Positions 1 through 62,031 of a stretch of DNA of 62,031 nucleotides are shown in pieces (positions within the stretch are counted from its first letter, which is position 1; every line of letters begins with the position of its first letter). The notes under the pieces are model-generated. The model worked only from the letters and a program-made list of their open reading frames with translations, was not told the DNA's origin and did not search any database. The position numbers and the translations under genes were made by a program. Source of the DNA: Basidiobolus meristosporus CBS 931.73 (taxonomy: Eukaryota > Basidiobolomycota > Basidiobolomycetes > Basidiobolales > Basidiobolaceae); assembly GCA_002104905.1 (NCBI GenBank), contig MCFE01000524.1, positions 1 through 62,031 of the forward strand, in the 5' to 3' direction.

Positions 1-1560
1 TCTGTTATTTGATATATTGCACCTACATGAATTTAAGATTCAATGATGACATGCCATAGTAAGCATTATATATTAAGTTATGGCACCACATAGACGCACA
101 TATGTAACACAACTTCCCCTTTGTTTGACTCACAACCATATATATGCCTCTAAAAGATAAAGTAAAGTTGTCAGATTCCCCACCAAACCCCACTGCTGAC
201 AGCAGCAGAAGAATGGTTGGATAAAAGCTTGCTTTGACATTCAGTGCAACAAGCAGGGCTACAACCAAAAAAAGCCCTGTCAAAAGTGTGCCCACTGCAG
301 GGAAAAATGCTGACTGCCCAGGCTCCCAGTCAAGTAGAAAATTGGGAATCTCTGCAGAGCTGCAAGCTGACTATATTGCTGAGGCAGATGAGAGTGTAGC
401 AAAAGCAGTACCTTTGGTGGAAGACCAGCAATTGGCTATCATAACATCACCACCACCCATACTAGCAAGTGTGATGTCAGCTCATACCCAAGTATTAATG
501 CGGCAAATAGGTGCAGTGGCTGATAGGATAGATGAAATGGCCCAGAGAAATCAGGAAATATTCCAGAAGCAGGATGAGCAGACAAATATGTTGTACCAAT
601 AAGGGAAAAGCAGGAAGACAAATATGCAACAGCATCACATTTACCAAGGAAATGCATACTGATATTCAGGAAGCACTCAGTCAAAATAGCAGTGAAGGAC
701 CTGGCAGTGATAAAAGCAGGCAGCAATCTCAGGAGCCTGTCACAGCAAAGGCTGAGAACTTGAAACAGGTGGGAAAGAAGCATCAGGTTGCCTGCAGAGT
801 GCCAGCAAGGGATAAGCAAGCCAAAACAGATACATCAGAGTAGCATTTATCAGGGGGAAAATGTAGTTCAATACAACAAGCACTGAGACAAAGTAGCAGT
901 GAAAGACCTGGCAGTGATAAAGGAAAGGTAAAAGGAAAAAGTTTACCTAAGCCAGAGACCGGGAAGCTTAAGAAAGAAGCTGCAGCTCTTGCCAATTAGT
1001 GCTGAAAGCCTAGAACAGACTGAATCCCATTGTGGCCAAGAAGAATTACTAACAAGAAAACTGCTGGTTTGCAAGAGTTAGAAGCACTGCCAGTTGAACT
1101 ACACTCCAGTGAGGTAGATAAGTTTGCAGAGAAAGGCAGCTTTTCTACTACACCCTCCAGGTCTTCCATTGTTGACAGAGTGGTGATTCCACTGACAGAA
1201 AAAGTAGTAATGTCAAGAACTCAAAAGGCTATTGCAATGCCTTTGGTGGAGTTTTGGAACATCAATAAGCACATCAATAGGTTACAGCACTTCTTCAAGA
1301 GGAGTGCTCAAGAAAATACACTTGAATATTGCAAGGACTTATTGCAAAGACTGGCAGATGAGGACCTAGACCTTGCAGTGCTTGCTGAAGACCAGGATGC
1401 ATGGGAACCAGCAAATGAGCAGTGGTATAAAGCAGTAGGGTTCTCACCAAAGTTGTGCAAAGAGAGTGTTACTGCAGAAATACTTATTGAGAGGTTGATT
1501 TTCATGGAGTTACTTGTTGAGTGTGGGGTTGGGCTCAATGATAGTGTAGGGTAAAGGGAC
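1..1560 (+). repeat. Unassigned degenerate repeat region with short open frames
   Basis: Open frames run at 234-602 (122 codons) and 1030-1554 (174 codons) on the plus strand. I recognise no domain in either. The second is rich in Glu, Leu and Asp and looks helical. A segment of about 60 bases is repeated imperfectly: it begins near 668 and again near 873, both sharing AGCAGTGAAGGACCTGGCAG or a one-base variant. The region is CpG-poor like the neighbouring retroelements and unlike the core genes. It could be the decayed gag or accessory part of a retroelement, or a decayed host gene. The chromovirus LTR beside it lacks about 160 bases on this side, so this block may have been joined there by deletion or recombination. 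Confidence 0.35.
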
Positions 1561-1720
1561 TTGTAAAGGTCAATACAATGGGTAATTGAGGTACAACTGA
1601 AGCTTTAACAGAAATAAATCAATTTGTATGCATGAAAAATAAGAGAAATGGTTAGTCAGGTGGTAAGGAGTGTGAAAAACAGGAACTGACCAATCAATGC
1701 GCACAAATGTAGGAGGTGAT

Positions 1721-2254
1721 AGACAATGATATTTGTTTGCTAGGCAGGCTAGGCTTGGTGTTCTTTGGAGTGCTAGATATACTAGGCTTGGATAGAGACT
1801 AGAACTGAATTGTTGGATTCTTATTTTTGCTGAGACAGAATCTTAATTTCATTGAGACACACACTAAACCAAAAGGTTCAGTAAACTTTATTTATACTTT
1901 TCTGATCAAGCTGAATTAGTAAGCACCAAGGGACTGGATTGATTGAAATCAATTTGGGTGTTCATAGGTGCATAAGATAAATGAAAATTACATCATCAAT
2001 CAACTGATGTCTTGGCAACTGCACAGTGGTTGGATAGATCTCAGATGACTAATCACCTGGAAGGCTTGGCAGATAGGTTGATAACGTAATGACCATTTGA
2101 AAATAGATCAGGTGTGATAGCTAAAAATAGATTCTGAGGTGGGATAAAATAAACTGTAACTGGGATTTGTTATGTTTGGGTTAGGGAAAATCAGTTAGGG
2201 TACTAGATTTTCAAATGGAGTAAAATTGGCTAAGTTTTAAATGTTGATGCACAC
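1721..2254 (-). repeat. Chromovirus 3' LTR, truncated
   Basis: This stretch corresponds to 6940-7472 of the complete LTR with only scattered substitutions. The outermost ~160 bases (equivalent of 6780-6939) are absent and replaced by unrelated sequence. The truncation is at the chromosome-internal edge of the element. Confidence 0.85.
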
Positions 2255-2255
2255 A

Positions 2256-4760
2256 TCACTTCCTTCCGGAAGAGGAGTTTTTTGATACCTTCTTTGTTCC
2301 TCTGTGGCTCCAATACTGATCAATAATGGCAACATCATCAAAGTTGGTGTAAGGTTCCCAGGTGTTGTGTTTGGTATCATAGCCTTTCCACTTGACTAAA
2401 TAAAGGCAATTTGGTTCTTCTCCATCATGGTCCACAATAGCTTCAACTGCATAGGATTCCAAAGTTACTGGGTCTTGAGAAATATGTTTGAGTGAAGAAG
2501 GTGGAAAGTGTTTGGGTAGCAGTGCTCCAGTGTTATCCTGAAGTACATAAGATCCTCCAGTAGTGCGTCTGACAACCTTGAATGGTCCTCCATACTTGGG
2601 ATCAAGCTTAGATTGCCGGATTGGATCTAGTGACATGACATATGACCCATCTGGGAAGCTGCTATTCCTGTGTCTTGAGGCGTATGTTGAAGTCATCTTT
2701 TGCTGAGAGGCCTTACTTCTGGCACTGATAGCAGGGTAGACAATGTTGGTAAGGTACTCAAGCCGGTTCTTTAGCTTATCTGTATTCAAACTTGCTAACT
2801 CTGTATTCTGGTAGTCTCAAAAGTGGTTGTATCTTCTTCCAAACATCAAGGAAAATGGTGTTGATCCATGTAGAGCGGCAATTTTGGTGTTGATAGCATA
2901 CTGTACAGTTGGAATGTACTTGTCCCAATTCTTCTTGATACCTTTGATAGATTTCCTGATGATGTTCACTGAGGTCTGAACATGTCTTTCAGCCAGTCCA
3001 TTAGCTTTGGGATGATATGGAGTGATCAGATGGTGATCAATGGCGCTATTCTGGCAAAGGGCTTTGATCACGTGATTCACAAATTCTGTTCCATTATCTG
3101 ATTGAATGACCTTAGGGAATCCAAAAAGGCAGAAGAGCTTGAATAGTTCTTGTGCAATAGTGGCAGCATACTTGTCTGGGATAGCTTTGAGGAAGACAAA
3201 ATGTGTGCAGACATCCACAATTACAAAGAGGTAGTGATTACCATCATCACTAGTGGTGAAAGGTCCAGCTAGATCAATTGCAATATGATCCATAGGAAGG
3301 CTTGCATGGATGAGGCTCAAAGGGTGAAATCTGTGGCGGCTGATATTGTAAAGTTGACATTCTCTGCACGACTTGACAAATTCTAAGCAGTCAACTTTGA
3401 TATTTGGCCAGTGATATCCATCAGAGTGTAGCTTCTTCATAAGTGTGTCAGCTCCAAAGTGGCCAAGTAAATGACTCCTATGTATCAATGTTTTCCTTTG
3501 TTCTTCAGGTGGGATTTTCCAAGTTGCTGAATCCAGTTGAGGAATTATTTTGGAAGTTGTAGAGAGTTTACTGATTACATCAGTAATCACATGTCCCTCC
3601 CAATGTGAAGTTGGAAAAAGTCTTGACAGGTGGTCAGGTAGGATGTTGAGAATTCTTGGGCAATGAATAACTGTATATTCATAATCAAGTAGAGTATCAA
3701 GCCAGTTGGTAAGTATTGGAGTCAGAGTCTACTGAGCATGGATATAGACAAGGGCTTGGTGGTCAGTGTACAAGGTAAAAGGATTACCCCATAGATACTG
3801 ATGAAACTTCTTCAAGGCAAAGACTATGGCAAGTAGCTCCTTCTTGGTAGCAGAGTAGTTTCTCTCAACAGGTTGTAGGGACCTGGCTTGGAAAGAGATC
3901 CAGTGAGGCAGATTTTGGTCTTCATCTTGATAGAGGACTGCCCCTAACCCAACATTAGATGCATCTGTAGCAACAACAAAGGGCTTAGTAAAGTCTGGGT
4001 AGGATAAGGTGGGTGCTTGTGGAAGTAGTTGGCAGAGTGACTCAAAGGCTTGGTCATGAGTCTTGTTCCAGGCTGAGGTGAGATCAGGGCTATGGCGTAA
4101 TGCATCCAAAGGGGCACTCAATGAGGACATGAGTGGTATGTGTTCCCTGAAATAGTTGAATACTCCAAGATAATGTTGAAGTTGCTTGGCGCTAGTGGGT
4201 TTTGGCCATTCTGGAATATTGACCAGTCTGAAAGGATCTAATTGGTGGCCAGCTGGTGTGACTATAAATCCAAGTAGATTGATTTTGAGGCGGGCAAAAC
4301 TGCACTTTTCAGCATTGCAAATCAGTCCAACAGTTGTCAGTCTGTTGATTACATCAGTGACATGGGTTGCATGATCATCACAGTTAGTGGAAAATATGAT
4401 GACATCATCAACAAATACCAATGCATATGGTGCATTCTTGAGTATCATAGTCATGACTCTCTGAAACTTGCTGGTAAGTGTCTTTAGGCCAAAGGGAGCT
4501 CCCTGAAACATCCATTGAATATTAGTCCAAGTACAGGCAGTCTTATGCTGATGATCAGGATGGATCTGGAACCGGTGATATGCATCCTTCAAGTCCAACT
4601 TGGAGAATACTTTTGCTCCTGATAGTGCGGAAAAGATATCTTTGATTCTTGGAATTGGAAACTTGTCATCTTGGAGAAGCTTGTTCAGAGGTCTGGGGTC
4701 CAAACAGGGTCTCTTCAGGGTTAGATTTCCATCAGCATCTTTCTTTGGTGAAAGCGTCAA
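2256..4760 (-). pseudogene. Chromovirus Pol: RT, RNase H, integrase, chromodomain, broken
   Basis: One frame runs from 4760 to 2256 with two in-frame stops, TAG at 3729-3731 and TGA at 2817-2819. Reverse transcriptase shows KLDLKDAYHRFQIHP and the catalytic FVDD. RNase H shows VATDAS and TDHQAL. Integrase shows the N-terminal His/Cys zinc motif (ending CREC) and the DDE residues within IAIDLAGPF, IQSDNGTEF and HPKANGLAERH. The C-terminus has a chromodomain (YLVKWKGYDTKHNTWEP, near 2400). Chromodomains of this kind usually direct integration to heterochromatin, consistent with this repeat-rich location, though that is inference here. Confidence 0.92.
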
Positions 4761-6739
4761 AGGGCTGTTGAATGTTGTGTGACAGGGGCTTGAGTGATAA
4801 TTCCATTGTCAGCCCATTTTTGGACTATCTCATCAACTAAGTGTTGACATGAATGCAGAATTGGGTATTGCCTCATCCATGTTGACTCACCAGGTGGGGT
4901 CTCTAGTGTAACAATGGATTCTGGGATGGTGCAGAAGCTGTTCCTTGGAATGGCCTGATTTCTCTCTATGGCCGGCTGAATATCCAATTTGACTGATTGA
5001 GAATATTCTTGAAAAGTTGGGGTTAACTCTTCTTCTTCCAGTTGGAATGAGATAATCTCTGGGATTTGATCCATTATGAGCGGCTGAGATTTAGTGATTC
5101 CTGGATAGGAAACTGGTAGTCCGCCTATGTGAAAGCCAAGTTTGGTGAAGGTGTCCAGACCACTGACTACCTGAGGTCCATCTGGTATGTCAATAACTTC
5201 CATCTGATGGATTATGGTTACTGAGCCACAATATATGTTGATTGGGTTGGTAATGCCAATTCTTGGGGCTGAGAGATCCTTAGCTGCAAGAATGATTTTT
5301 CCTGGTTGTTTTGCTATCTCCCAATTGAGTTCTCTGACTACATTGGGTGATACAATAGAGTTGGATGCTCCAGTATCCAGTAGTGCTACGTATGATAGGC
5401 CATTGAGGGTGAGTGGCACTTCTATGGCTTTGAGCCGTGTGATTGGTTGCTTCTTCTCTTGAACAGTTGCAATTCTAACTGGAAACTCAAAGAGGTTGTG
5501 ATAATCTTGAGCTGTAAGTTCTTCATATGCTTCTTCATACCCCATTGTATCATTGGCTGAATGATCATCAAGGATCTGGATAATTTTGGCTGATGGTGTG
5601 GAGTTCTTCTCAGGACAGGCAGGTGATCTATGTCCCATATTTCCACATTTAAAGCACTTGTCATCAGCATATGGATTATCAGTTTTGGTGTTTTGCTGCT
5701 TTTCTGAGGTGTTTCCTGACTTGTTTGACTGCTTGGTGATGCCTTTGCATTCAATGGTAGAAAGATAGCATTTTCCATGAAGCTCACAGTGCTTGGTAGC
5801 GGTTGACTGCTTCTTGGTCACATGACTGGTCTCTTTTCCGGCTGTTGTGGGATCTTGGGTTGAGTTGCCTGAAGTCTGGCTAACAGCTGCAATCAAGGTG
5901 ATTGCCAGTGTACATATCTCTGAGATCTGGTCATAGGTACGTGCAGGGTTGCATGCTTTGACAATAGCAATATTGCTCTGTAGCTGGTGTGAAAAGTATG
6001 AAAGAAAATGAGCAGTAAGCAATGGATTATCATCACTAACTCCAGCTAATCTCATTTGTCTTTAGAATCTATCACAGAAGTGTTGCACAGATTCACCTTT
6101 TTGCATTTTAGTTTTCCATAAGTTGCAGTTCAGATGTGCTTTCTTGAGAGGATCTTCAAAATGGCTGCAAAAGAGGTTTTGGGCAATTTTCCACACACTA
6201 TTGGAAGGAATGTTCACTTCAACCCAGTCAGCATCTTGCATTGTGAGACAGAGAGGCAGAAGTCTAGCCCAGTTGGTGTCAGGGTCTAGCTGGTGTGCAG
6301 CTATGATGTGACTAAACTTGTAAAGAAACTCAGTTGGATTCTTGATGGCATTGGTGCCTTCAGCATAAAAAGGCAAGGATCTTGGGACAACCACCGGGGC
6401 AGGTCTAGAAGGAGATTTATATCTGGACAATTCAAAGGCATGACTTCTTGGTGGCTGATGCAGAGCAAGGCTTGGCGGATTTTCAATGCTGTCAATTACT
6501 ATGGCAATATTCTCCAGTGCTTCCTTAATAATTCAAATTTCATCGTGGTAACCAGATATAACTTCAAGGAGTTCATCTCTACGGTGATTATCAGATCTTG
6601 TTTTGGCAAGCTTTGAGTGCTCAAGCATCATGGTATTTCTTTCAAGCATGATGTTTTCAAGCTGTTCAGTAAGTTCTTCCTGATTTCTTCTGGCTTCTTC
6701 CAACATGGAAAGGTTTGAATTGCTTGCTGCTGAGGACAT
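4757..6739 (-). pseudogene. Chromovirus Gag-protease, broken
   Basis: The frame starts at 6739 with a Ser/Glu-rich, coiled-coil-like segment and continues in the same frame to 4757. It is interrupted by TGA at 6533-6535 and TAA at 6062-6064. Domains in order are: helical N-terminus, capsid-like region (about 6430-6062), a CCHC knuckle (CFKCGNMGHRSPAC, near 5650), and an aspartic protease with LLDTGAS (near 5380). The ORF ends just as the RT frame begins, with about four bases of overlap. This is probably a frameshift mutation, because the RT N-terminal residues are continuous in the next frame. A programmed shift cannot be excluded. Confidence 0.85.
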
Positions 6740-6779
6740 CTTCTAATTGGCTGAATGTAATGGAATTCAACAAAAAAAA

Positions 6780-7475
6780 TGTTGTATCCAAGAGAAAGTG
6801 TGATAAAACTCTTAAATGGTTTAACTGAACCAAAGGGACAATTAAGTGCAGAATCTTAGAATTGTCAGAGAGTGGCAGAAATATTAGCAGAAAGATTCTG
6901 ATCTAATATTGGTCTTGGATATAGCTGGGTTGGCTATAAAGACAATGATATTTGTTTGCTAGGCAGGCTAGGCTTGGTGTTCTTTGGAGTGCTAGATATA
7001 CTAGGCTTGGATAGAGACTAGAACTGAATTGTTGGATTCTTATTTTTGCTGAGACAGAATCTTAATTTCATTGAGACACACACTAAACCAAAAGGTTCAG
7101 TAAGCTTTACTTATACTTTTCTGATCAAGTTGAATTAGTAAGCGCCAAGGGACTGGATTGATTGAAATCAATTTGGGTGTTCATAGGTGCATAAGATAAA
7201 TGAAAATTACATCATCAATCAACTGATGTCTTGGCAACTGCACAGTGGTTGGATAGATCTCAGATGACTAATCACCTGGAAGGCTTGGCAGATAGGTTGA
7301 TAACGTAATGACCATTTGAAAATAGATCAGGTGTGATAGCTAAAAATAGATTCTGAGGTGGGATAAAATAAACTGTAACTGGGATTTGTTATGTTTGGGT
7401 TAGGGAAAATCAGTTAGGGTACTAGATTTTCAAATGGAGTAAAATTGGCTAAGTTTTAAATGTTGATGCACAACA
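6780..7475 (-). repeat. Chromovirus 5' LTR (complete, ~696 bp)
   Basis: It starts TGTTGTATCC and ends CACAACA on the plus strand, giving the terminal inverted repeat TGTTG...CAACA. Its inner part matches 1721-2254 almost base for base. It contains the telomere-like string GGGTTAGGG and a second GTTAGGG close by, near 7397-7420. These matter because a related LTR at 55157 is joined to a telomeric LINE exactly at this motif. Confidence 0.88.
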
Positions 7476-8283
7476 GTCTCCATCATAATGCCAGCAGCAT
7501 CAATTTACTGACCCTCTTAACAATCTTATGGTTAGATTGTGACTGTGCTTTGTGGTTTTTACTGCTAAGTAGGTAAATAAACTTAACAGTGTTTTAGTGA
7601 TATGATCTTCTGCTTGAATTTTTGAGTTATATTAGTTTTTAGTCAAATCAATTAGTTTGATGGTTAGCTCATCATTATATCAGTATTATCTATCAAATCA
7701 GTGGTATTAGTCAGCCAATGTTTTAGCATATTCTTATCAGACAGGAATAGTTAAATTAAATAGAATCAAATTAGGTGATGATGATGTGATCAGATGAGTC
7801 ATGAGCCAGAACCTGAATTTAGAAATACAACTAGTCAGCAGTTGATCTGGCAAAATGTATAAAAGGAGCTGCTGGAACCTCAATGAAAGTCAGTTTGAGT
7901 TTTAGTGAATACAATACTAGCTAAACTCCCTATTCCTCTACAATGCTTTAATCTAGACTTGTAACATTGGCAGTTAATTAACACAATTTATATGGCATTC
8001 TATTGATCTTATTGTGGCCTACACTTTCTTCAGCAAACACAACCAGTCAGTACATCCAATTGCTATATATGAACAAAAACTTGAGGGTATCTTGATAGCC
8101 TTGAGGTGGACATCAGTTGGCATTACAACAGCAGCACAGCAGCCTACAGCTACTACTGTGTAATGTAAATATACCAATTTACCAAATGGTATATCCTTTT
8201 GCTACCTTCCCTTGTGCCATTCATATATTCCATTATAGAATCACCCATGCTTATTTGCCTACCCACTACCGCCATGAGCATTC
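7476..8283. other. AT-rich spacer between two LTR elements, no gene seen
   Basis: About 800 bases without a convincing open frame. It includes a TATAAAAGG string near 7858 and is CpG-poor. It may be the LTR or leader of another retroelement family, but I find no matching second copy in the window. Confidence 0.4.
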
Positions 8284-8632
8284 TGTTGTAACAGTTTTGG
8301 AAATATTAGAAGTGACTGGGAGAACAAGTAAATAATGTGGCTTTCACTTGATGATTTATTGAATGTAAAAGTAGTATTTATACTTTTACATGGTCTTGGA
8401 GTTGCAATCATGTAGAATACACTTAGGAAGGTCCCAAGAGCATGTGTGCTAAGTTTGGTGCTGTTGGAACAACTTTGAGAATTTTCATGTTCTGGGTACT
8501 TGATATTTTTGTGAAAATATTCTAATTAAATCCGAACAAGGATTTTGGTCAGTATTCTCCAAGATTTGAAGGTAATGATCTAAGTGACTAAGCTAGGTGT
8601 GTATTTAGGTGGAATTACAAATTTTCACAGCA
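8284..8632 (-). repeat. Copia 3' LTR
   Basis: It begins TGTTGTAAC and ends TTTTCACAGCA on the plus strand, a decayed match to the 13257-13605 LTR. The pair differs at many positions, so this is an old insertion. Confidence 0.88.
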
Positions 8633-8639
8633 CTCCCAC

Positions 8640-11600
8640 TTAACTAAATGTACATACTGACTAGTTCTAATTTTGACCTAAAATATTCAAGCTTGTCTCT
8701 AGTTGGTGGTTTGGTAAATAGGTCTGCTATCATTTCATGTGTCAAACAGTAAGCTAAGTTAACCAGGTTATTCTCTAAGCTTCACATAAGAAATGATGTC
8801 TAATATCTACATGCCTAGTTCTAGTATGAAAAGCTGAATATCTACCTAATTGTATATAGCCTTAATTATCTTGAAATAAAGTAATAGGCATTTTTTGATA
8901 TAAGCCTAAATCTTTAAAAAGCCTCCTTAGCCCCATTACTTTGCTTGTAGCTTTACAGGCTGCCAGATACTCTGCCTCTGTGGCAGAAAGTGCTATGGTT
9001 GGTTACGTACTTGAATTCTATGATATTGCTCCTTTACAGTTAAGAAAAGTGTATCCTGTGATGGATCTTCTGTCTTCCAAATTTCCTCCCCAATCAGCAT
9101 CAGAGTAACCCACAAGATCTTGTTCTGAATTGTTATAAGTGTATCTTAGGCAGATATCAGCAGTTCCTTTTAGGTATCTAAAAATCTGCTTAACTGCTGC
9201 AATATGATCTGATCAAGTAGTTCTGATTATGCTGGCTGACAACTCCAACTGAATATGAGATATCTGGACATGCTTCAAGCATGATATACATCAGACTGCC
9301 AGCCATAGATTGATAAGAAAGGTCAGGGCTTTCAGATGGCACCAAGCTCTCTTGATTTGGTGGAGTTTAGATCAAGTTAAGGTTTGTCTCCATTGAGGTA
9401 GCTGCAGGTTTGTAGTCTTCCATTTAGTACTTCTTTATTATATCTTGAGTATACTTGGATTGGCTTAGGGTGATAGTCAGGGTACTTCTGTCTATCCAGA
9501 ACTTTATCCCTAAGTAGTAACTGTGTTCTCCTAGATTAGACATCATGGACTCCTCTGATTGGCTGGACTTAGTCTCTTCCAATGGTTTGAGGTTATTGGG
9601 GGCTATAATAAGAGCATCTACATATAGAGCTAATAGAACCTGATCTGTTCTATCTGGCTTATAGCATATACTATAGTCAGCATTACTCTTTTTGAAACTG
9701 AAGGACCCCAAACTCAACTCTATTTGGCAGTTCCAGACTTTTGGTAATTGTTTGAGTCCATATAAAGACTTTTTAAGCTTGGAGACCAAATGGGGGTTAT
9801 CTTGGCCAACAAACCCATCAGGCTGGTCCATATACACACCCCCATCAAGTGCTCCATTCAAAAATGCAGTTTTTACATCTATTTGCTGTATTAAAAACTT
9901 ATATTTGGCTGCAATAGCCAATATTATTCTGATAGGATTAAACTTGTCTTCCAGTGCAAAGGTTGTAGTATAGTCAAGTCCCTTTGTTTGAGAGTATCCT
10001 TTGGCCACAATTCTTGCTTTGTATATTTCAATCATACCATCAGCCTTGTATTTTGTCTTAAAGACCCATCTGCATCCAATTGATTTATGGTTGATTGGTA
10101 ATTTGACTAAGTCCCAGGTTTGATTTTCCATTAGGGCCTGATATTCCTCAGCCATTGCAGATCACCAAAACCTTGTCTGAGGGCAATTTAGGGCCTCTTT
10201 TACAGTTGGGGGTTTAACAATATGAATTGAACAGGCATAGGCTAAGTTTGTGCCCTTGTTGATATGGTAATTTGGTCTATTTCTTGTCTGGTTGGATCTC
10301 TGGGCATTTGATACTGGAATGATCACTTCTGGGATATTCCTGGACACCAATTCTGGCTGAACCACAGTTGTAGAGCTTTCTGGAGTGAAAAAATCTTCAT
10401 TGTTTTGCTCTGATTCAATCCTGACAATTGGTGGACTTGAGATCAAATATTTGTCATTATCTGATGTCATTTTTGGTGAGCACTTTGAATCTCATCAAAC
10501 AACACATCCCTGTACTTGACTAGCTTCTTTCCTTTGGTACTGTAAGATCTGTATGCCTTACTCTCATTGCAGTAGCCCAAAATATGCATTTTACACTTTT
10601 TGGCTTATATTTTGACTGATTTCTAAGCAGTTTCTTGGCATATGCTGTAGACTCAAATATTCTTAGATGTTTTGCACTTGGCCTGTATCCACAACATGCT
10701 TTAAATGGAGTAAAATCACAAAGTATTCTATTATAACTCCTATTTCTAAGGTATACAGCTGTGACAACTGATTCTGCCCAAAAATCATAGAATATTTTTT
10801 GATCACGAATCATAGATCTTGCCATATCAATTATTGATTTGTTGCACATTCTGCTACTCCATTTTGCTGAGGGAAGTATGGTACAATAGTCTCTTGCTTT
10901 AACCCATGAATTATGCAGAAGTTGATGAAGAGTTTTGATGTATATTCTCCAGCATTGTCAGAGCATATTTTCTTGATTTGTTCACCAGTTTCTCTCTCCA
11001 CCTTGGCTTTAAACTCCCTGAGCTTAGAAACAGCTTCTTCCATTCTCTCCATGTAGTAGACCCATGTGTATCTTGTATAACCATTAATAAAAGTGATTAA
11101 ATACTTCATCTCACCTAATGATAAAATTTTGCATAGTTCCACACAGATTTGAGTGAATTGGATCTAATTTTTTCTTAGTTTTGATTAGCCCAGCACTCAT
11201 GAACAGTTGTCTGGATTGTTTCCCATATATGCAGGCTTCACAGTGCTCCAAATTAGCTGGGGGATCAACTTTTATTCCAGAAATTAGCTGATCTTTGATC
11301 ATTTTTTGCAAATAGTCAAAATTGATGTGTCCAAATCTCCTGTTCCAAAGCATTGGTGTTTCTTCATTTAAGTTACTTACATTGGCTTCCAGATATGATA
11401 GAATATAGGTCAATGTATACAGATTCTGGTCTCTGAAACTCAAAACAATATGGGCACCATTTTGATCAATGATCCTGCATCCAGAATTTTCAAAGCAGAA
11501 ACTGGGTGCTTCTGGTGTGGCCTTGCTTACCAATAGTAAGTTCTTGGCTATTTCTGGTAACCCAAATCTCCTGTGCCAATGCATTGGTGTTTCTTCATTG

Positions 11601-12310
11601 AAGTTACTTATATATGTTGTAAAAGTTTGTAATTCTACCTAAATATTCACCTAACTTGGTCCCTTAGATCATTACCTTCAAATCCTAGATAACACTGACC
11701 AAATTTCTTGTCAGGGTTTACTTGGAATATTTTCACCAAAATACCAGATACCCAGAACATGAAAATTCTCAAAGTTGTCCAAACAGCCCCAAACTTTGCA
11801 CATATGTTCTTGGGACCTTCCTTAGCCTATTATATGTGTTTGTAATGCCAAGATCAGGTAAAAGTATAAATACTACTTTTACATTCAATAAATTATTAAA
11901 TGAAAGCCACATAATCTACTTGTTCTCCTAATCACTTCCAATCTCTCCAAGACTGTTACAGCAAAAATCATATAATCTACTTGTCCTCCCAATCACTTCC
12001 AATATCTCCAAGACTCTTACAACAATATTGGCTTCCAAATATTATGGAATATAAGTCATCTTGTATAGATTCTGATCTCTGATACCCAAAGCAATATGGG
12101 CACTATTTTGATCAGTGATCTTACATCCAAATTGTCAAAGCCAAAACTGAGTCCTTCTGCTGTGGCCTTGCTTACAGATAGTAGGTTCTTAGCTATTTCT
12201 GGTACATAAAGTACTACTTTAAAGGTCAATGTATGGCTTCCTTCACTGCTTCTTAGGCGTACTTGGATAGTTCCTTCTCCAACTGAATCAGGTGTTCTAT
12301 TGTCACCCAT
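8640..12310 (-). pseudogene. Copia integrase, RT and RNase H, broken
   Basis: Successive minus-strand frames cover pre-integrase (12310-12056 and 11584-11340), integrase core (11142-10520; CSDN and PQQNGVAE motifs; the first catalytic Asp reads as Asn in the HSN of this copy), the linker, RT (10155-9424), and decayed RNase H to about 8640. RT has WVFKTKYKADG, IQQIDVKTAFLNG and the active-site block LYVDALIIA. Where copia elements normally have YVDD, this one has YVDA, and the truncated copy at 52-55 kb shares the change. Multiple stops make this copy inactive as read. Confidence 0.85.
11616..12024 (+). repeat. Nested antisense solo copia LTR
   Basis: TGTTGTAAAAG at the left end and CTTACAACA at the right bound a sequence that is the reverse complement of the flanking copia LTRs, so it sits in the opposite orientation inside the element. 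Near its right end a segment of roughly 55 bases (ATAATCTACTTGT...CCAAGACT) is present twice in tandem, making this LTR longer than 349 bases. The flanks read ...CTTATATA and ATATTGG..., consistent with a 4-5 bp target duplication. It probably inserted as a full element and then recombined to a solo LTR. Confidence 0.75.
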
Positions 12311-12319
12311 GAAAACCTT

Positions 12320-13252
12320 CTTAATTGGAATTTCTTGATAATGGGTAAAAAGTTATTTTTGGTGTGTAAAGTGTTGTGATGCTCCGGAATCAATATACCA
12401 CATCTGAGAATCCTTGTTTGTGGTCATATTTAGTGCAGATATGAATAGTCTATCTTCAGTTGTTGCAGCATTTCCATATTCAGGCTTTTTCTGCTGACTA
12501 TCCCTCATTTTGAAGCACCAGTTTGATGTGTGTCCTTTCCTTTTACAGTAGCTGCAAAACAGGTTGCTATTGCCTTTAAAAGGTCTTGGGAGCCTTCTTT
12601 GTTGGTTATCATTGCTTATTAAAGCATTTTCTTCTTCCTTCTTATTGGTGCTTGATTTTCTTAATGCTTAGAGCCTGCCATATATGTAATTTAAGGTCAA
12701 ATCTTCAGTTCTGGACTCTAGAGCTGATACAAGGCCCTGAAACTTGTCTGTCAGGCTATTCAGAATGGTAACTATCACATCCTCATCAGTAGTTGGTACA
12801 CCCACAGATTCCATCTCATCTACCAGCAGGATAATTTGGTTGATTAGACTTTTCATTTCTTCTCCTGGCAGCATCTTTGTAGTAAAGGGTTTTCATCTCA
12901 AATGCATTTTCTTAGCAGCTGAACATGACTAGTAGGTGTCTTCTAATACCTTCCAGGCATTCCTTGCCATTTTTGCTCTTGAGCATTGAGTTAGTAATTT
13001 GTCTTTAACATTAAGGCAAATGCAGTTGAAGGCACTTTGTTATTTCATCTGGTACTTTAAGGTTTCCTCTCCCACATTTTTAGGAGGGCATTCTTCTCCC
13101 ATGATAATATCCCAAAGGCCTCTTTCTTGTAGCAGCATCTTCATCTTCACCTTCCACACTTGGTAGTGAGATCCATTCAACTTTTCAGCAGAGGGAAAAA
13201 TTCCAGTAGTAGCAGTAGTAGACATTGCAGAGAGTGGCAGCTCAAGGCTCAT
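12320..13252 (-). pseudogene. Copia Gag and protease, broken
   Basis: The start codon at 13252 lies only four bases inside the LTR and within the likely primer-binding site. The N-terminus has an MSLELPLSAM start and a KLNGSHYQVWKVKM motif typical of copia Gag (UBN2/DUF4219-like). A CCHC knuckle (CSYCKRKGHTSNWC) lies near 12530-12570, and a protease DSGA motif (WYIDSGASQHF) near 12370-12400. Frameshifts separate these blocks. Confidence 0.8.
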
Positions 13253-13256
13253 AGCC

Positions 13257-13605
13257 TGTTGTAAGAGTCTTGGAGATATTGGAAGTGATTGGGAGAACAA
13301 GTAGATTATGTGGTTTTCACTTGACAATTTATTGAATGAATAAGTAGTATTTATACTTTTACATGGCCTTGGCATAACAAACATGTAGAATAGGCTAAGG
13401 AAGGTCACAAGAGCATGTGTGCAAAGTGTGGGGCTGTTTGGACAACTTTGAGAATTTTCATGTTCTGGGTACCTGGTATTTTGGTGAAAATATTCTAAGT
13501 AAATCCCAACAAGGAATTTGGTCAGTGTTCTCTAGGATTGGAAGGTAATGATCTAAGTGACTAAGTTAGGTGAATATTTAGGTGGAATTGCAAATTTTTA
13601 CAACA
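13257..13605 (-). repeat. Copia 5' LTR
   Basis: It is bounded by TGTTGTAAGAG and TTTTTACAACA on the plus strand and is the same length as its partner at 8284-8632. The minus-strand sequence directly inside it is GGCTATGAGCC (13256-13246), a candidate primer-binding site. Confidence 0.9.
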
Positions 13606-15336
13606 AATAGTCCCCCTTATAGGTACACTGCGGTTCTTGTTTGTGTGAATTCCATATTGAATGGTGTAAATATTGGCTTGTACTCCAGTGGTAAAGTTGT
13701 CCTAATAAGAATTAGTTACTTGTTGTGTCCAACCCAACTATGTGTTACTTAACTGATTACCCACATATTGGGGCTGCATAGCTTCTTGATGCCACAGGCA
13801 TAGGTGTCTCCATGGTCTCTCTAAGCTTTGTAGGTAATGATCCAAATGACTAAGCTAGGTGAATACTTAGGTGCAAATAAAACTTTACAGTATTGTTCAC
13901 TGAATGGTTCACTGAATGCAATAGCAATGTTTATGTTTTGACATGGTCTTGGTCACACAAGCACATAGAATATGGCTAGGAAGGTCCCAAGAATATGTAT
14001 TCAAGGTTTGGGGCTGTTTGGATCACTTTGATTTTCTTCATTTCCTGGGTATTTGATGGTTTGGTGAAAATATTCCAAGTAAATCCTGACAAAGAATTTG
14101 GCCAGAATTTTCCAAGATTTGTAGACTTTGATCTGACCAACTAAGGTAGGTGGCTACATAGGTATAATCACAAAGTTTACAAGTGGGAGTGGTCAGCCAA
14201 GTTTAAGAATATTTTATACTCTGCTATATATTATGCAGCATAATAAAAAGGCTGCTAAAGGATATTAAAGGTATATCAAAGTTGTACTACTGCAATATAT
14301 AAGGATATCCCAAGCAGCTCAAATTAAATGGTTAACTTTTCAGGCCAGAATCAGGTGTATAGTTATCAGTTGCTATTTCACTAGGAAAGTTGTGTAGGTT
14401 AGTTTAGCTAATGTGGTTCACTACCCAACTGATGTAATGAGTGTATAAATACTAATCAAACCATTAGACTTATAGGCCCAAGTATAGTAGACAACATTAA
14501 TGCTTAGTAGCCAGAAGTTTTGCATTGACTGGGAGAGCTGTGGAGTATGAATTGGTGCCAAGAGATTGATAGCATCTTGGTACATTAGATCCTAATGTCC
14601 AGCTCCTGGAACAAACCAGGCCCCCAGGTTCTGGGGACCTTTCCAAATACCTTTTGCTCACTTTCAAAATATTAATCCAACTTATACATAGGGAATGCAG
14701 AAAAGAAGACCTCTTCAGCAACTGTGCTTACATTCCAGATGGGCTGCATTAGCATTTGGCCAGAGTGGAACCTGCCAAACAATGGAGAACTATTGGGAAT
14801 CACCTTGGGAACTTGGGAAAAGTGCTACAGTAGGAGTTGGTCAAAGCAGGGTATTTGCATCCTCTCCAAGCACCGCCAACTCTTGAGAATTGATGAATAG
14901 ACCCCACAGGTAGTCCCCAAGCCCGTATTGACTGGGCACATAATTAAGGACCAGATTTGGTATACTGCATCATGGATACAAATATTCCTTCAGGTGATAG
15001 ATATGGGACTGTACCCCAAACACCCGCTTCAGCCCAGTGGACAATAATGCGATGGAACCCTGACCAATCAGATCACAACGGTTTATTGAATCCCAACTAT
15101 CGGACAAGGTGAACAGAGACACAGAGTAAACAAGCTTGGCGTGGCCGTATATAGCCTGGCACCGCATTCGGTAGGAAATGAAGTTTGCCGAGCTTGTCGA
15201 AGTTGGCTAGGTCACAAATAAACTGGAGCACCATCCAATCCATTCCAGTAGGACCAGAGGATCCGTTATACAAGGGATGTTGGGGTCTAGGGCCCAAGAT
15301 GAATGTGGACCTTTGTGTTCAAGCGACCTGCAAAAT
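13606..15336. repeat. Decayed copia LTR fragments and unassigned spacer
   Basis: About 13838-13895 matches the final ~60 bases of the copia LTR, and about 13895-14178 matches most of the same LTR again, both heavily diverged. The remainder to 15336 holds no convincing gene. CpG content rises near 14950-15300, marking the passage from repeat to gene territory. Confidence 0.5.
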
Positions 15337-18127
15337 TCACCAAAAGTTCCTGGGCGGTGCACGGCCTCGTCTGCTGTCTCCGCGAGTGGGGGAGTCTCTA
15401 GATTGGTCTGGAGAAGTCGTGTCGCGATCTAATAGCAAGCAATCTTCGTCATCATCCTCAAAGCTCAGTCGTATGTCGTCAGGCTCTGAAGAGTCCGGGT
15501 TTGATGTTGAAAGTCTGGAGAAATGTTCCCCTCTGTTGGATGGTCTACGGGTCCAGCTAGTTATTGATTTGAGGAAACGGTTGACAACGCCCTCCCGAGG
15601 AGAGGCCGAAGTCCTGCTTGGAGCGGCTGTCGGCCGTTGATGGCTTGGCGCTGCCCTTGACTGGAATGACGAGATTAGCCACATAGAAGCAGAACCGGCC
15701 AACCTAGTAAGTATATATCTATACCTCTACTCTACGCCCGTCTAATGAAGTCCTTTGTTCGCCCCTCTGCAACTTCCGTTCAACAGCTGACCTGGCTTTG
15801 GAAAGGGTGAGATTTCCTCACATCAAATGGCCCTGAACGGGACTGAATGTAAATATCGGCTACCTTCAAGAATCAATTGTCTACCCTCCTCCATGTCGGC
15901 TGAACCGAGATCTCCCTCGTCGTCTTCGAAGTAGCTACCAACGCTGAATGCCCCCAACACACGGCCATGAATATTGAATAGAGTGATCAATACCGGAAGC
16001 AGTATGAGAAGAGGAACCCAGTTGTTGAATTGCTCTCCTAGCAGCGGTGTGAGGTTGATGATCCCCATGAACTGGTGGCGAAACAATTGATTAGCTCAGC
16101 GGCTGATAGATTGCGACTGCAGCATACCTTGGAGAAGACCGTGTCCCTACGATGGGTGATATTCAAATAGTTATAGCATAGCGGGTAGCTAAAGAAGGAA
16201 CCAAATCAGTCAGCACCCAAAGAGCCCATGTAGCACAAGCAACGCTTACGTCAAGCGGCAAAGATAGCCACCAAAGAACAGCAAGCTGCCTTCGTTGGTA
16301 TTCTGGTTTGGAACCAGGGCGTACAAGTTGAAAATCTTCAGCTTAAATAAGCTTGTGTACGCGCAGATACACATGTAGGCGATCGTGAAAAATGAGATCC
16401 ACTGTGGAAAGAAACGTTGAGTCCGATTGAAAACATGGACGCGATGAAGACTTGCTAACCTCCAGTACTCCTTGGGTGTTTTCGGCTGCTCGAGAAACCA
16501 GCCCAAAGATTGACAACACCGGCTTGGTCGACATGAAAGTGATCTCAGACCAGACTAGTGATATACTCAAGATAGCAGTGACGATGCTGAGAATGCGGCA
16601 CAGGGATGGCTGCAGGCGGATATACCACCACCACACTACAACTCACTGGTTACTTCCACGGTCATCCATGACGAATTAGCAGTTTGGTAGGTGCTTACTT
16701 AAAGTCCGCTTAAAATCGTCATGACTTCCGTTTGTCAAGGGTCGAACGGTGGAATGGAATCGCTTGTCGGAGCTGCTCTCATTCTCCAGGATGTCTTGCA
16801 GCAAGAAGGCTCTCTTGAGGTGGAACTCCCATTGACTTTGCATGGTAATGTGGTAATACGATCAGCCATGGCTTCAAGATGCGCGTCTGCGCGAATGAAA
16901 CAAACCTTGCACAGCGGTTACTTTGGCGAACAGCACGGATCACTTGGCGGTGGAGGTTGTTTAGATATTTAAGGTTGATCTCTCGCGAACTATACCCATG
17001 CATCTCCGCGTCGGTGGTTTGTAAAGCGGAAGGACACTGGGATAGCAAATGATGAGAAGGGCGATACTAATCTCCACCGTTTTTTATGGGTTATTCACCT
17101 TTTCGATGATTTGATCGACATACGGTCTCAGCTCACTATTACGCTGGACCTCATGGTTGACCCAGTTGATTGCCTAGAATTCACTCCGGAAAATGGAGAC
17201 TTTTTAGTGAATGAGGTCAAAGCAGGTCATATCACTTCTGACATACCCTCATAACTTCTTGGAGCTCTAGATTGGCGTCGTATGAGTTGTCTTTTAGCTC
17301 TGTCGCTTTTACCTCAGCAATCCTGAGGGCTCGTCTACGGTTCCCACATTTCCATAAATTTCTTGGGATCTCCACCAGCCCATGACCCATGAACAACATC
17401 ACAAGGACCATACCCCAGGAGTTGGCAGCGGCCATGATGAAAGCACGTAACTCTTCCCTGGTTCAACACAGAAGGATGAGTTTCCCTGGCGGCAGGAAAG
17501 GAACAGGCGCCGCTTTTGAACAGGAAAAGGAACAAACCATTTTCGAACTCTTCCGGAGCTCACGATATAGATGAGGGCCACGAAACCAACGGAACCAAGG
17601 ATCCCGTAGTAAACAAGGTTGGATTTCACCGAGCCGCGGAATTTTTGTCGGAAAGTGAAGCCCCCGGAGAGCACATATGATTGCATCAGGGGAATGGCGA
17701 ACCTAGGGTTGGACAGGATCAGTATATGCTGAGGGAGTACACGTCAAGAAGCTTCGAGAGTTCCACCAGGTCAAACAGAACATGGTCCAATAAACAGTAC
17801 GCCAAAGACCGCGCAATACCGATTCAGATAAGTAGGCGAACGATTGTTCGCAGTTTCTGTCCTGGTGGCCTTGGCATAGGGTCTGTTGTGTAAGAGGAGG
17901 TTATTGTAAGGGACAAAATTCACCTCGAGTGGCAAGCAAAAAACCCATATTACCGAAGAGATGTCAAAGGGGACAAGAAACATAATGGATAAGGGAAACG
18001 TCCAGCTAACAAAAGCGGCCAACTTCACATACCAGGGGCATGTTTTTCTGTTTCCATAATAGCTGATCAACGAAAACGAAATGACAGAAACTATTCCAAA
18101 ACAAAAGGGCACTATGAACCAAGCCAT
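15337..18127 (-). CDS. LMBR1-domain membrane protein, LMBD2 type
   Basis: This is a multi-exon gene on the minus strand, ATG at 18127, stop near 15337, with roughly ten short introns. Recognisable blocks in order are: an N-terminal membrane segment ending in a VPFDISS motif (LMBD2 proteins have LPLDVST here); VYYGILGSVGFVALIYI; AAANSWGMVLVM...GHGLVEIPRNLW, close to the LMBD2 signature; WSEITF; CAYTSLFKLKIFNLYAL followed by a cytosolic-loop NEGSLLFFGGYLCRLT; and a C-terminal MGIINLTPLLGEQFN membrane segment. The tail is acidic and Ser/Arg-rich and poorly conserved. LMBD2 proteins are nine-pass plasma-membrane proteins linked in animals to GPCR signalling; the fungal role is not known to me. 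The two C-terminal exon joins (15702-15870) are the least certain. Confidence 0.82.
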
Positions 18128-18690
18128 GTTCTAGTCAACGGTTCACAGCAGGGAGGTGGGGTTGGCAAACGTAGATGACGGATAGCGGAACGAAGGTTTA
18201 CGAATTGACAAGTTAGGAGCAAAGTACGAACGAGCACAGGTTGTCAATGAGAGCGATTGAAAATGCATTCAACAACGTTGGCAAGCAACCAAACACAATT
18301 CCAAGCGGCGCATATGCAAATCTCAGCCAGAATCAACATACGTATCTGATTTGGAATACCCGAGATCATAGTATCCAAGGGAATTCGATATTTGTTATGC
18401 TGAAGCCCTGCAGGCAAAATATCGAGATGCACAATCAACACTTGAACAACCAAAGGTACATGTAGGAATATCAATTATAGAAATATATGTATTTTAGAAG
18501 GAATTCTGGAATTTTCAATCAGTGGCTTGAAACAAATACTATATATATAATACTCAAAACTTTCTTGCATTTGTGTCGATGATGGTAACTAGTTGATAGC
18601 CAGAATATCTCACATTCAACATGACGGTATGAACTGCTGTACATTACTTCGGGCTGCTCGACAAGTGCTTTCCCTTTTCTCAGGAGGCAG

Positions 18691-19984
18691 TTAGAATAGT
18701 CCATCGAAGTCGTCCCATTCGTCTACAAATGCAGTTAGTGTGAGACAAGGAATCCATGAGCGCGTGTATGGATTTACCTTCAGTGATGCTAGACCAATAC
18801 TTGAATACAAGCCCTACGGATATTAGAATAAGCAGGCTCCCAAACATGGTTGAATCGATGTAGTGCCGGGTGCCATCATAGATTGTCTTGTTCAATAAGA
18901 AAAACACTACGTGAGCACCCACAAATGCCACCAAGGCTATGATCAGATACACTACACAGGACAGTGGGTTAGCCTATCGAATGGTCAAGGTGCATACATG
19001 AAATTCGCTTGCATACACAGAGCTCGACGTTCAGCGAGTACGCGGAAAACCAGGATTACTTGCAGTAGAACGTACAGCACAACCACTATCACGGGAAACA
19101 AAATATATAAAACGAACAATGGAACGGACACGGGATCTTGGGGATTTCCAGCGCTGAGGGCACCGGTGATTCCAAAGACAGTATCCAAACAGATATAAGT
19201 CACTGCTACTAATACTGCTATCCCGCTAAATAGAATGCTCTATAGAAAGCGGATAAGTACCATGTTTGTTATGAAGGTCAATCGATACATACATATGTTG
19301 AAGTGGGTGTCCCGTCCTCAATGAACTGAAATCCTATATCACAACGCGTTATTTCGAGTTTGGCCCCACTTTGCATACTTGCGACTTACCAACAAGGCCG
19401 TTCAAGAGTAGAACCCACAGTGCACTCACGATAAAGCCAATATGAATGGAGGTAACCCACTAACCAGCAAATGCGTTAGTGCCAGCTCGGCTCTGCACTA
19501 AGCAGATAGGAAACTCACATATAAAGCATTTCCTTTGGGTAATAGTCTCCCCAGCGAAAGAATCTCCATAATGGTGCACAGAAGATAAAAGGAAAGAAAG
19601 ATCTTCATCTCCTTTCGCCCTGCGGACATTCCGGTTAGTGAAGAATGAATGAACCATCTACACTAAAGCATCGACATACCAACAGCAGCGTATTTCTGGT
19701 GACTAAGATACCCCATATAGATGGTGCACAAGAAAGCCACAACACAAACAACAATATCGCCTACGGATAGAGTATTCAGCCGAAAGCCCACCCAACCTGA
19801 ACAGGTGTTCGGAGTACGTACCTATGTTGCCTATATTGACTCCGCCAATCTGAACGCCGGTTAGTGGGCATTCAAGCGAACCGGCTACAGGTTGCGTGCA
19901 ATCCATGGGAACTTGAAATAGGTTGCATATGGGTAATGGGGTGTTCCGACATATTGTTGTAAAGCTACCGAAAGTAAAGCCCAT
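18691..19984 (-). CDS. CHS7: Chitin synthase export chaperone (Chs7-like)
   Basis: Eight exons on the minus strand: 19984-19822, 19760-19680, 19619-19519, 19459-19390, 19333-19293, 19239-19017, 18951-18778, 18722-18691. All introns are GT-AG and the joined frame is 294 codons plus stop. It opens with GFTFGSFTTICRNTPLPIC, the Chs7 N-terminal signature, followed by about seven hydrophobic segments. Other family blocks are HQKYAAVGRKE, WVLLLNGLVGFQFIEDGTP, VLQVILVFRVLAERR and the ending IYDGTRHYIDSTMF...FKYWSSITE. The acidic tail DEWDDFDGLF is encoded by the last mini-exon. Chs7 sits in the ER and is needed for exit of a class of chitin synthases, so this gene marks the organism as a fungus. It lies ~560 bases upstream of, and in the same direction as, the LMBD2-like gene. 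Confidence 0.9.
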
Positions 19985-21811
19985 ATTTACAAACCCCAGC
20001 GGCAGTTTAAGCAATTAAAGAAGCAACGAAGGACTAATTAGCAAACAGGTAAGAGGTCAAAGGCAGACGGGATTATATTTAGCTGAACAGCGTGACTGTT
20101 CGAAGAAGTAAGCCAGGTATTGGATGAGATTCTGTGTTTCGAAACCGGCAAACGAGAGAAGAAGGGATGGTTTTAAGTGGATCAGTTGGATGCAATATCT
20201 AACAATAAATGACACAACTTCGAAGCCCCACCTGCAATTAACTCCCAGCCAACAATGGGGTCACTGGGTGAACAGGACCTCAACAATACATGAGGACAGT
20301 AGCACAACAACTTTATCACTATGGTATGATTGGATTTGTGCAACATTAACCAAACAGGAAAATACAAGCCAAGCCTGAAGCGCCTGCAGAACCTTCGGAC
20401 TCATCCTCATAGGGATCAGATATTTCTTTGCTGTTGGCCAAGAATTCCCTATTGCAGATCACGCTCCTACGCCATCTGCTATCCAGCACACGGCAGTGGT
20501 GTATCGTGGCGGATAGAATCCTCCTTTGTATTCATAAAGAGGGCCTCGCACCACACCAAACAGACTAAATGCATACTACCTTAAATGGAGCCATTAATTA
20601 AAGAATATCCTACATTGCAAACAACATATCATTGGCTCGTGGTAGCTTGATTTGACGATGGGTCTCACAAACCATTTAAGATCTACAAATCGACTCTATC
20701 ATCAACATGGTTAAGATTGAGGGAGCATGACAGATCAGTATTTGGTGTAGATTAAAATAGCCAAAAGGACCCATCACACGTCTGCGCACTAGCCTATTAC
20801 CAAGCGTTGGGAGCAAGTCAACTGAGGATTACAATCCTGGGCACGTGAACTCCTGGCGTGTAATACTGTAATTCTTATAGCAGTAGTGATTTCAGATGGC
20901 CACCAACTCCGTTGCTTCCAATGATAATTGATAAAAGCATTTGAGGTCTGTGGTCAGCACTCTGAAATCTGAGCTACACCTGAGCTCATCCAAGTAACAT
21001 TACAGGATACTTTCCAGCCAAGCGTGAGAAAACGTGCTGAATTTCACAATGATGCTATTGAAAGGCAGATGGTTGCTTGGACGTGTGCTTGTTACTCACA
21101 AGATGCGTGCCCTGTGGTCCCGATGTCTTCACGATCCAATGTCTTGTGTGTGCATATTTGAGACCCAAAAGGATATAGATGGATTCGCTGCAACAGTGCT
21201 TTTCGAACTGAGGGTGTTTAGATATACCAGATACATCCGCCGCCAGCCGTCTTTTCAATCTCCCGAGGCAGCGCCATGACAAACTTCCTCCGCTGCCAGC
21301 TGTGTATTAGTGCTGACAGATCAAGATACAATTCAGGGTGTGAAAAATCGGTTTCCACGCCTCTCTCGAACAAGCCACCTGGTACAATCGGTAATTTAAC
21401 TATCCGGGTTGAGTTTCAACTGGTTTTCTCAAATAGTATCTACACCTAACTGCTTTCAGGCCAGGTCGGTATAGTTCCGCCGGATGATAGCAGACGATGA
21501 CACTCATCCCGAGGGTGCTGGCCTCGACGCCTCAATCGATCAGCGAAAGTCACACCATGGTGAACAAATGGCTAGCCGCGTCCTATCACGTGACCAGAGG
21601 GGGGGTCCATTTATCTCAACATTATGGTAACCGTCAGGCAGGCGATTTTTTCCATCAGAGCACTGACGAGTAAAAAATCCCTTGATGAAATTCATGAAAA
21701 AAGAAAAAAAATTGCGACCACCTTTTTCTCTTTGAAATAGATCATCCACTGGGATAGTCGGCCAGGACATACTCAGTTACAAATCACACCATACCATAGC
21801 GACTCTCGACA
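19985..21811. other. Intergenic region between Chs7-like gene and DBP10
   Basis: About 1.8 kb separating two divergently transcribed genes. Open frames here are short, overlap on both strands and show no recognisable protein. It should hold both promoters. I see no RNA gene. Confidence 0.5.
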
Positions 21812-24645
21812 ATGGTGAAAAAAGAGAAACCGGTGAAACCCAAAGCGAAACAACCCTACTACAAGGTGAAAAAGGCGGAGGATACCTCGGATTACGAGGA
21901 GGTTAGCCAAGACGACGATAGTGATGTTGAAACCCCAAATATCGCCAGTGCTCTGGTGCCAACTGGAGGTGCTCTGTTGGACGATGGGTTCGAGGATTTG
22001 GACGAGGAGGAGAGTTTCATCGCTAAGCAGAACCAGGCGGCCAATAAAAAGAGAAAGAAGTCTGGCGGTTTCCAATCCATGGGTTTGTTGGTTTGTTTCT
22101 GTTCCATCCACGGCTCCGTACTTACTGATTTGTGCTAGGCTTGAGTTATCCTATTTATAAGGCGATTCTTCACAAGGGATTCAAAGTCCCAACTCCTATC
22201 CAGCGTAAGACCGTCCCGATCATCATGGAAGGGAAGGACGTGGTGGGTATGGCCCGTACTGGTTCCGGTAAAACCGCCGCGTTCTTGATTCCGTTGCTGG
22301 AGAAACTGAAGAGTCACTCGGCCAAGGTAAATCGGTTTTGGACGAAAGATTTTTCTCGGAACAGTCAACTGAACCGACACCTAGGTTGGCGCTAGAGCCA
22401 TTGTACTTTCCCCATCAAGAGAACTGGCTATGCAGACCCAAAAGGTCGCCAAGGAGCTCGGCAAATACACTGATTTGCGAAGCTGTATAATCGTTGGTGG
22501 TGACAATATGGAAGATCAGTTCCAGATGCTTGCTGCGAATCCCGATATGTAAGGAGATTTAACCAAAGGTTCTATTCGCCAGCAACTAACGTGTTGATGT
22601 TGCAGTATCATTGCCACCCCCGGTCGTTTGCTGCATTTGATCGTTGAGATGGAATACGATCTCAAGTCAGTCGAGTACATTGTGTTTGATGAAGCCGATC
22701 GGTAAGTGGGTCACTATAATCAGAGGCATCCTACGAAGGTACTCACGCTAGTTCCCCCAGTCTTTTTGAGATGGGCTTTTCGGTCCAACTCCACGAAATC
22801 CTCAGCCGTCTTCCCGCCTCCCGCCAAACCCTTCTTTTCTCCGCCACATTGCCCAAGCTGTTGGTGGATTTTGCCAAGGCTGGCCTTCAATCCCCTACCC
22901 TCGTCAGATTGGATGCTGATACCAAGATCAGCAAGGACTTGGAGATGGCATTTTTCTCCATCAAGCATGAGGAGAAGGAAGCCTCCCTCTTACTGCTGCT
23001 TCGTGACGTGATCAAGACGCAGAAGATCACCTCGGCCTTGAAGTATACCGACAAAAAGTTCAAGATCGAGGACCTCCACCAAACGATCATCTTCGTGTCA
23101 ACCAAGCATCATGTCGAATATCTGAACGCCATCCTCACCAAGGCCGGCTATGCCGTTTCCTACATTTATGGTTCGCTCGATCAAACAGCTAGAAAGATTC
23201 AGATCAATGACTTCAGACTGGGAAAGACCAGCATCCTGGTGGTGACCGACGTCGCGGCTCGTGGTATCGATATTCCAGTCCTGGAGAACGTAATCAACTA
23301 CGACTTCGTCGACAGCAGCAAGGTTTTCATCCATCGTGTGGGAAGAGTTGCGCGTGCCGGTCGACGTGGTTGGGCCTACTCGCTGGTAACCAACGAGGAG
23401 CTCCCTTACCTGTTGGATTTACAGCTCTTCCTCGATCGACAACTCTTGATTGGGCAAAAGGAGTCCACCAGCGTGGACTATACTCAGAGTCTTGTCATCG
23501 GCAGCTTGCCAAGAAACCTGCTTGAAATCAGCCTTGAATGGATCCAAAACGTGCTCCATGACGACCTCAACATTTCAGCTCTGCTTCAGGTTTCGAAGAA
23601 CGGATACAAGCTATACTGTAAATCTAGACCATCCGCAGCCCCCGAATCCTACAAGAGAGCCAAGGACGTCATCAGTACACCCGGGTTTAGTGACATCCAC
23701 CCTATTCTCAGAGAAGCGGCAGGTGACGAGGAGCAAGAGCGTCTCAACATGATCAACAAAATCTCCGGCTTCAGACCGCACGAAACCATCTTCGAGATCG
23801 GAAATCGTGGAACCAAGAAAGCCAGCGAAGCAGCCATCATCATGAAAAAGAGACGTACCATTGTGGACAACGTGATCGAGGCGAAGAAGGCCGATGTCGC
23901 CAAATCCCGCATGAATCAAGAACTGGCAGTGCCCGCGAAGAAGAAGGTTGACGAGGTGAATGAGGATGAGCTTGTGCAGATCTTTGACACGCCGAAGAAA
24001 TCCAAGAAATCCTTCCGTGACGAGGAATACTACATGTCCTATACTCAAACGGATGCCAACACCGAGAAGGGCTATTCCATGACACAGCCCGGCTCCTTCG
24101 CTGAGCAGGCACAATCGGCCGTACTGGATCTCCAGGGTGATGAACGTGACACCATGCAGGCCAAGAAGAACCAGCTTCGTTGGGATTCCAAGAAGAAGAA
24201 CTTTGTTCGTGGCAGCGGCATCGGTGCCGACAACAAGAAGCTCATCACCACCGAAAATGGTACCAAGCTGCCTGCATCCTACAAAAGTGGTAGTTTCTTG
24301 GATTGGCAGAAGAAGAACCGTGTTCACATGCCACGCATCGGAGAACAGGAGGTATCAGGGGGCAAATTTGCCAACAAGCGATTCAAGCACAACAAAATCA
24401 CCACACCCAAGAAGCTGGATCCCCTCTCTGTCAACTACGAGAAGAAACTCCAAAAGAGGAAAAAGGACCCCGAGGAGAGTACTCAGCAAGGCCACAAGCG
24501 TCGTGTTGGCACCAACGTTAAAGGGGAGCTTAAATCGGTGGACCAAATCCGTAAACAGCGCGAGCTCAAGGAGAAGAGACGGCAAAAGACGGGTCGCCAC
24601 AACAAGGGAGGAGGCAAGGCGAAGAAAGGAAAGGGTAGAAAATAA
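21812..24645 (+). CDS. DBP10: ATP-dependent DEAD-box RNA helicase Dbp10
   Basis: Five exons, 21812-22082, 22139-22326, 22385-22548, 22606-22701 and 22761-24645, join in frame to 867 codons. Motifs in order are: an acidic N-terminus; Q motif ([14 protein letters not shown]); Walker [29 protein letters not shown] (FSATLPK); RGIDIP; and [12 protein letters not shown] long C-terminal half carries the Dbp10 C-terminal domain (near [16 protein letters not shown]) and ends in a Lys/Arg/Gly tail. Yeast Dbp10 is a nucleolar helicase for 60S subunit assembly and is 995 residues, so this one is somewhat shorter. Introns cluster in the helicase N-terminal domain. The third interrupts the PDI-IATPGR block and the fourth falls directly after DEAD. 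Confidence 0.96.
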
Positions 24646-24964
24646 TCCGAAGATAACTCATTTTGTACAAGCTCCACAGGTGATAATAGAAAAATTATAT
24701 AGTATTCGATTCCAACTCGATAATACAAACAACGAAATAAATATGTCTTTCAACCGAAGCCCACCGGAAAACAATCCCTCATTAGCTACCGAACGAGATT
24801 TTAATTACAAGGCTATTTATATTGCGAGGAGGTTGGTTGGAGGTCAAGTGAACCATACATCGAGAGGACGCCACTTTGTCGTGGTATCGCCTTTATACAA
24901 CTACATTCTTCAATGGGACTATATTTGCCTAATAATTCTGGGCAAAAAATACTATGCTGCTGGC

Positions 24965-25321
24965 CTAAGAGTAAGCTGGATCTCTACCGAAGTTCTGGTT
25001 GCATTTTTTGCACACCAAATCTTTCTTGACGTAGCCGCAGCAGTTAGGGATTATACAAAAGCTGACGAGCAGAGTGGCATTAGTGTAATGACTACGAATC
25101 TCGTGAGTGCCTCCCTGAGGACAAGGTTGTTGGGCAAAGGGGTAATACGATGGAGGAAGGCTACTGTCGGGAACTTGGGGAGTGGAGCCTCTCACGCCTG
25201 GATAGCCATCGGTTTGTTGCGAGCCTGACTGGTTGGGGTAGGGTTGTGGGGCTTTAGATGGTGGATATGGGTCATTCATTTGGCTGTAACCTAGTTGGCG
25301 AGGGTCCTTGGTGTCGCTCAT
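24965..25321 (-). CDS. Small proline/tyrosine-rich protein with C-terminal Cys-rich membrane-like domain (BRI3-like)
   Basis: 118 codons, single exon. Residues 1-65 are rich in Pro, Tyr, Ser and Gln. From about residue 66 a compact domain reads CPQGGTHEIRSHY, a short hydrophobic stretch containing IPNCCGY, then CKKCNQNFG. This layout (Pro-rich leader, CxxG, short hydrophobic hairpin with CC, terminal CxxC) resembles brain protein I3 (BRI3) and, more distantly, LITAF-type domains of endosomal membranes. The match is by pattern only. A TATAAA box on the minus strand (25381-25386) lies 60 bases upstream of the ATG. The gene converges on DBP10. Confidence 0.6.
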   Translation of the reverse strand: MSDTKDPRQLGYSQMNDPYPPSKAPQPYPNQSGSQQTDGYPGVRGSTPQVPDSSLPPSYYPFAQQPCPQGGTHEIRSHYTNATLLVSFCIIPNCCGYVKKDLVCKKCNQNFGRDPAYS

Positions 25322-25380
25322 ATTGTAAGGAAGTGTGGGTGAGTAGAAAAGATCAGCGGGTGGAGACGAAGCCTGACACC

Positions 25381-25386
25381 TTTATA
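25381..25386 (-). promoter_or_regulatory. TATA box of the BRI3-like gene
   Basis: TATAAA on the minus strand, 60 bases upstream of the start codon at 25321. Confidence 0.5.
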
Positions 25387-26759
25387 AGCTGCATCGGCTT
25401 TCGATAAATAATCTAGTCACTTGATGAATCATGCAGCCCATTTGTCAATCGTGTTTTCTACGAAATGTATGACTACAAGGCCATGATCGACTTATAGTTT
25501 AACAATTAGACTTATTAGTCCATGCAGCAATTGGGTTGCTGTATCATCAGCCCCAGATATATGTGGGTAACAATCAACCAGTCATGTTTGGACCACAATG
25601 CCAAGCCAACACCACCCGAACCAACTATGGAATATTCCTGGGAGGTAGCTAAGCCTAGTCTGCAGCCGCGCATCCCCACACTGTCCATGCTTGCCGACCA
25701 TTCTGAGGGCGCAATGCAGGCCGTCTGGTTGAAATTCATATGCGTGACTACCCACCGATATACATGGGCGCGGCTAGTGGCTGGAACGTCAATAAGCGTG
25801 GAACCATGGATTCCTTAGAACCTGTATTGGGCAGGTAGTGAAAGCTGGTCGAATCAGCAACACCATCCTGAAAGCTACGTCAAATTGGGAAAGCGCGGCA
25901 TGAATGTAGCTAGCGCCGTGTCAAATCTTGCCGCTGCTCCCAACGCAGTCAGTAACCACTCTACCTGAGGCCGAAGTACGGTACCTCGACAGCACTGTGC
26001 GCCCAGCAGCTCCTGAGCTGCTCGTGTGAATCTGCGCCAACCACCTTATCTCCTCAAGCTGGCTTTCCAACGCAGCTCAATATGGCAGCATTCACCAAGG
26101 TCTTCTCTGATCAGGCTGTGATGTTACATACATGACGATCCTCTGACATCTGCAGACCTAAATATATTGATCTCGGAACAAACGTGGAAGGCCGCTGATA
26201 GGAAGCAAGGTAGACAAACACCATATGAAGCAACTCGTCGACATGCCAGCGCGCTGCGAGAAATTGATTGGAATCGCGGCGACCTCCAACGTAATTCGTG
26301 GAGGCGGATGGGATTTGTGTCCCCCACTTGCTTTCCCATCCATCTGCAGACACTCGGAATGATCCGATGACGACATACTTCCAGCATATTTTTTCTTGTC
26401 GAGCACAAAGCCCTCTCCATGCAACAAAAAAGGATGCGGTTTATGATTTTGATTGAATCACTTCGATCCGACGTTGGAATGACGTAGCAGGAGCGTAATC
26501 GGATTCATCATCTTTTTCCAGTCATTAACGGTGGGGAAATAGCGGTGCTTACTTATTGGGAGGGAAGAGGCCAGCCAGCGTTTCACTTATATACTGACGG
26601 TGGAAACATCCCTCCCTCATCATTTTCCCCAAGAATTCATTGCACAAGGTTTGTCTGCCCGAGGCTTTTCATCCATTCGGCCAACGCCACCTCGACCTGG
26701 CTGCGGCCCCACCCTATCTCCACCCCACCTCCAATTAACACTGCTTTCAATCTAGCACC
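25387..26759. other. Intergenic region, no gene seen
   Basis: Short competing frames on both strands with no recognisable product. The last ~200 bases are pyrimidine-rich (CCACCTCGACC..., CCACCCTATCTCC), as in promoters just upstream of the next start codon. Confidence 0.45.
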
Positions 26760-27032
26760 ATGGACTCCGACAACTCCGACCGCCAACACGCCCAAGAAAC
26801 CAAGGCCCAAGAGAAAAGATTAGAGAAGTTCGTTCGACAAAACGAGTCCGCCGAGTATATCCTAGACGACAAGACAAACGAGCTTTGTCGAACCCTACCC
26901 GATGGCAGACAGAACTGCTTGAAGCTTTCTCTGGACCAGAAGGAGATGTTCAGCATGATGCAGAAGTTGAACTTCTTCTGTACACTCCCGCTTGAACCAG
27001 AGAAAACCCACATCATCTGCAAGAGAGTGTGA
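26760..27032 (+). CDS. Small hypothetical protein, 90 aa
   Basis: Single-exon frame with an ATG in good context (AGCACCATGG) and codon use like the nearby genes. The protein is hydrophilic, with a charged helical N-terminal half (KAQEKRLEKFVRQNE) and a C-terminal part ending KTHIICKRV. It has no signal peptide or membrane segment. I do not recognise the family. The start context and the pyrimidine-rich leader favour a real gene. Confidence 0.5.
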   Translation: MDSDNSDRQHAQETKAQEKRLEKFVRQNESAEYILDDKTNELCRTLPDGRQNCLKLSLDQKEMFSMMQKLNFFCTLPLEPEKTHIICKRV

Positions 27033-27570
27033 GAATGGCTGTCACATATCCACCCTGTCCATACACAATAATATTCCTTTCATCTCAACCGGACCAGCTC
27101 ATCACCACTGGTCTGACCTGGCACCGACGCTTAGTTGCTAATCCCATTGATCGGAGGTTTTTCTGACCCATTCACGCATTAATCAATGATGCTTACATGA
27201 AATAAACTAGATCAAACCTCCCTATTTTGCCTGTCTCACCAGATCCATTCTGTTCGCCCGCCGCAACCCAAGCGGCCTGGCGGTTCACGGATTGCGCGCA
27301 TCGCCGTTGCACAGCCACGCAACCATGCACCACCAAGAATCTGCACTGTTGACACTTTAAAATAGCCACAAACAATAGCACAATTGCGGTGTTAATTTAG
27401 ACGTCATTAGTCGTAAATATAGCCAGTTCAGAGCAACCTGCAGATATGGAACATTGGCGGTTGATCGATTGTTGTGTTTATATATCAATGGGATGACCGG
27501 ATGGAAAATTCTGGCGAGCTTACAAGCACGAACTTCTCCTCTCCTCTCCATCACTAGCCATTACCTCCGA

Positions 27571-27576
27571 TATAAA
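27571..27576 (+). promoter_or_regulatory. TATA box of the PLA2-like gene
   Basis: TATAAA 46 bases upstream of the ATG at 27617. Confidence 0.5.
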
Positions 27577-27616
27577 CCGCAAAGCCGAGTTTCTCTACCT
27601 TGAAACCAACTCGACC

Positions 27617-28081
27617 ATGAAAGGCTATCTCGGTTTGCTTTTGCTACTTGTTCTAACAACCCTGGCCAGCAGTATCCAGCCACCCCGGCTGGTCAGCAGG
27701 GATCCTGGCATGCACCCAGACGCGAAACCACCCCCCACCTGCCAAGCCGACGAACCGGCGAAGAGCGAGAGCCAAACAAGCGCTTATGGCAAAATATCTT
27801 CGGAGGGCGAGCGGTTTCTCCAGTGCTGCAGCAAGCATCTACAGTGCTACTGCGTGTGCGAAAAAAACGTAAGCAAGCAGGTGTGCGACGAAGGCTTCCG
27901 TCGCTGTGTGCAAAAGGCCTGTCTGAGTGGGCTGCCGAACGCCTCTAACTTCGAGAGGCGGCGCTGTAGCACCGGGTGGTCTTGGACTGGCCCAGGCATG
28001 GTGAGCTCTCAGGTGGCCAAATCGGTGGAATTCTCCTGCAGTCGTTACCAGCAAGTCCAAGCGACCTGCTGCTCGAGCTAA
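27617..28081 (+). CDS. Secreted Cys-rich protein, divergent phospholipase-A2-like
   Basis: 154 codons, single exon. The N-terminus is a signal peptide (MKGYLGLLLLLVLTTLASS). The mature protein has about 15 cysteines. The central block CCSKHLQCYCVCEKN followed by CDEGFRRCVQKAC has the spacing of the secreted PLA2 core (CCxxHDxCYxxC then CDxxFxxC), most like group XII. The His is kept, but the Asp that binds calcium in active enzymes is Leu. If it belongs to the family it is probably not a normal calcium-dependent lipase. The alternative is an unrelated disulfide-rich secreted protein. The minus strand is also open over 27839-28168 but shows nothing recognisable. Confidence 0.55.
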   Translation: MKGYLGLLLLLVLTTLASSIQPPRLVSRDPGMHPDAKPPPTCQADEPAKSESQTSAYGKISSEGERFLQCCSKHLQCYCVCEKNVSKQVCDEGFRRCVQKACLSGLPNASNFERRRCSTGWSWTGPGMVSSQVAKSVEFSCSRYQQVQATCCSS

Positions 28082-28536
28082 GGCAATGCTCTTATCTCGA
28101 AGGCCTATCGACCGCATCGTCGGCCCCCATTCCTGTTCACCCCAGCCAGGAACCATATTTTGCATCATTCATGGAAGCACTGCGTGGCCATATCAGCATT
28201 GCGCCAAGTGGATGGGCATCATCACCGGTTTTTGGCAGTGGTCTTTTGCTTACGTGTGGGATCAGAGGGGAATCCAGCGATGGTATATCATGTACAAGAT
28301 ACACAATTTTAATTAACCGGATATCAAGAAATAAATGTCAATGATTCTCTATATCCACAAGAGAAAGGCATGGGTGCTATTAAGGTACGGGTAAAACGAG
28401 AATTAGGATTCGCTTGACACCACATGGGGAGCGTGTAGATATATTAATAGATGATTTGTTTTGGGTGATGTTCGCTTCAGATTACATGTGTATGGTACGA
28501 ATGTGGAAGAGAGTGCGTCAAGGAACGCGGGCTTTC

Positions 28537-29722
28537 TTATTCACGCTGGTCGCTCATAGCCAAGTCTGGAATGATGATTAGACTGTTGGGAATCAAGTCG
28601 AATTTGGCTGAAAGGGCCATAAACCGGGTGTATAGATATGTTTCGTTCTATGATGGAATTCGGTTAGTTGGATCCTAGCGATGGTGTACCCCGCATCTAC
28701 TCTTCCTTACCTCGAACTCGTCAAACACTTGACGGTGATGGAACCAGGAGTGTGCAAAGATTCGGTAGAGGCGGCGTGCTATTGACTGATAGTGCTTCTT
28801 CGAAGTTTCGTGAATGCTCATCCTTTGTTGGCAAGTGTCAGTTACCTCAAGTTGACGAAGAGGCCCATGGCAGCCTCGAGCACCTCGAGATTGCATAAGG
28901 GTGATTTACCTGCTTGGAAAATATTTGTTGCTGTTGAGAATTGCTGAGGCTCCGTCAAGAGTGTGGATTGCATAGTCGATAGCGCAACACTATGTAAAAA
29001 CCAGGTCAGTTGTGTCGGCTCAAGCTCAGCAAAAGATAGGATTCTCACCCCCTGTGGGGTCGGATGAGCCGCACAAAGATAAAGCCATTCGTCGGCCTTC
29101 ATTTCAGGGCAGCTCTCCTTTGTGCATTCCGTCTGAAGTTGGATGATTAGATAGTTGAGTTCCAAGCATATTTGTCTATCGAACAAGAACGTGATGAGCC
29201 TGTGATTAACACGTTTAGGTAATGGATGTGCCTGCTCACTTGAAATGTTCGTACTGCCAAACATCAGGGTTTTGGTTTTCCGGCACCTCAAGCAACCTGT
29301 CAATATTTTCTCGATCGTCGCGAATTATCGATTGCAGGTACTCTTGAAGAGCAAACACTGAGTCAATTTCGTCGAATGGGAGAGGCCCCCACCGGTAAGC
29401 ATCCTGGCAAGAAACAAGGCATCTGTTTAATATATATCTCAATTTGTATCCAGGGGAAAACCGAAGAAGGTTGCAGTAATCCCAATAATGCCAGCGCACT
29501 ACTGCTGAGAGCAGGACAAACACAAAAACAAGGCAATATATAGACTAGGTATAGCACCTCAAATTTTATCCCAGGCCGGTTTCTACGCGGTGCTTTGCCA
29601 AGGTTCTCCGAGCTTGGCTGCTGCAACAATTCCTTTGAAAACTCCATAGCAGATGCACTCTCTACACCGGAATTAGAGCGAGTATTTTTTAGTGTGCCAA
29701 ACAGATTGAGCGCGGCTTTCAT
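28537..29722 (-). CDS. MOB kinase activator family, MOB4/phocein type
   Basis: Multi-exon gene on the minus strand, ATG at 29722, stop at 28537-28539, with about five introns. Exon 1 ends RRNRPGIKFE. Later blocks are LPFDEIDSVFALQEYLQ, NIDRLLEVPENQNPDVWQYE, LELNYLIIQLQTECTKESCP, WLYLCAAHPTPQ, AIDYAIHTLDGASAILNSNK, RRLYRIFAHSWFHHRQVFDE and a last exon starting NETYLYTRF. The zinc-binding Cys and His positions of Mob proteins are kept. The RRNRPG leader and the NETxLxxRF block point to MOB4 rather than MOB1. MOB4 is a core subunit of STRIPAK-type complexes, which contain PP2A. The donor after exon 1 (GTGCTA) is weak, so that junction is the least sure. Confidence 0.88.
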
Positions 29723-30426
29723 GTTCCCAGGCTGGAAGTACTTTTATGTGGTTCGGAGCGTTATTGCGTTAGGGGTTAGTTGTGTTATAGGCTGCGTGTT
29801 GGAGCGGGGAGGGTATGTGTTTATCTGAGGGGAAAGGGGTGGTAGTGGGGTAGAGGCTTGAGGGTAGCAAACTCTGCCTGGTGGGTATATTGTGTTAATT
29901 AGAGTAAATCACACCTGTTGCTCTGTTAAGCAGTAGTCTAAATGCACGTAATTTCCATCATCAAGCCTAACCTGATTGTATAAATATCGTAAAGCCCGAA
30001 ATGGCAAATCCAGTATTTCTTTTGCCCAGACGAGGTTTGTTCTGTTTGCAAGAATCTGGCGTCCATGCATGGCACGGCAATATGTGAGCTGTATATGTGT
30101 ACCTGTCCGAGCGGCGGCGATTGGCCAGCGGAAACGATCCAGGACATCCAATTTATTACTGAGCCCTATGCTATGCATCGGTTTAATCAAGGCTTAACCA
30201 GCTCACCAAGGCAACGCGAGAATGAAAAAAAATCCATCTGGAAAAAACGAATGGATTCCATCCAATTAAATGAAGCGAACGCGGATTTTTTTATCGTCCG
30301 GTGAATTTTGGTTGGGGGTCCATGAAGATGAGGGGGCAATCGAGGTGGGTATTTCAGTAAACAAGAAGATCCGCTTTATCCTCCCCTTCACATCACGGAA
30401 CTTGCGTGCTGTACTCGGTCCATTAT
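29723..30426. other. Divergent promoter region of MOB4-like and uS2 genes
   Basis: About 700 bases between two divergent genes. The short frames show no recognisable product. A G-rich run near 29820-29870 is part of the MOB4 upstream side. Confidence 0.4.
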
Positions 30427-30538
30427 GTACGTATTTAAATTCTCGGGATTGGTTTAGCAACTGTTTACCTGAAATCGCACATTTCATGGATTGCATCCAT
30501 CGACCAACCGCTCTAACCCGCCGATGATCTTTTTGTAG
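30427..30538 (+). other. Probable 5'-UTR intron of the uS2 gene
   Basis: GTACGT at the left end, a CTAAC branch-like motif near 30513, and TTTTTGTAG at the right end, five bases before the ATG at 30544. Introns at the start of ribosomal-protein genes are common in fungi. No in-frame coding extension crosses it. Confidence 0.6.
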
Positions 30539-30543
30539 TGAAG

Positions 30544-31362
30544 ATGTCTCGCTTGCCTGCTGCCCTTAATGCCACCGAGGAGGATATCCAACTCCTCCTC
30601 TCTGCCCAAGCTCACATTGGTACCAAGAACTGTGAAGTTGCCATGCAACCTTACATTTGGAAGCGTCGTGCCGACGGTATCAACCTTATCAACATCGGTA
30701 AGACCTGGGAGAAGCTTGTTCTTGCTGCCCGTATCATCGCCACCATCGAGAACCCCTCCGATGTTGTCATCATCTCTGCCCGTCCCTACGGTCAACGTGC
30801 TGCTTTGAAGTTCGCTTCCTACACTGGTGCCCAAGCCATCTCCGGACGTTTCACTCCCGGTACCTTCACTAACTACAACACCCGCTCCTTCAAGGAACCC
30901 CGTTTGGTTATTGTCACTGATCCCCGTACCGATCATCAAGCCATCACCGAAGCTTCTTATGTCAACATCCCTGTTATTGCCCTCTGCGATACCGATGCTC
31001 CTTTGAAGCACGTCGACTGCGCCATCCCCATCAACAACAAGGCCAAGCACTCCATCGGTTTGGCTTACTGGATGTTGGCTCGTGAAGTCCTTCGTCTTCG
31101 CGGCACTCTTACCCGTGACGCCGCTTGGGATGTCATGGTTGATATGTTCTTCTACCGTGACCCCGAAGAGGCCGAGAAGGAGGCTGCTGAGGCTGCCCTC
31201 GAGAAGGAAGGCAACTGGGAGGCTCCTGCCGAGACTGCTGATTGGGATGTTGCTGGTGATGTTAACCCAACTGTCGCTGCTGCTGCCACTGCTGACTGGA
31301 GCGCCGATGCCTCCGACTGGGCTTCTGAGGCTCCTGCCGGTCAATCCTCCTGGGATGCTTAA
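30544..31362 (+). CDS. RPS0: Small-subunit ribosomal protein uS2 (Rps0/RPSA)
   Basis: 272 codons, uninterrupted. It matches uS2/RPSA throughout: [85 protein letters not shown] and an acidic Trp-containing tail (repeated ADW/SDW). uS2 is a 40S protein needed for late subunit maturation. Codon use is strongly biased to C- or T-ending codons (GGT, CGT, GCC, ACC), as expected for a highly expressed gene and unlike its neighbours. I chose 30544 because [19 protein letters not shown] aligns with family N-termini. Confidence 0.97.
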
Positions 31363-32334
31363 ATTGTTAGATTTTAAGATCTTTCGATTTCGCGTAGTAG
31401 TCTAATTTGCGTGATTCAAGGTGGTTCCCTTATAATAAATATATATTAAGAACATCAATCAACATGTGTCTTTCAGTACCGCACGTAATGGGGGTTCCAT
31501 CTATGGATGGCCACTTTGCGGCGTGGCCGGTCAAATTGGGCTTGGCCGTTTGCTTGCTCGCTCCTCGAAGATTGTCTACTCTGCCCAGGATGTGCCGCAC
31601 AGAGCATTTACCCTGCCGCCTGGACAGTTTGGCCCGTGCTGGTTCAGCCAAGTCAACAGCAGAAGCAGCACGAACCTGCGATGCACGAGACGGCTGCAAT
31701 TACCAGGTTTCGCCGGGCTCGCTCGGCTTCACGGTCAGAAAGATGTACGTGAGGGAGCGTCGGCTAATCCAAACAAGTTGTTGAGCAAGGAGGAATCGTA
31801 CTTCCATGTGAACTCCATATGAAGGCAAGTGGTAGTATCAGTTGAAATCCAGTAGGGATGACATCAACCGAGGCCGGCAAGCTTGTTTCAGGGCCAAATC
31901 GTAAGCCAAATCGCCAAATTTGGATGCTTGCAATCTGTAAATGAGCCGTGTTGGTGTGAATTGTCTGGCCTAGCTTGGATTCGAGACTTTTAGCTGCTTC
32001 CTTCACTGGCAAGATATGGTTGTATCCAGATTTTCCAATCTGATGGGGTGTGCAAGTAGCTCCCATTCGATTAGTCATGTTGGAGAGTAGGTGTGCACGA
32101 TGGGCCTCTCCATTTGGCAATCAGGGTGTCGAATTTGGGGCTGCAAACAATGAATACTCCGAAGTAACTGCTGGGTATCAGCAGCTCAACCATCTAAGAA
32201 ATCGAAAAATCATTACATTAACCAGTTAGAAATTTTACATCTAAGATATCCTTAAAACTTCCTCAACCATATAAAGCCATGCGAGACTGACTTGTTCACT
32301 GTATCGCACTTGTATTCTCAAGACGCTATTCTAG
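31363..32334. other. Intergenic region between uS2 and mutase-like gene
   Basis: Overlapping short frames on both strands over 31400-32120, with no recognisable product. The uS2 3' UTR with AATAAATATATAT lies near 31433-31446. Confidence 0.45.
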
Positions 32335-33350
32335 ATGGCTCCTATAGCTACTTTGTATCTTTGTCGTCACGGCGAAACAGATCTCAACCGTAAATTGGTT
32401 CTCCAAGGCCGTGGCGTGAATGCTCCTCTCAATCACATTGGGAGTAAGCAAGCGGCTCTTCTAGGTGAATGGTTCAAGGATATCAAGGTCGACTTGGTAT
32501 GCGCTTCTACACTCACTGTAAGTAATTCAATCGAGGCATCATCACACCGCTGTTTATTCATGGTTTGCTGTAGCGAGCTCAACAAACTGCCGCTCAGATC
32601 CGCAGTCACCACCCTGATGTAGAGTATAAGGTAATTAACTGGGTCTAGGTTTAACGGCTGCGGCTCCATCCAATCGCAAAGTCTGACAGGACGGTCTTTT
32701 TACGGTTGACAGGAATATGAAGGAATTTGCGAGCTTCACTTTGGTTCCCAAGAGTGTTGTCCATTCGATGAGACCTTGAACGTTTTGCTAGAGAAATGGA
32801 ATGTTCAAAAAGATTTTGATGGTATGTCTCGTCAGTTCCAAGCACTACGTGTTGTTTTTTTATTGACGCTTCTCTGGTTTTCCATTAGCCAAGTTTGAAG
32901 GTGGCGAGTCTCCGCGGGAGGTTGAAAACCGAGCAATTCCGGTAATTGCTGATATACTCAAAAATCTCCCAGATGTAAAGCAACCGGGGGTTGCTGTAGT
33001 TAGTAAGTGTCCAACCATTGCACCTGGCAATATGAGTCTCTGTTAAGCATCGTTTTTTCTGTCCAGTCCACGGAAGACTTCTTCGAATCCTCCTCTCTAG
33101 TTTGTTATGGGGAAACCTTCATCAAATGCCGGCTATTACCCACAGTAATACTTGCGTCAACGAGCTTCATGTTTATCGAGCTGACGATCCAGATTACCAG
33201 AAGCTCGACATGGCTCAGTATCAACAGCAGGACCCTCAACACCGCGTCGATCTCCCTGAGTCTCCTCAGCGTGCACTATTAAACACGTACCGCTTTGTAC
33301 CTGTCAAATTGAACTCTGTTGAGCATTTGAAGGGGTTCGAGGTTTTATAG
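32335..33350 (+). CDS. Histidine phosphatase, phosphoglycerate-mutase family
   Basis: Five exons, 32335-32517, 32574-32630, 32713-32821, 32889-33002 and 33067-33350, join in frame to 248 codons. The phosphohistidine motif is LCRHGETDLN near residue 10, followed by LQGRGVNAPLN. The RAQQTA block that follows the first intron matches the family's second conserved region, and the second catalytic His is in VIHGRLLR after the fourth intron. Family members act on small phosphosugars or as broad-specificity phosphatases, and substrate cannot be read from sequence. All introns are 51-82 bases with GT-AG ends. Confidence 0.88.
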
Positions 33351-35635
33351 ACCAATACCTGATTTTTATAGAGTACCTTGAATTGACATCGTCTAGCCGT
33401 GGATGGTCCTTTTCCGATATTGCGGAAATAATATAGACAACACCTTGCTTCTGTAAATAATAAAGTCGAAGTAACGATCATGAAGTGCGGGCTGTATGGA
33501 TTAGCTGTTGAGCACTGGGTGTTTTTGTCAATTCGTCTTTCAGGAAAACGTCGATGAGTAGTGATTAAAGAGCTAGCATGTCTTACGTTCAAACTGAGTG
33601 CTGCAAATGGATGCATTGTGTACTACTAGATATACCGGACTCAAGACCCCTCTGAGCTTTCGGTATATTGTTCTATGGAATCTAACCACCACTGTATACC
33701 TAGTTTGATGGGTTGTTTGAGTAACTCTAGCTGATAAACAACGAGCTGAATGCGGAACACTTCCAACCTCACTGTTCAAAACTTAACTCCCCTCTCTGCC
33801 TCAGGAATGAAACAACCCATGAATAGTCGGATATACAGCAATATGTACCCTAAGTACTGGAGGCGCTACTGCACAACGCTATCGGTTGTTTTGTTCAATT
33901 GATGTTGACATTCTGGTGTATTAAATACAGCCTGGTGGCACTAAGGCTTGCAGGTGGCCCTTACGACATCGCCTGTGCCTGATAATCTTTTGAGGCAGAT
34001 ATGGTACTTCACGTTCATTGTGAACATTCTGGGAAGGCTTAATGGCATGCTAATCAACAATTTGCTACTGGTGTTGGTAGTAACTGTGTAGTGTCTAATG
34101 CCCCAGTATCGCAAGAATTATGTGGAATGGGAACACGATGCTTATTGGCCTTCGGGTTTCTCACAAATGATGATTGAGGCTTGTTATGGAAATCCAAAAT
34201 CCCAGTTGATCGTTAAGATAGCTTCCCACTATTCCTTTCAAAAATTGGTGCCGCTACGCCGCTTGGCTTAATATAGTTCATAGTCATGAATACACCTAGA
34301 TGACTCAGTAGTCAACATCATGTATAGATCGGACCACTCACAATGTTTTCCTACCTTGAGCATTGATACTGTTTAGAGTGAACGTGGTTAGGCTGAACCA
34401 CCAACAAGGATCTTGGGCACATCGATCGGATATCACCTGCAGTCAATAAAAATTAATTGAATAACAAAGCCATCAACACCAAAAATCTAGAGGAATTCCA
34501 AGATCTCGTGATAACGCTACGAAATCCTCGCCTGCTACGAATATTGACACCCACAGTTTACAATACTGAACATGCTCCTCCTATCAAGATCAGCCTCTAA
34601 GAATGAGGCTACTCGGATGTTCGGTTGATCTGCTGCGATGGCCAAGGGCCAGTTTAAACGCTCTACTTGCTAATCCATAAATGGTAGGAAGGGATGTAGA
34701 AGCCCAGTCATGGCACTTTCTAAACCTGGAACTTCTCTGAATAGTCTAGAATGCAGGGGAGGAAGGAGGCCTGCTATGGCCATGGTAGAAATCCGATTCT
34801 AGCCAGCAAATTGAAATTATGAATATCACACAATCCAATGCATGTACTAGGGGGCTACGCACTTGGTATGAGTAGACGAGGCGAATACTAAGTCAACAAC
34901 AGCTGCACCTGCACAATTTAAAGTGACCAGAAAAATGCGAGGATCATCCAGACTAGGCATCCGCTTTTTGTTTTTGGTGAGATATGTGCTTGCAGCATTC
35001 ATACACCGAGTAGCTGTGCAAATGAGGCCAAAGCCACCTTGGCATCAACAGTGTCTTATGAACTGGCGAGTGATGCATGTAGAACCTTCATCCCGCCTCG
35101 CTAAATTCCCTATTAGCCTGCTGCATTCCATGCATACAGCTAATGTTCGTATAAAGTAGTGCCTAGCATAGATGATGATCAAACTGTGATCAAATACTTG
35201 TGTTGGCCTTGAACTAGACCGAATATCCTTTTGAATCCGTATGATGAAATCGCGATGTGGCCTACTTGGATGTACTCTGGATCATAGTTGGATGGTTAGT
35301 CAAATTTCCCGAATGAGAAACCAAACTTGGGATCTGTTTGATCTGATTTCTATATATGTCACTCTGAATCAAGTACTGTGATTTAGCCAGGTATTTTGGG
35401 GGAGAGCTGGACATCTGCTACCAAGTCTCAATGGCTTTGGGTCGTGAGGGTGGAATCGAGAATTTGATATACGATCGAACGATTCCTGTGCTAATTCTTA
35501 AAGCAGGTAGAGGCAACCAGGATGATGTTGCCCTGTTCAAATCGCTCAATAAGAAAGGTCTGTGCGGCGGAAATACCTATAAATTGGCGGTTCGTTCGTG
35601 AGGGGAAAGCCCTTAACCACACCTCTACTGACCTT
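33351..35635. other. Intergenic region, no gene seen
   Basis: About 2.3 kb, AT-rich, with only short frames that have no recognisable product. The final ~350 bases should contain the promoter of the zinc-finger gene at 35636. Confidence 0.5.
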
Positions 35636-36253
35636 ATGGACCTTGATCAGATACTTAACACACCTGGGAGTAGAAAGTCTGTCTCGCAGACGTACTCCTG
35701 CCCTTGGCAAGATTGCTCAAAGACTTTTAGTCGCAGAGGATTACTCAACAAACATTTGAAAAAGCATGAGGAGCTAAGCGCCATGGTTGCCGATGGATTG
35801 GTCGAATTCAACCCAAAGAAGTTTTCTTGTACCTGGAGTGGATGCGAGAAACGATTCTCTCGCAAATCCCAAATGGAGCGTCACCATCGCACTCACACAA
35901 ATGATCGACCCTATGTCTGTGATATATGTAGTAAGCGATTCATTCAACGATCCGCTTTATACATCCACCTACGGACACATACTGGGGAAAAACCGCACCA
36001 TTGTGACTTCCCTGACTGCAGTCAATCCTTTTCGGACTCTTCAGCACTAGGTCGCCACAAGAAATCACACCTTGGCCTTCGACCTTATGTTTGCTATCAC
36101 ACCGCATGTGATAAATCTTTCACGAGAAGAAACGCATTGCTTAAGCATCAACGCAAACATCAAGATGATACTATATTCATGTATATACCAGAAGAAACCA
36201 AATTTATCAAATCGGTCACAACAGCACGTCTCGGTGAAATAGCCTCCAACTAA
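35636..36253 (+). CDS. C2H2 zinc-finger protein, five fingers
   Basis: 205 codons from the ATG at 35636. The frame is open to 35522, but this ATG gives MDLDQILN, which matches the MDLLEILN start of the two palindrome genes downstream. Five C2H2 fingers follow, beginning YSCPWQDC, FSCTWSGC, YVCDIC, HHCDFPDC and YVCYHTAC, with TGEKP-like linkers between the middle fingers. Finger 4 has SDSSALGRHKKSH, almost identical to a finger of the palindrome genes. It is probably a DNA-binding regulator of the TFIIIA-like class. Target is unknown. An upstream non-coding exon is possible. Confidence 0.85.
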   Translation: MDLDQILNTPGSRKSVSQTYSCPWQDCSKTFSRRGLLNKHLKKHEELSAMVADGLVEFNPKKFSCTWSGCEKRFSRKSQMERHHRTHTNDRPYVCDICSKRFIQRSALYIHLRTHTGEKPHHCDFPDCSQSFSDSSALGRHKKSHLGLRPYVCYHTACDKSFTRRNALLKHQRKHQDDTIFMYIPEETKFIKSVTTARLGEIASN

Positions 36254-36436
36254 GAATGATGTTGTTCTTGTACATTTAAATCATTACTACTGCTTTGCTG
36301 CTACCTGTTGATACAGTTATCTCATGTAATTTATTAGTCTGCTAATTAGAAAGCTAGTTATAAATATGCTACATCAGTATTTCCGGATATGTATAAATCG
36401 AGTATTTGCTGGCTGTAGACCTATATGGACACAGAT

Positions 36437-37873
36437 CCTTCCTAAATAGGAAGGGAAGGAGGGAAGAACAATCATCAGCTTCACATCGCTTATCATTGTT
36501 GGGACCAGATCGAATTTTCAGCGTTGAATCGCTCGATTCACAGCCAACATTTTATGCCACTCGATTGAGGCGATTTTGGCATCTGGTCTTCAATTCAGAC
36601 CCCTTTTCTGAAGTCCGTGCGTGCCAAGTGCTCTATAAAACGGGTGACTATGACCACCAATAATGCCCAAATCCTACACCAAGGCGTGTGTCCGCCCATT
36701 TGCCATACTCTGAAGCGCACAACCATTCTGCGATTCGACATAAACCAGCGTTGCCAGTCGAGCGACCTTCTTCTTGCGCCATTTATTACCATCGCCATCA
36801 CCATCGCCATTGCTGTTACCATCGCCACCACCACTCTTACGATCCACATTCCTCTGCGGTTCATCCTGGCAGTCAGCCCATCAATTAGCAAGTCAGCCAG
36901 CCAGCCAGCCAGCCAGCCAGAAATCTCACCACCATCACCACCACCACCATCGATTCATCATCCAGTCAGATCACCAGATCACCAAGCATTACCTGACCAT
37001 CGGTCGAGAGAAAGCACAGCAGATATTTGGTGAGTGATCATTGCGATCAATCAAGAACCTAGCACCAATCACGGGCGAGAAGCCATATCCACATCTCATG
37101 GATCTGCTAGAAATACTCAACCCATCACCAACAGATATGGATCTGGAAATGGGTGTAGCAAAGTGTGTGATCAGTGCCAGTGCTACTACCACCACTCCCA
37201 TCACTTCCGCCACCACCACCAGCATCATCACTCCCGTCTGCGGTGAGCCTATGCACGGGTCTTGCAGCACGTCAGCAGCATCCGCATCCACGTCCACGTC
37301 CACGTCCACACCCACACCACTGTTCACGGTGATGGCCACGGAGACAACCACTGACACCACCTCGTTCATGCCAAAGTCTCCATCCACACCCACACCCACA
37401 CCCACACCCACAGTTGTTGCGACATCAGATCCCGAGGCACAGCCCGGGCCAACAAAGAAGGCCGGGACATTCCGATGTACGTGGGAAGGATGTGAGAAAA
37501 CGTTTAACCGACGATCGCTACTCCAACGACATCAGTGCACACACACTGGGGATCGACCGCATGTGTGCACGATATGTGGCAAAGGGTTCGTCCAGCGATC
37601 GGCGCTGTTGGTCCACACACGAACGCACACTGGGGAGCGACCGTTTCGCTGCTCGTACGAAGGGTGTGATCAGACGTTCTCGGACTCCTCAGCGCTCTCG
37701 CGGCACAAGAAATCACACCTCGGGATCCGATCGTACGTTTGCGAGTACGCGGGGTGCACGAAGTCTTTCACCAGACGAACGGCACTGCGAAAGCATAGAA
37801 ACAAACACCTCGACAAAACGATCTTTTTCTACTCTCCAGAGAAGACGGTGTTTGTCAAGACTGGGGGAGGGTG
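36437..37873 (+). repeat. Left arm of zinc-finger palindrome
   Basis: This ~1437-base arm is the reverse complement of 38192-39660. Apart from differences in short tandem repeats (CAC/CAT tracts, CCAG/GCCA tracts, ACACCC units), the arms are nearly identical. The inner edge of identity falls at the stop codon of the encoded gene. The outer edge is at CCTTCCTAAATAGG. Confidence 0.9.
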
Positions 37874-37874
37874 A
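37098..37874 (+). CDS. C2H2 zinc-finger protein, four fingers, palindrome copy A
   Basis: 258 codons from the ATG at 37098 (MDLLEILNPSPTDMDL). The frame is open a little further upstream, but the shared MDLxxILN start with the gene at 35636 supports this ATG. The middle is low-complexity Thr/Ser/Pro with TPTPTP and STSTST runs. The C-terminal 120 residues hold four fingers starting FRCTWEGC, HVCTIC, FRCSYEGC and YVCEYAGC, with THTGDRP and THTGERP linkers. A GTGAGT donor at 37030, just upstream, suggests a spliced 5' leader. It ends in TGA, whereas its twin ends in TAA. It is likely a transcription factor. Confidence 0.85.
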   Translation: MDLLEILNPSPTDMDLEMGVAKCVISASATTTTPITSATTTSIITPVCGEPMHGSCSTSAASASTSTSTSTPTPLFTVMATETTTDTTSFMPKSPSTPTPTPTPTVVATSDPEAQPGPTKKAGTFRCTWEGCEKTFNRRSLLQRHQCTHTGDRPHVCTICGKGFVQRSALLVHTRTHTGERPFRCSYEGCDQTFSDSSALSRHKKSHLGIRSYVCEYAGCTKSFTRRTALRKHRNKHLDKTIFFYSPEKTVFVKTGGG

Positions 37875-38190
37875 CGTTTGAATCATCCTGATTTTCAAGG
37901 GGGATTTCGATCGAATTGTGGCATCACCTTTGCTTTCAAACCAACGGAATCTATTGTATATATATATTTATATCAGCTGTGCTATTTGATTTATTTTCCC
38001 ACTAAAGCTGCACTAGCATTAGCTCTCATCTCACCCGACAGGATGAAAATGGTCAATTTACCTGGTGCTGCCCAACATCATGCATAATGATGGCATTATA
38101 TATAAATATACAAGCGGTAGTTACTCAAAGGATCCATTGTATTTACATTAAAAACTCAACGTTCATCCAAAAATCAAGGCGATTCAATGA
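37875..38190. other. Palindrome spacer with two convergent 3' ends
   Basis: AT-rich spacer between converging genes, with TATATATATTTATAT near 37958-37973. Short similarity between the arms continues ~25 bases past the stop codons (TTGAATC..CCTGATTTT against TTGAATCGCCTTGATTTT) and then ends. Confidence 0.6.
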
Positions 38191-38973
38191 TTACCCTCCC
38201 CCAGTCTTGACAAACACCGTCTTCTCTGGAGAGTAGAAAAAGATCGTTTTGTCGAGGTGTTTGTTTCTATGCTTTCGCAGTGCCGTTCGTCTGGTGAAAG
38301 ACTTCGTGCACCCCGCGTACTCGCAAACGTACGATCGGATCCCGAGGTGTGATTTCTTGTGCCGCGAGAGCGCTGAGGAGTCCGAGAACGTCTGATCACA
38401 CCCTTCGTACGAGCAGCGAAACGGTCGCTCCCCAGTGTGCGTTCGTGTGTGGACCAACAGCGCCGATCGCTGGACGAACCCTTTGCCACATATCGTGCAC
38501 ACATGCGGTCGATCCCCAGTGTGTGTGCACTGATGTCGTTGGAGTAGCGATCGTCGGTTAAACGTTTTCTCACATCCTTCCCACGTACATCGGAATGTCC
38601 CGGCCTTCTTTGTTGGCCCGGGCTGTGCCTCGGGATCTGATGTCGCAACAACTGTGGGTGTGGGTGTGGGTGTGGATGGAGACTTTGGCATGAACGAAGT
38701 AGTGTCAGTGGTTGTCTCCGTGGCCATCACCGTGAACAGTGGTGTGGGTGTGGACGTGGACGCGGATGCGGATGCTGCTGACGTGCTGCAAGACCCGTGC
38801 ATAGGCTCACCGCAGACGGGAGTGATGATGCTGGTGGTGGTGGTGGTGGTGCCAGTGGTGGCGGAAGTGATGGGAGTGGTGGTAGTAGCACTGGCACTGA
38901 TCACACACTTTGCTACACCCATTTCCAGATCCATATCTGTTGGTGATGGGTTGAGTATTTCTAGCAGATCCAT
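38191..38973 (-). CDS. C2H2 zinc-finger protein, four fingers, palindrome copy B
   Basis: 260 codons, start at 38973. The zinc-finger half is the same as copy A as far as I can compare. The differences are in the Thr-rich middle, where copy B has an extra run encoded by ACC repeats (TTGTTTTTT) and fewer TSTS and TPTP units. The two genes converge tail to tail across a ~318-base AT-rich spacer. Equal fingers with unequal low-complexity linkers suggest recent duplication or gene conversion plus microsatellite slippage. Confidence 0.85.
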   Translation of the reverse strand: MDLLEILNPSPTDMDLEMGVAKCVISASATTTTPITSATTGTTTTTTSIITPVCGEPMHGSCSTSAASASASTSTPTPLFTVMATETTTDTTSFMPKSPSTPTPTPTVVATSDPEAQPGPTKKAGTFRCTWEGCEKTFNRRSLLQRHQCTHTGDRPHVCTICGKGFVQRSALLVHTRTHTGERPFRCSYEGCDQTFSDSSALSRHKKSHLGIRSYVCEYAGCTKSFTRRTALRKHRNKHLDKTIFFYSPEKTVFVKTGGG

Positions 38974-39660
38974 GAGATGTGGATATGGCTTCTCGCCCGT
39001 GATTGGTGCTAGGTTCTTGATTGATCGCAACGATCACTCACCAAATATTTGCTGTGCTTTCTCTCGACCGATGGTCAGGTAATGCTTGGTGATCTGGTGA
39101 TCTGACTGGATGATGAATCGATGGTGGTGGTGGTGGTGGTGGTGGTGAGATTTCTGGCTGGCTGGCTGACTTGCTAATTGATGGGCTGACTGCCAGGATG
39201 AACCGCAGAGGAATGTGGATCGTAAGAGTGGTGGTGGCGATGGTGGCGAAACAGCAATGGCGATGGCGATGGCGATGGCGATGGCGATGGTGATGGTGAT
39301 GGTGATGGTGATAAATGGCGCAAGAAGAAGGTCGCTCGACTGGCAACGCTGGTTTATGTCGAATCGCAGAATGGTTGTGCGCTTCAGAGTATGGCAAATG
39401 GGCGGACACACGCCTTGGTGTAGGATTTGGGCATTATTGGTGGTCATAGTCACCCGTTTTATAGAGCACTTGGCACGCACGGACTTCAGAAAAGGGGTCT
39501 GAATTGAAGACCAGATGCCAAAATCGCCTCAATCGAGTGGCATAAAATGTTGGCTGTGAATCGAGCGATTCAACACTGAAAATTCGATCTGGTCCCAACA
39601 ATGATAAGCGATGTGAAGCTGATGATTGTTCTTCCCTCCTTCCCTTCCTATTTAGGAAGG
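38192..39660 (-). repeat. Right arm of zinc-finger palindrome
   Basis: This is the partner of the left arm, ~1469 bases, separated from it by a spacer of ~318 bases. It is longer mainly because of GGCGAT, GGTGAT and GGTGGT repeat expansion near 38830-38890 and 39125-39310. Confidence 0.9.
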
Positions 39661-40875
39661 CATGCGTATCCGACTGAGTCTACGACCACCGAAATGGCGT
39701 AAATTAGGATGTCATGACTGGACAAAGAATCCCATAATATGTCAAAATGCTGACCGATGCTGTCAACAAGACCAAAGCTGGAAAGATTCTGGTCTGAATG
39801 AATCGACGGCTTTGGATTGGTGCATGAGCGAACAATATCCGACATTTAACATAGCCAATGTATCACCATAGTGGATATTTTTTCTGTGACTCCACAAAAT
39901 AGACCTAGATCATGCTTTTCGATGAGAGTCATCAGTATGAAAGCAAAATCAAATTCGACTAGGGAACGTAGCCAACATAGCGGTAAACCTTAAATGGCGA
40001 TTTTATACGAAGTTCCAGCGAAGCTGCATAATCTATTTTACTACGTCTTCTGAAACGGAGTTGCTTTGGGCAATACTCGCGTCTGTTACCATAGTAGTAG
40101 GGAGAACGGGGAAACATCAGCAAGCACACCAACTACCATCTATCTGCCGCCAAGGTCTGTCGCAAGACTGCCTTAAGGAAGCACAACCCTTCCTTGTGCA
40201 TATGAAGGTACTCAGTAATTATTCCTTCCAACACATTCATGGCTTTACACCGGATGAAGCATGCTCCCCTATCGATAATCAACCCTTTGTGAATTTTGGC
40301 ACTAATCCTGTGGGGCAGAAATCCGTTAAACTGGTCGATTTGTCTACGCAATAATCTAGATTTCAAGTATGGCCGGGAAAGATAGGCTGCCACATCCCTA
40401 GGATTCCAAATATCTGGTTGACTCTTTTCATCGAGGAATTGAATGATTCTTCAAAACTGATCACAGCACCCTAGTTTTGTTTACGGGGAATATGTCCGAT
40501 GCTTATATGGATGGGGCAGGCTGATAGGCTCCTTGTGGGTGATTCAATTGGAGCCCGGTTTCTACCACGACAAGGCAAGGGCCAGCATTGGTAGGGCCGC
40601 CGTGATTGCCAGCCAATAGGCGACATGGATCATTGATTTGATGAAAGTTTATGTTAAAAGAGTAATTTCATATTTCCGGACTCATGGTGAAGTGACATCA
40701 GGGTCCTGAGGGAACTGGAGAACCATTAAGTAAAATAATAATTGAATAAATGGCCATACATTAGGTTGATCATGACTTCTATGGTCTGGGTTTTGGTCCT
40801 CACATAAAATCGTATGTAGACTTCGGAGTGCAAAGTTAAATGCCATGATGAGTAAGAAATGTAAGTGCTTTTCTA
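39661..40875. other. Intergenic region, no gene seen
   Basis: Open frames at 40061-40354 (+) and 40133-40393 (-) overlap each other and match nothing I recognise. No RNA gene seen. Confidence 0.4.
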
Positions 40876-43602
40876 CTAGTCACTTGCGTGGGGTGGTGCC
40901 GAGTTCAGAACATCCTCCAGGCTTTTATGTTTGCACAGCTCCGTCAAAACCTGTTCATCAACTGGTAACACCGATTTACGTCGACCATAGGTGGGAACGA
41001 TGGGCTTATCAGGATCTGGTTGTTCCTACAAATGTAATACGGTTTCGTGAGGAATCTGGTGGATGTGTATGGATTATGGTGCTTCACAACCAAATGGAAC
41101 TTACCAGCTCTTTGGTGAACAAATCCAAGTTCTCCAGATCAGAACTAACCATCTTGGCTGAGTCGTTCATGATGCCTCCCACAACAGGTAGGCCTATTGT
41201 TCATAATGTGGTTAAGAGCATCCATTTGTGAAGGCTAGTGACGAGGAAAGCTTACTTGAAACATTCGCTACGGATAATACTGGGTTCGAAAAGTTCTTTT
41301 GCTCTGATGCGCGTATCAAAGCGTTTCTTGCAGCGTCCGCCTCTAATCTTTTCCAAATAGCCTCCTTTTGCTTCTTCTTCTGGGGCTCACTAATGGCGTG
41401 ATAGTGTCAGGGTAGGAAAACACGAGATTGTTGGGGTATGCACTTACAGTTGAACTTTCTGCTTGTAGTGCAAGACACATTCATCAAACAGTCTTGGACT
41501 CATCTCCATGAATATCTTAAGAGCATTGTACACCAAGCCGTGGATGGTTCTAAGGTTGGTGTGAGGATGATTGAACCGATGGTATGGTGTATCTGAATAT
41601 TCAGTACCTGTTCCAGTGCATCTTGGAGTTCTGATATAGCGACGGAAACATAATGGGAAGTATGATACGTATGTTGTCGCCAATCAAATTCACAATGTAC
41701 TCATTGTTCCAGTAGCATAAGGCTCTTTCAGCCACCTACTCAGTGCACGTTTCGTTTAGTTTTGCCTACAAGGTGTGGGGCGGATAGATATGCGCTAACC
41801 TGGAAGTGCGGGCTGGAAACGCATCGAGCGATTTGATAGAACATGGGCACCTGCACTTTGACGAACTCTTGTGGCTCCATGATATCTAAAATTTCCTCAA
41901 GCTCGTTCAGGTACATCACTTCCTTTGGACTATTCACCTTCGGCCAGTAGCGGAGTAGGCCGTTGACCACCTGTGGTAAAAGGAGAAAGATCCATTAGGA
42001 ATGGGGGAAGAGTGCTTCTACTCAATATCCCGGCTTACCTCTTCAGTCAGCAAGGGATCTTTTTCTAAAAATTGGACTACACAGTAGGCGAGCTGGGGGT
42101 GATACAATCCTAGCGATTTCACTTTGTGCAGAGGGATCAGAACTCGACTCAAGAAGGCCTTGTGTTCTTCTTTTAACGGTAGAGCAAATCCATTAATGAT
42201 GCTAATGAATGCGCGAGGAGGGATTGCAACTTAGCATGATGAGCTGAGAACATGGAGTGACAAACGTCGCCGTGTTACCTTCCCAAAATTTCCAAAAGCT
42301 CTGCAATGCCGTTATGCCGCTCAGTTTCGTAGATAAATTGAAAAAATATGTTGTTGATGGAGCGACGGATAAATGCTCGGAGGTTAAGGAACTTCCCGTA
42401 GATGCGATGTAGCGTGGTTTTCAAGTAATCACGCTCTCTGGGGTCCTCACTATCGAAAAGTTCCAGTAGCTAGGTTAAGGCGAGAAAGGACATTAGTGGC
42501 AAATCCGGCTGGCGGGGTTGCGTCCATGGTGAACTGTGAGTCGCCATACCTGATGAATCAACTGGTGGTCAATATATTTCTTGGCAACATTGGTGTTGAA
42601 TTCCGGAGACTCGACAAATCTCAAGAATAGCTCGTAGACAATCTGCAGATGCGGCCATGCGAGCTCTAATATCGGCTCATCTTCTTCGGGGTCAAACGCG
42701 TCTCCAGTTGGGTTGATTCTAGGGGGAATAGTTCTGAAAAGATTCGTGGCAAACTACTCCAACATACACAAGTAAATGCGGTGTCAACCAATGCTAGAGC
42801 TGCCATTAAGCCTTACCACATTGATGATTGCGGGGTAGACAGGCTCCGTGATAACTCCCTTGTTTGTTGTGATGTATTCTACCAACTCGGCAAGCGTTTG
42901 TCGCTTGGTTTCCTTGGCTTGCAAGTCTGACATGGCATCAGAAAAATCAAAGATGAACGTGCATTGCTGTAGCTTCTTCAAAAAAAGCTCCTGTCTCTCA
43001 ATAGGGCTTGCAATGTCTGCATTTACGAATATCAATTATTTGTGCTTCAATCTGAACAAATAATATGTATTCACCTCTTAAGTTAGGTAGTCGTTCTAGT
43101 TCTTTGCGAATGGTTGGTCGAATCCGAGATGAACTCTGTCGCCGTGGAGCTTTGATTGTCGGTATGTTACTAGAGAGGCTCTTGATCCGATTAAACGGTC
43201 CACTCTTTGGGATTTCTTTGTTTTCCAAGTTCAACGGGTGATTTCCGTTAAGGTTATTTGGCGTATTTGAATTCACGGAAATCTATTCCAAGCCAGTAAA
43301 ACGTTAGGTTAGAAAGCTTGAGGGGTGGAGGACATACGACAAACCGTCGGAACCGAGCTCATGGTTTGGCTAGATAATCCACCAGTTGGCTGTTGAACAG
43401 GGATGTCACGTTGAGTGTTTGAAACGGTGTTGGGGTAAGCAGGTGCAGGCGCTTTGTTTGCGCTGCTATCTGTGTTTGTATTCTTGCTTTTAAACTAAAT
43501 TTGTGTTGGAATTAAGGAACTGTTGAATATAACCACAGCGTCACTTGGTTAGCAACATGCTATCTGCAAAAAGGATACTCTGTTTTTTAGTCCCTTCATC
43601 AT
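40876..43602 (-). CDS. RTS1: PP2A regulatory subunit B56/B' (Rts1 type)
   Basis: Minus-strand gene with about twelve short introns. The start is an eight-codon exon MMKGLKNR (43602-43579), recalling the MMRGFKQR start of yeast Rts1, followed from 43494 by a Ser/Asn/Pro-rich leader. The B56 solenoid follows: [97 protein letters not shown]. The 3' exons 41256-upstream, 41193-41105 and 41025-40876 stay in frame and finish with [13 protein letters not shown], which matches the RRKSELP block at the end of animal B56 proteins. B56 subunits select PP2A substrates. The MOB4-type gene at 28.5 kb would belong to another PP2A assembly (STRIPAK). Confidence 0.92.
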
Positions 43603-46600
43603 CGAAGGGAGCGTAGTCTGGTATGAAGAAAAAGGCTCTTTCAGAGGGAAAAGGAACACCTAGTCTTGCAATAAATGAAGTGAACGGCTAATTTGAAAGT
43701 AAATAATATGTCTCTAGAGCATGGATGATCGCTGGAGTACACGGTCCTTCAATACTCTTAAAGAAAGATAAGGAAATTTGGTTAGACGGGTGGTGCTCTA
43801 GATGGTTGGAACATTCGAAAATCAATCGCAATGCTTTGATATGCTTAATGTAAGTATGGGATGAAATGGCTATCTCAATGTGGATTGGGCTTTGAAATAT
43901 TGGGATGCTTGAATAAACGTATAAAATCCAGGAAATTGGGTTATAGATTATGCTATGATTGTTTTTGGGAAGTGTAGGGGGGAGAGAATTAAGGGGATAA
44001 ACGATAATGTGAGGGTTTCGGCACAACGATAAGGAGGCCATTAGCAATTGATACGTAATCTTAGCCCAAGTTCGGAATTGTGAATGCTATGGTTGATGGC
44101 CACGTTACATTCAGCCTTGTAGGGCTTTTGCTCTATCGCTTGACAATAAGGAAACGGGCTTGTAGCGGATGATTGAATCCTAGCGCACCGTCTGTTAGAT
44201 TCCGACGGGTGATACCCGAGTATGCGAGCAAAGTGCTTCACAATACACCGAGTGTATCATCAATTATTCCTCTCAGGGCCTTGAGTACCCGAATGTTTCT
44301 CATTCCCCATTTAGTCAGCATAAGCCTCTTGTTTCGAAGCAATCAATTCGCAACGGTGTACTTGGAAGTGCACCCATAGTAATTAAAAATCTGCAGCATC
44401 CCCTAGCGAAAAGAATATCAGACATTCTAGGGCCCATCCACCAATGTTACACACGATAATCTTTGTGTAAATATGCACTTGATCGCGGGACATTTTCCCA
44501 TCTGAGGTGATCCCTATTGGCCATCCAAGGAATATTTAAATATCCAGCAAGCAAGCACTGTAATATGAAATATCGAAAGATGAGCCGATGCATAATTCAC
44601 GAAGGTGCAAGAAGCAGTTGGCTGTTAGATCGCAGTAGGGTACGAGCACTATATAAGGATGGATGTTGAATGTATGATGATCTCATGTATCGGAAATCTC
44701 AATCCACTGTTGATGTATACCAATACGCTTTCAACTATGGTGATACATCAGCTTGGCACGGAAATTCAAGCATTCACAGTGAAGATCGCTGCAACCAAAT
44801 CATGCGACCACTTGGTCGTAGCATGGCCAATTGTTTTCCGCGCAATAATTTGCCAGATCCATATTTAGCTGTGGGAAATGTATCTAGTACTCGTGAATTG
44901 GGGGAATCTGTGAATAATATAATGTATTGAAAGGATGGTGGTTTCAGGCATCCCCATGTTTTGAGCACATCTCCTCAACACCCTCCACCACATAACCACA
45001 GTTGGCATTACATATCGCTTGCCGAAAGTGTAGGTGCCTTATAGCAGTACGAGAAGCAGATGATAAATTGGCTTACTGATTTATTTGTTGTCGCCTTCAG
45101 CTCCCCAAGCAACCACGTAGCTAAGATTGCTCCAGAAGTATCATTTGTTGTCGCTCACTACAAAGAAGTTGTAATGCTCATGCATATATCTTCAATGTGT
45201 TAGATTATTTGGTTCATTTCAGCGCACTTCTAAACATTCCTAGTCACGTGTAGATACTTGAAATAGCCACACCCGGCTCAGTCATAAATTTTTGAACACC
45301 CTTGGATCAACGTCTACCTTGAGGGGAGCTCAACTAGGGCCGTTATTTAGTCAACTACGAAAACCTCGATGCAGAACTTCAGTAACCAGAAGGTGGTGCG
45401 ATTTTGGAGCGCGTGGATGTGACCAAGGGGCCCTTCATCCGGTCCAACCAAAGTTAAAATAGCATAAAGCTATATAAATAGCTATAAACCGTGAAATGAA
45501 ATTCAAGTACTCAACCATACTGGGCCTCAACATATTTGTATTTCATTTTCAACTCATCTTTTTGACTCCCATATAGCTGATTGCCAAACACTTGGTGAGA
45601 ATATTTATAGTGATGAGCTACTAACCCAACCATCAACGGAGTACCTTGTTGCAGCTAGAGATACAAAGTCATTATCAAAGATCTATTTGATTGCATCCTA
45701 TGGCAAACATCTAGCACAGGTATTCAATGGTTAAGGTGCATTCAGTGCAGCCAATATGCTCTGTAATTACCATCCTGAAAGTAGCAGAAATTCTGAACCA
45801 GCATTTCCATGCAAGGTTGTCAAGTACATATAATTCTTCATACTTCATTGCTGGAGAGCCTCTGTAGGGTGAAGCCTGAAAATGCTGTATATTTAGATAT
45901 CAAGCTAGTTATTTGTAAAATTCGCCTTCGGTCAGTACTTCGAAGTTTGTTTCATTAGATATTTTGGATGGTCCTTCACTTCGTGGAAGTGAGGTAAGTG
46001 AAGCTGCCTAAATACCCTAAATCTTAGAAACATCTGTTTATCATTATCTACAACAAATTACTATCTGTCATTTTGCAACATACTACCAGAAGTAGGCCAA
46101 GTTTTGTTGTACCCTAAATTTGGCTGAGTAATCGTGTTTATATTGTTAAAGACAATTGAAAGATATGTGCCCAATTTGAGCGTTTCTTAGGCGGCCTTGA
46201 AATTTCTTTTTATTTTCAATGCTCCCAGAACTCTGAAGGAGCGTAAGAACAACGGATTTGAAGTCCAAGCTCAGTTTCAGGATGTTAACAAAATGTAGAA
46301 TCACGCTGGATCAGCGCTTGATATATTTTTTACAATAAACTACTCCTTCCGGCTTCACTATCTCTAAGAGTAGTCAAAACAATTGGTCTCAATCAATGTT
46401 AATCGAGAATTATCCAGAGTATCTTGCTTCAAGTATTCCTTAATCCATCTGATAGCTTTTCCTCACTGTCATGATCAAGACTTCTCGATCCAATATTGCA
46501 AGTCTTATGGAATTTGTGTATACATATGCCACGCTTTAGGTCATCCCCCGATACGCTTGGGATAACCATTAATCGGCAGGCTACCAGATTCTGATTTACT

Positions 46601-48266
46601 GCATATCAAATCTAGCTGACTTGGGTGCAATTCAGTTTTGACGTTGATATAGAACCTAACATGTGACGACTCATAATTGTATGGCTTGTCTCCTGACAGC
46701 CAGTTATTTGTTGAACATCAAGTCCGTATGGGATCTTGGCTCCTGCTAGCACCACAATTATTGAACCTTAACACGCTATACAGACCAACATGACAAAGTT
46801 TTTGCTTTCATAAAAGAGCGCCTGTTGCATCATGCTCGAATCCTATCCGAGACGCCTGTATAAAATGTTCAAGAACGTCAGCAGGATAAATAGTTCACCT
46901 TGATCAAGATAAGCCTCGTGGATGAATTATTTTTATATTCACTATTTGAAAATAGGGATAAATCATAGAGACGATGTGTTGTTCACTATTATCGGTATAC
47001 CCACGAGTGTACTAATGCCCACATTGTCGTCATTGTGTAGATGCACCATATGCGTACCATGCGGGATCCAATGCACGCAAGTTGGGAAGACACTTATAGA
47101 GTGAGGCTTTATTTTCACTCGGCTCCACTGGGCAGAGGCACATGAGATTACATACGTAGGATTGAGAGAGTAGTATGGTTTGTATATCAGCTTGTAGTAA
47201 CTACCATTCCGAACACTGTAATATGGACATATATGGTAAGCAAATGCATCATATCAACAAGAGATAGCCGGACTTCCTTTGAATCCATCAACCTCTCATA
47301 CATACCTTTGAAGGTGGGGTTTGTCGCAAATTTGGAGTCTAAAAACACTTGCCACTTCGAGATTAAGGTTGAATTCTGAAATCCAAGGCCAGAAATTAGT
47401 CGGAGTTCGACATGTTCCAACACTGATTTATGGACGTTGGTCTATCCTTCCAAAACAATACAAATAAAGTCTACTTCAACAACCCACGTCATCACCATAC
47501 CATCTTTAAAAAGACAACCTTAGCTCACAGGTGTCTTACGATACTTGTTGGGGACTCATCGTTCAAAAATGAACCGATGAGCATCTAAGTTATTGGGCAT
47601 AGGAGTGGTACACAGCTATGTTCAATGGGTAAGTGACGAGATCAGATACCCCATAACTCAAAAATACGGCATATTATGATCATTGCATTATCTCAGTATT
47701 TGACCACCATATCATCTTGATCATAGCAAAAAAGTGCATAGATATTCATAGTTAGGCTGTGCAAACAACCCTCCATAAGAAGGACAAAACCATCGGTGAT
47801 AATGTGTGAAGCATATACTGTCGAGCTGTTACCCATAACAAGGGAGCGTTTACCATTCAATGTTCTTAATGTCCATTTGTATTCTATTCGATTGAACTGA
47901 CTATATGGAGGCTAGCATCAGATGAGCATTTGGCATTCCTTCATTAGGCAAACCAAGTCTTGCCTCTTGTGTTACCATGCATGGAATTCCTTGTACACCT
48001 TTTTATCTATTAAAAAGGTATCTGATGATCTGATAAGGGTGAGGCGAATAGGATAAAGCATTCTAGAATTCATTCAATTCTGTGCAAGTTTTATTGTGGT
48101 CAAGGATATTGACGAGCTTTAGATGGCTTTAAGGGGTTATCCAAGTTATTTTCGTTGACAAAAATACCATTACAAAAGGATCAGCTTGATTTCCAAGCAA
48201 AATGGTGTTAAATATTTTTCGTTATATATGACATGCTTGTACCTATCGTTTACACGATAGTTACAT
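43603..48266. other. Gene-poor AT-rich region
   Basis: About 4.6 kb with no frame I can assign. The longest candidate, 43688-44047 (-, 119 codons), has no recognisable domain and sits immediately upstream of the PP2A start, where leader sequence is expected. Overlapping plus-strand frames near 44659-44930 are equally unconvincing. I saw no tRNA or rRNA signatures and no retroelement similarity. Confidence 0.45.
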
Positions 48267-49283
48267 TTAGATGCGGGGCTTTTCATCACGAATTTGAGTG
48301 ACATTTTCGCTGGATTTGTAGACTGGAAGTACATCTTCATTAGCATGAGGAAGAGTAGCGGCCTTATTCTTCTTACTACGGCGAACGAAAAAGAATGCTG
48401 CAGCACCCAATAAAGCTAGCCCAGCCAAGGATCCGACTACAGTTCCAGCAATCTCACCACCACTCATGCCGGGAGATTTACTTGAGGATGTCACTGACCC
48501 ATGCGCAGTTGTAGAAAAGCAGTTCAATGAAGAGGCTTGAACATTCAGAGCCTTGCATTGAGCGTCATTACCATCTTTGCAGGCTTTCTGCTCGGCAGTG
48601 CACTGATTCAGGAAGCAATAGCCAGCATGGTATGTTTCCCAAGAAGCACATTCACTAGCGGTACTGGCTTGCGCATTGATGGTTTGAGGGATATCGCAGA
48701 AATAAGTGTAAGTGTTGTTCAGGCGAGCAACAAATGGCTTGGAGTTTTCATTACCACACCCGGATTGTGCTGAGACATCAGGAATGCAGTACTTGTTGTA
48801 GTGGCAGCTGTAGCCTATAAGTGGGCAGGCAGTGCCGGTCTTACAATAGAAGCTAGCCATAGATGTGGCCGAGACTCCAGAGCTACTGGTACTGTGAGGG
48901 TTGCTAATAAAGCAGTTAAGGTCGTCTGCGGCCATAACACCTGCAGCTTGGCACTTTTGCTTCTCTCCTTGACGACAAGCAGTCTCGACAGTATTACATT
49001 CCTTCAGAAGGCATGCTCCATAATGGAAAGTTTCCCATGGAGCACATTGGGATGCCTCAGTTGCTTGAGCAGTCAAATCGTTTGGAATATCGCAGAAGTA
49101 GGTGTAGGTGTTGCTAATTCTGGCGACAAAAGGCTTGGCGTTTTCCTTAGTACAGCTTGAGGAAGCAGAGGCATCAGGCATACAATACTTATTGTAGTGA
49201 CACTTGTAACCTTGGATAGGGCAAGCGGTGCTTTCAGAGCAGAAATAGTTAGCCATCGAGGTGCTGACAGTAGTGTTGGACAT
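48267..49283 (-). CDS. Single-pass membrane protein with two tandem Cys-rich repeats
   Basis: 338 codons, single exon. Residues ~12-130 and ~145-260 are two copies of one module. Each has a CPxxGYxCHYNKYCxPD block, a KPFVAR..NTYTYFCDIP block, an ExxxCAxWExxHxGxC block, and a closing LNCF. Ten or more cysteines are at matching positions. After a Ser/Gly stalk comes one membrane segment (IAGTVVGSLAGLALLGAAAF), then a basic stop-transfer (RRSKK) and a short tail. The C-terminus reads like a cell-surface receptor or wall sensor. No classical signal peptide precedes the first module, so either the start is mis-set, an upstream exon exists, or secretion is unconventional. I do not recognise the module. 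Confidence 0.75.
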   Translation of the reverse strand: MSNTTVSTSMANYFCSESTACPIQGYKCHYNKYCMPDASASSSCTKENAKPFVARISNTYTYFCDIPNDLTAQATEASQCAPWETFHYGACLLKECNTVETACRQGEKQKCQAAGVMAADDLNCFISNPHSTSSSGVSATSMASFYCKTGTACPLIGYSCHYNKYCIPDVSAQSGCGNENSKPFVARLNNTYTYFCDIPQTINAQASTASECASWETYHAGYCFLNQCTAEQKACKDGNDAQCKALNVQASSLNCFSTTAHGSVTSSSKSPGMSGGEIAGTVVGSLAGLALLGAAAFFFVRRSKKNKAATLPHANEDVLPVYKSSENVTQIRDEKPRI

Positions 49284-49350
49284 CCTGAATAAGCTGCTGA
49301 AGATTTGGTTTGAACGCTTTCGCTTGACTGCTCAGTAGTCATACTGCCCC

Positions 49351-49359
49351 TTATATATC
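49351..49359 (-). promoter_or_regulatory. TATA box of the Cys-rich membrane protein gene
   Basis: ATATATAA on the minus strand about 68 bases before the ATG at 49283. It supports transcription starting close to that ATG and argues against a distant upstream exon. Confidence 0.5.
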
Positions 49360-50284
49360 TGTTGCTTGCAGCGTCGATGTCCTTGTTTATACCGTATATA
49401 GACAAGTCGGGTCAGGAATTATTCATCAGGTCGTAACACTATTCACTCAATAATAGCGCTATTATCTTTGCTAAAGACTCATTCCTTTTCCTCAAAAGTT
49501 GCGCTTTTGCAAAAATTTCCCTCAACACCTTGTGCATGTATTCATATGAGAGTTTAAAATAAATATGCTTATCTGATTGAAGATTCTGATGTTGCCATCT
49601 ACGATCCCTATCCCAATGGGGCAAGTGAGAGCAACAATCAGATTATGCTAGGGCTGAGTTGCATCTAGTTGGCGTACCTGCTGCCTAGTTTGATATTCCA
49701 TGGAAACAAGGGTTGTGCTACATATACTCCAAATGGATGGACAAAATGTTTTTGGGCGATTCTAATTCAGTATGAAGCATCCATTCTTTACCATGATTCC
49801 ATCAGATAAAGGGTAGCTGTAGATGCGAAAGCGGTAACACAGAAGCACCGTTCTACAGGTGTACATGCCGTTAGTACTGAATGGAGTAATTGCCAATGTG
49901 CTTGTTTTGGCAAAGATATTCTACCATGCGATTGCCGATCTGGAAAAGCTAAACTGCAGATGACGATGAATCAAATCACCCGTAGATCAGATAATTTCTC
50001 ATGCCACAGCATGTCCACAGAATCCGCACTCTAATGCCACGATGCTTTCTTGCATCGAAATCAAGGACTATCGGCAAGTTTGAAAGGAAAATGTAGAACA
50101 GCGCTCTTGGTGCATTCATATCTGAACACCATTGGTGCCAACGACTGTGTCACAACCACTCATAACATTGTTTTGCTTCTCTAAAAGACGAAGTTTTATT
50201 TGTTTGCAATTGAAATGTGTTGGCATCAAAATTTAGGTCGTGGAATATTTAACGATCAGTATTTTAAGGGTGGGGGACTTTCGG
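49360..50284. other. Intergenic region, no gene seen
   Basis: About 0.9 kb between two minus-strand genes, with only short frames and nothing recognisable. Confidence 0.45.
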
Positions 50285-50905
50285 CTATTGTTGAATGACC
50301 ATTTCGCGGACTCTCTCCCACATAGGCTTTTGGTGCATGGCTGGGGTTTGTCCACTTAGATCGACCAAATGATAAATTTCGGCATCGATGGGGCCAATGT
50401 AATGGAATCCACCAAAGCCGCCAATCCAAAAGATACGATCTACCTCCATGCGATAAAACTCGAAATCAGGGTAGTTGATCCACCACTTGGCTTCAGGATG
50501 CTTTCTCAAGTAGCACTCCTTAAGCTCCAACTCGTTAACGGTGTCGGTGGAGAGCTTTTGGATTTCTCCCATTAGGGTGAATCTAGCATGGGGCATAGGG
50601 GACTGGCGCTGATCGGGGAGCTTCTTTTGAATGGCGAAGGCTGCTCGAGGGGATGCCTGCAGGTTTTGAACACTGACTTGTAAGGTTGACATCAGGAAAA
50701 TGGGGTTTCCGCTACGCCCGCAGTCATCGCTGAAGTAGTCCATAGTTCCAAATGGCTGACCATCAGGGTAGTTGGTGATTAAAGTTCCCACTCCGTAGTT
50801 ACGCACCATTTCGCGAGCTAACACTGCCGCCTCTTGTTGGGTCTTCTCAGCGTGAGAAACTAGAGCACTGAGTAAAAAGGTGAATCCGATTCCGAAAAGT
50901 CTCAT
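50285..50905 (-). CDS. Secreted CREG-like protein
   Basis: 206 codons, single exon, signal peptide MRLFGIGFTFLLSALVSHA. The mature part has the CREG/FMN-binding split-barrel pattern: AREMVRNYGVGTLITN, PFGTMDYFSDDC, GNPIFLMSTLQVSVQNL, HARFTLMGEI, ECYLRKHPEAKWWINYPDFEFYRMEVDRIFWIGGFGGFHYIG. The length is close to human CREG1 (220). CREG proteins keep the pyridoxamine-oxidase fold but are secreted or endolysosomal glycoproteins without clear enzyme activity. A TATAAA at 50939-50944 on the minus strand lies 34 bases upstream. Confidence 0.9.
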   Translation of the reverse strand: MRLFGIGFTFLLSALVSHAEKTQQEAAVLAREMVRNYGVGTLITNYPDGQPFGTMDYFSDDCGRSGNPIFLMSTLQVSVQNLQASPRAAFAIQKKLPDQRQSPMPHARFTLMGEIQKLSTDTVNELELKECYLRKHPEAKWWINYPDFEFYRMEVDRIFWIGGFGGFHYIGPIDAEIYHLVDLSGQTPAMHQKPMWERVREMVIQQ

Positions 50906-50938
50906 GGTTATAATGAAGACAGGAGCGAGGCGCGATGA

Positions 50939-50944
50939 TTTATA
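50939..50944 (-). promoter_or_regulatory. TATA box of the CREG-like gene
   Basis: TATAAA on the minus strand, 34 bases before the start codon at 50905, implying a very short leader. Confidence 0.45.
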
Positions 50945-52115
50945 GAGAATCCGACAGAAACCGTCGGCAGTATTTGATTTAGATAGGTTTATGCGAAGTC
51001 TTTGTTTGTGGCCAGGCCAGATACGTCATTGAGGAATCGGATGCTCATCTGATTAGATATAACCTCAGGGTGTCACCTTTCCATTGTTTTAAGAACGCCG
51101 TTTAAGTCAGCATGCTGAGGGGGAGGTCGAATTAGGTTATTAGGATTTTATACCGGTGGTCGCACAAATGCGTACCACCTGTCTTAGTGGCAACTCTATC
51201 AAGTGATTTTATGTGATTCTTCAAATCAGATAATTCCAGGCCTATTGTGCTTTTAACACTCCTGATTAATCGGGATTTCAATGTGTGCTGAGTATGGAAT
51301 ACACGGTATTGTGGTGATTGGAAGGCTTTGTGGGCATCTAGTATTCAAAAGGAAACTTGCATCCCCTAAACATTTATTAATAAGCCAACTACCATACTGA
51401 AACCTCAGGAATCAGCATTTGCTCTATATAGCGCTAGAAAAGTTGTTTTGTGCTAGGAGCCCTGCACATATACGTTGAGTAACTATTAAGTGCTGGTTAA
51501 GAAGAGGCTCTGCCCTATTGCAAATCGGTGTTTCGCGACGAAGGAGGCTCAACTTCCTAGACTTCGGACTAATTTGGCTGCCGGAAAGGTATAATAGAAG
51601 CTTCTGATAAAACGCTCTACAAGCCATCTGATCCTTGTATGGATCATTTCTATTGATCTCGCTTAGGTGGTGGCCTGGCAGTACTGTTGCCAGGCGTCGG
51701 TATTCTCTGAAATTTAGATTGTGACATCAAGAAGCCGAGGCAAACCTTTTCCACTTGATTACCTCCCACAGAGATGCAGTTGAACCAGAGTGGCAATACT
51801 GTCTAAAGAAGCAGACTACTGGGTAAGGATAAAGAAGGCAGCACAGTGCTCAAATCAGGGCGGCAATATCACCCATAATGCATTGGCTATATGTGTTGTA
51901 AAAATTTGGCGCTCAATCTGTCAGCAGCAGGCCCATATGAAAATACAATATGCTGATGCCTATCAAGATTGTGCATGGTGGCTTCCAGGCGCAAATATAG
52001 ATATCACTATTATTGAATTCCATAGTCTGCTGCAGATGAACCTTCTGCTTTTTGCCCTATCAGATATTTGAACTAAAAAGTGTTTGATGTATTCCAAATT
52101 TCCAATGGGAATAAG
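50945..52115. other. Intergenic region at the edge of the subtelomere
   Basis: About 1.2 kb. The frame at 51790-52071 (+, 93 codons) has no recognisable domain. Similarity to retroelements begins at 52116. Confidence 0.4.
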
Positions 52116-52463
52116 TGTTGCAAGAGTCTTGGAGATATTGGAAGTGATTGGGAGAACAAGTAGATTATGTGGTTTTTGCTTAATGATTTATTGAATGTAA
52201 AAGTAGTATTTATACTTTTACATGATCGTGGCATAGTGAGACATGTAAAATAGGTTCAGGAAGGTCCCAAGTATATGTGTGCAAAGTTTGGGGCTGCTTG
52301 GACAACTTAGCTAGCTCTCATGTTCTGAGTACCTGATATCTGGTCAAAATATTCCAAGTAAATCCTGACAAGGAATTTGGCCAGTATTCTCTAGGTTTGT
52401 AGGTAATGATCTTAGTGACTAAGCAAGGTGAATGTTTAGGCAGAAATACACATTTTTACAACA
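52116..52463 (-). repeat. Copia 3' LTR of the subtelomeric element
   Basis: 348 bases with the same ends as the LTRs at 8284 and 13257, followed by the CTCCCACT complement of the polypurine tract. Confidence 0.88.
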
Positions 52464-53121
52464 CTCCCACTCAACTAAATGTTAATACTGACTAGTCCTA
52501 ATTTTGACCTAAGATATTCAAATTTGACTTTAGCAAATGGTCTGGTAAATATATCTGCAATCATTTCATCTGTAAGACAGTAAACTAAATTAAATGATCT
52601 ATTCTCTATAGCTTCACATATGAAATGATGTCTAATATCTATGTGCTTAGCTCTAGCATGAAAATTGGGTTTCTACCTAATTGTATACATCCTAAATTAT
52701 CCTGAAATAAAGTAACAGGCATTTTTTGACATAAGCCTAAGTCTGCAAAAAGCTTTCTTAGTCACATTGCTTCTTTTGTAGCTTCACAGGCTGCCATATA
52801 CTCTGCCTCTGTGGTAGAAAGTGCTACAGTTGGTTACTTATTTGAACTCCATGAAATTGCTCCTCTAGAGTAAAGAAAGGTGTATCCAATGGTGGATCTT
52901 CTGTCTTCCAAGTTTCATCCCCAATCAGCTTCAGAGTAACCCACAAGATCTTGTTCTGAAATCTTATAAGTGTATCTTAAGCAGATATCAGCAGTTCCTT
53001 TTAGGTATCTAAAAATTCACTTAACTACTGCAATATGATCAGATCAAATAGTTCTGATTATGCTGACTGACAGCTCCCACTGAATATGAGATATCTGGAC
53101 ATGTTCCAAGCATGATATACA

Positions 53122-55138
53122 TCAGACTGCCACCATAGACTGAAAAGAAATGTCAGAGCTTTCAGATGGTGGCAAGCTCTCTTGATTTGGTGGAGCTTTG
53201 ACCAGGTTAAGGTTTGTCTCCATTGGGGTAGTTGCAGGTTTGCAGTCTTCCATTTGGTACTTCTTTGGTACATCTTGAGTATACTTGGATTGGCTTAGGG
53301 TGATAGTCAGGGTACTTCTGTCTATCCAGAGCTTTATCCTTGAGTAGTAATTGCATTCTCCTAGATTGGACATCTTGAACTCCTCAGATTGGCTGGACTT
53401 AGTCTTTTTCAATGGTTTGAGGTTATTGGCAGCTATAACAAGAGCATCCACATATAGAGCTAATAGAGCCGGATCTGCTCTACCTGGCTTATAGTATATA
53501 CCAAAGTCAGCATTACTCCTTTGAAACTCAAGGACTCCAAAAACAATTCTATTTTGCAATTCCAGGCTCTTGGTAATTGCTTGAGTCCATATAGAGACTT
53601 TTTGAGCTTGCAGACCAAATGGGGGTTATCTTGGCCAACAAACCCATCAGGCTGGTCCATATACACATCCTCATCAAGTTCTCCATTCAAAAATGCAGCT
53701 TTTACATCTATTTGATGAATTGAAACTTATATTTGGCTGCAATAGCCAATATTATTCTGATTGGATTAAGCTTATCAACCAGTGCAAAGGTTGCAGTATA
53801 GTCAAGTCCCTTTGTTTGAAAGTATCCTTTGGCCACAAGTCTTGCTTTGTTTCTTTTGATTGTACCATCAGCCTTGTATTTTGTCTTAAAGACCCATCTG
53901 CATCCAATTGATTTTTGATTGATTGATAATTTGACTAAGTCCCAGGTTTGAATTTCCATTAGGGCCTGATATTCCTCAGTCATTGCAGAACACCAAAACA
54001 CTGTCTGAGGGCTTTTTAAGGCCTCTTTTATAGTCTGCAGCTCAACAATATGAATTGAATAGACATAGGCTAAGTTTATGCCCTCATTGATATGGTAATT
54101 TGGTCTATTTCTTGTCCAGTTGGATCTCCAAGCATTTGATACTGGAATGATCACTTCTGGGATATTCCTGAGCACTGATTCCGGCTGAACCACAGTTGTA
54201 GAGTTTTCTGGAGTGAAAAAATCTTCATTGTTTTGCTCTGATTCAATCCTGCCAATTGGTGGACTTGAGATCAAATATTTGTCATTATCTGATGTCATTT
54301 TTTGTGAAAATTTCAAATCTCATCAAACAACACATCCCTGGACCTGGTTGGCTTATTTTCTACAGTATTGTAGAATCTGTATGCTTTATTCACATTCCAT
54401 TAGCCCAGAATATGCATTTTACACTTTTTGGCTCAAATTTTGATTGATTTTCAAGCAGTTTCTTGGCATATGCTGCAGACCCAAATATTCTTAGATGTTC
54501 TGTGCTTGGTCTGTATCCATACCATGCTTCAAATGGAGTAAAATCACAAAGTGTTCTGTTATAACTCCTATTTCTAAGGTATACAGCTGTGGCAACCGAT
54601 TCTGCCCAAAATTCATAGGAGAATTCTTGAACATGAATCATAGATCTTGCCATATCAATTATTGATTTGTTACACATTCTGCTACTCCATTTTGCTGTGG
54701 GAAGTATGGTACAGTAGTCTCTTGCTTTATCCCATGAATTGTGCAGAAGTAGATGAGGAGTTTTGAGGTATATTCTCCACCATTGTCAGAGCATACTTTC
54801 TTGATTTGTTCACCTGTTTCTCTCTCCACCTTGACTTCAAACTCCCTGAGCTTAGACACAGCTTCTTCCATTCTCTCCATGTAGTAAACCCATGTGTATC
54901 TTGTATAACCATGAATAAAAGTGATCAAAAACTTCATCCCACCTAATGATAAATTTTGCATAGGTCCACACAGATCTGAGTGAATTAAATCTAATTTTTT
55001 CCTAGTTTTGATTAGCCTGGCACTCATGAACAGTTGTCTGACTTGTTTCCCATATATGCAGGCTTCACAGTGCTCCAAACTAGCTGGGGGGTCAATATTT
55101 ATTCCAGAAATTAGCTGATCTTTGATCATTTTGTGCAA
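53122..55138 (-). pseudogene. Copia Pol fragment (integrase and RT), broken
   Basis: The integrase D, D and E motifs are all present in this copy, but the reading frame is broken between integrase and RT and again inside RT. The block VKTAFLNG, with [15 protein letters not shown], and the active site ALYVDALVIA are readable. The first-copy integrase has lost a catalytic Asp, so the two copies have decayed independently while sharing the YVDA change. Confidence 0.8.
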
Positions 55139-55156
55139 ATAATCAAAATTGATGAG

Positions 55157-55785
55157 TGTTGTATCCCAGAGAAAAGTGTAATAAAACTTGTGAATGAGTT
55201 AACTGAACATAAGTGATAACTAAGTGCAGAGTCCCAGAATTGTCAAGGGTGACAGAGATATTAGCAGAGAAGTTCTAGTCTAATATTGGCTTTGTATAAA
55301 GTTGAGCTGGGCTATAAAGGCAACAGAGCTGGTTTGCTATACAGGCTAGGCTTGGTATTCTTGGGAATACTAGATGTGCTAGGCTTGGGTGGAAACTATA
55401 ATGGAATTGTTGAATTCTTAATTTTGCTGAAGCACAATTTTAATTTTGTTGTGACACACACTAAACCAAAAGGTTCAGTAAACTTTATTTATACTTTTCT
55501 GATGGAGTTGCATTAGTAAGCATCAAGAGACTGGACTAATTGAAATCTGTTGGGGTGTTGATAGTTGCATAAGATAAATGAAAAATTGCATCATTAATCA
55601 GCTGATGTCTTGGCAACTGCTAAGTGGTTGGATAAATCTCTGATGACTAATCACTTGGAAAGGCTTAGCAGATCAGTTGAGTACATAATGACCACATGAA
55701 AATTGATCAGGTGTGACAGCTAAAAATAGATTCTGAGAAGTGATAAAACAAACCATAACAGGGATTAGTTATGTTTGGGTTAGGG
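55157..55785 (-). repeat. Chromovirus-type LTR, truncated at a telomere-like motif
   Basis: It starts TGTTGTATCC like the LTR at 6780 and stays recognisably similar for ~630 bases. It stops at GGGTTAGGG (55777-55785), the same motif found inside the intact LTR. The last ~70 bases, including the CAACA end, are missing. LINE unit L1 begins directly after the motif. Confidence 0.88.
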
Positions 55786-58071
55786 GGGAGACAGTCACCA
55801 ACAGGTGAAATCTTTATTTCAGTTGAAACAAAGAAGCCAGCGCTACTGTTGTAGCTTTGATACAAGAGTGTGTAGCTGAGGGGAATTTGTAGGTAAGTTA
55901 ATAAGAAGTGATGATAGTTCTTCAGTGCTCAAGACACTGTTCAGTGGGAAGGGGGGTAGCAAGAGAGGTAAGAATGACTTGTGAACAACATTAATGAGGG
56001 GAATGTGATAAGGATTGATATTCATCATAAAGGGAGTGTGCTGCTGCAGATATTGCTGCCAAAGGTCTGTCAAGTACTTCAGGTAGGCCAGCTTGGGTTT
56101 TTCTGACTGCAGAATATAGTGTGCAAACTTCTTGACTTCAGGATCTCCAAGTATAGTTCTCCAGCAGGAGTCAGGTGTTGTGTGGTGTGTTCTCTTCCAG
56201 GCCTTAATCAGTGGGTTGTTGCAGTTGTGAAGTCTGAGGTATAATCTGGTTCTAAGGTAGAGAAGTCTGATCTTATAGGGCATAAACCCAAAAGCACCAA
56301 GAATAGCATGTCTGTAGGGGCATTCAGGCAAATGAGGCACCAAGGAGGTAATGCACCATACTGCAAACTTGTCAAGCTTAGTGCAGTCTCTAGAAGTAAG
56401 AGAGAGAAGTGGTAAGCCAAATTCCAGGACAGGGAAGACAAACTGCTTGAGTAGAAGGAGGCAGCTGGGAGCTGAAGTTGTAGGAGGAGTAACAGCCAGT
56501 AGTTTGTGGAGTGCCTGTCTTGCCAGGATAATTCTCTTGTTCAGGTGTGCTCCAGAGTCTAGTCCAGTAGGAAGGAAAGGAAAGCCAAGATATGTAGCAG
56601 AAACCTGAGCAGGTAGAGTGGAGTTCTCCAAGTTGATGGGAGAGCCCAAAGGTACTGTCTTTGCAATGGAAAGCTGGAGATTATTCTTCTGCAGATACTG
56701 GTAGATGGTCTGGGAGTCTTGTTGCACATTGGAGGAGGATATTCTGATGTCATCAGCAAAGAGAGTAACCAGGCAGTCAGCTGAGAGTCTTGGGAAATCA
56801 TTCAGGAAGATGGCAAACAATATAGGACCAAGCACAGAGCCTTGAACCACTCCATTAAGAACTGAGAACACAGCTGATTGCTCACTTGGGTGCAGAATTC
56901 TTGCTTGTGGATCCAGAAACAGAGACCTGACAAGGAGGGTGAGAGAGGTACTGGAGAAGCATTGCAACTTGGACCAAAGCAGATTTCTGTCAACTAAATC
57001 AAAGGCCTTAGTAATATCAAACAGAACAGAGGGATACTTGCACTGGAGAGAGTGATCTTGGCTAAGTATGACTGCATATTCCAAGGAGAGGCCAGGAACA
57101 AAGCCAAACTGTGCAGGATGAAACTTGAGGGAATCAGAGTAGAGCTCCTGAGCAAGCAGAAGCTCAAACACCTTTCTGCAGGTGGGCAGCAGAGATATTG
57201 GCCTGTAGGAGCTAGGATCCAGGTGCTTTCCTTTACCCTTGTACAGTGGCAGAACATTTGCAAAGGACCATTCCTCAGGAGTAGAAAGCTGGGCTGAGCA
57301 TTGCTCAAACAGTGGAAGCAGAAGTGCAGACATGGCCTTGGTACTAGTCTTCAGAAGCTCATAAGAGATTGTGTCCACACCTGGAGCAGTAGAGTTGGGA
57401 AGCCTCTTGAGCACATTATGGATTCTCCTTTGACCAAGTGCAAGTGGGATGGGCAGAGTCTTGAAGTCAGGATGAAAGCCAGGAGTTGAGTACTGCTTTG
57501 TAGAGAAGAAGATGTTAGCCAGCTGTTCTGTTGAAGGTAACTTCCTGGAAGAGGGCCTCATTGCTCTGTAGAGTCTTGATACTGTTCTTGTTATAGAGTT
57601 GGAAGATTGCAGAGGCAAAGAACTCATAATATGATCCCAGAGCTGAGTATGCAGAGTGTGGTGAGTTGCCTTGGAGTGGTGTATTGCTGTCAGGAGGAGT
57701 TTCTCTGTTTTTGGGTTAGGGAAACTCAGGTAGCTTTGTTGCAGGGCTGAAACAATGGATTCCCATTTTCTTGAGGTAACAGCAGTAGTCTTGCATGGCA
57801 GTGAGAGGGAGGCAGACACCAGAATCAGATGCTTCACAAAGAGCCAGGCATAGTTGAGATCATCTGGCAGAGAAAGTAGCAAACTGGCAAGCTTCAAGTA
57901 GTTCCCAAAGTCTTTCTTCTGATTCTTGGTAGCTTTGTGGGTGAGCACAGTAAGTTTTGGCAGCTTCTTCTTCACAACTGGTTGCATAGAAAGGGACCAG
58001 GCTGGTGGTCAGAGGCTCTCAAGGATCCTAGCTCAGCTCCAGAGAATTGCTTAACTTCATTCACAAAGTAG
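55786..58071 (-). mobile_element. Telomeric non-LTR retrotransposon unit L1 (5'-truncated)
   Basis: The 3' end of the element faces the centromere: GGGGGG then AGACAGTCACC on the plus strand, fused to GGGTTAGGG of the LTR. The 5' end stops at CACAAAGTAG (58071), inside the endonuclease domain compared with L2. It is nearly identical to L2, with a small percentage of substitutions plus one single-base deletion near 58007 that breaks the endonuclease frame. There is no poly(A) tail. The RNA-sense end is a run of C. Confidence 0.92.
55843..57987 (-). CDS. LINE ORF2 fragment of L1: reverse transcriptase and C-terminal region
   Basis: 714 open codons. RT blocks in order are RPISLLPTCRKVFELLLAQEL, AQFGFVPGLSLEYAV, VLFDITKAFDLVDRNLLW, GVVQGSVLGPILFAIFLNDF and the catalytic FADD in TLFADDIRISS. 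The C-terminal ~250 residues are Leu- and Tyr-rich, with no classical Cys/His knuckle that I can see. The frame is intact, so truncation rather than decay limits this copy. Confidence 0.88.
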   Translation of the reverse strand: MQPVVKKKLPKLTVLTHKATKNQKKDFGNYLKLASLLLSLPDDLNYAWLFVKHLILVSASLSLPCKTTAVTSRKWESIVSALQQSYLSFPNPKTEKLLLTAIHHSKATHHTLHTQLWDHIMSSLPLQSSNSITRTVSRLYRAMRPSSRKLPSTEQLANIFFSTKQYSTPGFHPDFKTLPIPLALGQRRIHNVLKRLPNSTAPGVDTISYELLKTSTKAMSALLLPLFEQCSAQLSTPEEWSFANVLPLYKGKGKHLDPSSYRPISLLPTCRKVFELLLAQELYSDSLKFHPAQFGFVPGLSLEYAVILSQDHSLQCKYPSVLFDITKAFDLVDRNLLWSKLQCFSSTSLTLLVRSLFLDPQARILHPSEQSAVFSVLNGVVQGSVLGPILFAIFLNDFPRLSADCLVTLFADDIRISSSNVQQDSQTIYQYLQKNNLQLSIAKTVPLGSPINLENSTLPAQVSATYLGFPFLPTGLDSGAHLNKRIILARQALHKLLAVTPPTTSAPSCLLLLKQFVFPVLEFGLPLLSLTSRDCTKLDKFAVWCITSLVPHLPECPYRHAILGAFGFMPYKIRLLYLRTRLYLRLHNCNNPLIKAWKRTHHTTPDSCWRTILGDPEVKKFAHYILQSEKPKLAYLKYLTDLWQQYLQQHTPFMMNINPYHIPLINVVHKSFLPLLLPPFPLNSVLSTEELSSLLINLPTNSPQLHTLVSKLQQ

Positions 58072-58080
58072 GGTTAGGTA
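58072..58080. other. Telomere-like junction between L1 and L2
   Basis: GGTTAGGTA joins the truncated 5' end of L1 to the G-run at the 3' end of L2. It is a partial telomeric unit and looks like the remnant of a former chromosome end. Confidence 0.7.
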
Positions 58081-58088
58081 GGGGGGGG

Positions 58089-58107
58089 AGACAGTCACCA
58101 ACAGGTG
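58089..58107 (-). promoter_or_regulatory. 3'-terminal hairpin of L2 (same in L1)
   Basis: The plus strand reads TCACC-AACA-GGTGA, a perfect 5-bp stem with a 4-base loop, 6 bases from the C-run end of the RNA. L1 has the same at 55789-55807, and L3 has TCACC-AAGGTA-GGTGA at 60875-60890. Stem kept, loop changed. Confidence 0.7.
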
Positions 58108-58142
58108 AAATCTTTATTTCAGTTGAAACAAAGAAGCCAGCG

Positions 58143-60767
58143 CTACTGTTGTAGCTTTGATACAAGAGTGTGTAGCTGAGGGGAATTTGTAGGTAAGTTA
58201 ATAAGAAGTGATGATAGTTCTTCAGTGCTAAACACACTGTTCAGTGGGAAGGGGGGTAGCAAGAGAGGTAAGAATGACTTGTGAACAACATTAATGAGGG
58301 GAATGTGATAAGGATTGATATTCATCATAAAGGGAGTGTGCTGCTGCAGATATTGCTGCCAAAGGTCTGTCAAGTACTTCAGGTAGGCCAGCTTGGGTTT
58401 TTCTGACTGCAGAATAAATTCAGCAAACTTCTTGACTTCAGGATCTCCAAGTATAGTTCTCCAGCAGGAGTCAGGTGTAGTGTGGTGTGTTCTCTTCCAG
58501 GCCTTAATCAGTGGGTTGTTGCAGTTGTGAAGTCTGAGGTATAATCTGGTTCTAAGGTAGAGAAGTCTGATCTTATAGGGCATAAACCCAAAAGCACCAA
58601 GAATAGCATGTCTGTAGGGGCATTCAGGCAAATGAGGCACCAAGGAGGTAATGCACCATACTGCAAACTTGTCAAGCTTAGTGCAGTCTCTAGAAGTAAG
58701 AGAGAGAAGTGGTAAGCCAAATTCCAGGACAGGGAAGACAAACTGCTTGAGTAGAAGGAGGCAGCTTGGAGCTGAAGTTGTAGGAGGAGTAACAGCCAGT
58801 AGCTTGTGGAGTGCCTGTCTTGCCAGGATAATTCTCTTCTTCAGGTGTGCTCCAGAGTCTAGTCCAGTAGGAAGGAAAGGAAAGCCAAGATATGTAGCAG
58901 AAACCTGAGCAGGTAGAGTGGAGTTCTCCAAGTTGATGGGAGAGCCCAAAGGTACTGTCTTTGCAATGGAAAGCTGGAGATTATTCTTCTGCAGATACTG
59001 GTGGATGGTCTGGGAGTCTTGTTGCACATTGGAGGAGGATATTCTGATGTCATCAGCAAAGAGAGTAACCAGGCAGTCAGCTGAGAGTCTTGGGAAATCA
59101 TTCAGGAAGATGGCAAACAGTATAGGACCAAGCACAGAGCCTTGAACCACTCCATTAGGAACTGAGAACACAGCTGATTGCTCACTTGGGTGCAGAATTC
59201 TTGCTTGTGGATCCAGAAACAGAGACCTGACAAGGAGGGTGAGAGAGGTACTGGAGAAGCATTGCAACTTGGACCAAAGCAGATTTCTGTCAACTGAATC
59301 AAAGGCCTTAGTAATATCAAACAGAACTGAGGGATACTTGCACTGGAGAGAGTGATCTTGGCTAAGTATGACTGCATATTCCAAGGAGAGGCCAGGAACA
59401 AAGCCAAACTGTGCAGGATGAAACTTGAGGGAGTCAGAGTAGAGCTCCTGAGCAAGCAGAAGCTCAAACACCTTTCTGCAGGTGGGCAGCAGAGATATTG
59501 GCCTGTAGGAGCTAGGATCCAGGTGCTTTCCTTTACCCTTGTACAGTGGCAGAACATTTGCAAAGGACCATTCCTCAGGAGTAGAAAGCTGGGCTGAGCA
59601 TTGCTGAAACAGTGGAAGCAGAAGTGCAGACATGGCCTTGGTACTAGTCTTCAGAAGCTCATAGGAGATTGTGTCCACACCTGGAGCAGTAGAGTTGGGA
59701 AGCCTCTTGAGCACATTATGGATTCTCCTTTGATCAAGTGCAAGTGGGATGGGCAGAGTCTTGAAGTCAGGATGAAAGCCAGGAGTTGAGTACTGCTTTG
59801 TAGAGAAGAAGATGTTAGCCAGCTGTTCTGTTGAAGGTAACTTCCTGGAAGAGGGCCTCATTGCCCTGTAGAGTCTTGATACTGTTCTTGTTATAGAGTT
59901 GGAAGATTGCAGAGGCAAAGAACTCATAATATGATCCCAGAGCTGAGTATGCAGAGTGTGGTGAATTGCCTTGGAGTGGTGTATTGCTGTCAGGAGGAGT
60001 TTCTCTGTTTTTGGGTTAGGGAAACTCAGGTAGCTTTGTTGCAGGGCTAAAACAATAGATTCCCATTTTCTTGAGGTAACAGCAGTAGTCTTGCATGGCA
60101 GTGAGAGGGAGGCAGACACCAGAATCAGATGCTTCACAAAGAGCCAGGCATAGTTGAGATCATCTGGCAGAGAAAGTAGCAAACTGGCAAGCTTCAAGTA
60201 GTTCCCAAAGTCTTTCTTCTGAGTCTTGGTAGCTTTGTGGGTGAGCACAGTAAGTTTTGGCAGCTTCTTCTTCACAACTGGTTGCATAGAAAGGGACCAG
60301 GCTGGGTGGTCAGAGGCTCTCAAGGATCCTAACTCAGCTCCAGAGAATTGCTTAACTTCATTCACAAAGTAGAGGGCAGCAGCAGAAGGGCAGATCCAGT
60401 CAACACATCTTTTCTCAGATTGAGCACCTAGTGCTAGCAGATGGCTTTCTCTAAGGAAGTTCAGTAGGAATGTAGACCTTGGCTTCATTCTTGCAGTCAG
60501 AGTAGTCTTGTTCTCATGATGGGGAATGTTGAGATCTCCAAGCAAGATAACAGGTGTTGATATAGATTGCTGGTATTGCTGAACCTTCTGGCATATAACT
60601 TGCACTTCCTGAAGGGCAAGACTTGGAGGCAGATAGCAGAGCACCAGACTGATAGTTGGCAACTGGAGAGCAGCACAGTAAGGGAGTAAAGAGGAACACA
60701 GAGCTGAGGAGTATTGATGGTAGAAGAGATGAAGCAGATAGAGGAGGTATTCTTTGTTCTAGGAGTA
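58143..60767 (-). CDS. LINE ORF2 of L2: APE-type endonuclease (partial) and reverse transcriptase
   Basis: The frame is open from just below a TAG near 60770 to 58143, about 870 codons, without an ATG at its start. The endonuclease C-terminal motifs are VILLGDLNIP, VDWICPS and the catalytic His in RASDHPAW. The usual N-terminal Asn and Glu motifs are absent. RT blocks match L1, with FADD and GVVQGSVLGPILFA. The combination marks an APE-class LINE that cuts or uses DNA ends for target-primed reverse transcription. Some of the missing N-terminus could be out of frame upstream (60820-60670), but the unit ends 26 bases beyond that. Confidence 0.9.
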
Positions 60768-60846
60768 GAAAAGCAATATAGATTAGTCAAAAGTATAGAA
60801 GGTAGCTGAACATCAATCAAACACAGGAGGGAAAATCTTGAAAGAA

Positions 60847-60866
60847 GGTTAGGGTTAGGGTTAGGG
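60847..60866 (+). repeat. Interstitial telomeric repeat between L2 and L3
   Basis: GGTTAGGGTTAGGGTTAGGG, about three units, directly followed by the 3' end of L3 (AGGGAAAGTCACC). Confidence 0.92.
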
Positions 60867-61858
60867 AGGGAAAGTCACCAAGGTAGGTGAAATCTTTATT
60901 TGATTTCAGACAAGTCTAACTACAAATAAAGAAGCCAGCTGGGAATAGAAGATTCCCAAAGTAAACACTAAGTTGAATATGAATAAATCTAAGCTAAAGT
61001 TAAGGCAGTATCCCAGAGTACACTGGAGTTCAGGTTTATGGGGGAGTGAAGTAGATAAGCTTGAGAGATATAATAATCTTTGAGGAAGTGGGTAACAGCA
61101 GGTGAAGGGGAGTTTTTGATAAGTGAAGTGAATCTTGAGAGCAGAGATTCCTCTAATGAGAAGGTCTTGTAAACTGGAGAATCAGGAAACTCTTTAAAGG
61201 CATGGTCAGTAGGTTCCCAGTAAAACTGGTCAGAGACATTTTGAGAGAATTCTTTAGCAATACTTTTGTCAAGTACTACCTCCAGAGTATGATGGTTGAT
61301 AAATCTCATGTTAACAATCTTGGATAAGTTGTAACCTTGTTGCTTGAGATACATCCTATGCTCAGATATAGGAATGAACTCCACATTGGCAAAGTAGCAG
61401 ACAGCCCAGTCAGTAGCAGGAGGCAAATCAGAAGTGGCAGGAAACTTTCTTTTAGTCTTGGGAGGAGCAGCAGGATGTCTTGAGGAAGCAGGAACAGGCT
61501 TTTTGACAGCTTCAGAGTAGGAAGAGTGAGCAGGAGCAGATGATTCTTGGGGAGTCTTGTTGACAGGAACAGCTGGCAGAGAGACAATAGATTCTTGCAG
61601 ATCAGAGAAGGCAGAAAACAGCTTTTGAACTTGTTTCTTGAGTAAAGCATTTTCAGCTTCAACAAGTGCAAGCCTTTCCTCAAGGAAGGAAATCTGAAGG
61701 GAATGGAGTGAAGGCATAAGAAATAAGAAGAAGAGGGTAAGATGGGGTGGGTGGGTGGGAAAATTAGCAGGGAGAAGAGAAGGAAGGAGCAAAAATTCCA
61801 GAAGTCAGAATTTATAGATGGATGGACAAGGGTAGATGGATGGATTATTCCTGGGTTA
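60867..61858 (-). mobile_element. Telomeric retroelement unit L3 (ORF1 only)
   Basis: It is about 1 kb. Its 3' end shares with L1 and L2 the pattern GTCACC-loop-GGTGAAATCTTTATTT and a nearby AAAGAAGCCAGC, with a ~25-base insertion between. It contains ORF1 but no ORF2. The outer part (61784-61858) holds short GGATGGAT/GGGTAGAT-type repeats. It ends in GGGTTAGG and a 26-base direct repeat next to the telomere. Confidence 0.82.
60989..61717 (-). CDS. LINE ORF1-type protein of L3
   Basis: 242 codons from the first ATG at 61717 (the frame is open to 61792). Residues ~8-45 have heptad spacing (LEERLALVEAENALLKKQV), a probable coiled coil. A Pro/Ser/Lys linker follows, then a compact domain with FIPISEHRMYLKQQGY and IVNMRFINHHTLEVVLDKS, resembling the C-terminal domain of ORF1 proteins in other fungal LINEs. 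Such proteins bind element RNA and form particles. The stop is ~120 bases before the unit's 3' end, leaving room only for a short 3' UTR. Confidence 0.75.
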   Translation of the reverse strand: MPSLHSLQISFLEERLALVEAENALLKKQVQKLFSAFSDLQESIVSLPAVPVNKTPQESSAPAHSSYSEAVKKPVPASSRHPAAPPKTKRKFPATSDLPPATDWAVCYFANVEFIPISEHRMYLKQQGYNLSKIVNMRFINHHTLEVVLDKSIAKEFSQNVSDQFYWEPTDHAFKEFPDSPVYKTFSLEESLLSRFTSLIKNSPSPAVTHFLKDYYISQAYLLHSPINLNSSVLWDTALTLA

Positions 61859-61884
61859 GGAAAATTAGCAGGGAGAAGAGAAGG
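61859..61884. repeat. 26-base direct repeat at the telomere junction
   Basis: GGAAAATTAGCAGGGAGAAG and six more bases occur at 61758-61783 and again at 61859-61884, directly before the terminal TTAGGG array. Confidence 0.9.
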
Positions 61885-62031
61885 GTTAGGGTTAGGGTTA
61901 GGGTTAGGGTTAGGGTTAGGGTTAGGGTTAGGGTTAGGGTTAGGGTTAGGGTTAGGGTTAGGGTTAGGGTTAGGGTTAGGGTTAGGGTTAGGGTTAGGGT
62001 TAGGGTTAGGGTTAGGGTTAGGGTTAGGGTT
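61883..62031 (+). repeat. Telomere, (TTAGGG)n
   Basis: About 149 bases, close to 25 perfect units, reaching the end of the window. The G-rich strand runs 5' to 3' outward, as at a right chromosome end. Confidence 0.98.

What the first reader, a model, noticed from the sequence alone, without database searches (positions are those of the whole stretch)
55786..62031. Tandem array of telomere-tethered APE-type LINEs, 3' ends inward
Seen: three units in the same orientation, each with its 3' end facing the centromere and fused to TTAGGG-like sequence, with short telomere repeats between units (58072-58080, 60847-60866) and a full telomere outside. Known: Drosophila HeT-A/TART and the Pyricularia MoTeR elements lie at chromosome ends; Bombyx TRAS/SART insert in telomere repeats. 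Inference: here the G-rich 3' end of an eroded telomere primes reverse transcription of a C-ending RNA, the cDNA caps the chromosome, and telomerase then adds TTAGGG. This would be a combined retrotransposon-plus-telomerase system in a fungus with an APE-class element.
Basis: partly seen in the sequence, partly recalled or inferred. Interest (0 to 1): 0.93.

Follow-up and report, generated by a model that had tools for sequence, protein, structure and literature searches.

The report
Telomere-tethered LINE arrays in Basidiobolus
In a fungus with many tiny chromosomes, jumping genes with a telomere-matching tail are stacked one on another at most of the chromosome ends sampled, facing inward and capped by ordinary telomere repeats, which suggests that they are added onto chromosome ends rather than inserted inside chromosomes.

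Summary
The window is a whole contig of Basidiobolus meristosporus CBS 931.73. Units 1 and 2 are 5'-truncated copies of one LINE (family A, about 4.56 kb full length elsewhere). Unit 3 is a different, RT-less ORF1 element (C) sharing the 3' tail. Exact 3' tails genome-wide: 649 A, 414 B (SINE-like), 159 C/D. On contigs of at least 50 kb, 42 of 42 scored A ORF2 places lie within 20 kb of an end, 3' end inward; a Ty3 control gives 38 of 87. In 16 of 20 sampled telomeres the cap sits directly on A, B or C. Tracts at 3' junctions are short (median 6 nt; terminal tracts median 209). In 0 of 37 testable junctions does the inner element resume outside; 50 of 50 junctions are distinct. A telomerase gene is present. 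The endonuclease folds like AP endonucleases, but its catalytic Glu is Asp. Best reading: successive terminal addition, the RNA tail CCCCCUAACCC pairing with the G-strand, then telomere capping; a nick near the telomere start remains possible. Telomeric retroelements beside telomerase are known (MoTeR, FoTeR, TRAS/SART, Zepp); an APE-class, multi-family system in an early-diverging fungus is a new variant.

The parts
55777..55788 (+). innermost junction GGGTTAGGGGGG, between non-telomeric DNA (copia-like remnants further inward) and the 3' end of unit 1
   Evidence: sequence; Pfam RVT_2 and rve at 53.1-55.2 kb; junction parse
55789..58071 (-). unit 1: family A LINE, 5'-truncated (reference 2275-4558); keeps the RT part of ORF2, no endonuclease
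   Evidence: blast to reference A; RVT_1 87.6 bits
55843..58008 (-). ORF2 fragment of unit 1, 721 codons open
58070..58088 (+). short telomere-like tract AGGGTTAGGTAGGGGGGGG between units 1 and 2
   Evidence: sequence
58089..60847 (-). unit 2: family A LINE, 5'-truncated near the start of ORF2 (reference 1799-4558)
58143..60758 (-). ORF2 frame of unit 2, 871 codons: partial APE-type endonuclease plus RT; 98-99% identical to the 51 other scored genome places
60847..60866 (+). telomere tract of 3.3 repeats between units 2 and 3
60867..61881 (-). unit 3: ORF1-only element (family C), no RT found, shares the 3' tail with family A; 5' end within a ~101-bp repeat
   Evidence: used as reference C
60989..61804 (-). 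271-codon frame of unit 3, no Pfam match
55794..55812 (-). 3' hairpin UUUCACC-UGUU-GGUGAC of unit 1 (same in unit 2 at 58094; family C version at 60874)
61882..62031 (+). terminal telomere (TTAGGG), 25 perfect repeats, end of contig

Best explanation
These are telomere-dwelling non-LTR retrotransposons that lengthen chromosome ends by successive terminal addition. Element RNA ends in a hairpin, a C-run and CCCUAACCC. This tail pairs with the G-rich strand at a short or eroded telomere, or with a nearly bare chromosome end carrying a few matching bases. The LINE reverse transcriptase extends that G-strand, often stopping early and leaving a 5'-truncated copy. Telomerase then adds about 200 nt of TTAGGG to the new end. 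After renewed erosion the next element (LINE, ORF1-only element or SINE, sharing the tail) is added outside the last one. SHOWN here: near-terminal position and orientation in the lists examined, tail sequence at junctions, direct telomere caps on truncated elements, short tracts at 3' junctions, no resumed inner elements, distinct junctions, a telomerase gene, and a full-length copy with open ORF1 and ORF2 frames (C518). INFERRED: that RNA carries the CCCUAA end, that the natural 3' end rather than a nick is the primer, that the LINE RT mobilises the SINE and ORF1-only element, and that telomerase makes the caps.
For: (a) Position and orientation on contigs of 50 kb or more, within 20 kb of an end / 3' inward: A ORF2 42/42 and 42/42 (of 52 scored places); A tail 38/38 and 38/38 (first 100 listed of 649); second ORF2 family 20/20 and 20/20 (26 rows picked by me from 120 listed); B tail 50/50 and 50/50 (first 100 of 414); C/D tail 88/89 and 89/89 (first 100 of 159). 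Control Ty3: 38/87 and 50/87. (b) 3' junctions: 97 found, 96 with enough flank, 95 parsed; all have A, TA or TTA then a G-run; exact-period tract 1-29 nt, median 6; 42 of 95 hold less than one repeat. Terminal tracts: median 209 nt, range 109-240, 32 rows, three tracts entered more than once, the 109 being a second start inside one tract. (c) 20 terminal telomeres chosen for spacing from the 100 listed tract starts: 17 have A, B or C within 250 nt, in 16 the match runs up to the cap, with pieces as short as about 30-56 nt. (d) 50 junctions with a truncated inner element; 37 show the outer border and at least 100 nt beyond; in 0 of 37 does the inner element resume. (e) 50 of 50 junction signatures distinct; 31 A truncation points from 100 to 4460. 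(f) TERT-like motifs in C880. (g) Machinery: RT, APE-like fold pLDDT 89.7, pN/pS 0.16 over 25 intact ORF2 copies (these came from the best-scoring places, a bias).
Against: The endonuclease keeps the other active-site positions checked (Y93, D126, N128, D171, D201, H202) and its pN/pS (0.108) is like that of the RT (0.102), so it probably does something; a nick in the first telomere repeat followed by insertion would also give short inner and long outer tracts. All parsed junctions, even those at non-telomeric DNA, carry TTA or part of it, so truly bare ends are not proved. 11 of 62 A tails on contigs under 50 kb do not point inward by the nearest-end rule; at C27, C217 and C284 the 3' side has only a short telomere-like stub and then other DNA, with no telomere seen on the contig ends looked at. 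No reads, RNA 3' ends or activity data. One of 89 C/D tails lies 22 kb from the end. The Ty3 control is itself somewhat end-enriched (30/87 within 10 kb against 18.5% expected). One of 20 sampled caps sits on copia-like DNA (L094) and two on unidentified sequence found in other held loci (L096, L104).
Confidence: 0.62

Rival explanations
1. Boundary-targeted TPRT: the APE endonuclease nicks the G-strand in the first telomere repeats next to the subtelomere (as TRAS1 nicks within repeats), the element is inserted there, and the distal telomere is rejoined to its 5' end.
For: APE fold with TRAS1 endonuclease as third-ranked structural match; purifying selection on the endonuclease; every parsed junction is TTA or part of it then a G-run, as a fixed cut site would give; long distal tracts directly outside elements.
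Against: Random nicks in ~200-nt tracts would give a broad spread of inner tract lengths, but all 95 are at most 29 nt by exact period; 42 of 95 hold less than one repeat; catalytic Glu replaced by Asp in 3 of 3 clade members that cover it, against Glu in 30 of 30 relatives that cover it.
Confidence: 0.25
2. Recombination: the arrays are ordinary subtelomeric repeats spread among ends by break-induced replication or unequal exchange, with little ongoing retrotransposition.
For: Reported for MoTeR arrays (PMC7367193, passages); scored copies are 98-99% identical.
Against: 50 of 50 junction signatures are distinct, whereas copied arrays would repeat junctions; truncation points are scattered.
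Confidence: 0.08
3. Template jumping: one reverse transcription run switches from the 5' end of one RNA to the 3' tail of the next, making tandem units in one event.
For: In 7 of 95 junctions a full-length SINE 5' end is joined to the next tail with only GGTTA before the G-run; tandem SINEs about 530 bp apart in C96.
Against: 50 of the 81 element-to-element junctions mapped follow 5'-truncated units, and many hold variable telomere tracts, which jumping does not explain.
Confidence: 0.05

Closest known systems
MoTeR1/MoTeR2 of Pyricularia (Magnaporthe) oryzae, FoTeRs of Fusarium oxysporum, Cnl1 of Cryptococcus
   Same: Fungal, telomeric, 3' ends joined to TAACCC repeats (FoTeRs), 5'-truncated copies capped by new telomere with short seeds, tandem arrays (MoTeR), telomerase present (PMC7367193, PMC8381367, PMC12810828 passages; PMC12857005 sections 3, 16, 18, 19). 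That MoTeR2 lacks RT is recalled.
   Different: FoTeR and MoTeR carry a restriction-like endonuclease after the RT (PMC12857005), and CNL1 falls with R2-type elements and MoTeR (PMC12810828). Here ORF2 has an N-terminal APE-like fold, there is a separate ORF1, a SINE-like element and more than one ORF2 family, in an early-diverging fungus.
TRAS1 / SART1 of Bombyx mori
   Same: APE endonuclease LINEs at telomeres next to telomerase-type repeats; TRAS1 EN ranks third among solved folds
   Different: SART1 inserts inside repeat tracts by endonuclease cut and ends in poly(A); TRAS1 EN nicks TT/AGG (PMC7265360, passages). Here the tail is a C-run plus TAACCC, inner tracts are very short, and 5'-truncated units are stacked.
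HeT-A / TART / TAHRE of Drosophila
   Same: Terminal arrays with 3' ends inward; a gag-only element beside RT-bearing ones (details recalled)
   Different: No telomerase there (PMC5537684, abstract start in a listing); here a TERT-like gene and TTAGGG caps exist, and the tail matches the telomere repeat.
Athena EN-deficient Penelope-like elements of rotifers
   Same: Priming from exposed chromosome 3' ends, then telomere repeats on truncated 5' ends (PMC3846280, Background read)
   Different: Different RT class and no endonuclease; here a LINE with a retained APE domain.
Zepp of Chlorella
   Same: LINE accumulated at a telomere with telomerase repeats (named in PMC10088271, passages)
   Different: Green alga; further details recalled only (L1-like with poly(A)).

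Membership tests
Non-LTR retrotransposon (LINE) with APE-type endonuclease | Reverse transcriptase domain | tested here: met
   RVT_1 89.9 bits, cut-off 29.6
Non-LTR retrotransposon (LINE) with APE-type endonuclease | N-terminal APE fold and active-site residues | tested here: met
   Pfam matches are below cut-off, but the model (pLDDT 89.7) matches AP endonucleases and TRAS1 EN; Y, GDxN, D, SDH aligned; the Glu position is Asp
Non-LTR retrotransposon (LINE) with APE-type endonuclease | 5' truncation of copies | tested here: met
   31 A truncation points from 100 to 4460
Non-LTR retrotransposon (LINE) with APE-type endonuclease | Absence of LTRs | not tested
   No LTR search was run on the full-length element
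MoTeR/FoTeR/Cnl1 (CRE-like) clade | One ORF with restriction-like endonuclease after the RT | tested here: not met
   Two ORFs and an N-terminal APE fold; absence of RLE motifs was not searched for specifically
TRAS/SART (R1 clade) | Insertion inside telomere tracts with poly(A) tail | tested here: not met
   95 of 95 parsed 3' junctions end in a G-run (C-run in sense), none in poly(A); inner tract at most 29 nt by exact period
TRAS/SART (R1 clade) | RT of the R1 clade | not tested
   No tree with named clades was built
HeT-A/TART/TAHRE telomere system | Terminal head-to-tail arrays with 3' ends inward | tested here: met
HeT-A/TART/TAHRE telomere system | Replaces telomerase | tested here: not met
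   TERT-like motifs in C880; TTAGGG caps
EN-deficient Penelope-like elements (Athena) | No endonuclease | tested here: not met
   APE fold retained and under purifying selection
tRNA-derived SINE (family B) | A and B boxes at the 5' end | tested here: inconclusive
   Patterns present at 11 and 55 (consensus recalled), but ARAGORN finds no tRNA in L034, L046, L050 and Rfam none in L034
tRNA-derived SINE (family B) | Shares the 3' tail of a partner LINE | tested here: met
   Same hairpin stem and C-run tail as family A

The most novel reading that the evidence does not exclude
An APE-class LINE clade has turned its RNA 3' tail into a telomerase-RNA-like template (CCCCCUAACCC after a hairpin) and primes on the natural G-strand end. 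It carries a gag-only element and a SINE with it, and together with telomerase forms the ends of most chromosomes in a fungus with very many small chromosomes. This would be a second, independent fungal origin of telomere-building retroelements, outside the RLE-bearing clade, caught with an altered endonuclease active site.
Probability: 0.45. Interest if true: 0.85.

Novelty: new variant of a known kind. Interest (0 to 1): 0.72.

Why it matters
Telomeric retroelements are used to ask how chromosome ends came to be kept by telomerase and why retroelements sometimes take part. The fungal telomeric families read about here (MoTeR, FoTeR, Cnl1) carry, or group with, restriction-like endonuclease elements. 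An APE-class LINE with a SINE-like and an ORF1-only companion at most sampled telomeres of a genome with very many ends, in a fungus that also has a telomerase gene, gives a test bed: does the LINE heal ends, does its tail act as template, and is its altered endonuclease needed?

Tried and rejected
Tried and rejected: (1) that all three window units are one LINE: rejected, unit 3 shows no RT. (2) That end position is an artefact of short contigs: rejected by restricting to contigs of 50 kb or more and by the Ty3 control, though Ty3 is mildly end-enriched; the Ty3 figures use the earlier, less dense set of measured lengths. (3) Far-from-end A copies (C2, C113, C224, C979) were wrong interpolated lengths; true lengths put them near ends. 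(4) That inner elements are interrupted by insertion: 0 of 37 resume. (5) Spread by recombination: no shared junction among 50. (6) tRNA gene inside the SINE by ARAGORN and Rfam: none. (7) Clade naming of ORF2 (CR1/Jockey/L2-like): not done, no named reference set. (8) Relatives P0005 to P0009 have no genomic context here, so telomere position in other species is untested. (9) A plasmid tblastn for organism naming gave 12 distant bacterial records. Contig right ends chosen by scaffold number, not content: of 18, 2 carry telomere tracts, both with family sequence within about 400 nt; 6 more end inside A or B; 10 end elsewhere.


Full report
ORGANISM. The DBP10 helicase in the window (22720-24642) is 100% identical over 98% of the query to a protein of Basidiobolus meristosporus CBS 931.73 on a contig of 62,031 bases, so the window is that whole contig (C785 of 1311, 89.0 Mb). 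The assembly is PacBio-based (PMC7466969, passages). Cytology of the related B. [quoted passage not shown] One contig here, C424 (312,558 b), has telomere repeats and family B copies at both ends, so it looks like a complete small chromosome.

WHAT IS IN THE WINDOW. Reading outward: non-telomeric DNA, GGGTTAGGGGGG, unit 1 (family A, 5'-truncated), a short tract, unit 2 (family A, 5'-truncated), 3.3 repeats, unit 3 (family C), then 25 TTAGGG repeats to the contig end. Units are on the minus strand with the 3' end toward the contig interior. Unit 3 carries one 271-codon frame in which Pfam finds no RT.

THE FAMILIES. Family A, full length in C518, is 4,558 nt plus a C-run: a 5' UTR holding AACCCTAACCCTAA, ORF1 (523-codon frame, first Met at 22), TGA, then directly in frame ORF2 (922 codons, first Met at 142). 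The TGA is followed by CTA in 30 of 30 places where the flanking key sequence was found. UGA-CUA is a known readthrough context (search listing, PMC4207609 and others, listing and abstract starts only), so ORF2 is probably made by readthrough; this is inference. Family B is a ~530-bp SINE-like element with A- and B-box-like motifs at 11 and 55, although ARAGORN and Rfam report no tRNA. Family C has the ORF1-like frame and ~101-bp 5' repeats. An RT fragment beside L007's A copy (family D) found a second ORF2 family with frames up to 949 codons, about 48% identical to that fragment; its tail was not seen. A, B and C share the 3' tail AATAAAGATTTCACC-loop-GGTGACT(G/T)TC..., a C-run and TAA. A 5-bp hairpin is predicted at this place in A and B; in C the predicted fold differs (3 bp there); A has a second 9-bp hairpin.

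GENOME-WIDE POSITION. Exact tail matches: A 649 (44 forward, 605 reverse), B 414 (24, 390), C/D 159 (19, 140). TTAGGGx4 gives 7428 forward and 81 reverse hits, so the assembly's contigs happen to be turned with telomeres to the right. Contig numbers are the string-sorted ranks of scaffolds ordered by length: 99 measured lengths are monotone without exception, so other lengths were interpolated. On contigs of at least 50 kb: A ORF2 42 of 42 within 20 kb (41 within 10 kb) and 42 of 42 inward; A tail 38 of 38 within 20 kb (32 within 10 kb) and inward; second ORF2 family 20 of 20 within 10 kb and inward (26 rows picked by me); B tail 50 of 50; C/D tail 88 of 89 within 20 kb and 89 of 89 inward. 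For the tails these are the first 100 places listed of each. The Ty3 control gives 38 of 87 within 20 kb, 30 of 87 within 10 kb against 18.5% expected, and 50 of 87 'inward'. On shorter contigs the nearest-end rule fails for 11 of 62 A tails; C217, C284 and C27 were looked at and show only a short stub beside the element's 3' side and no telomere at the ends fetched, so interior relics are possible. In the held loci, 76 of 76 3' ends point to the contig interior.

JUNCTIONS. 97 different 3' ends were found in held loci, 96 had enough flank, 95 could be parsed; the unparsed one also reads GGGTTAGGGTTAGGGGGGGGG. Each reads: flank, part of TTAGGG ending in A, TA or TTA, then a run of G, then the tail. 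The exact-period tract is 1-29 nt, median 6; 42 of 95 hold less than one repeat. A few tracts go on with imperfect repeats (38 nt in L004). Terminal tracts have median 209 nt (range 109-240, 32 rows from contigs of measured length; three tracts entered more than once, the 109 being a second start inside the C476 tract). If inner tracts were uniform up to 109 nt, all 95 being at most 29 has chance about 10^-53, assuming independence; a cut site fixed near the tract start would avoid that argument. Of 81 mapped element-to-element junctions, 31 follow a unit with a full 5' end and 50 a 5'-truncated unit; 37 of the 50 show at least 100 nt beyond the outer unit, and in none does the inner unit resume. 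All 50 signatures differ. So units were most likely added one after another at the end, not inserted into older units and not copied as blocks.

CAPS. One search counted 124 tract starts preceded by a base other than G and listed 100. Twenty, chosen for spacing, were fetched: 17 have A, B or C within 250 nt and in 16 the match runs to the cap, at scattered reference positions (two matches end at the same B position, 492). L109 has C nearby but other sequence at the cap; L096 and L104 match sequence found in other held loci; L094 is copia-like DNA capped directly. Some capped pieces are only about 30-56 nt of a 3' end (L097, L103, L106). Of 18 contig right ends chosen by scaffold number, 2 had telomere tracts, both with family sequence within about 400 nt, 6 ended inside A or B, 10 elsewhere.

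MACHINERY. ORF2 has RVT_1. The N-terminal 215 residues are modelled at pLDDT 89.7 and match AP endonucleases, TRAS1 EN third. In an alignment with relatives the metal-binding Glu column (assignment recalled) is Glu in 30 of 30 other proteins that cover it and Asp in the 3 of this clade that cover it, and Asp in 25 of 25 intact genome copies. pN/pS over 25 intact copies is 0.16; by region EN 0.108, linker 0.218, RT 0.102, C-terminal part 0.247. The copies came from the best-scoring places, which lowers pN. So the endonuclease is kept, perhaps altered. A telomerase gene is present: two Telomerase_RBD pieces over the cut-off in C880 (40.5 and 34.7 bits, the second with one TAG in the stretch), and frames nearby that I read as motifs T, 1/2, A, B' and C (motif names recalled). 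Its intactness was not tested.

MECHANISM. The shared tail is complementary to the telomere G-strand. Extension of a G-strand 3' end templated by this tail gives the observed order: inner DNA, some TTAGGG, G-run, element from 3' to 5', then new telomere. Early stops, or later erosion, explain the truncated units. The SINE and ORF1-only element would use the LINE enzyme through the same tail. Whether the primer is a natural, eroded end or a nick close to the telomere start is open; the short tracts and less-than-one-repeat joins favour ends (0.62), the conserved endonuclease favours nicks (0.25).

COMPARISON AND NOVELTY. Retroelements at telomeres that also carry short telomere repeats are known in Pyricularia, Fusarium, Cryptococcus, Bombyx, Chlorella and rotifers (PMC7367193, PMC8381367, PMC12810828, PMC10088271 passages; PMC12857005 sections 3, 16, 18, 19; PMC3846280 Background). 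FoTeRs, MoTeR1, SLACS and CRE carry restriction-like endonucleases (PMC12857005), and CNL1 groups with MoTeR and R2-type elements (PMC12810828). I found no paper on telomeric retroelements of Basidiobolus with these searches: Basidiobolus+chromosomes+telomere (1 paper, other topic), Basidiobolus meristosporus+transposable elements (listing only), Basidiobolus+retrotransposon+telomeric (the one listed paper with all three terms only cites a Basidiobolus paper), and general searches (listings). The library lacks most subscription journals. I therefore call it a new variant of a known kind.

Noticed in passing
L016:4267-4269 (and 29 other places); family A ORF1/ORF2 border: ORF1 and ORF2 lie in one frame separated by a single TGA followed by CTA, in 30 of 30 places found; ORF2 has no ATG before residue 142. 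Points to stop-codon readthrough.
   Followed up: partly
P0004 residue 33, P0005, P0007: The AP-endonuclease metal-binding Glu is Asp only in this clade (3 of 3 that cover it, against Glu in 30 of 30 relatives that cover it).
   Followed up: partly
family A 5' UTR, L034:398-411: An internal TTAGGGTTAGGGTT (sense AACCCTAACCCTAA) in the 5' UTR of the three 5' ends read (L033, L034, L036), purpose unknown; perhaps a binding site for a telomere protein.
   Followed up: no
L074; L036; 5' end of window unit 3: Family C has a ~101-bp 5' repeat, at least five copies in L074, each with GGGTTAGG, recalling the variable repeats reported upstream in FoTeRs.
   Followed up: no
G000:C424 (L046, L050): A 312,558-base contig with telomere repeats at both ends: looks like a complete small chromosome.
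   Followed up: partly
G000 contigs: Contigs are mostly turned with their telomere to the right (7428 against 81 hits); an assembly convention, cause unknown.
   Followed up: no
window 2256-6532; 9424-10161; 53122-55198: Ty3-like element with chromodomain and copia-like remnants; the Ty3 family is mildly enriched near contig ends (30 of 87 within 10 kb).
   Followed up: partly
L060 (C284 left end): Tandem repeat containing GGAAACATCGGATCTCTTC.
   Followed up: no
L008 near sense 4105-4210: Divergent tails (AAGATTTGACC..., AAGATTCCATAAACATGG...) suggest further old families with altered hairpins.
   Followed up: no
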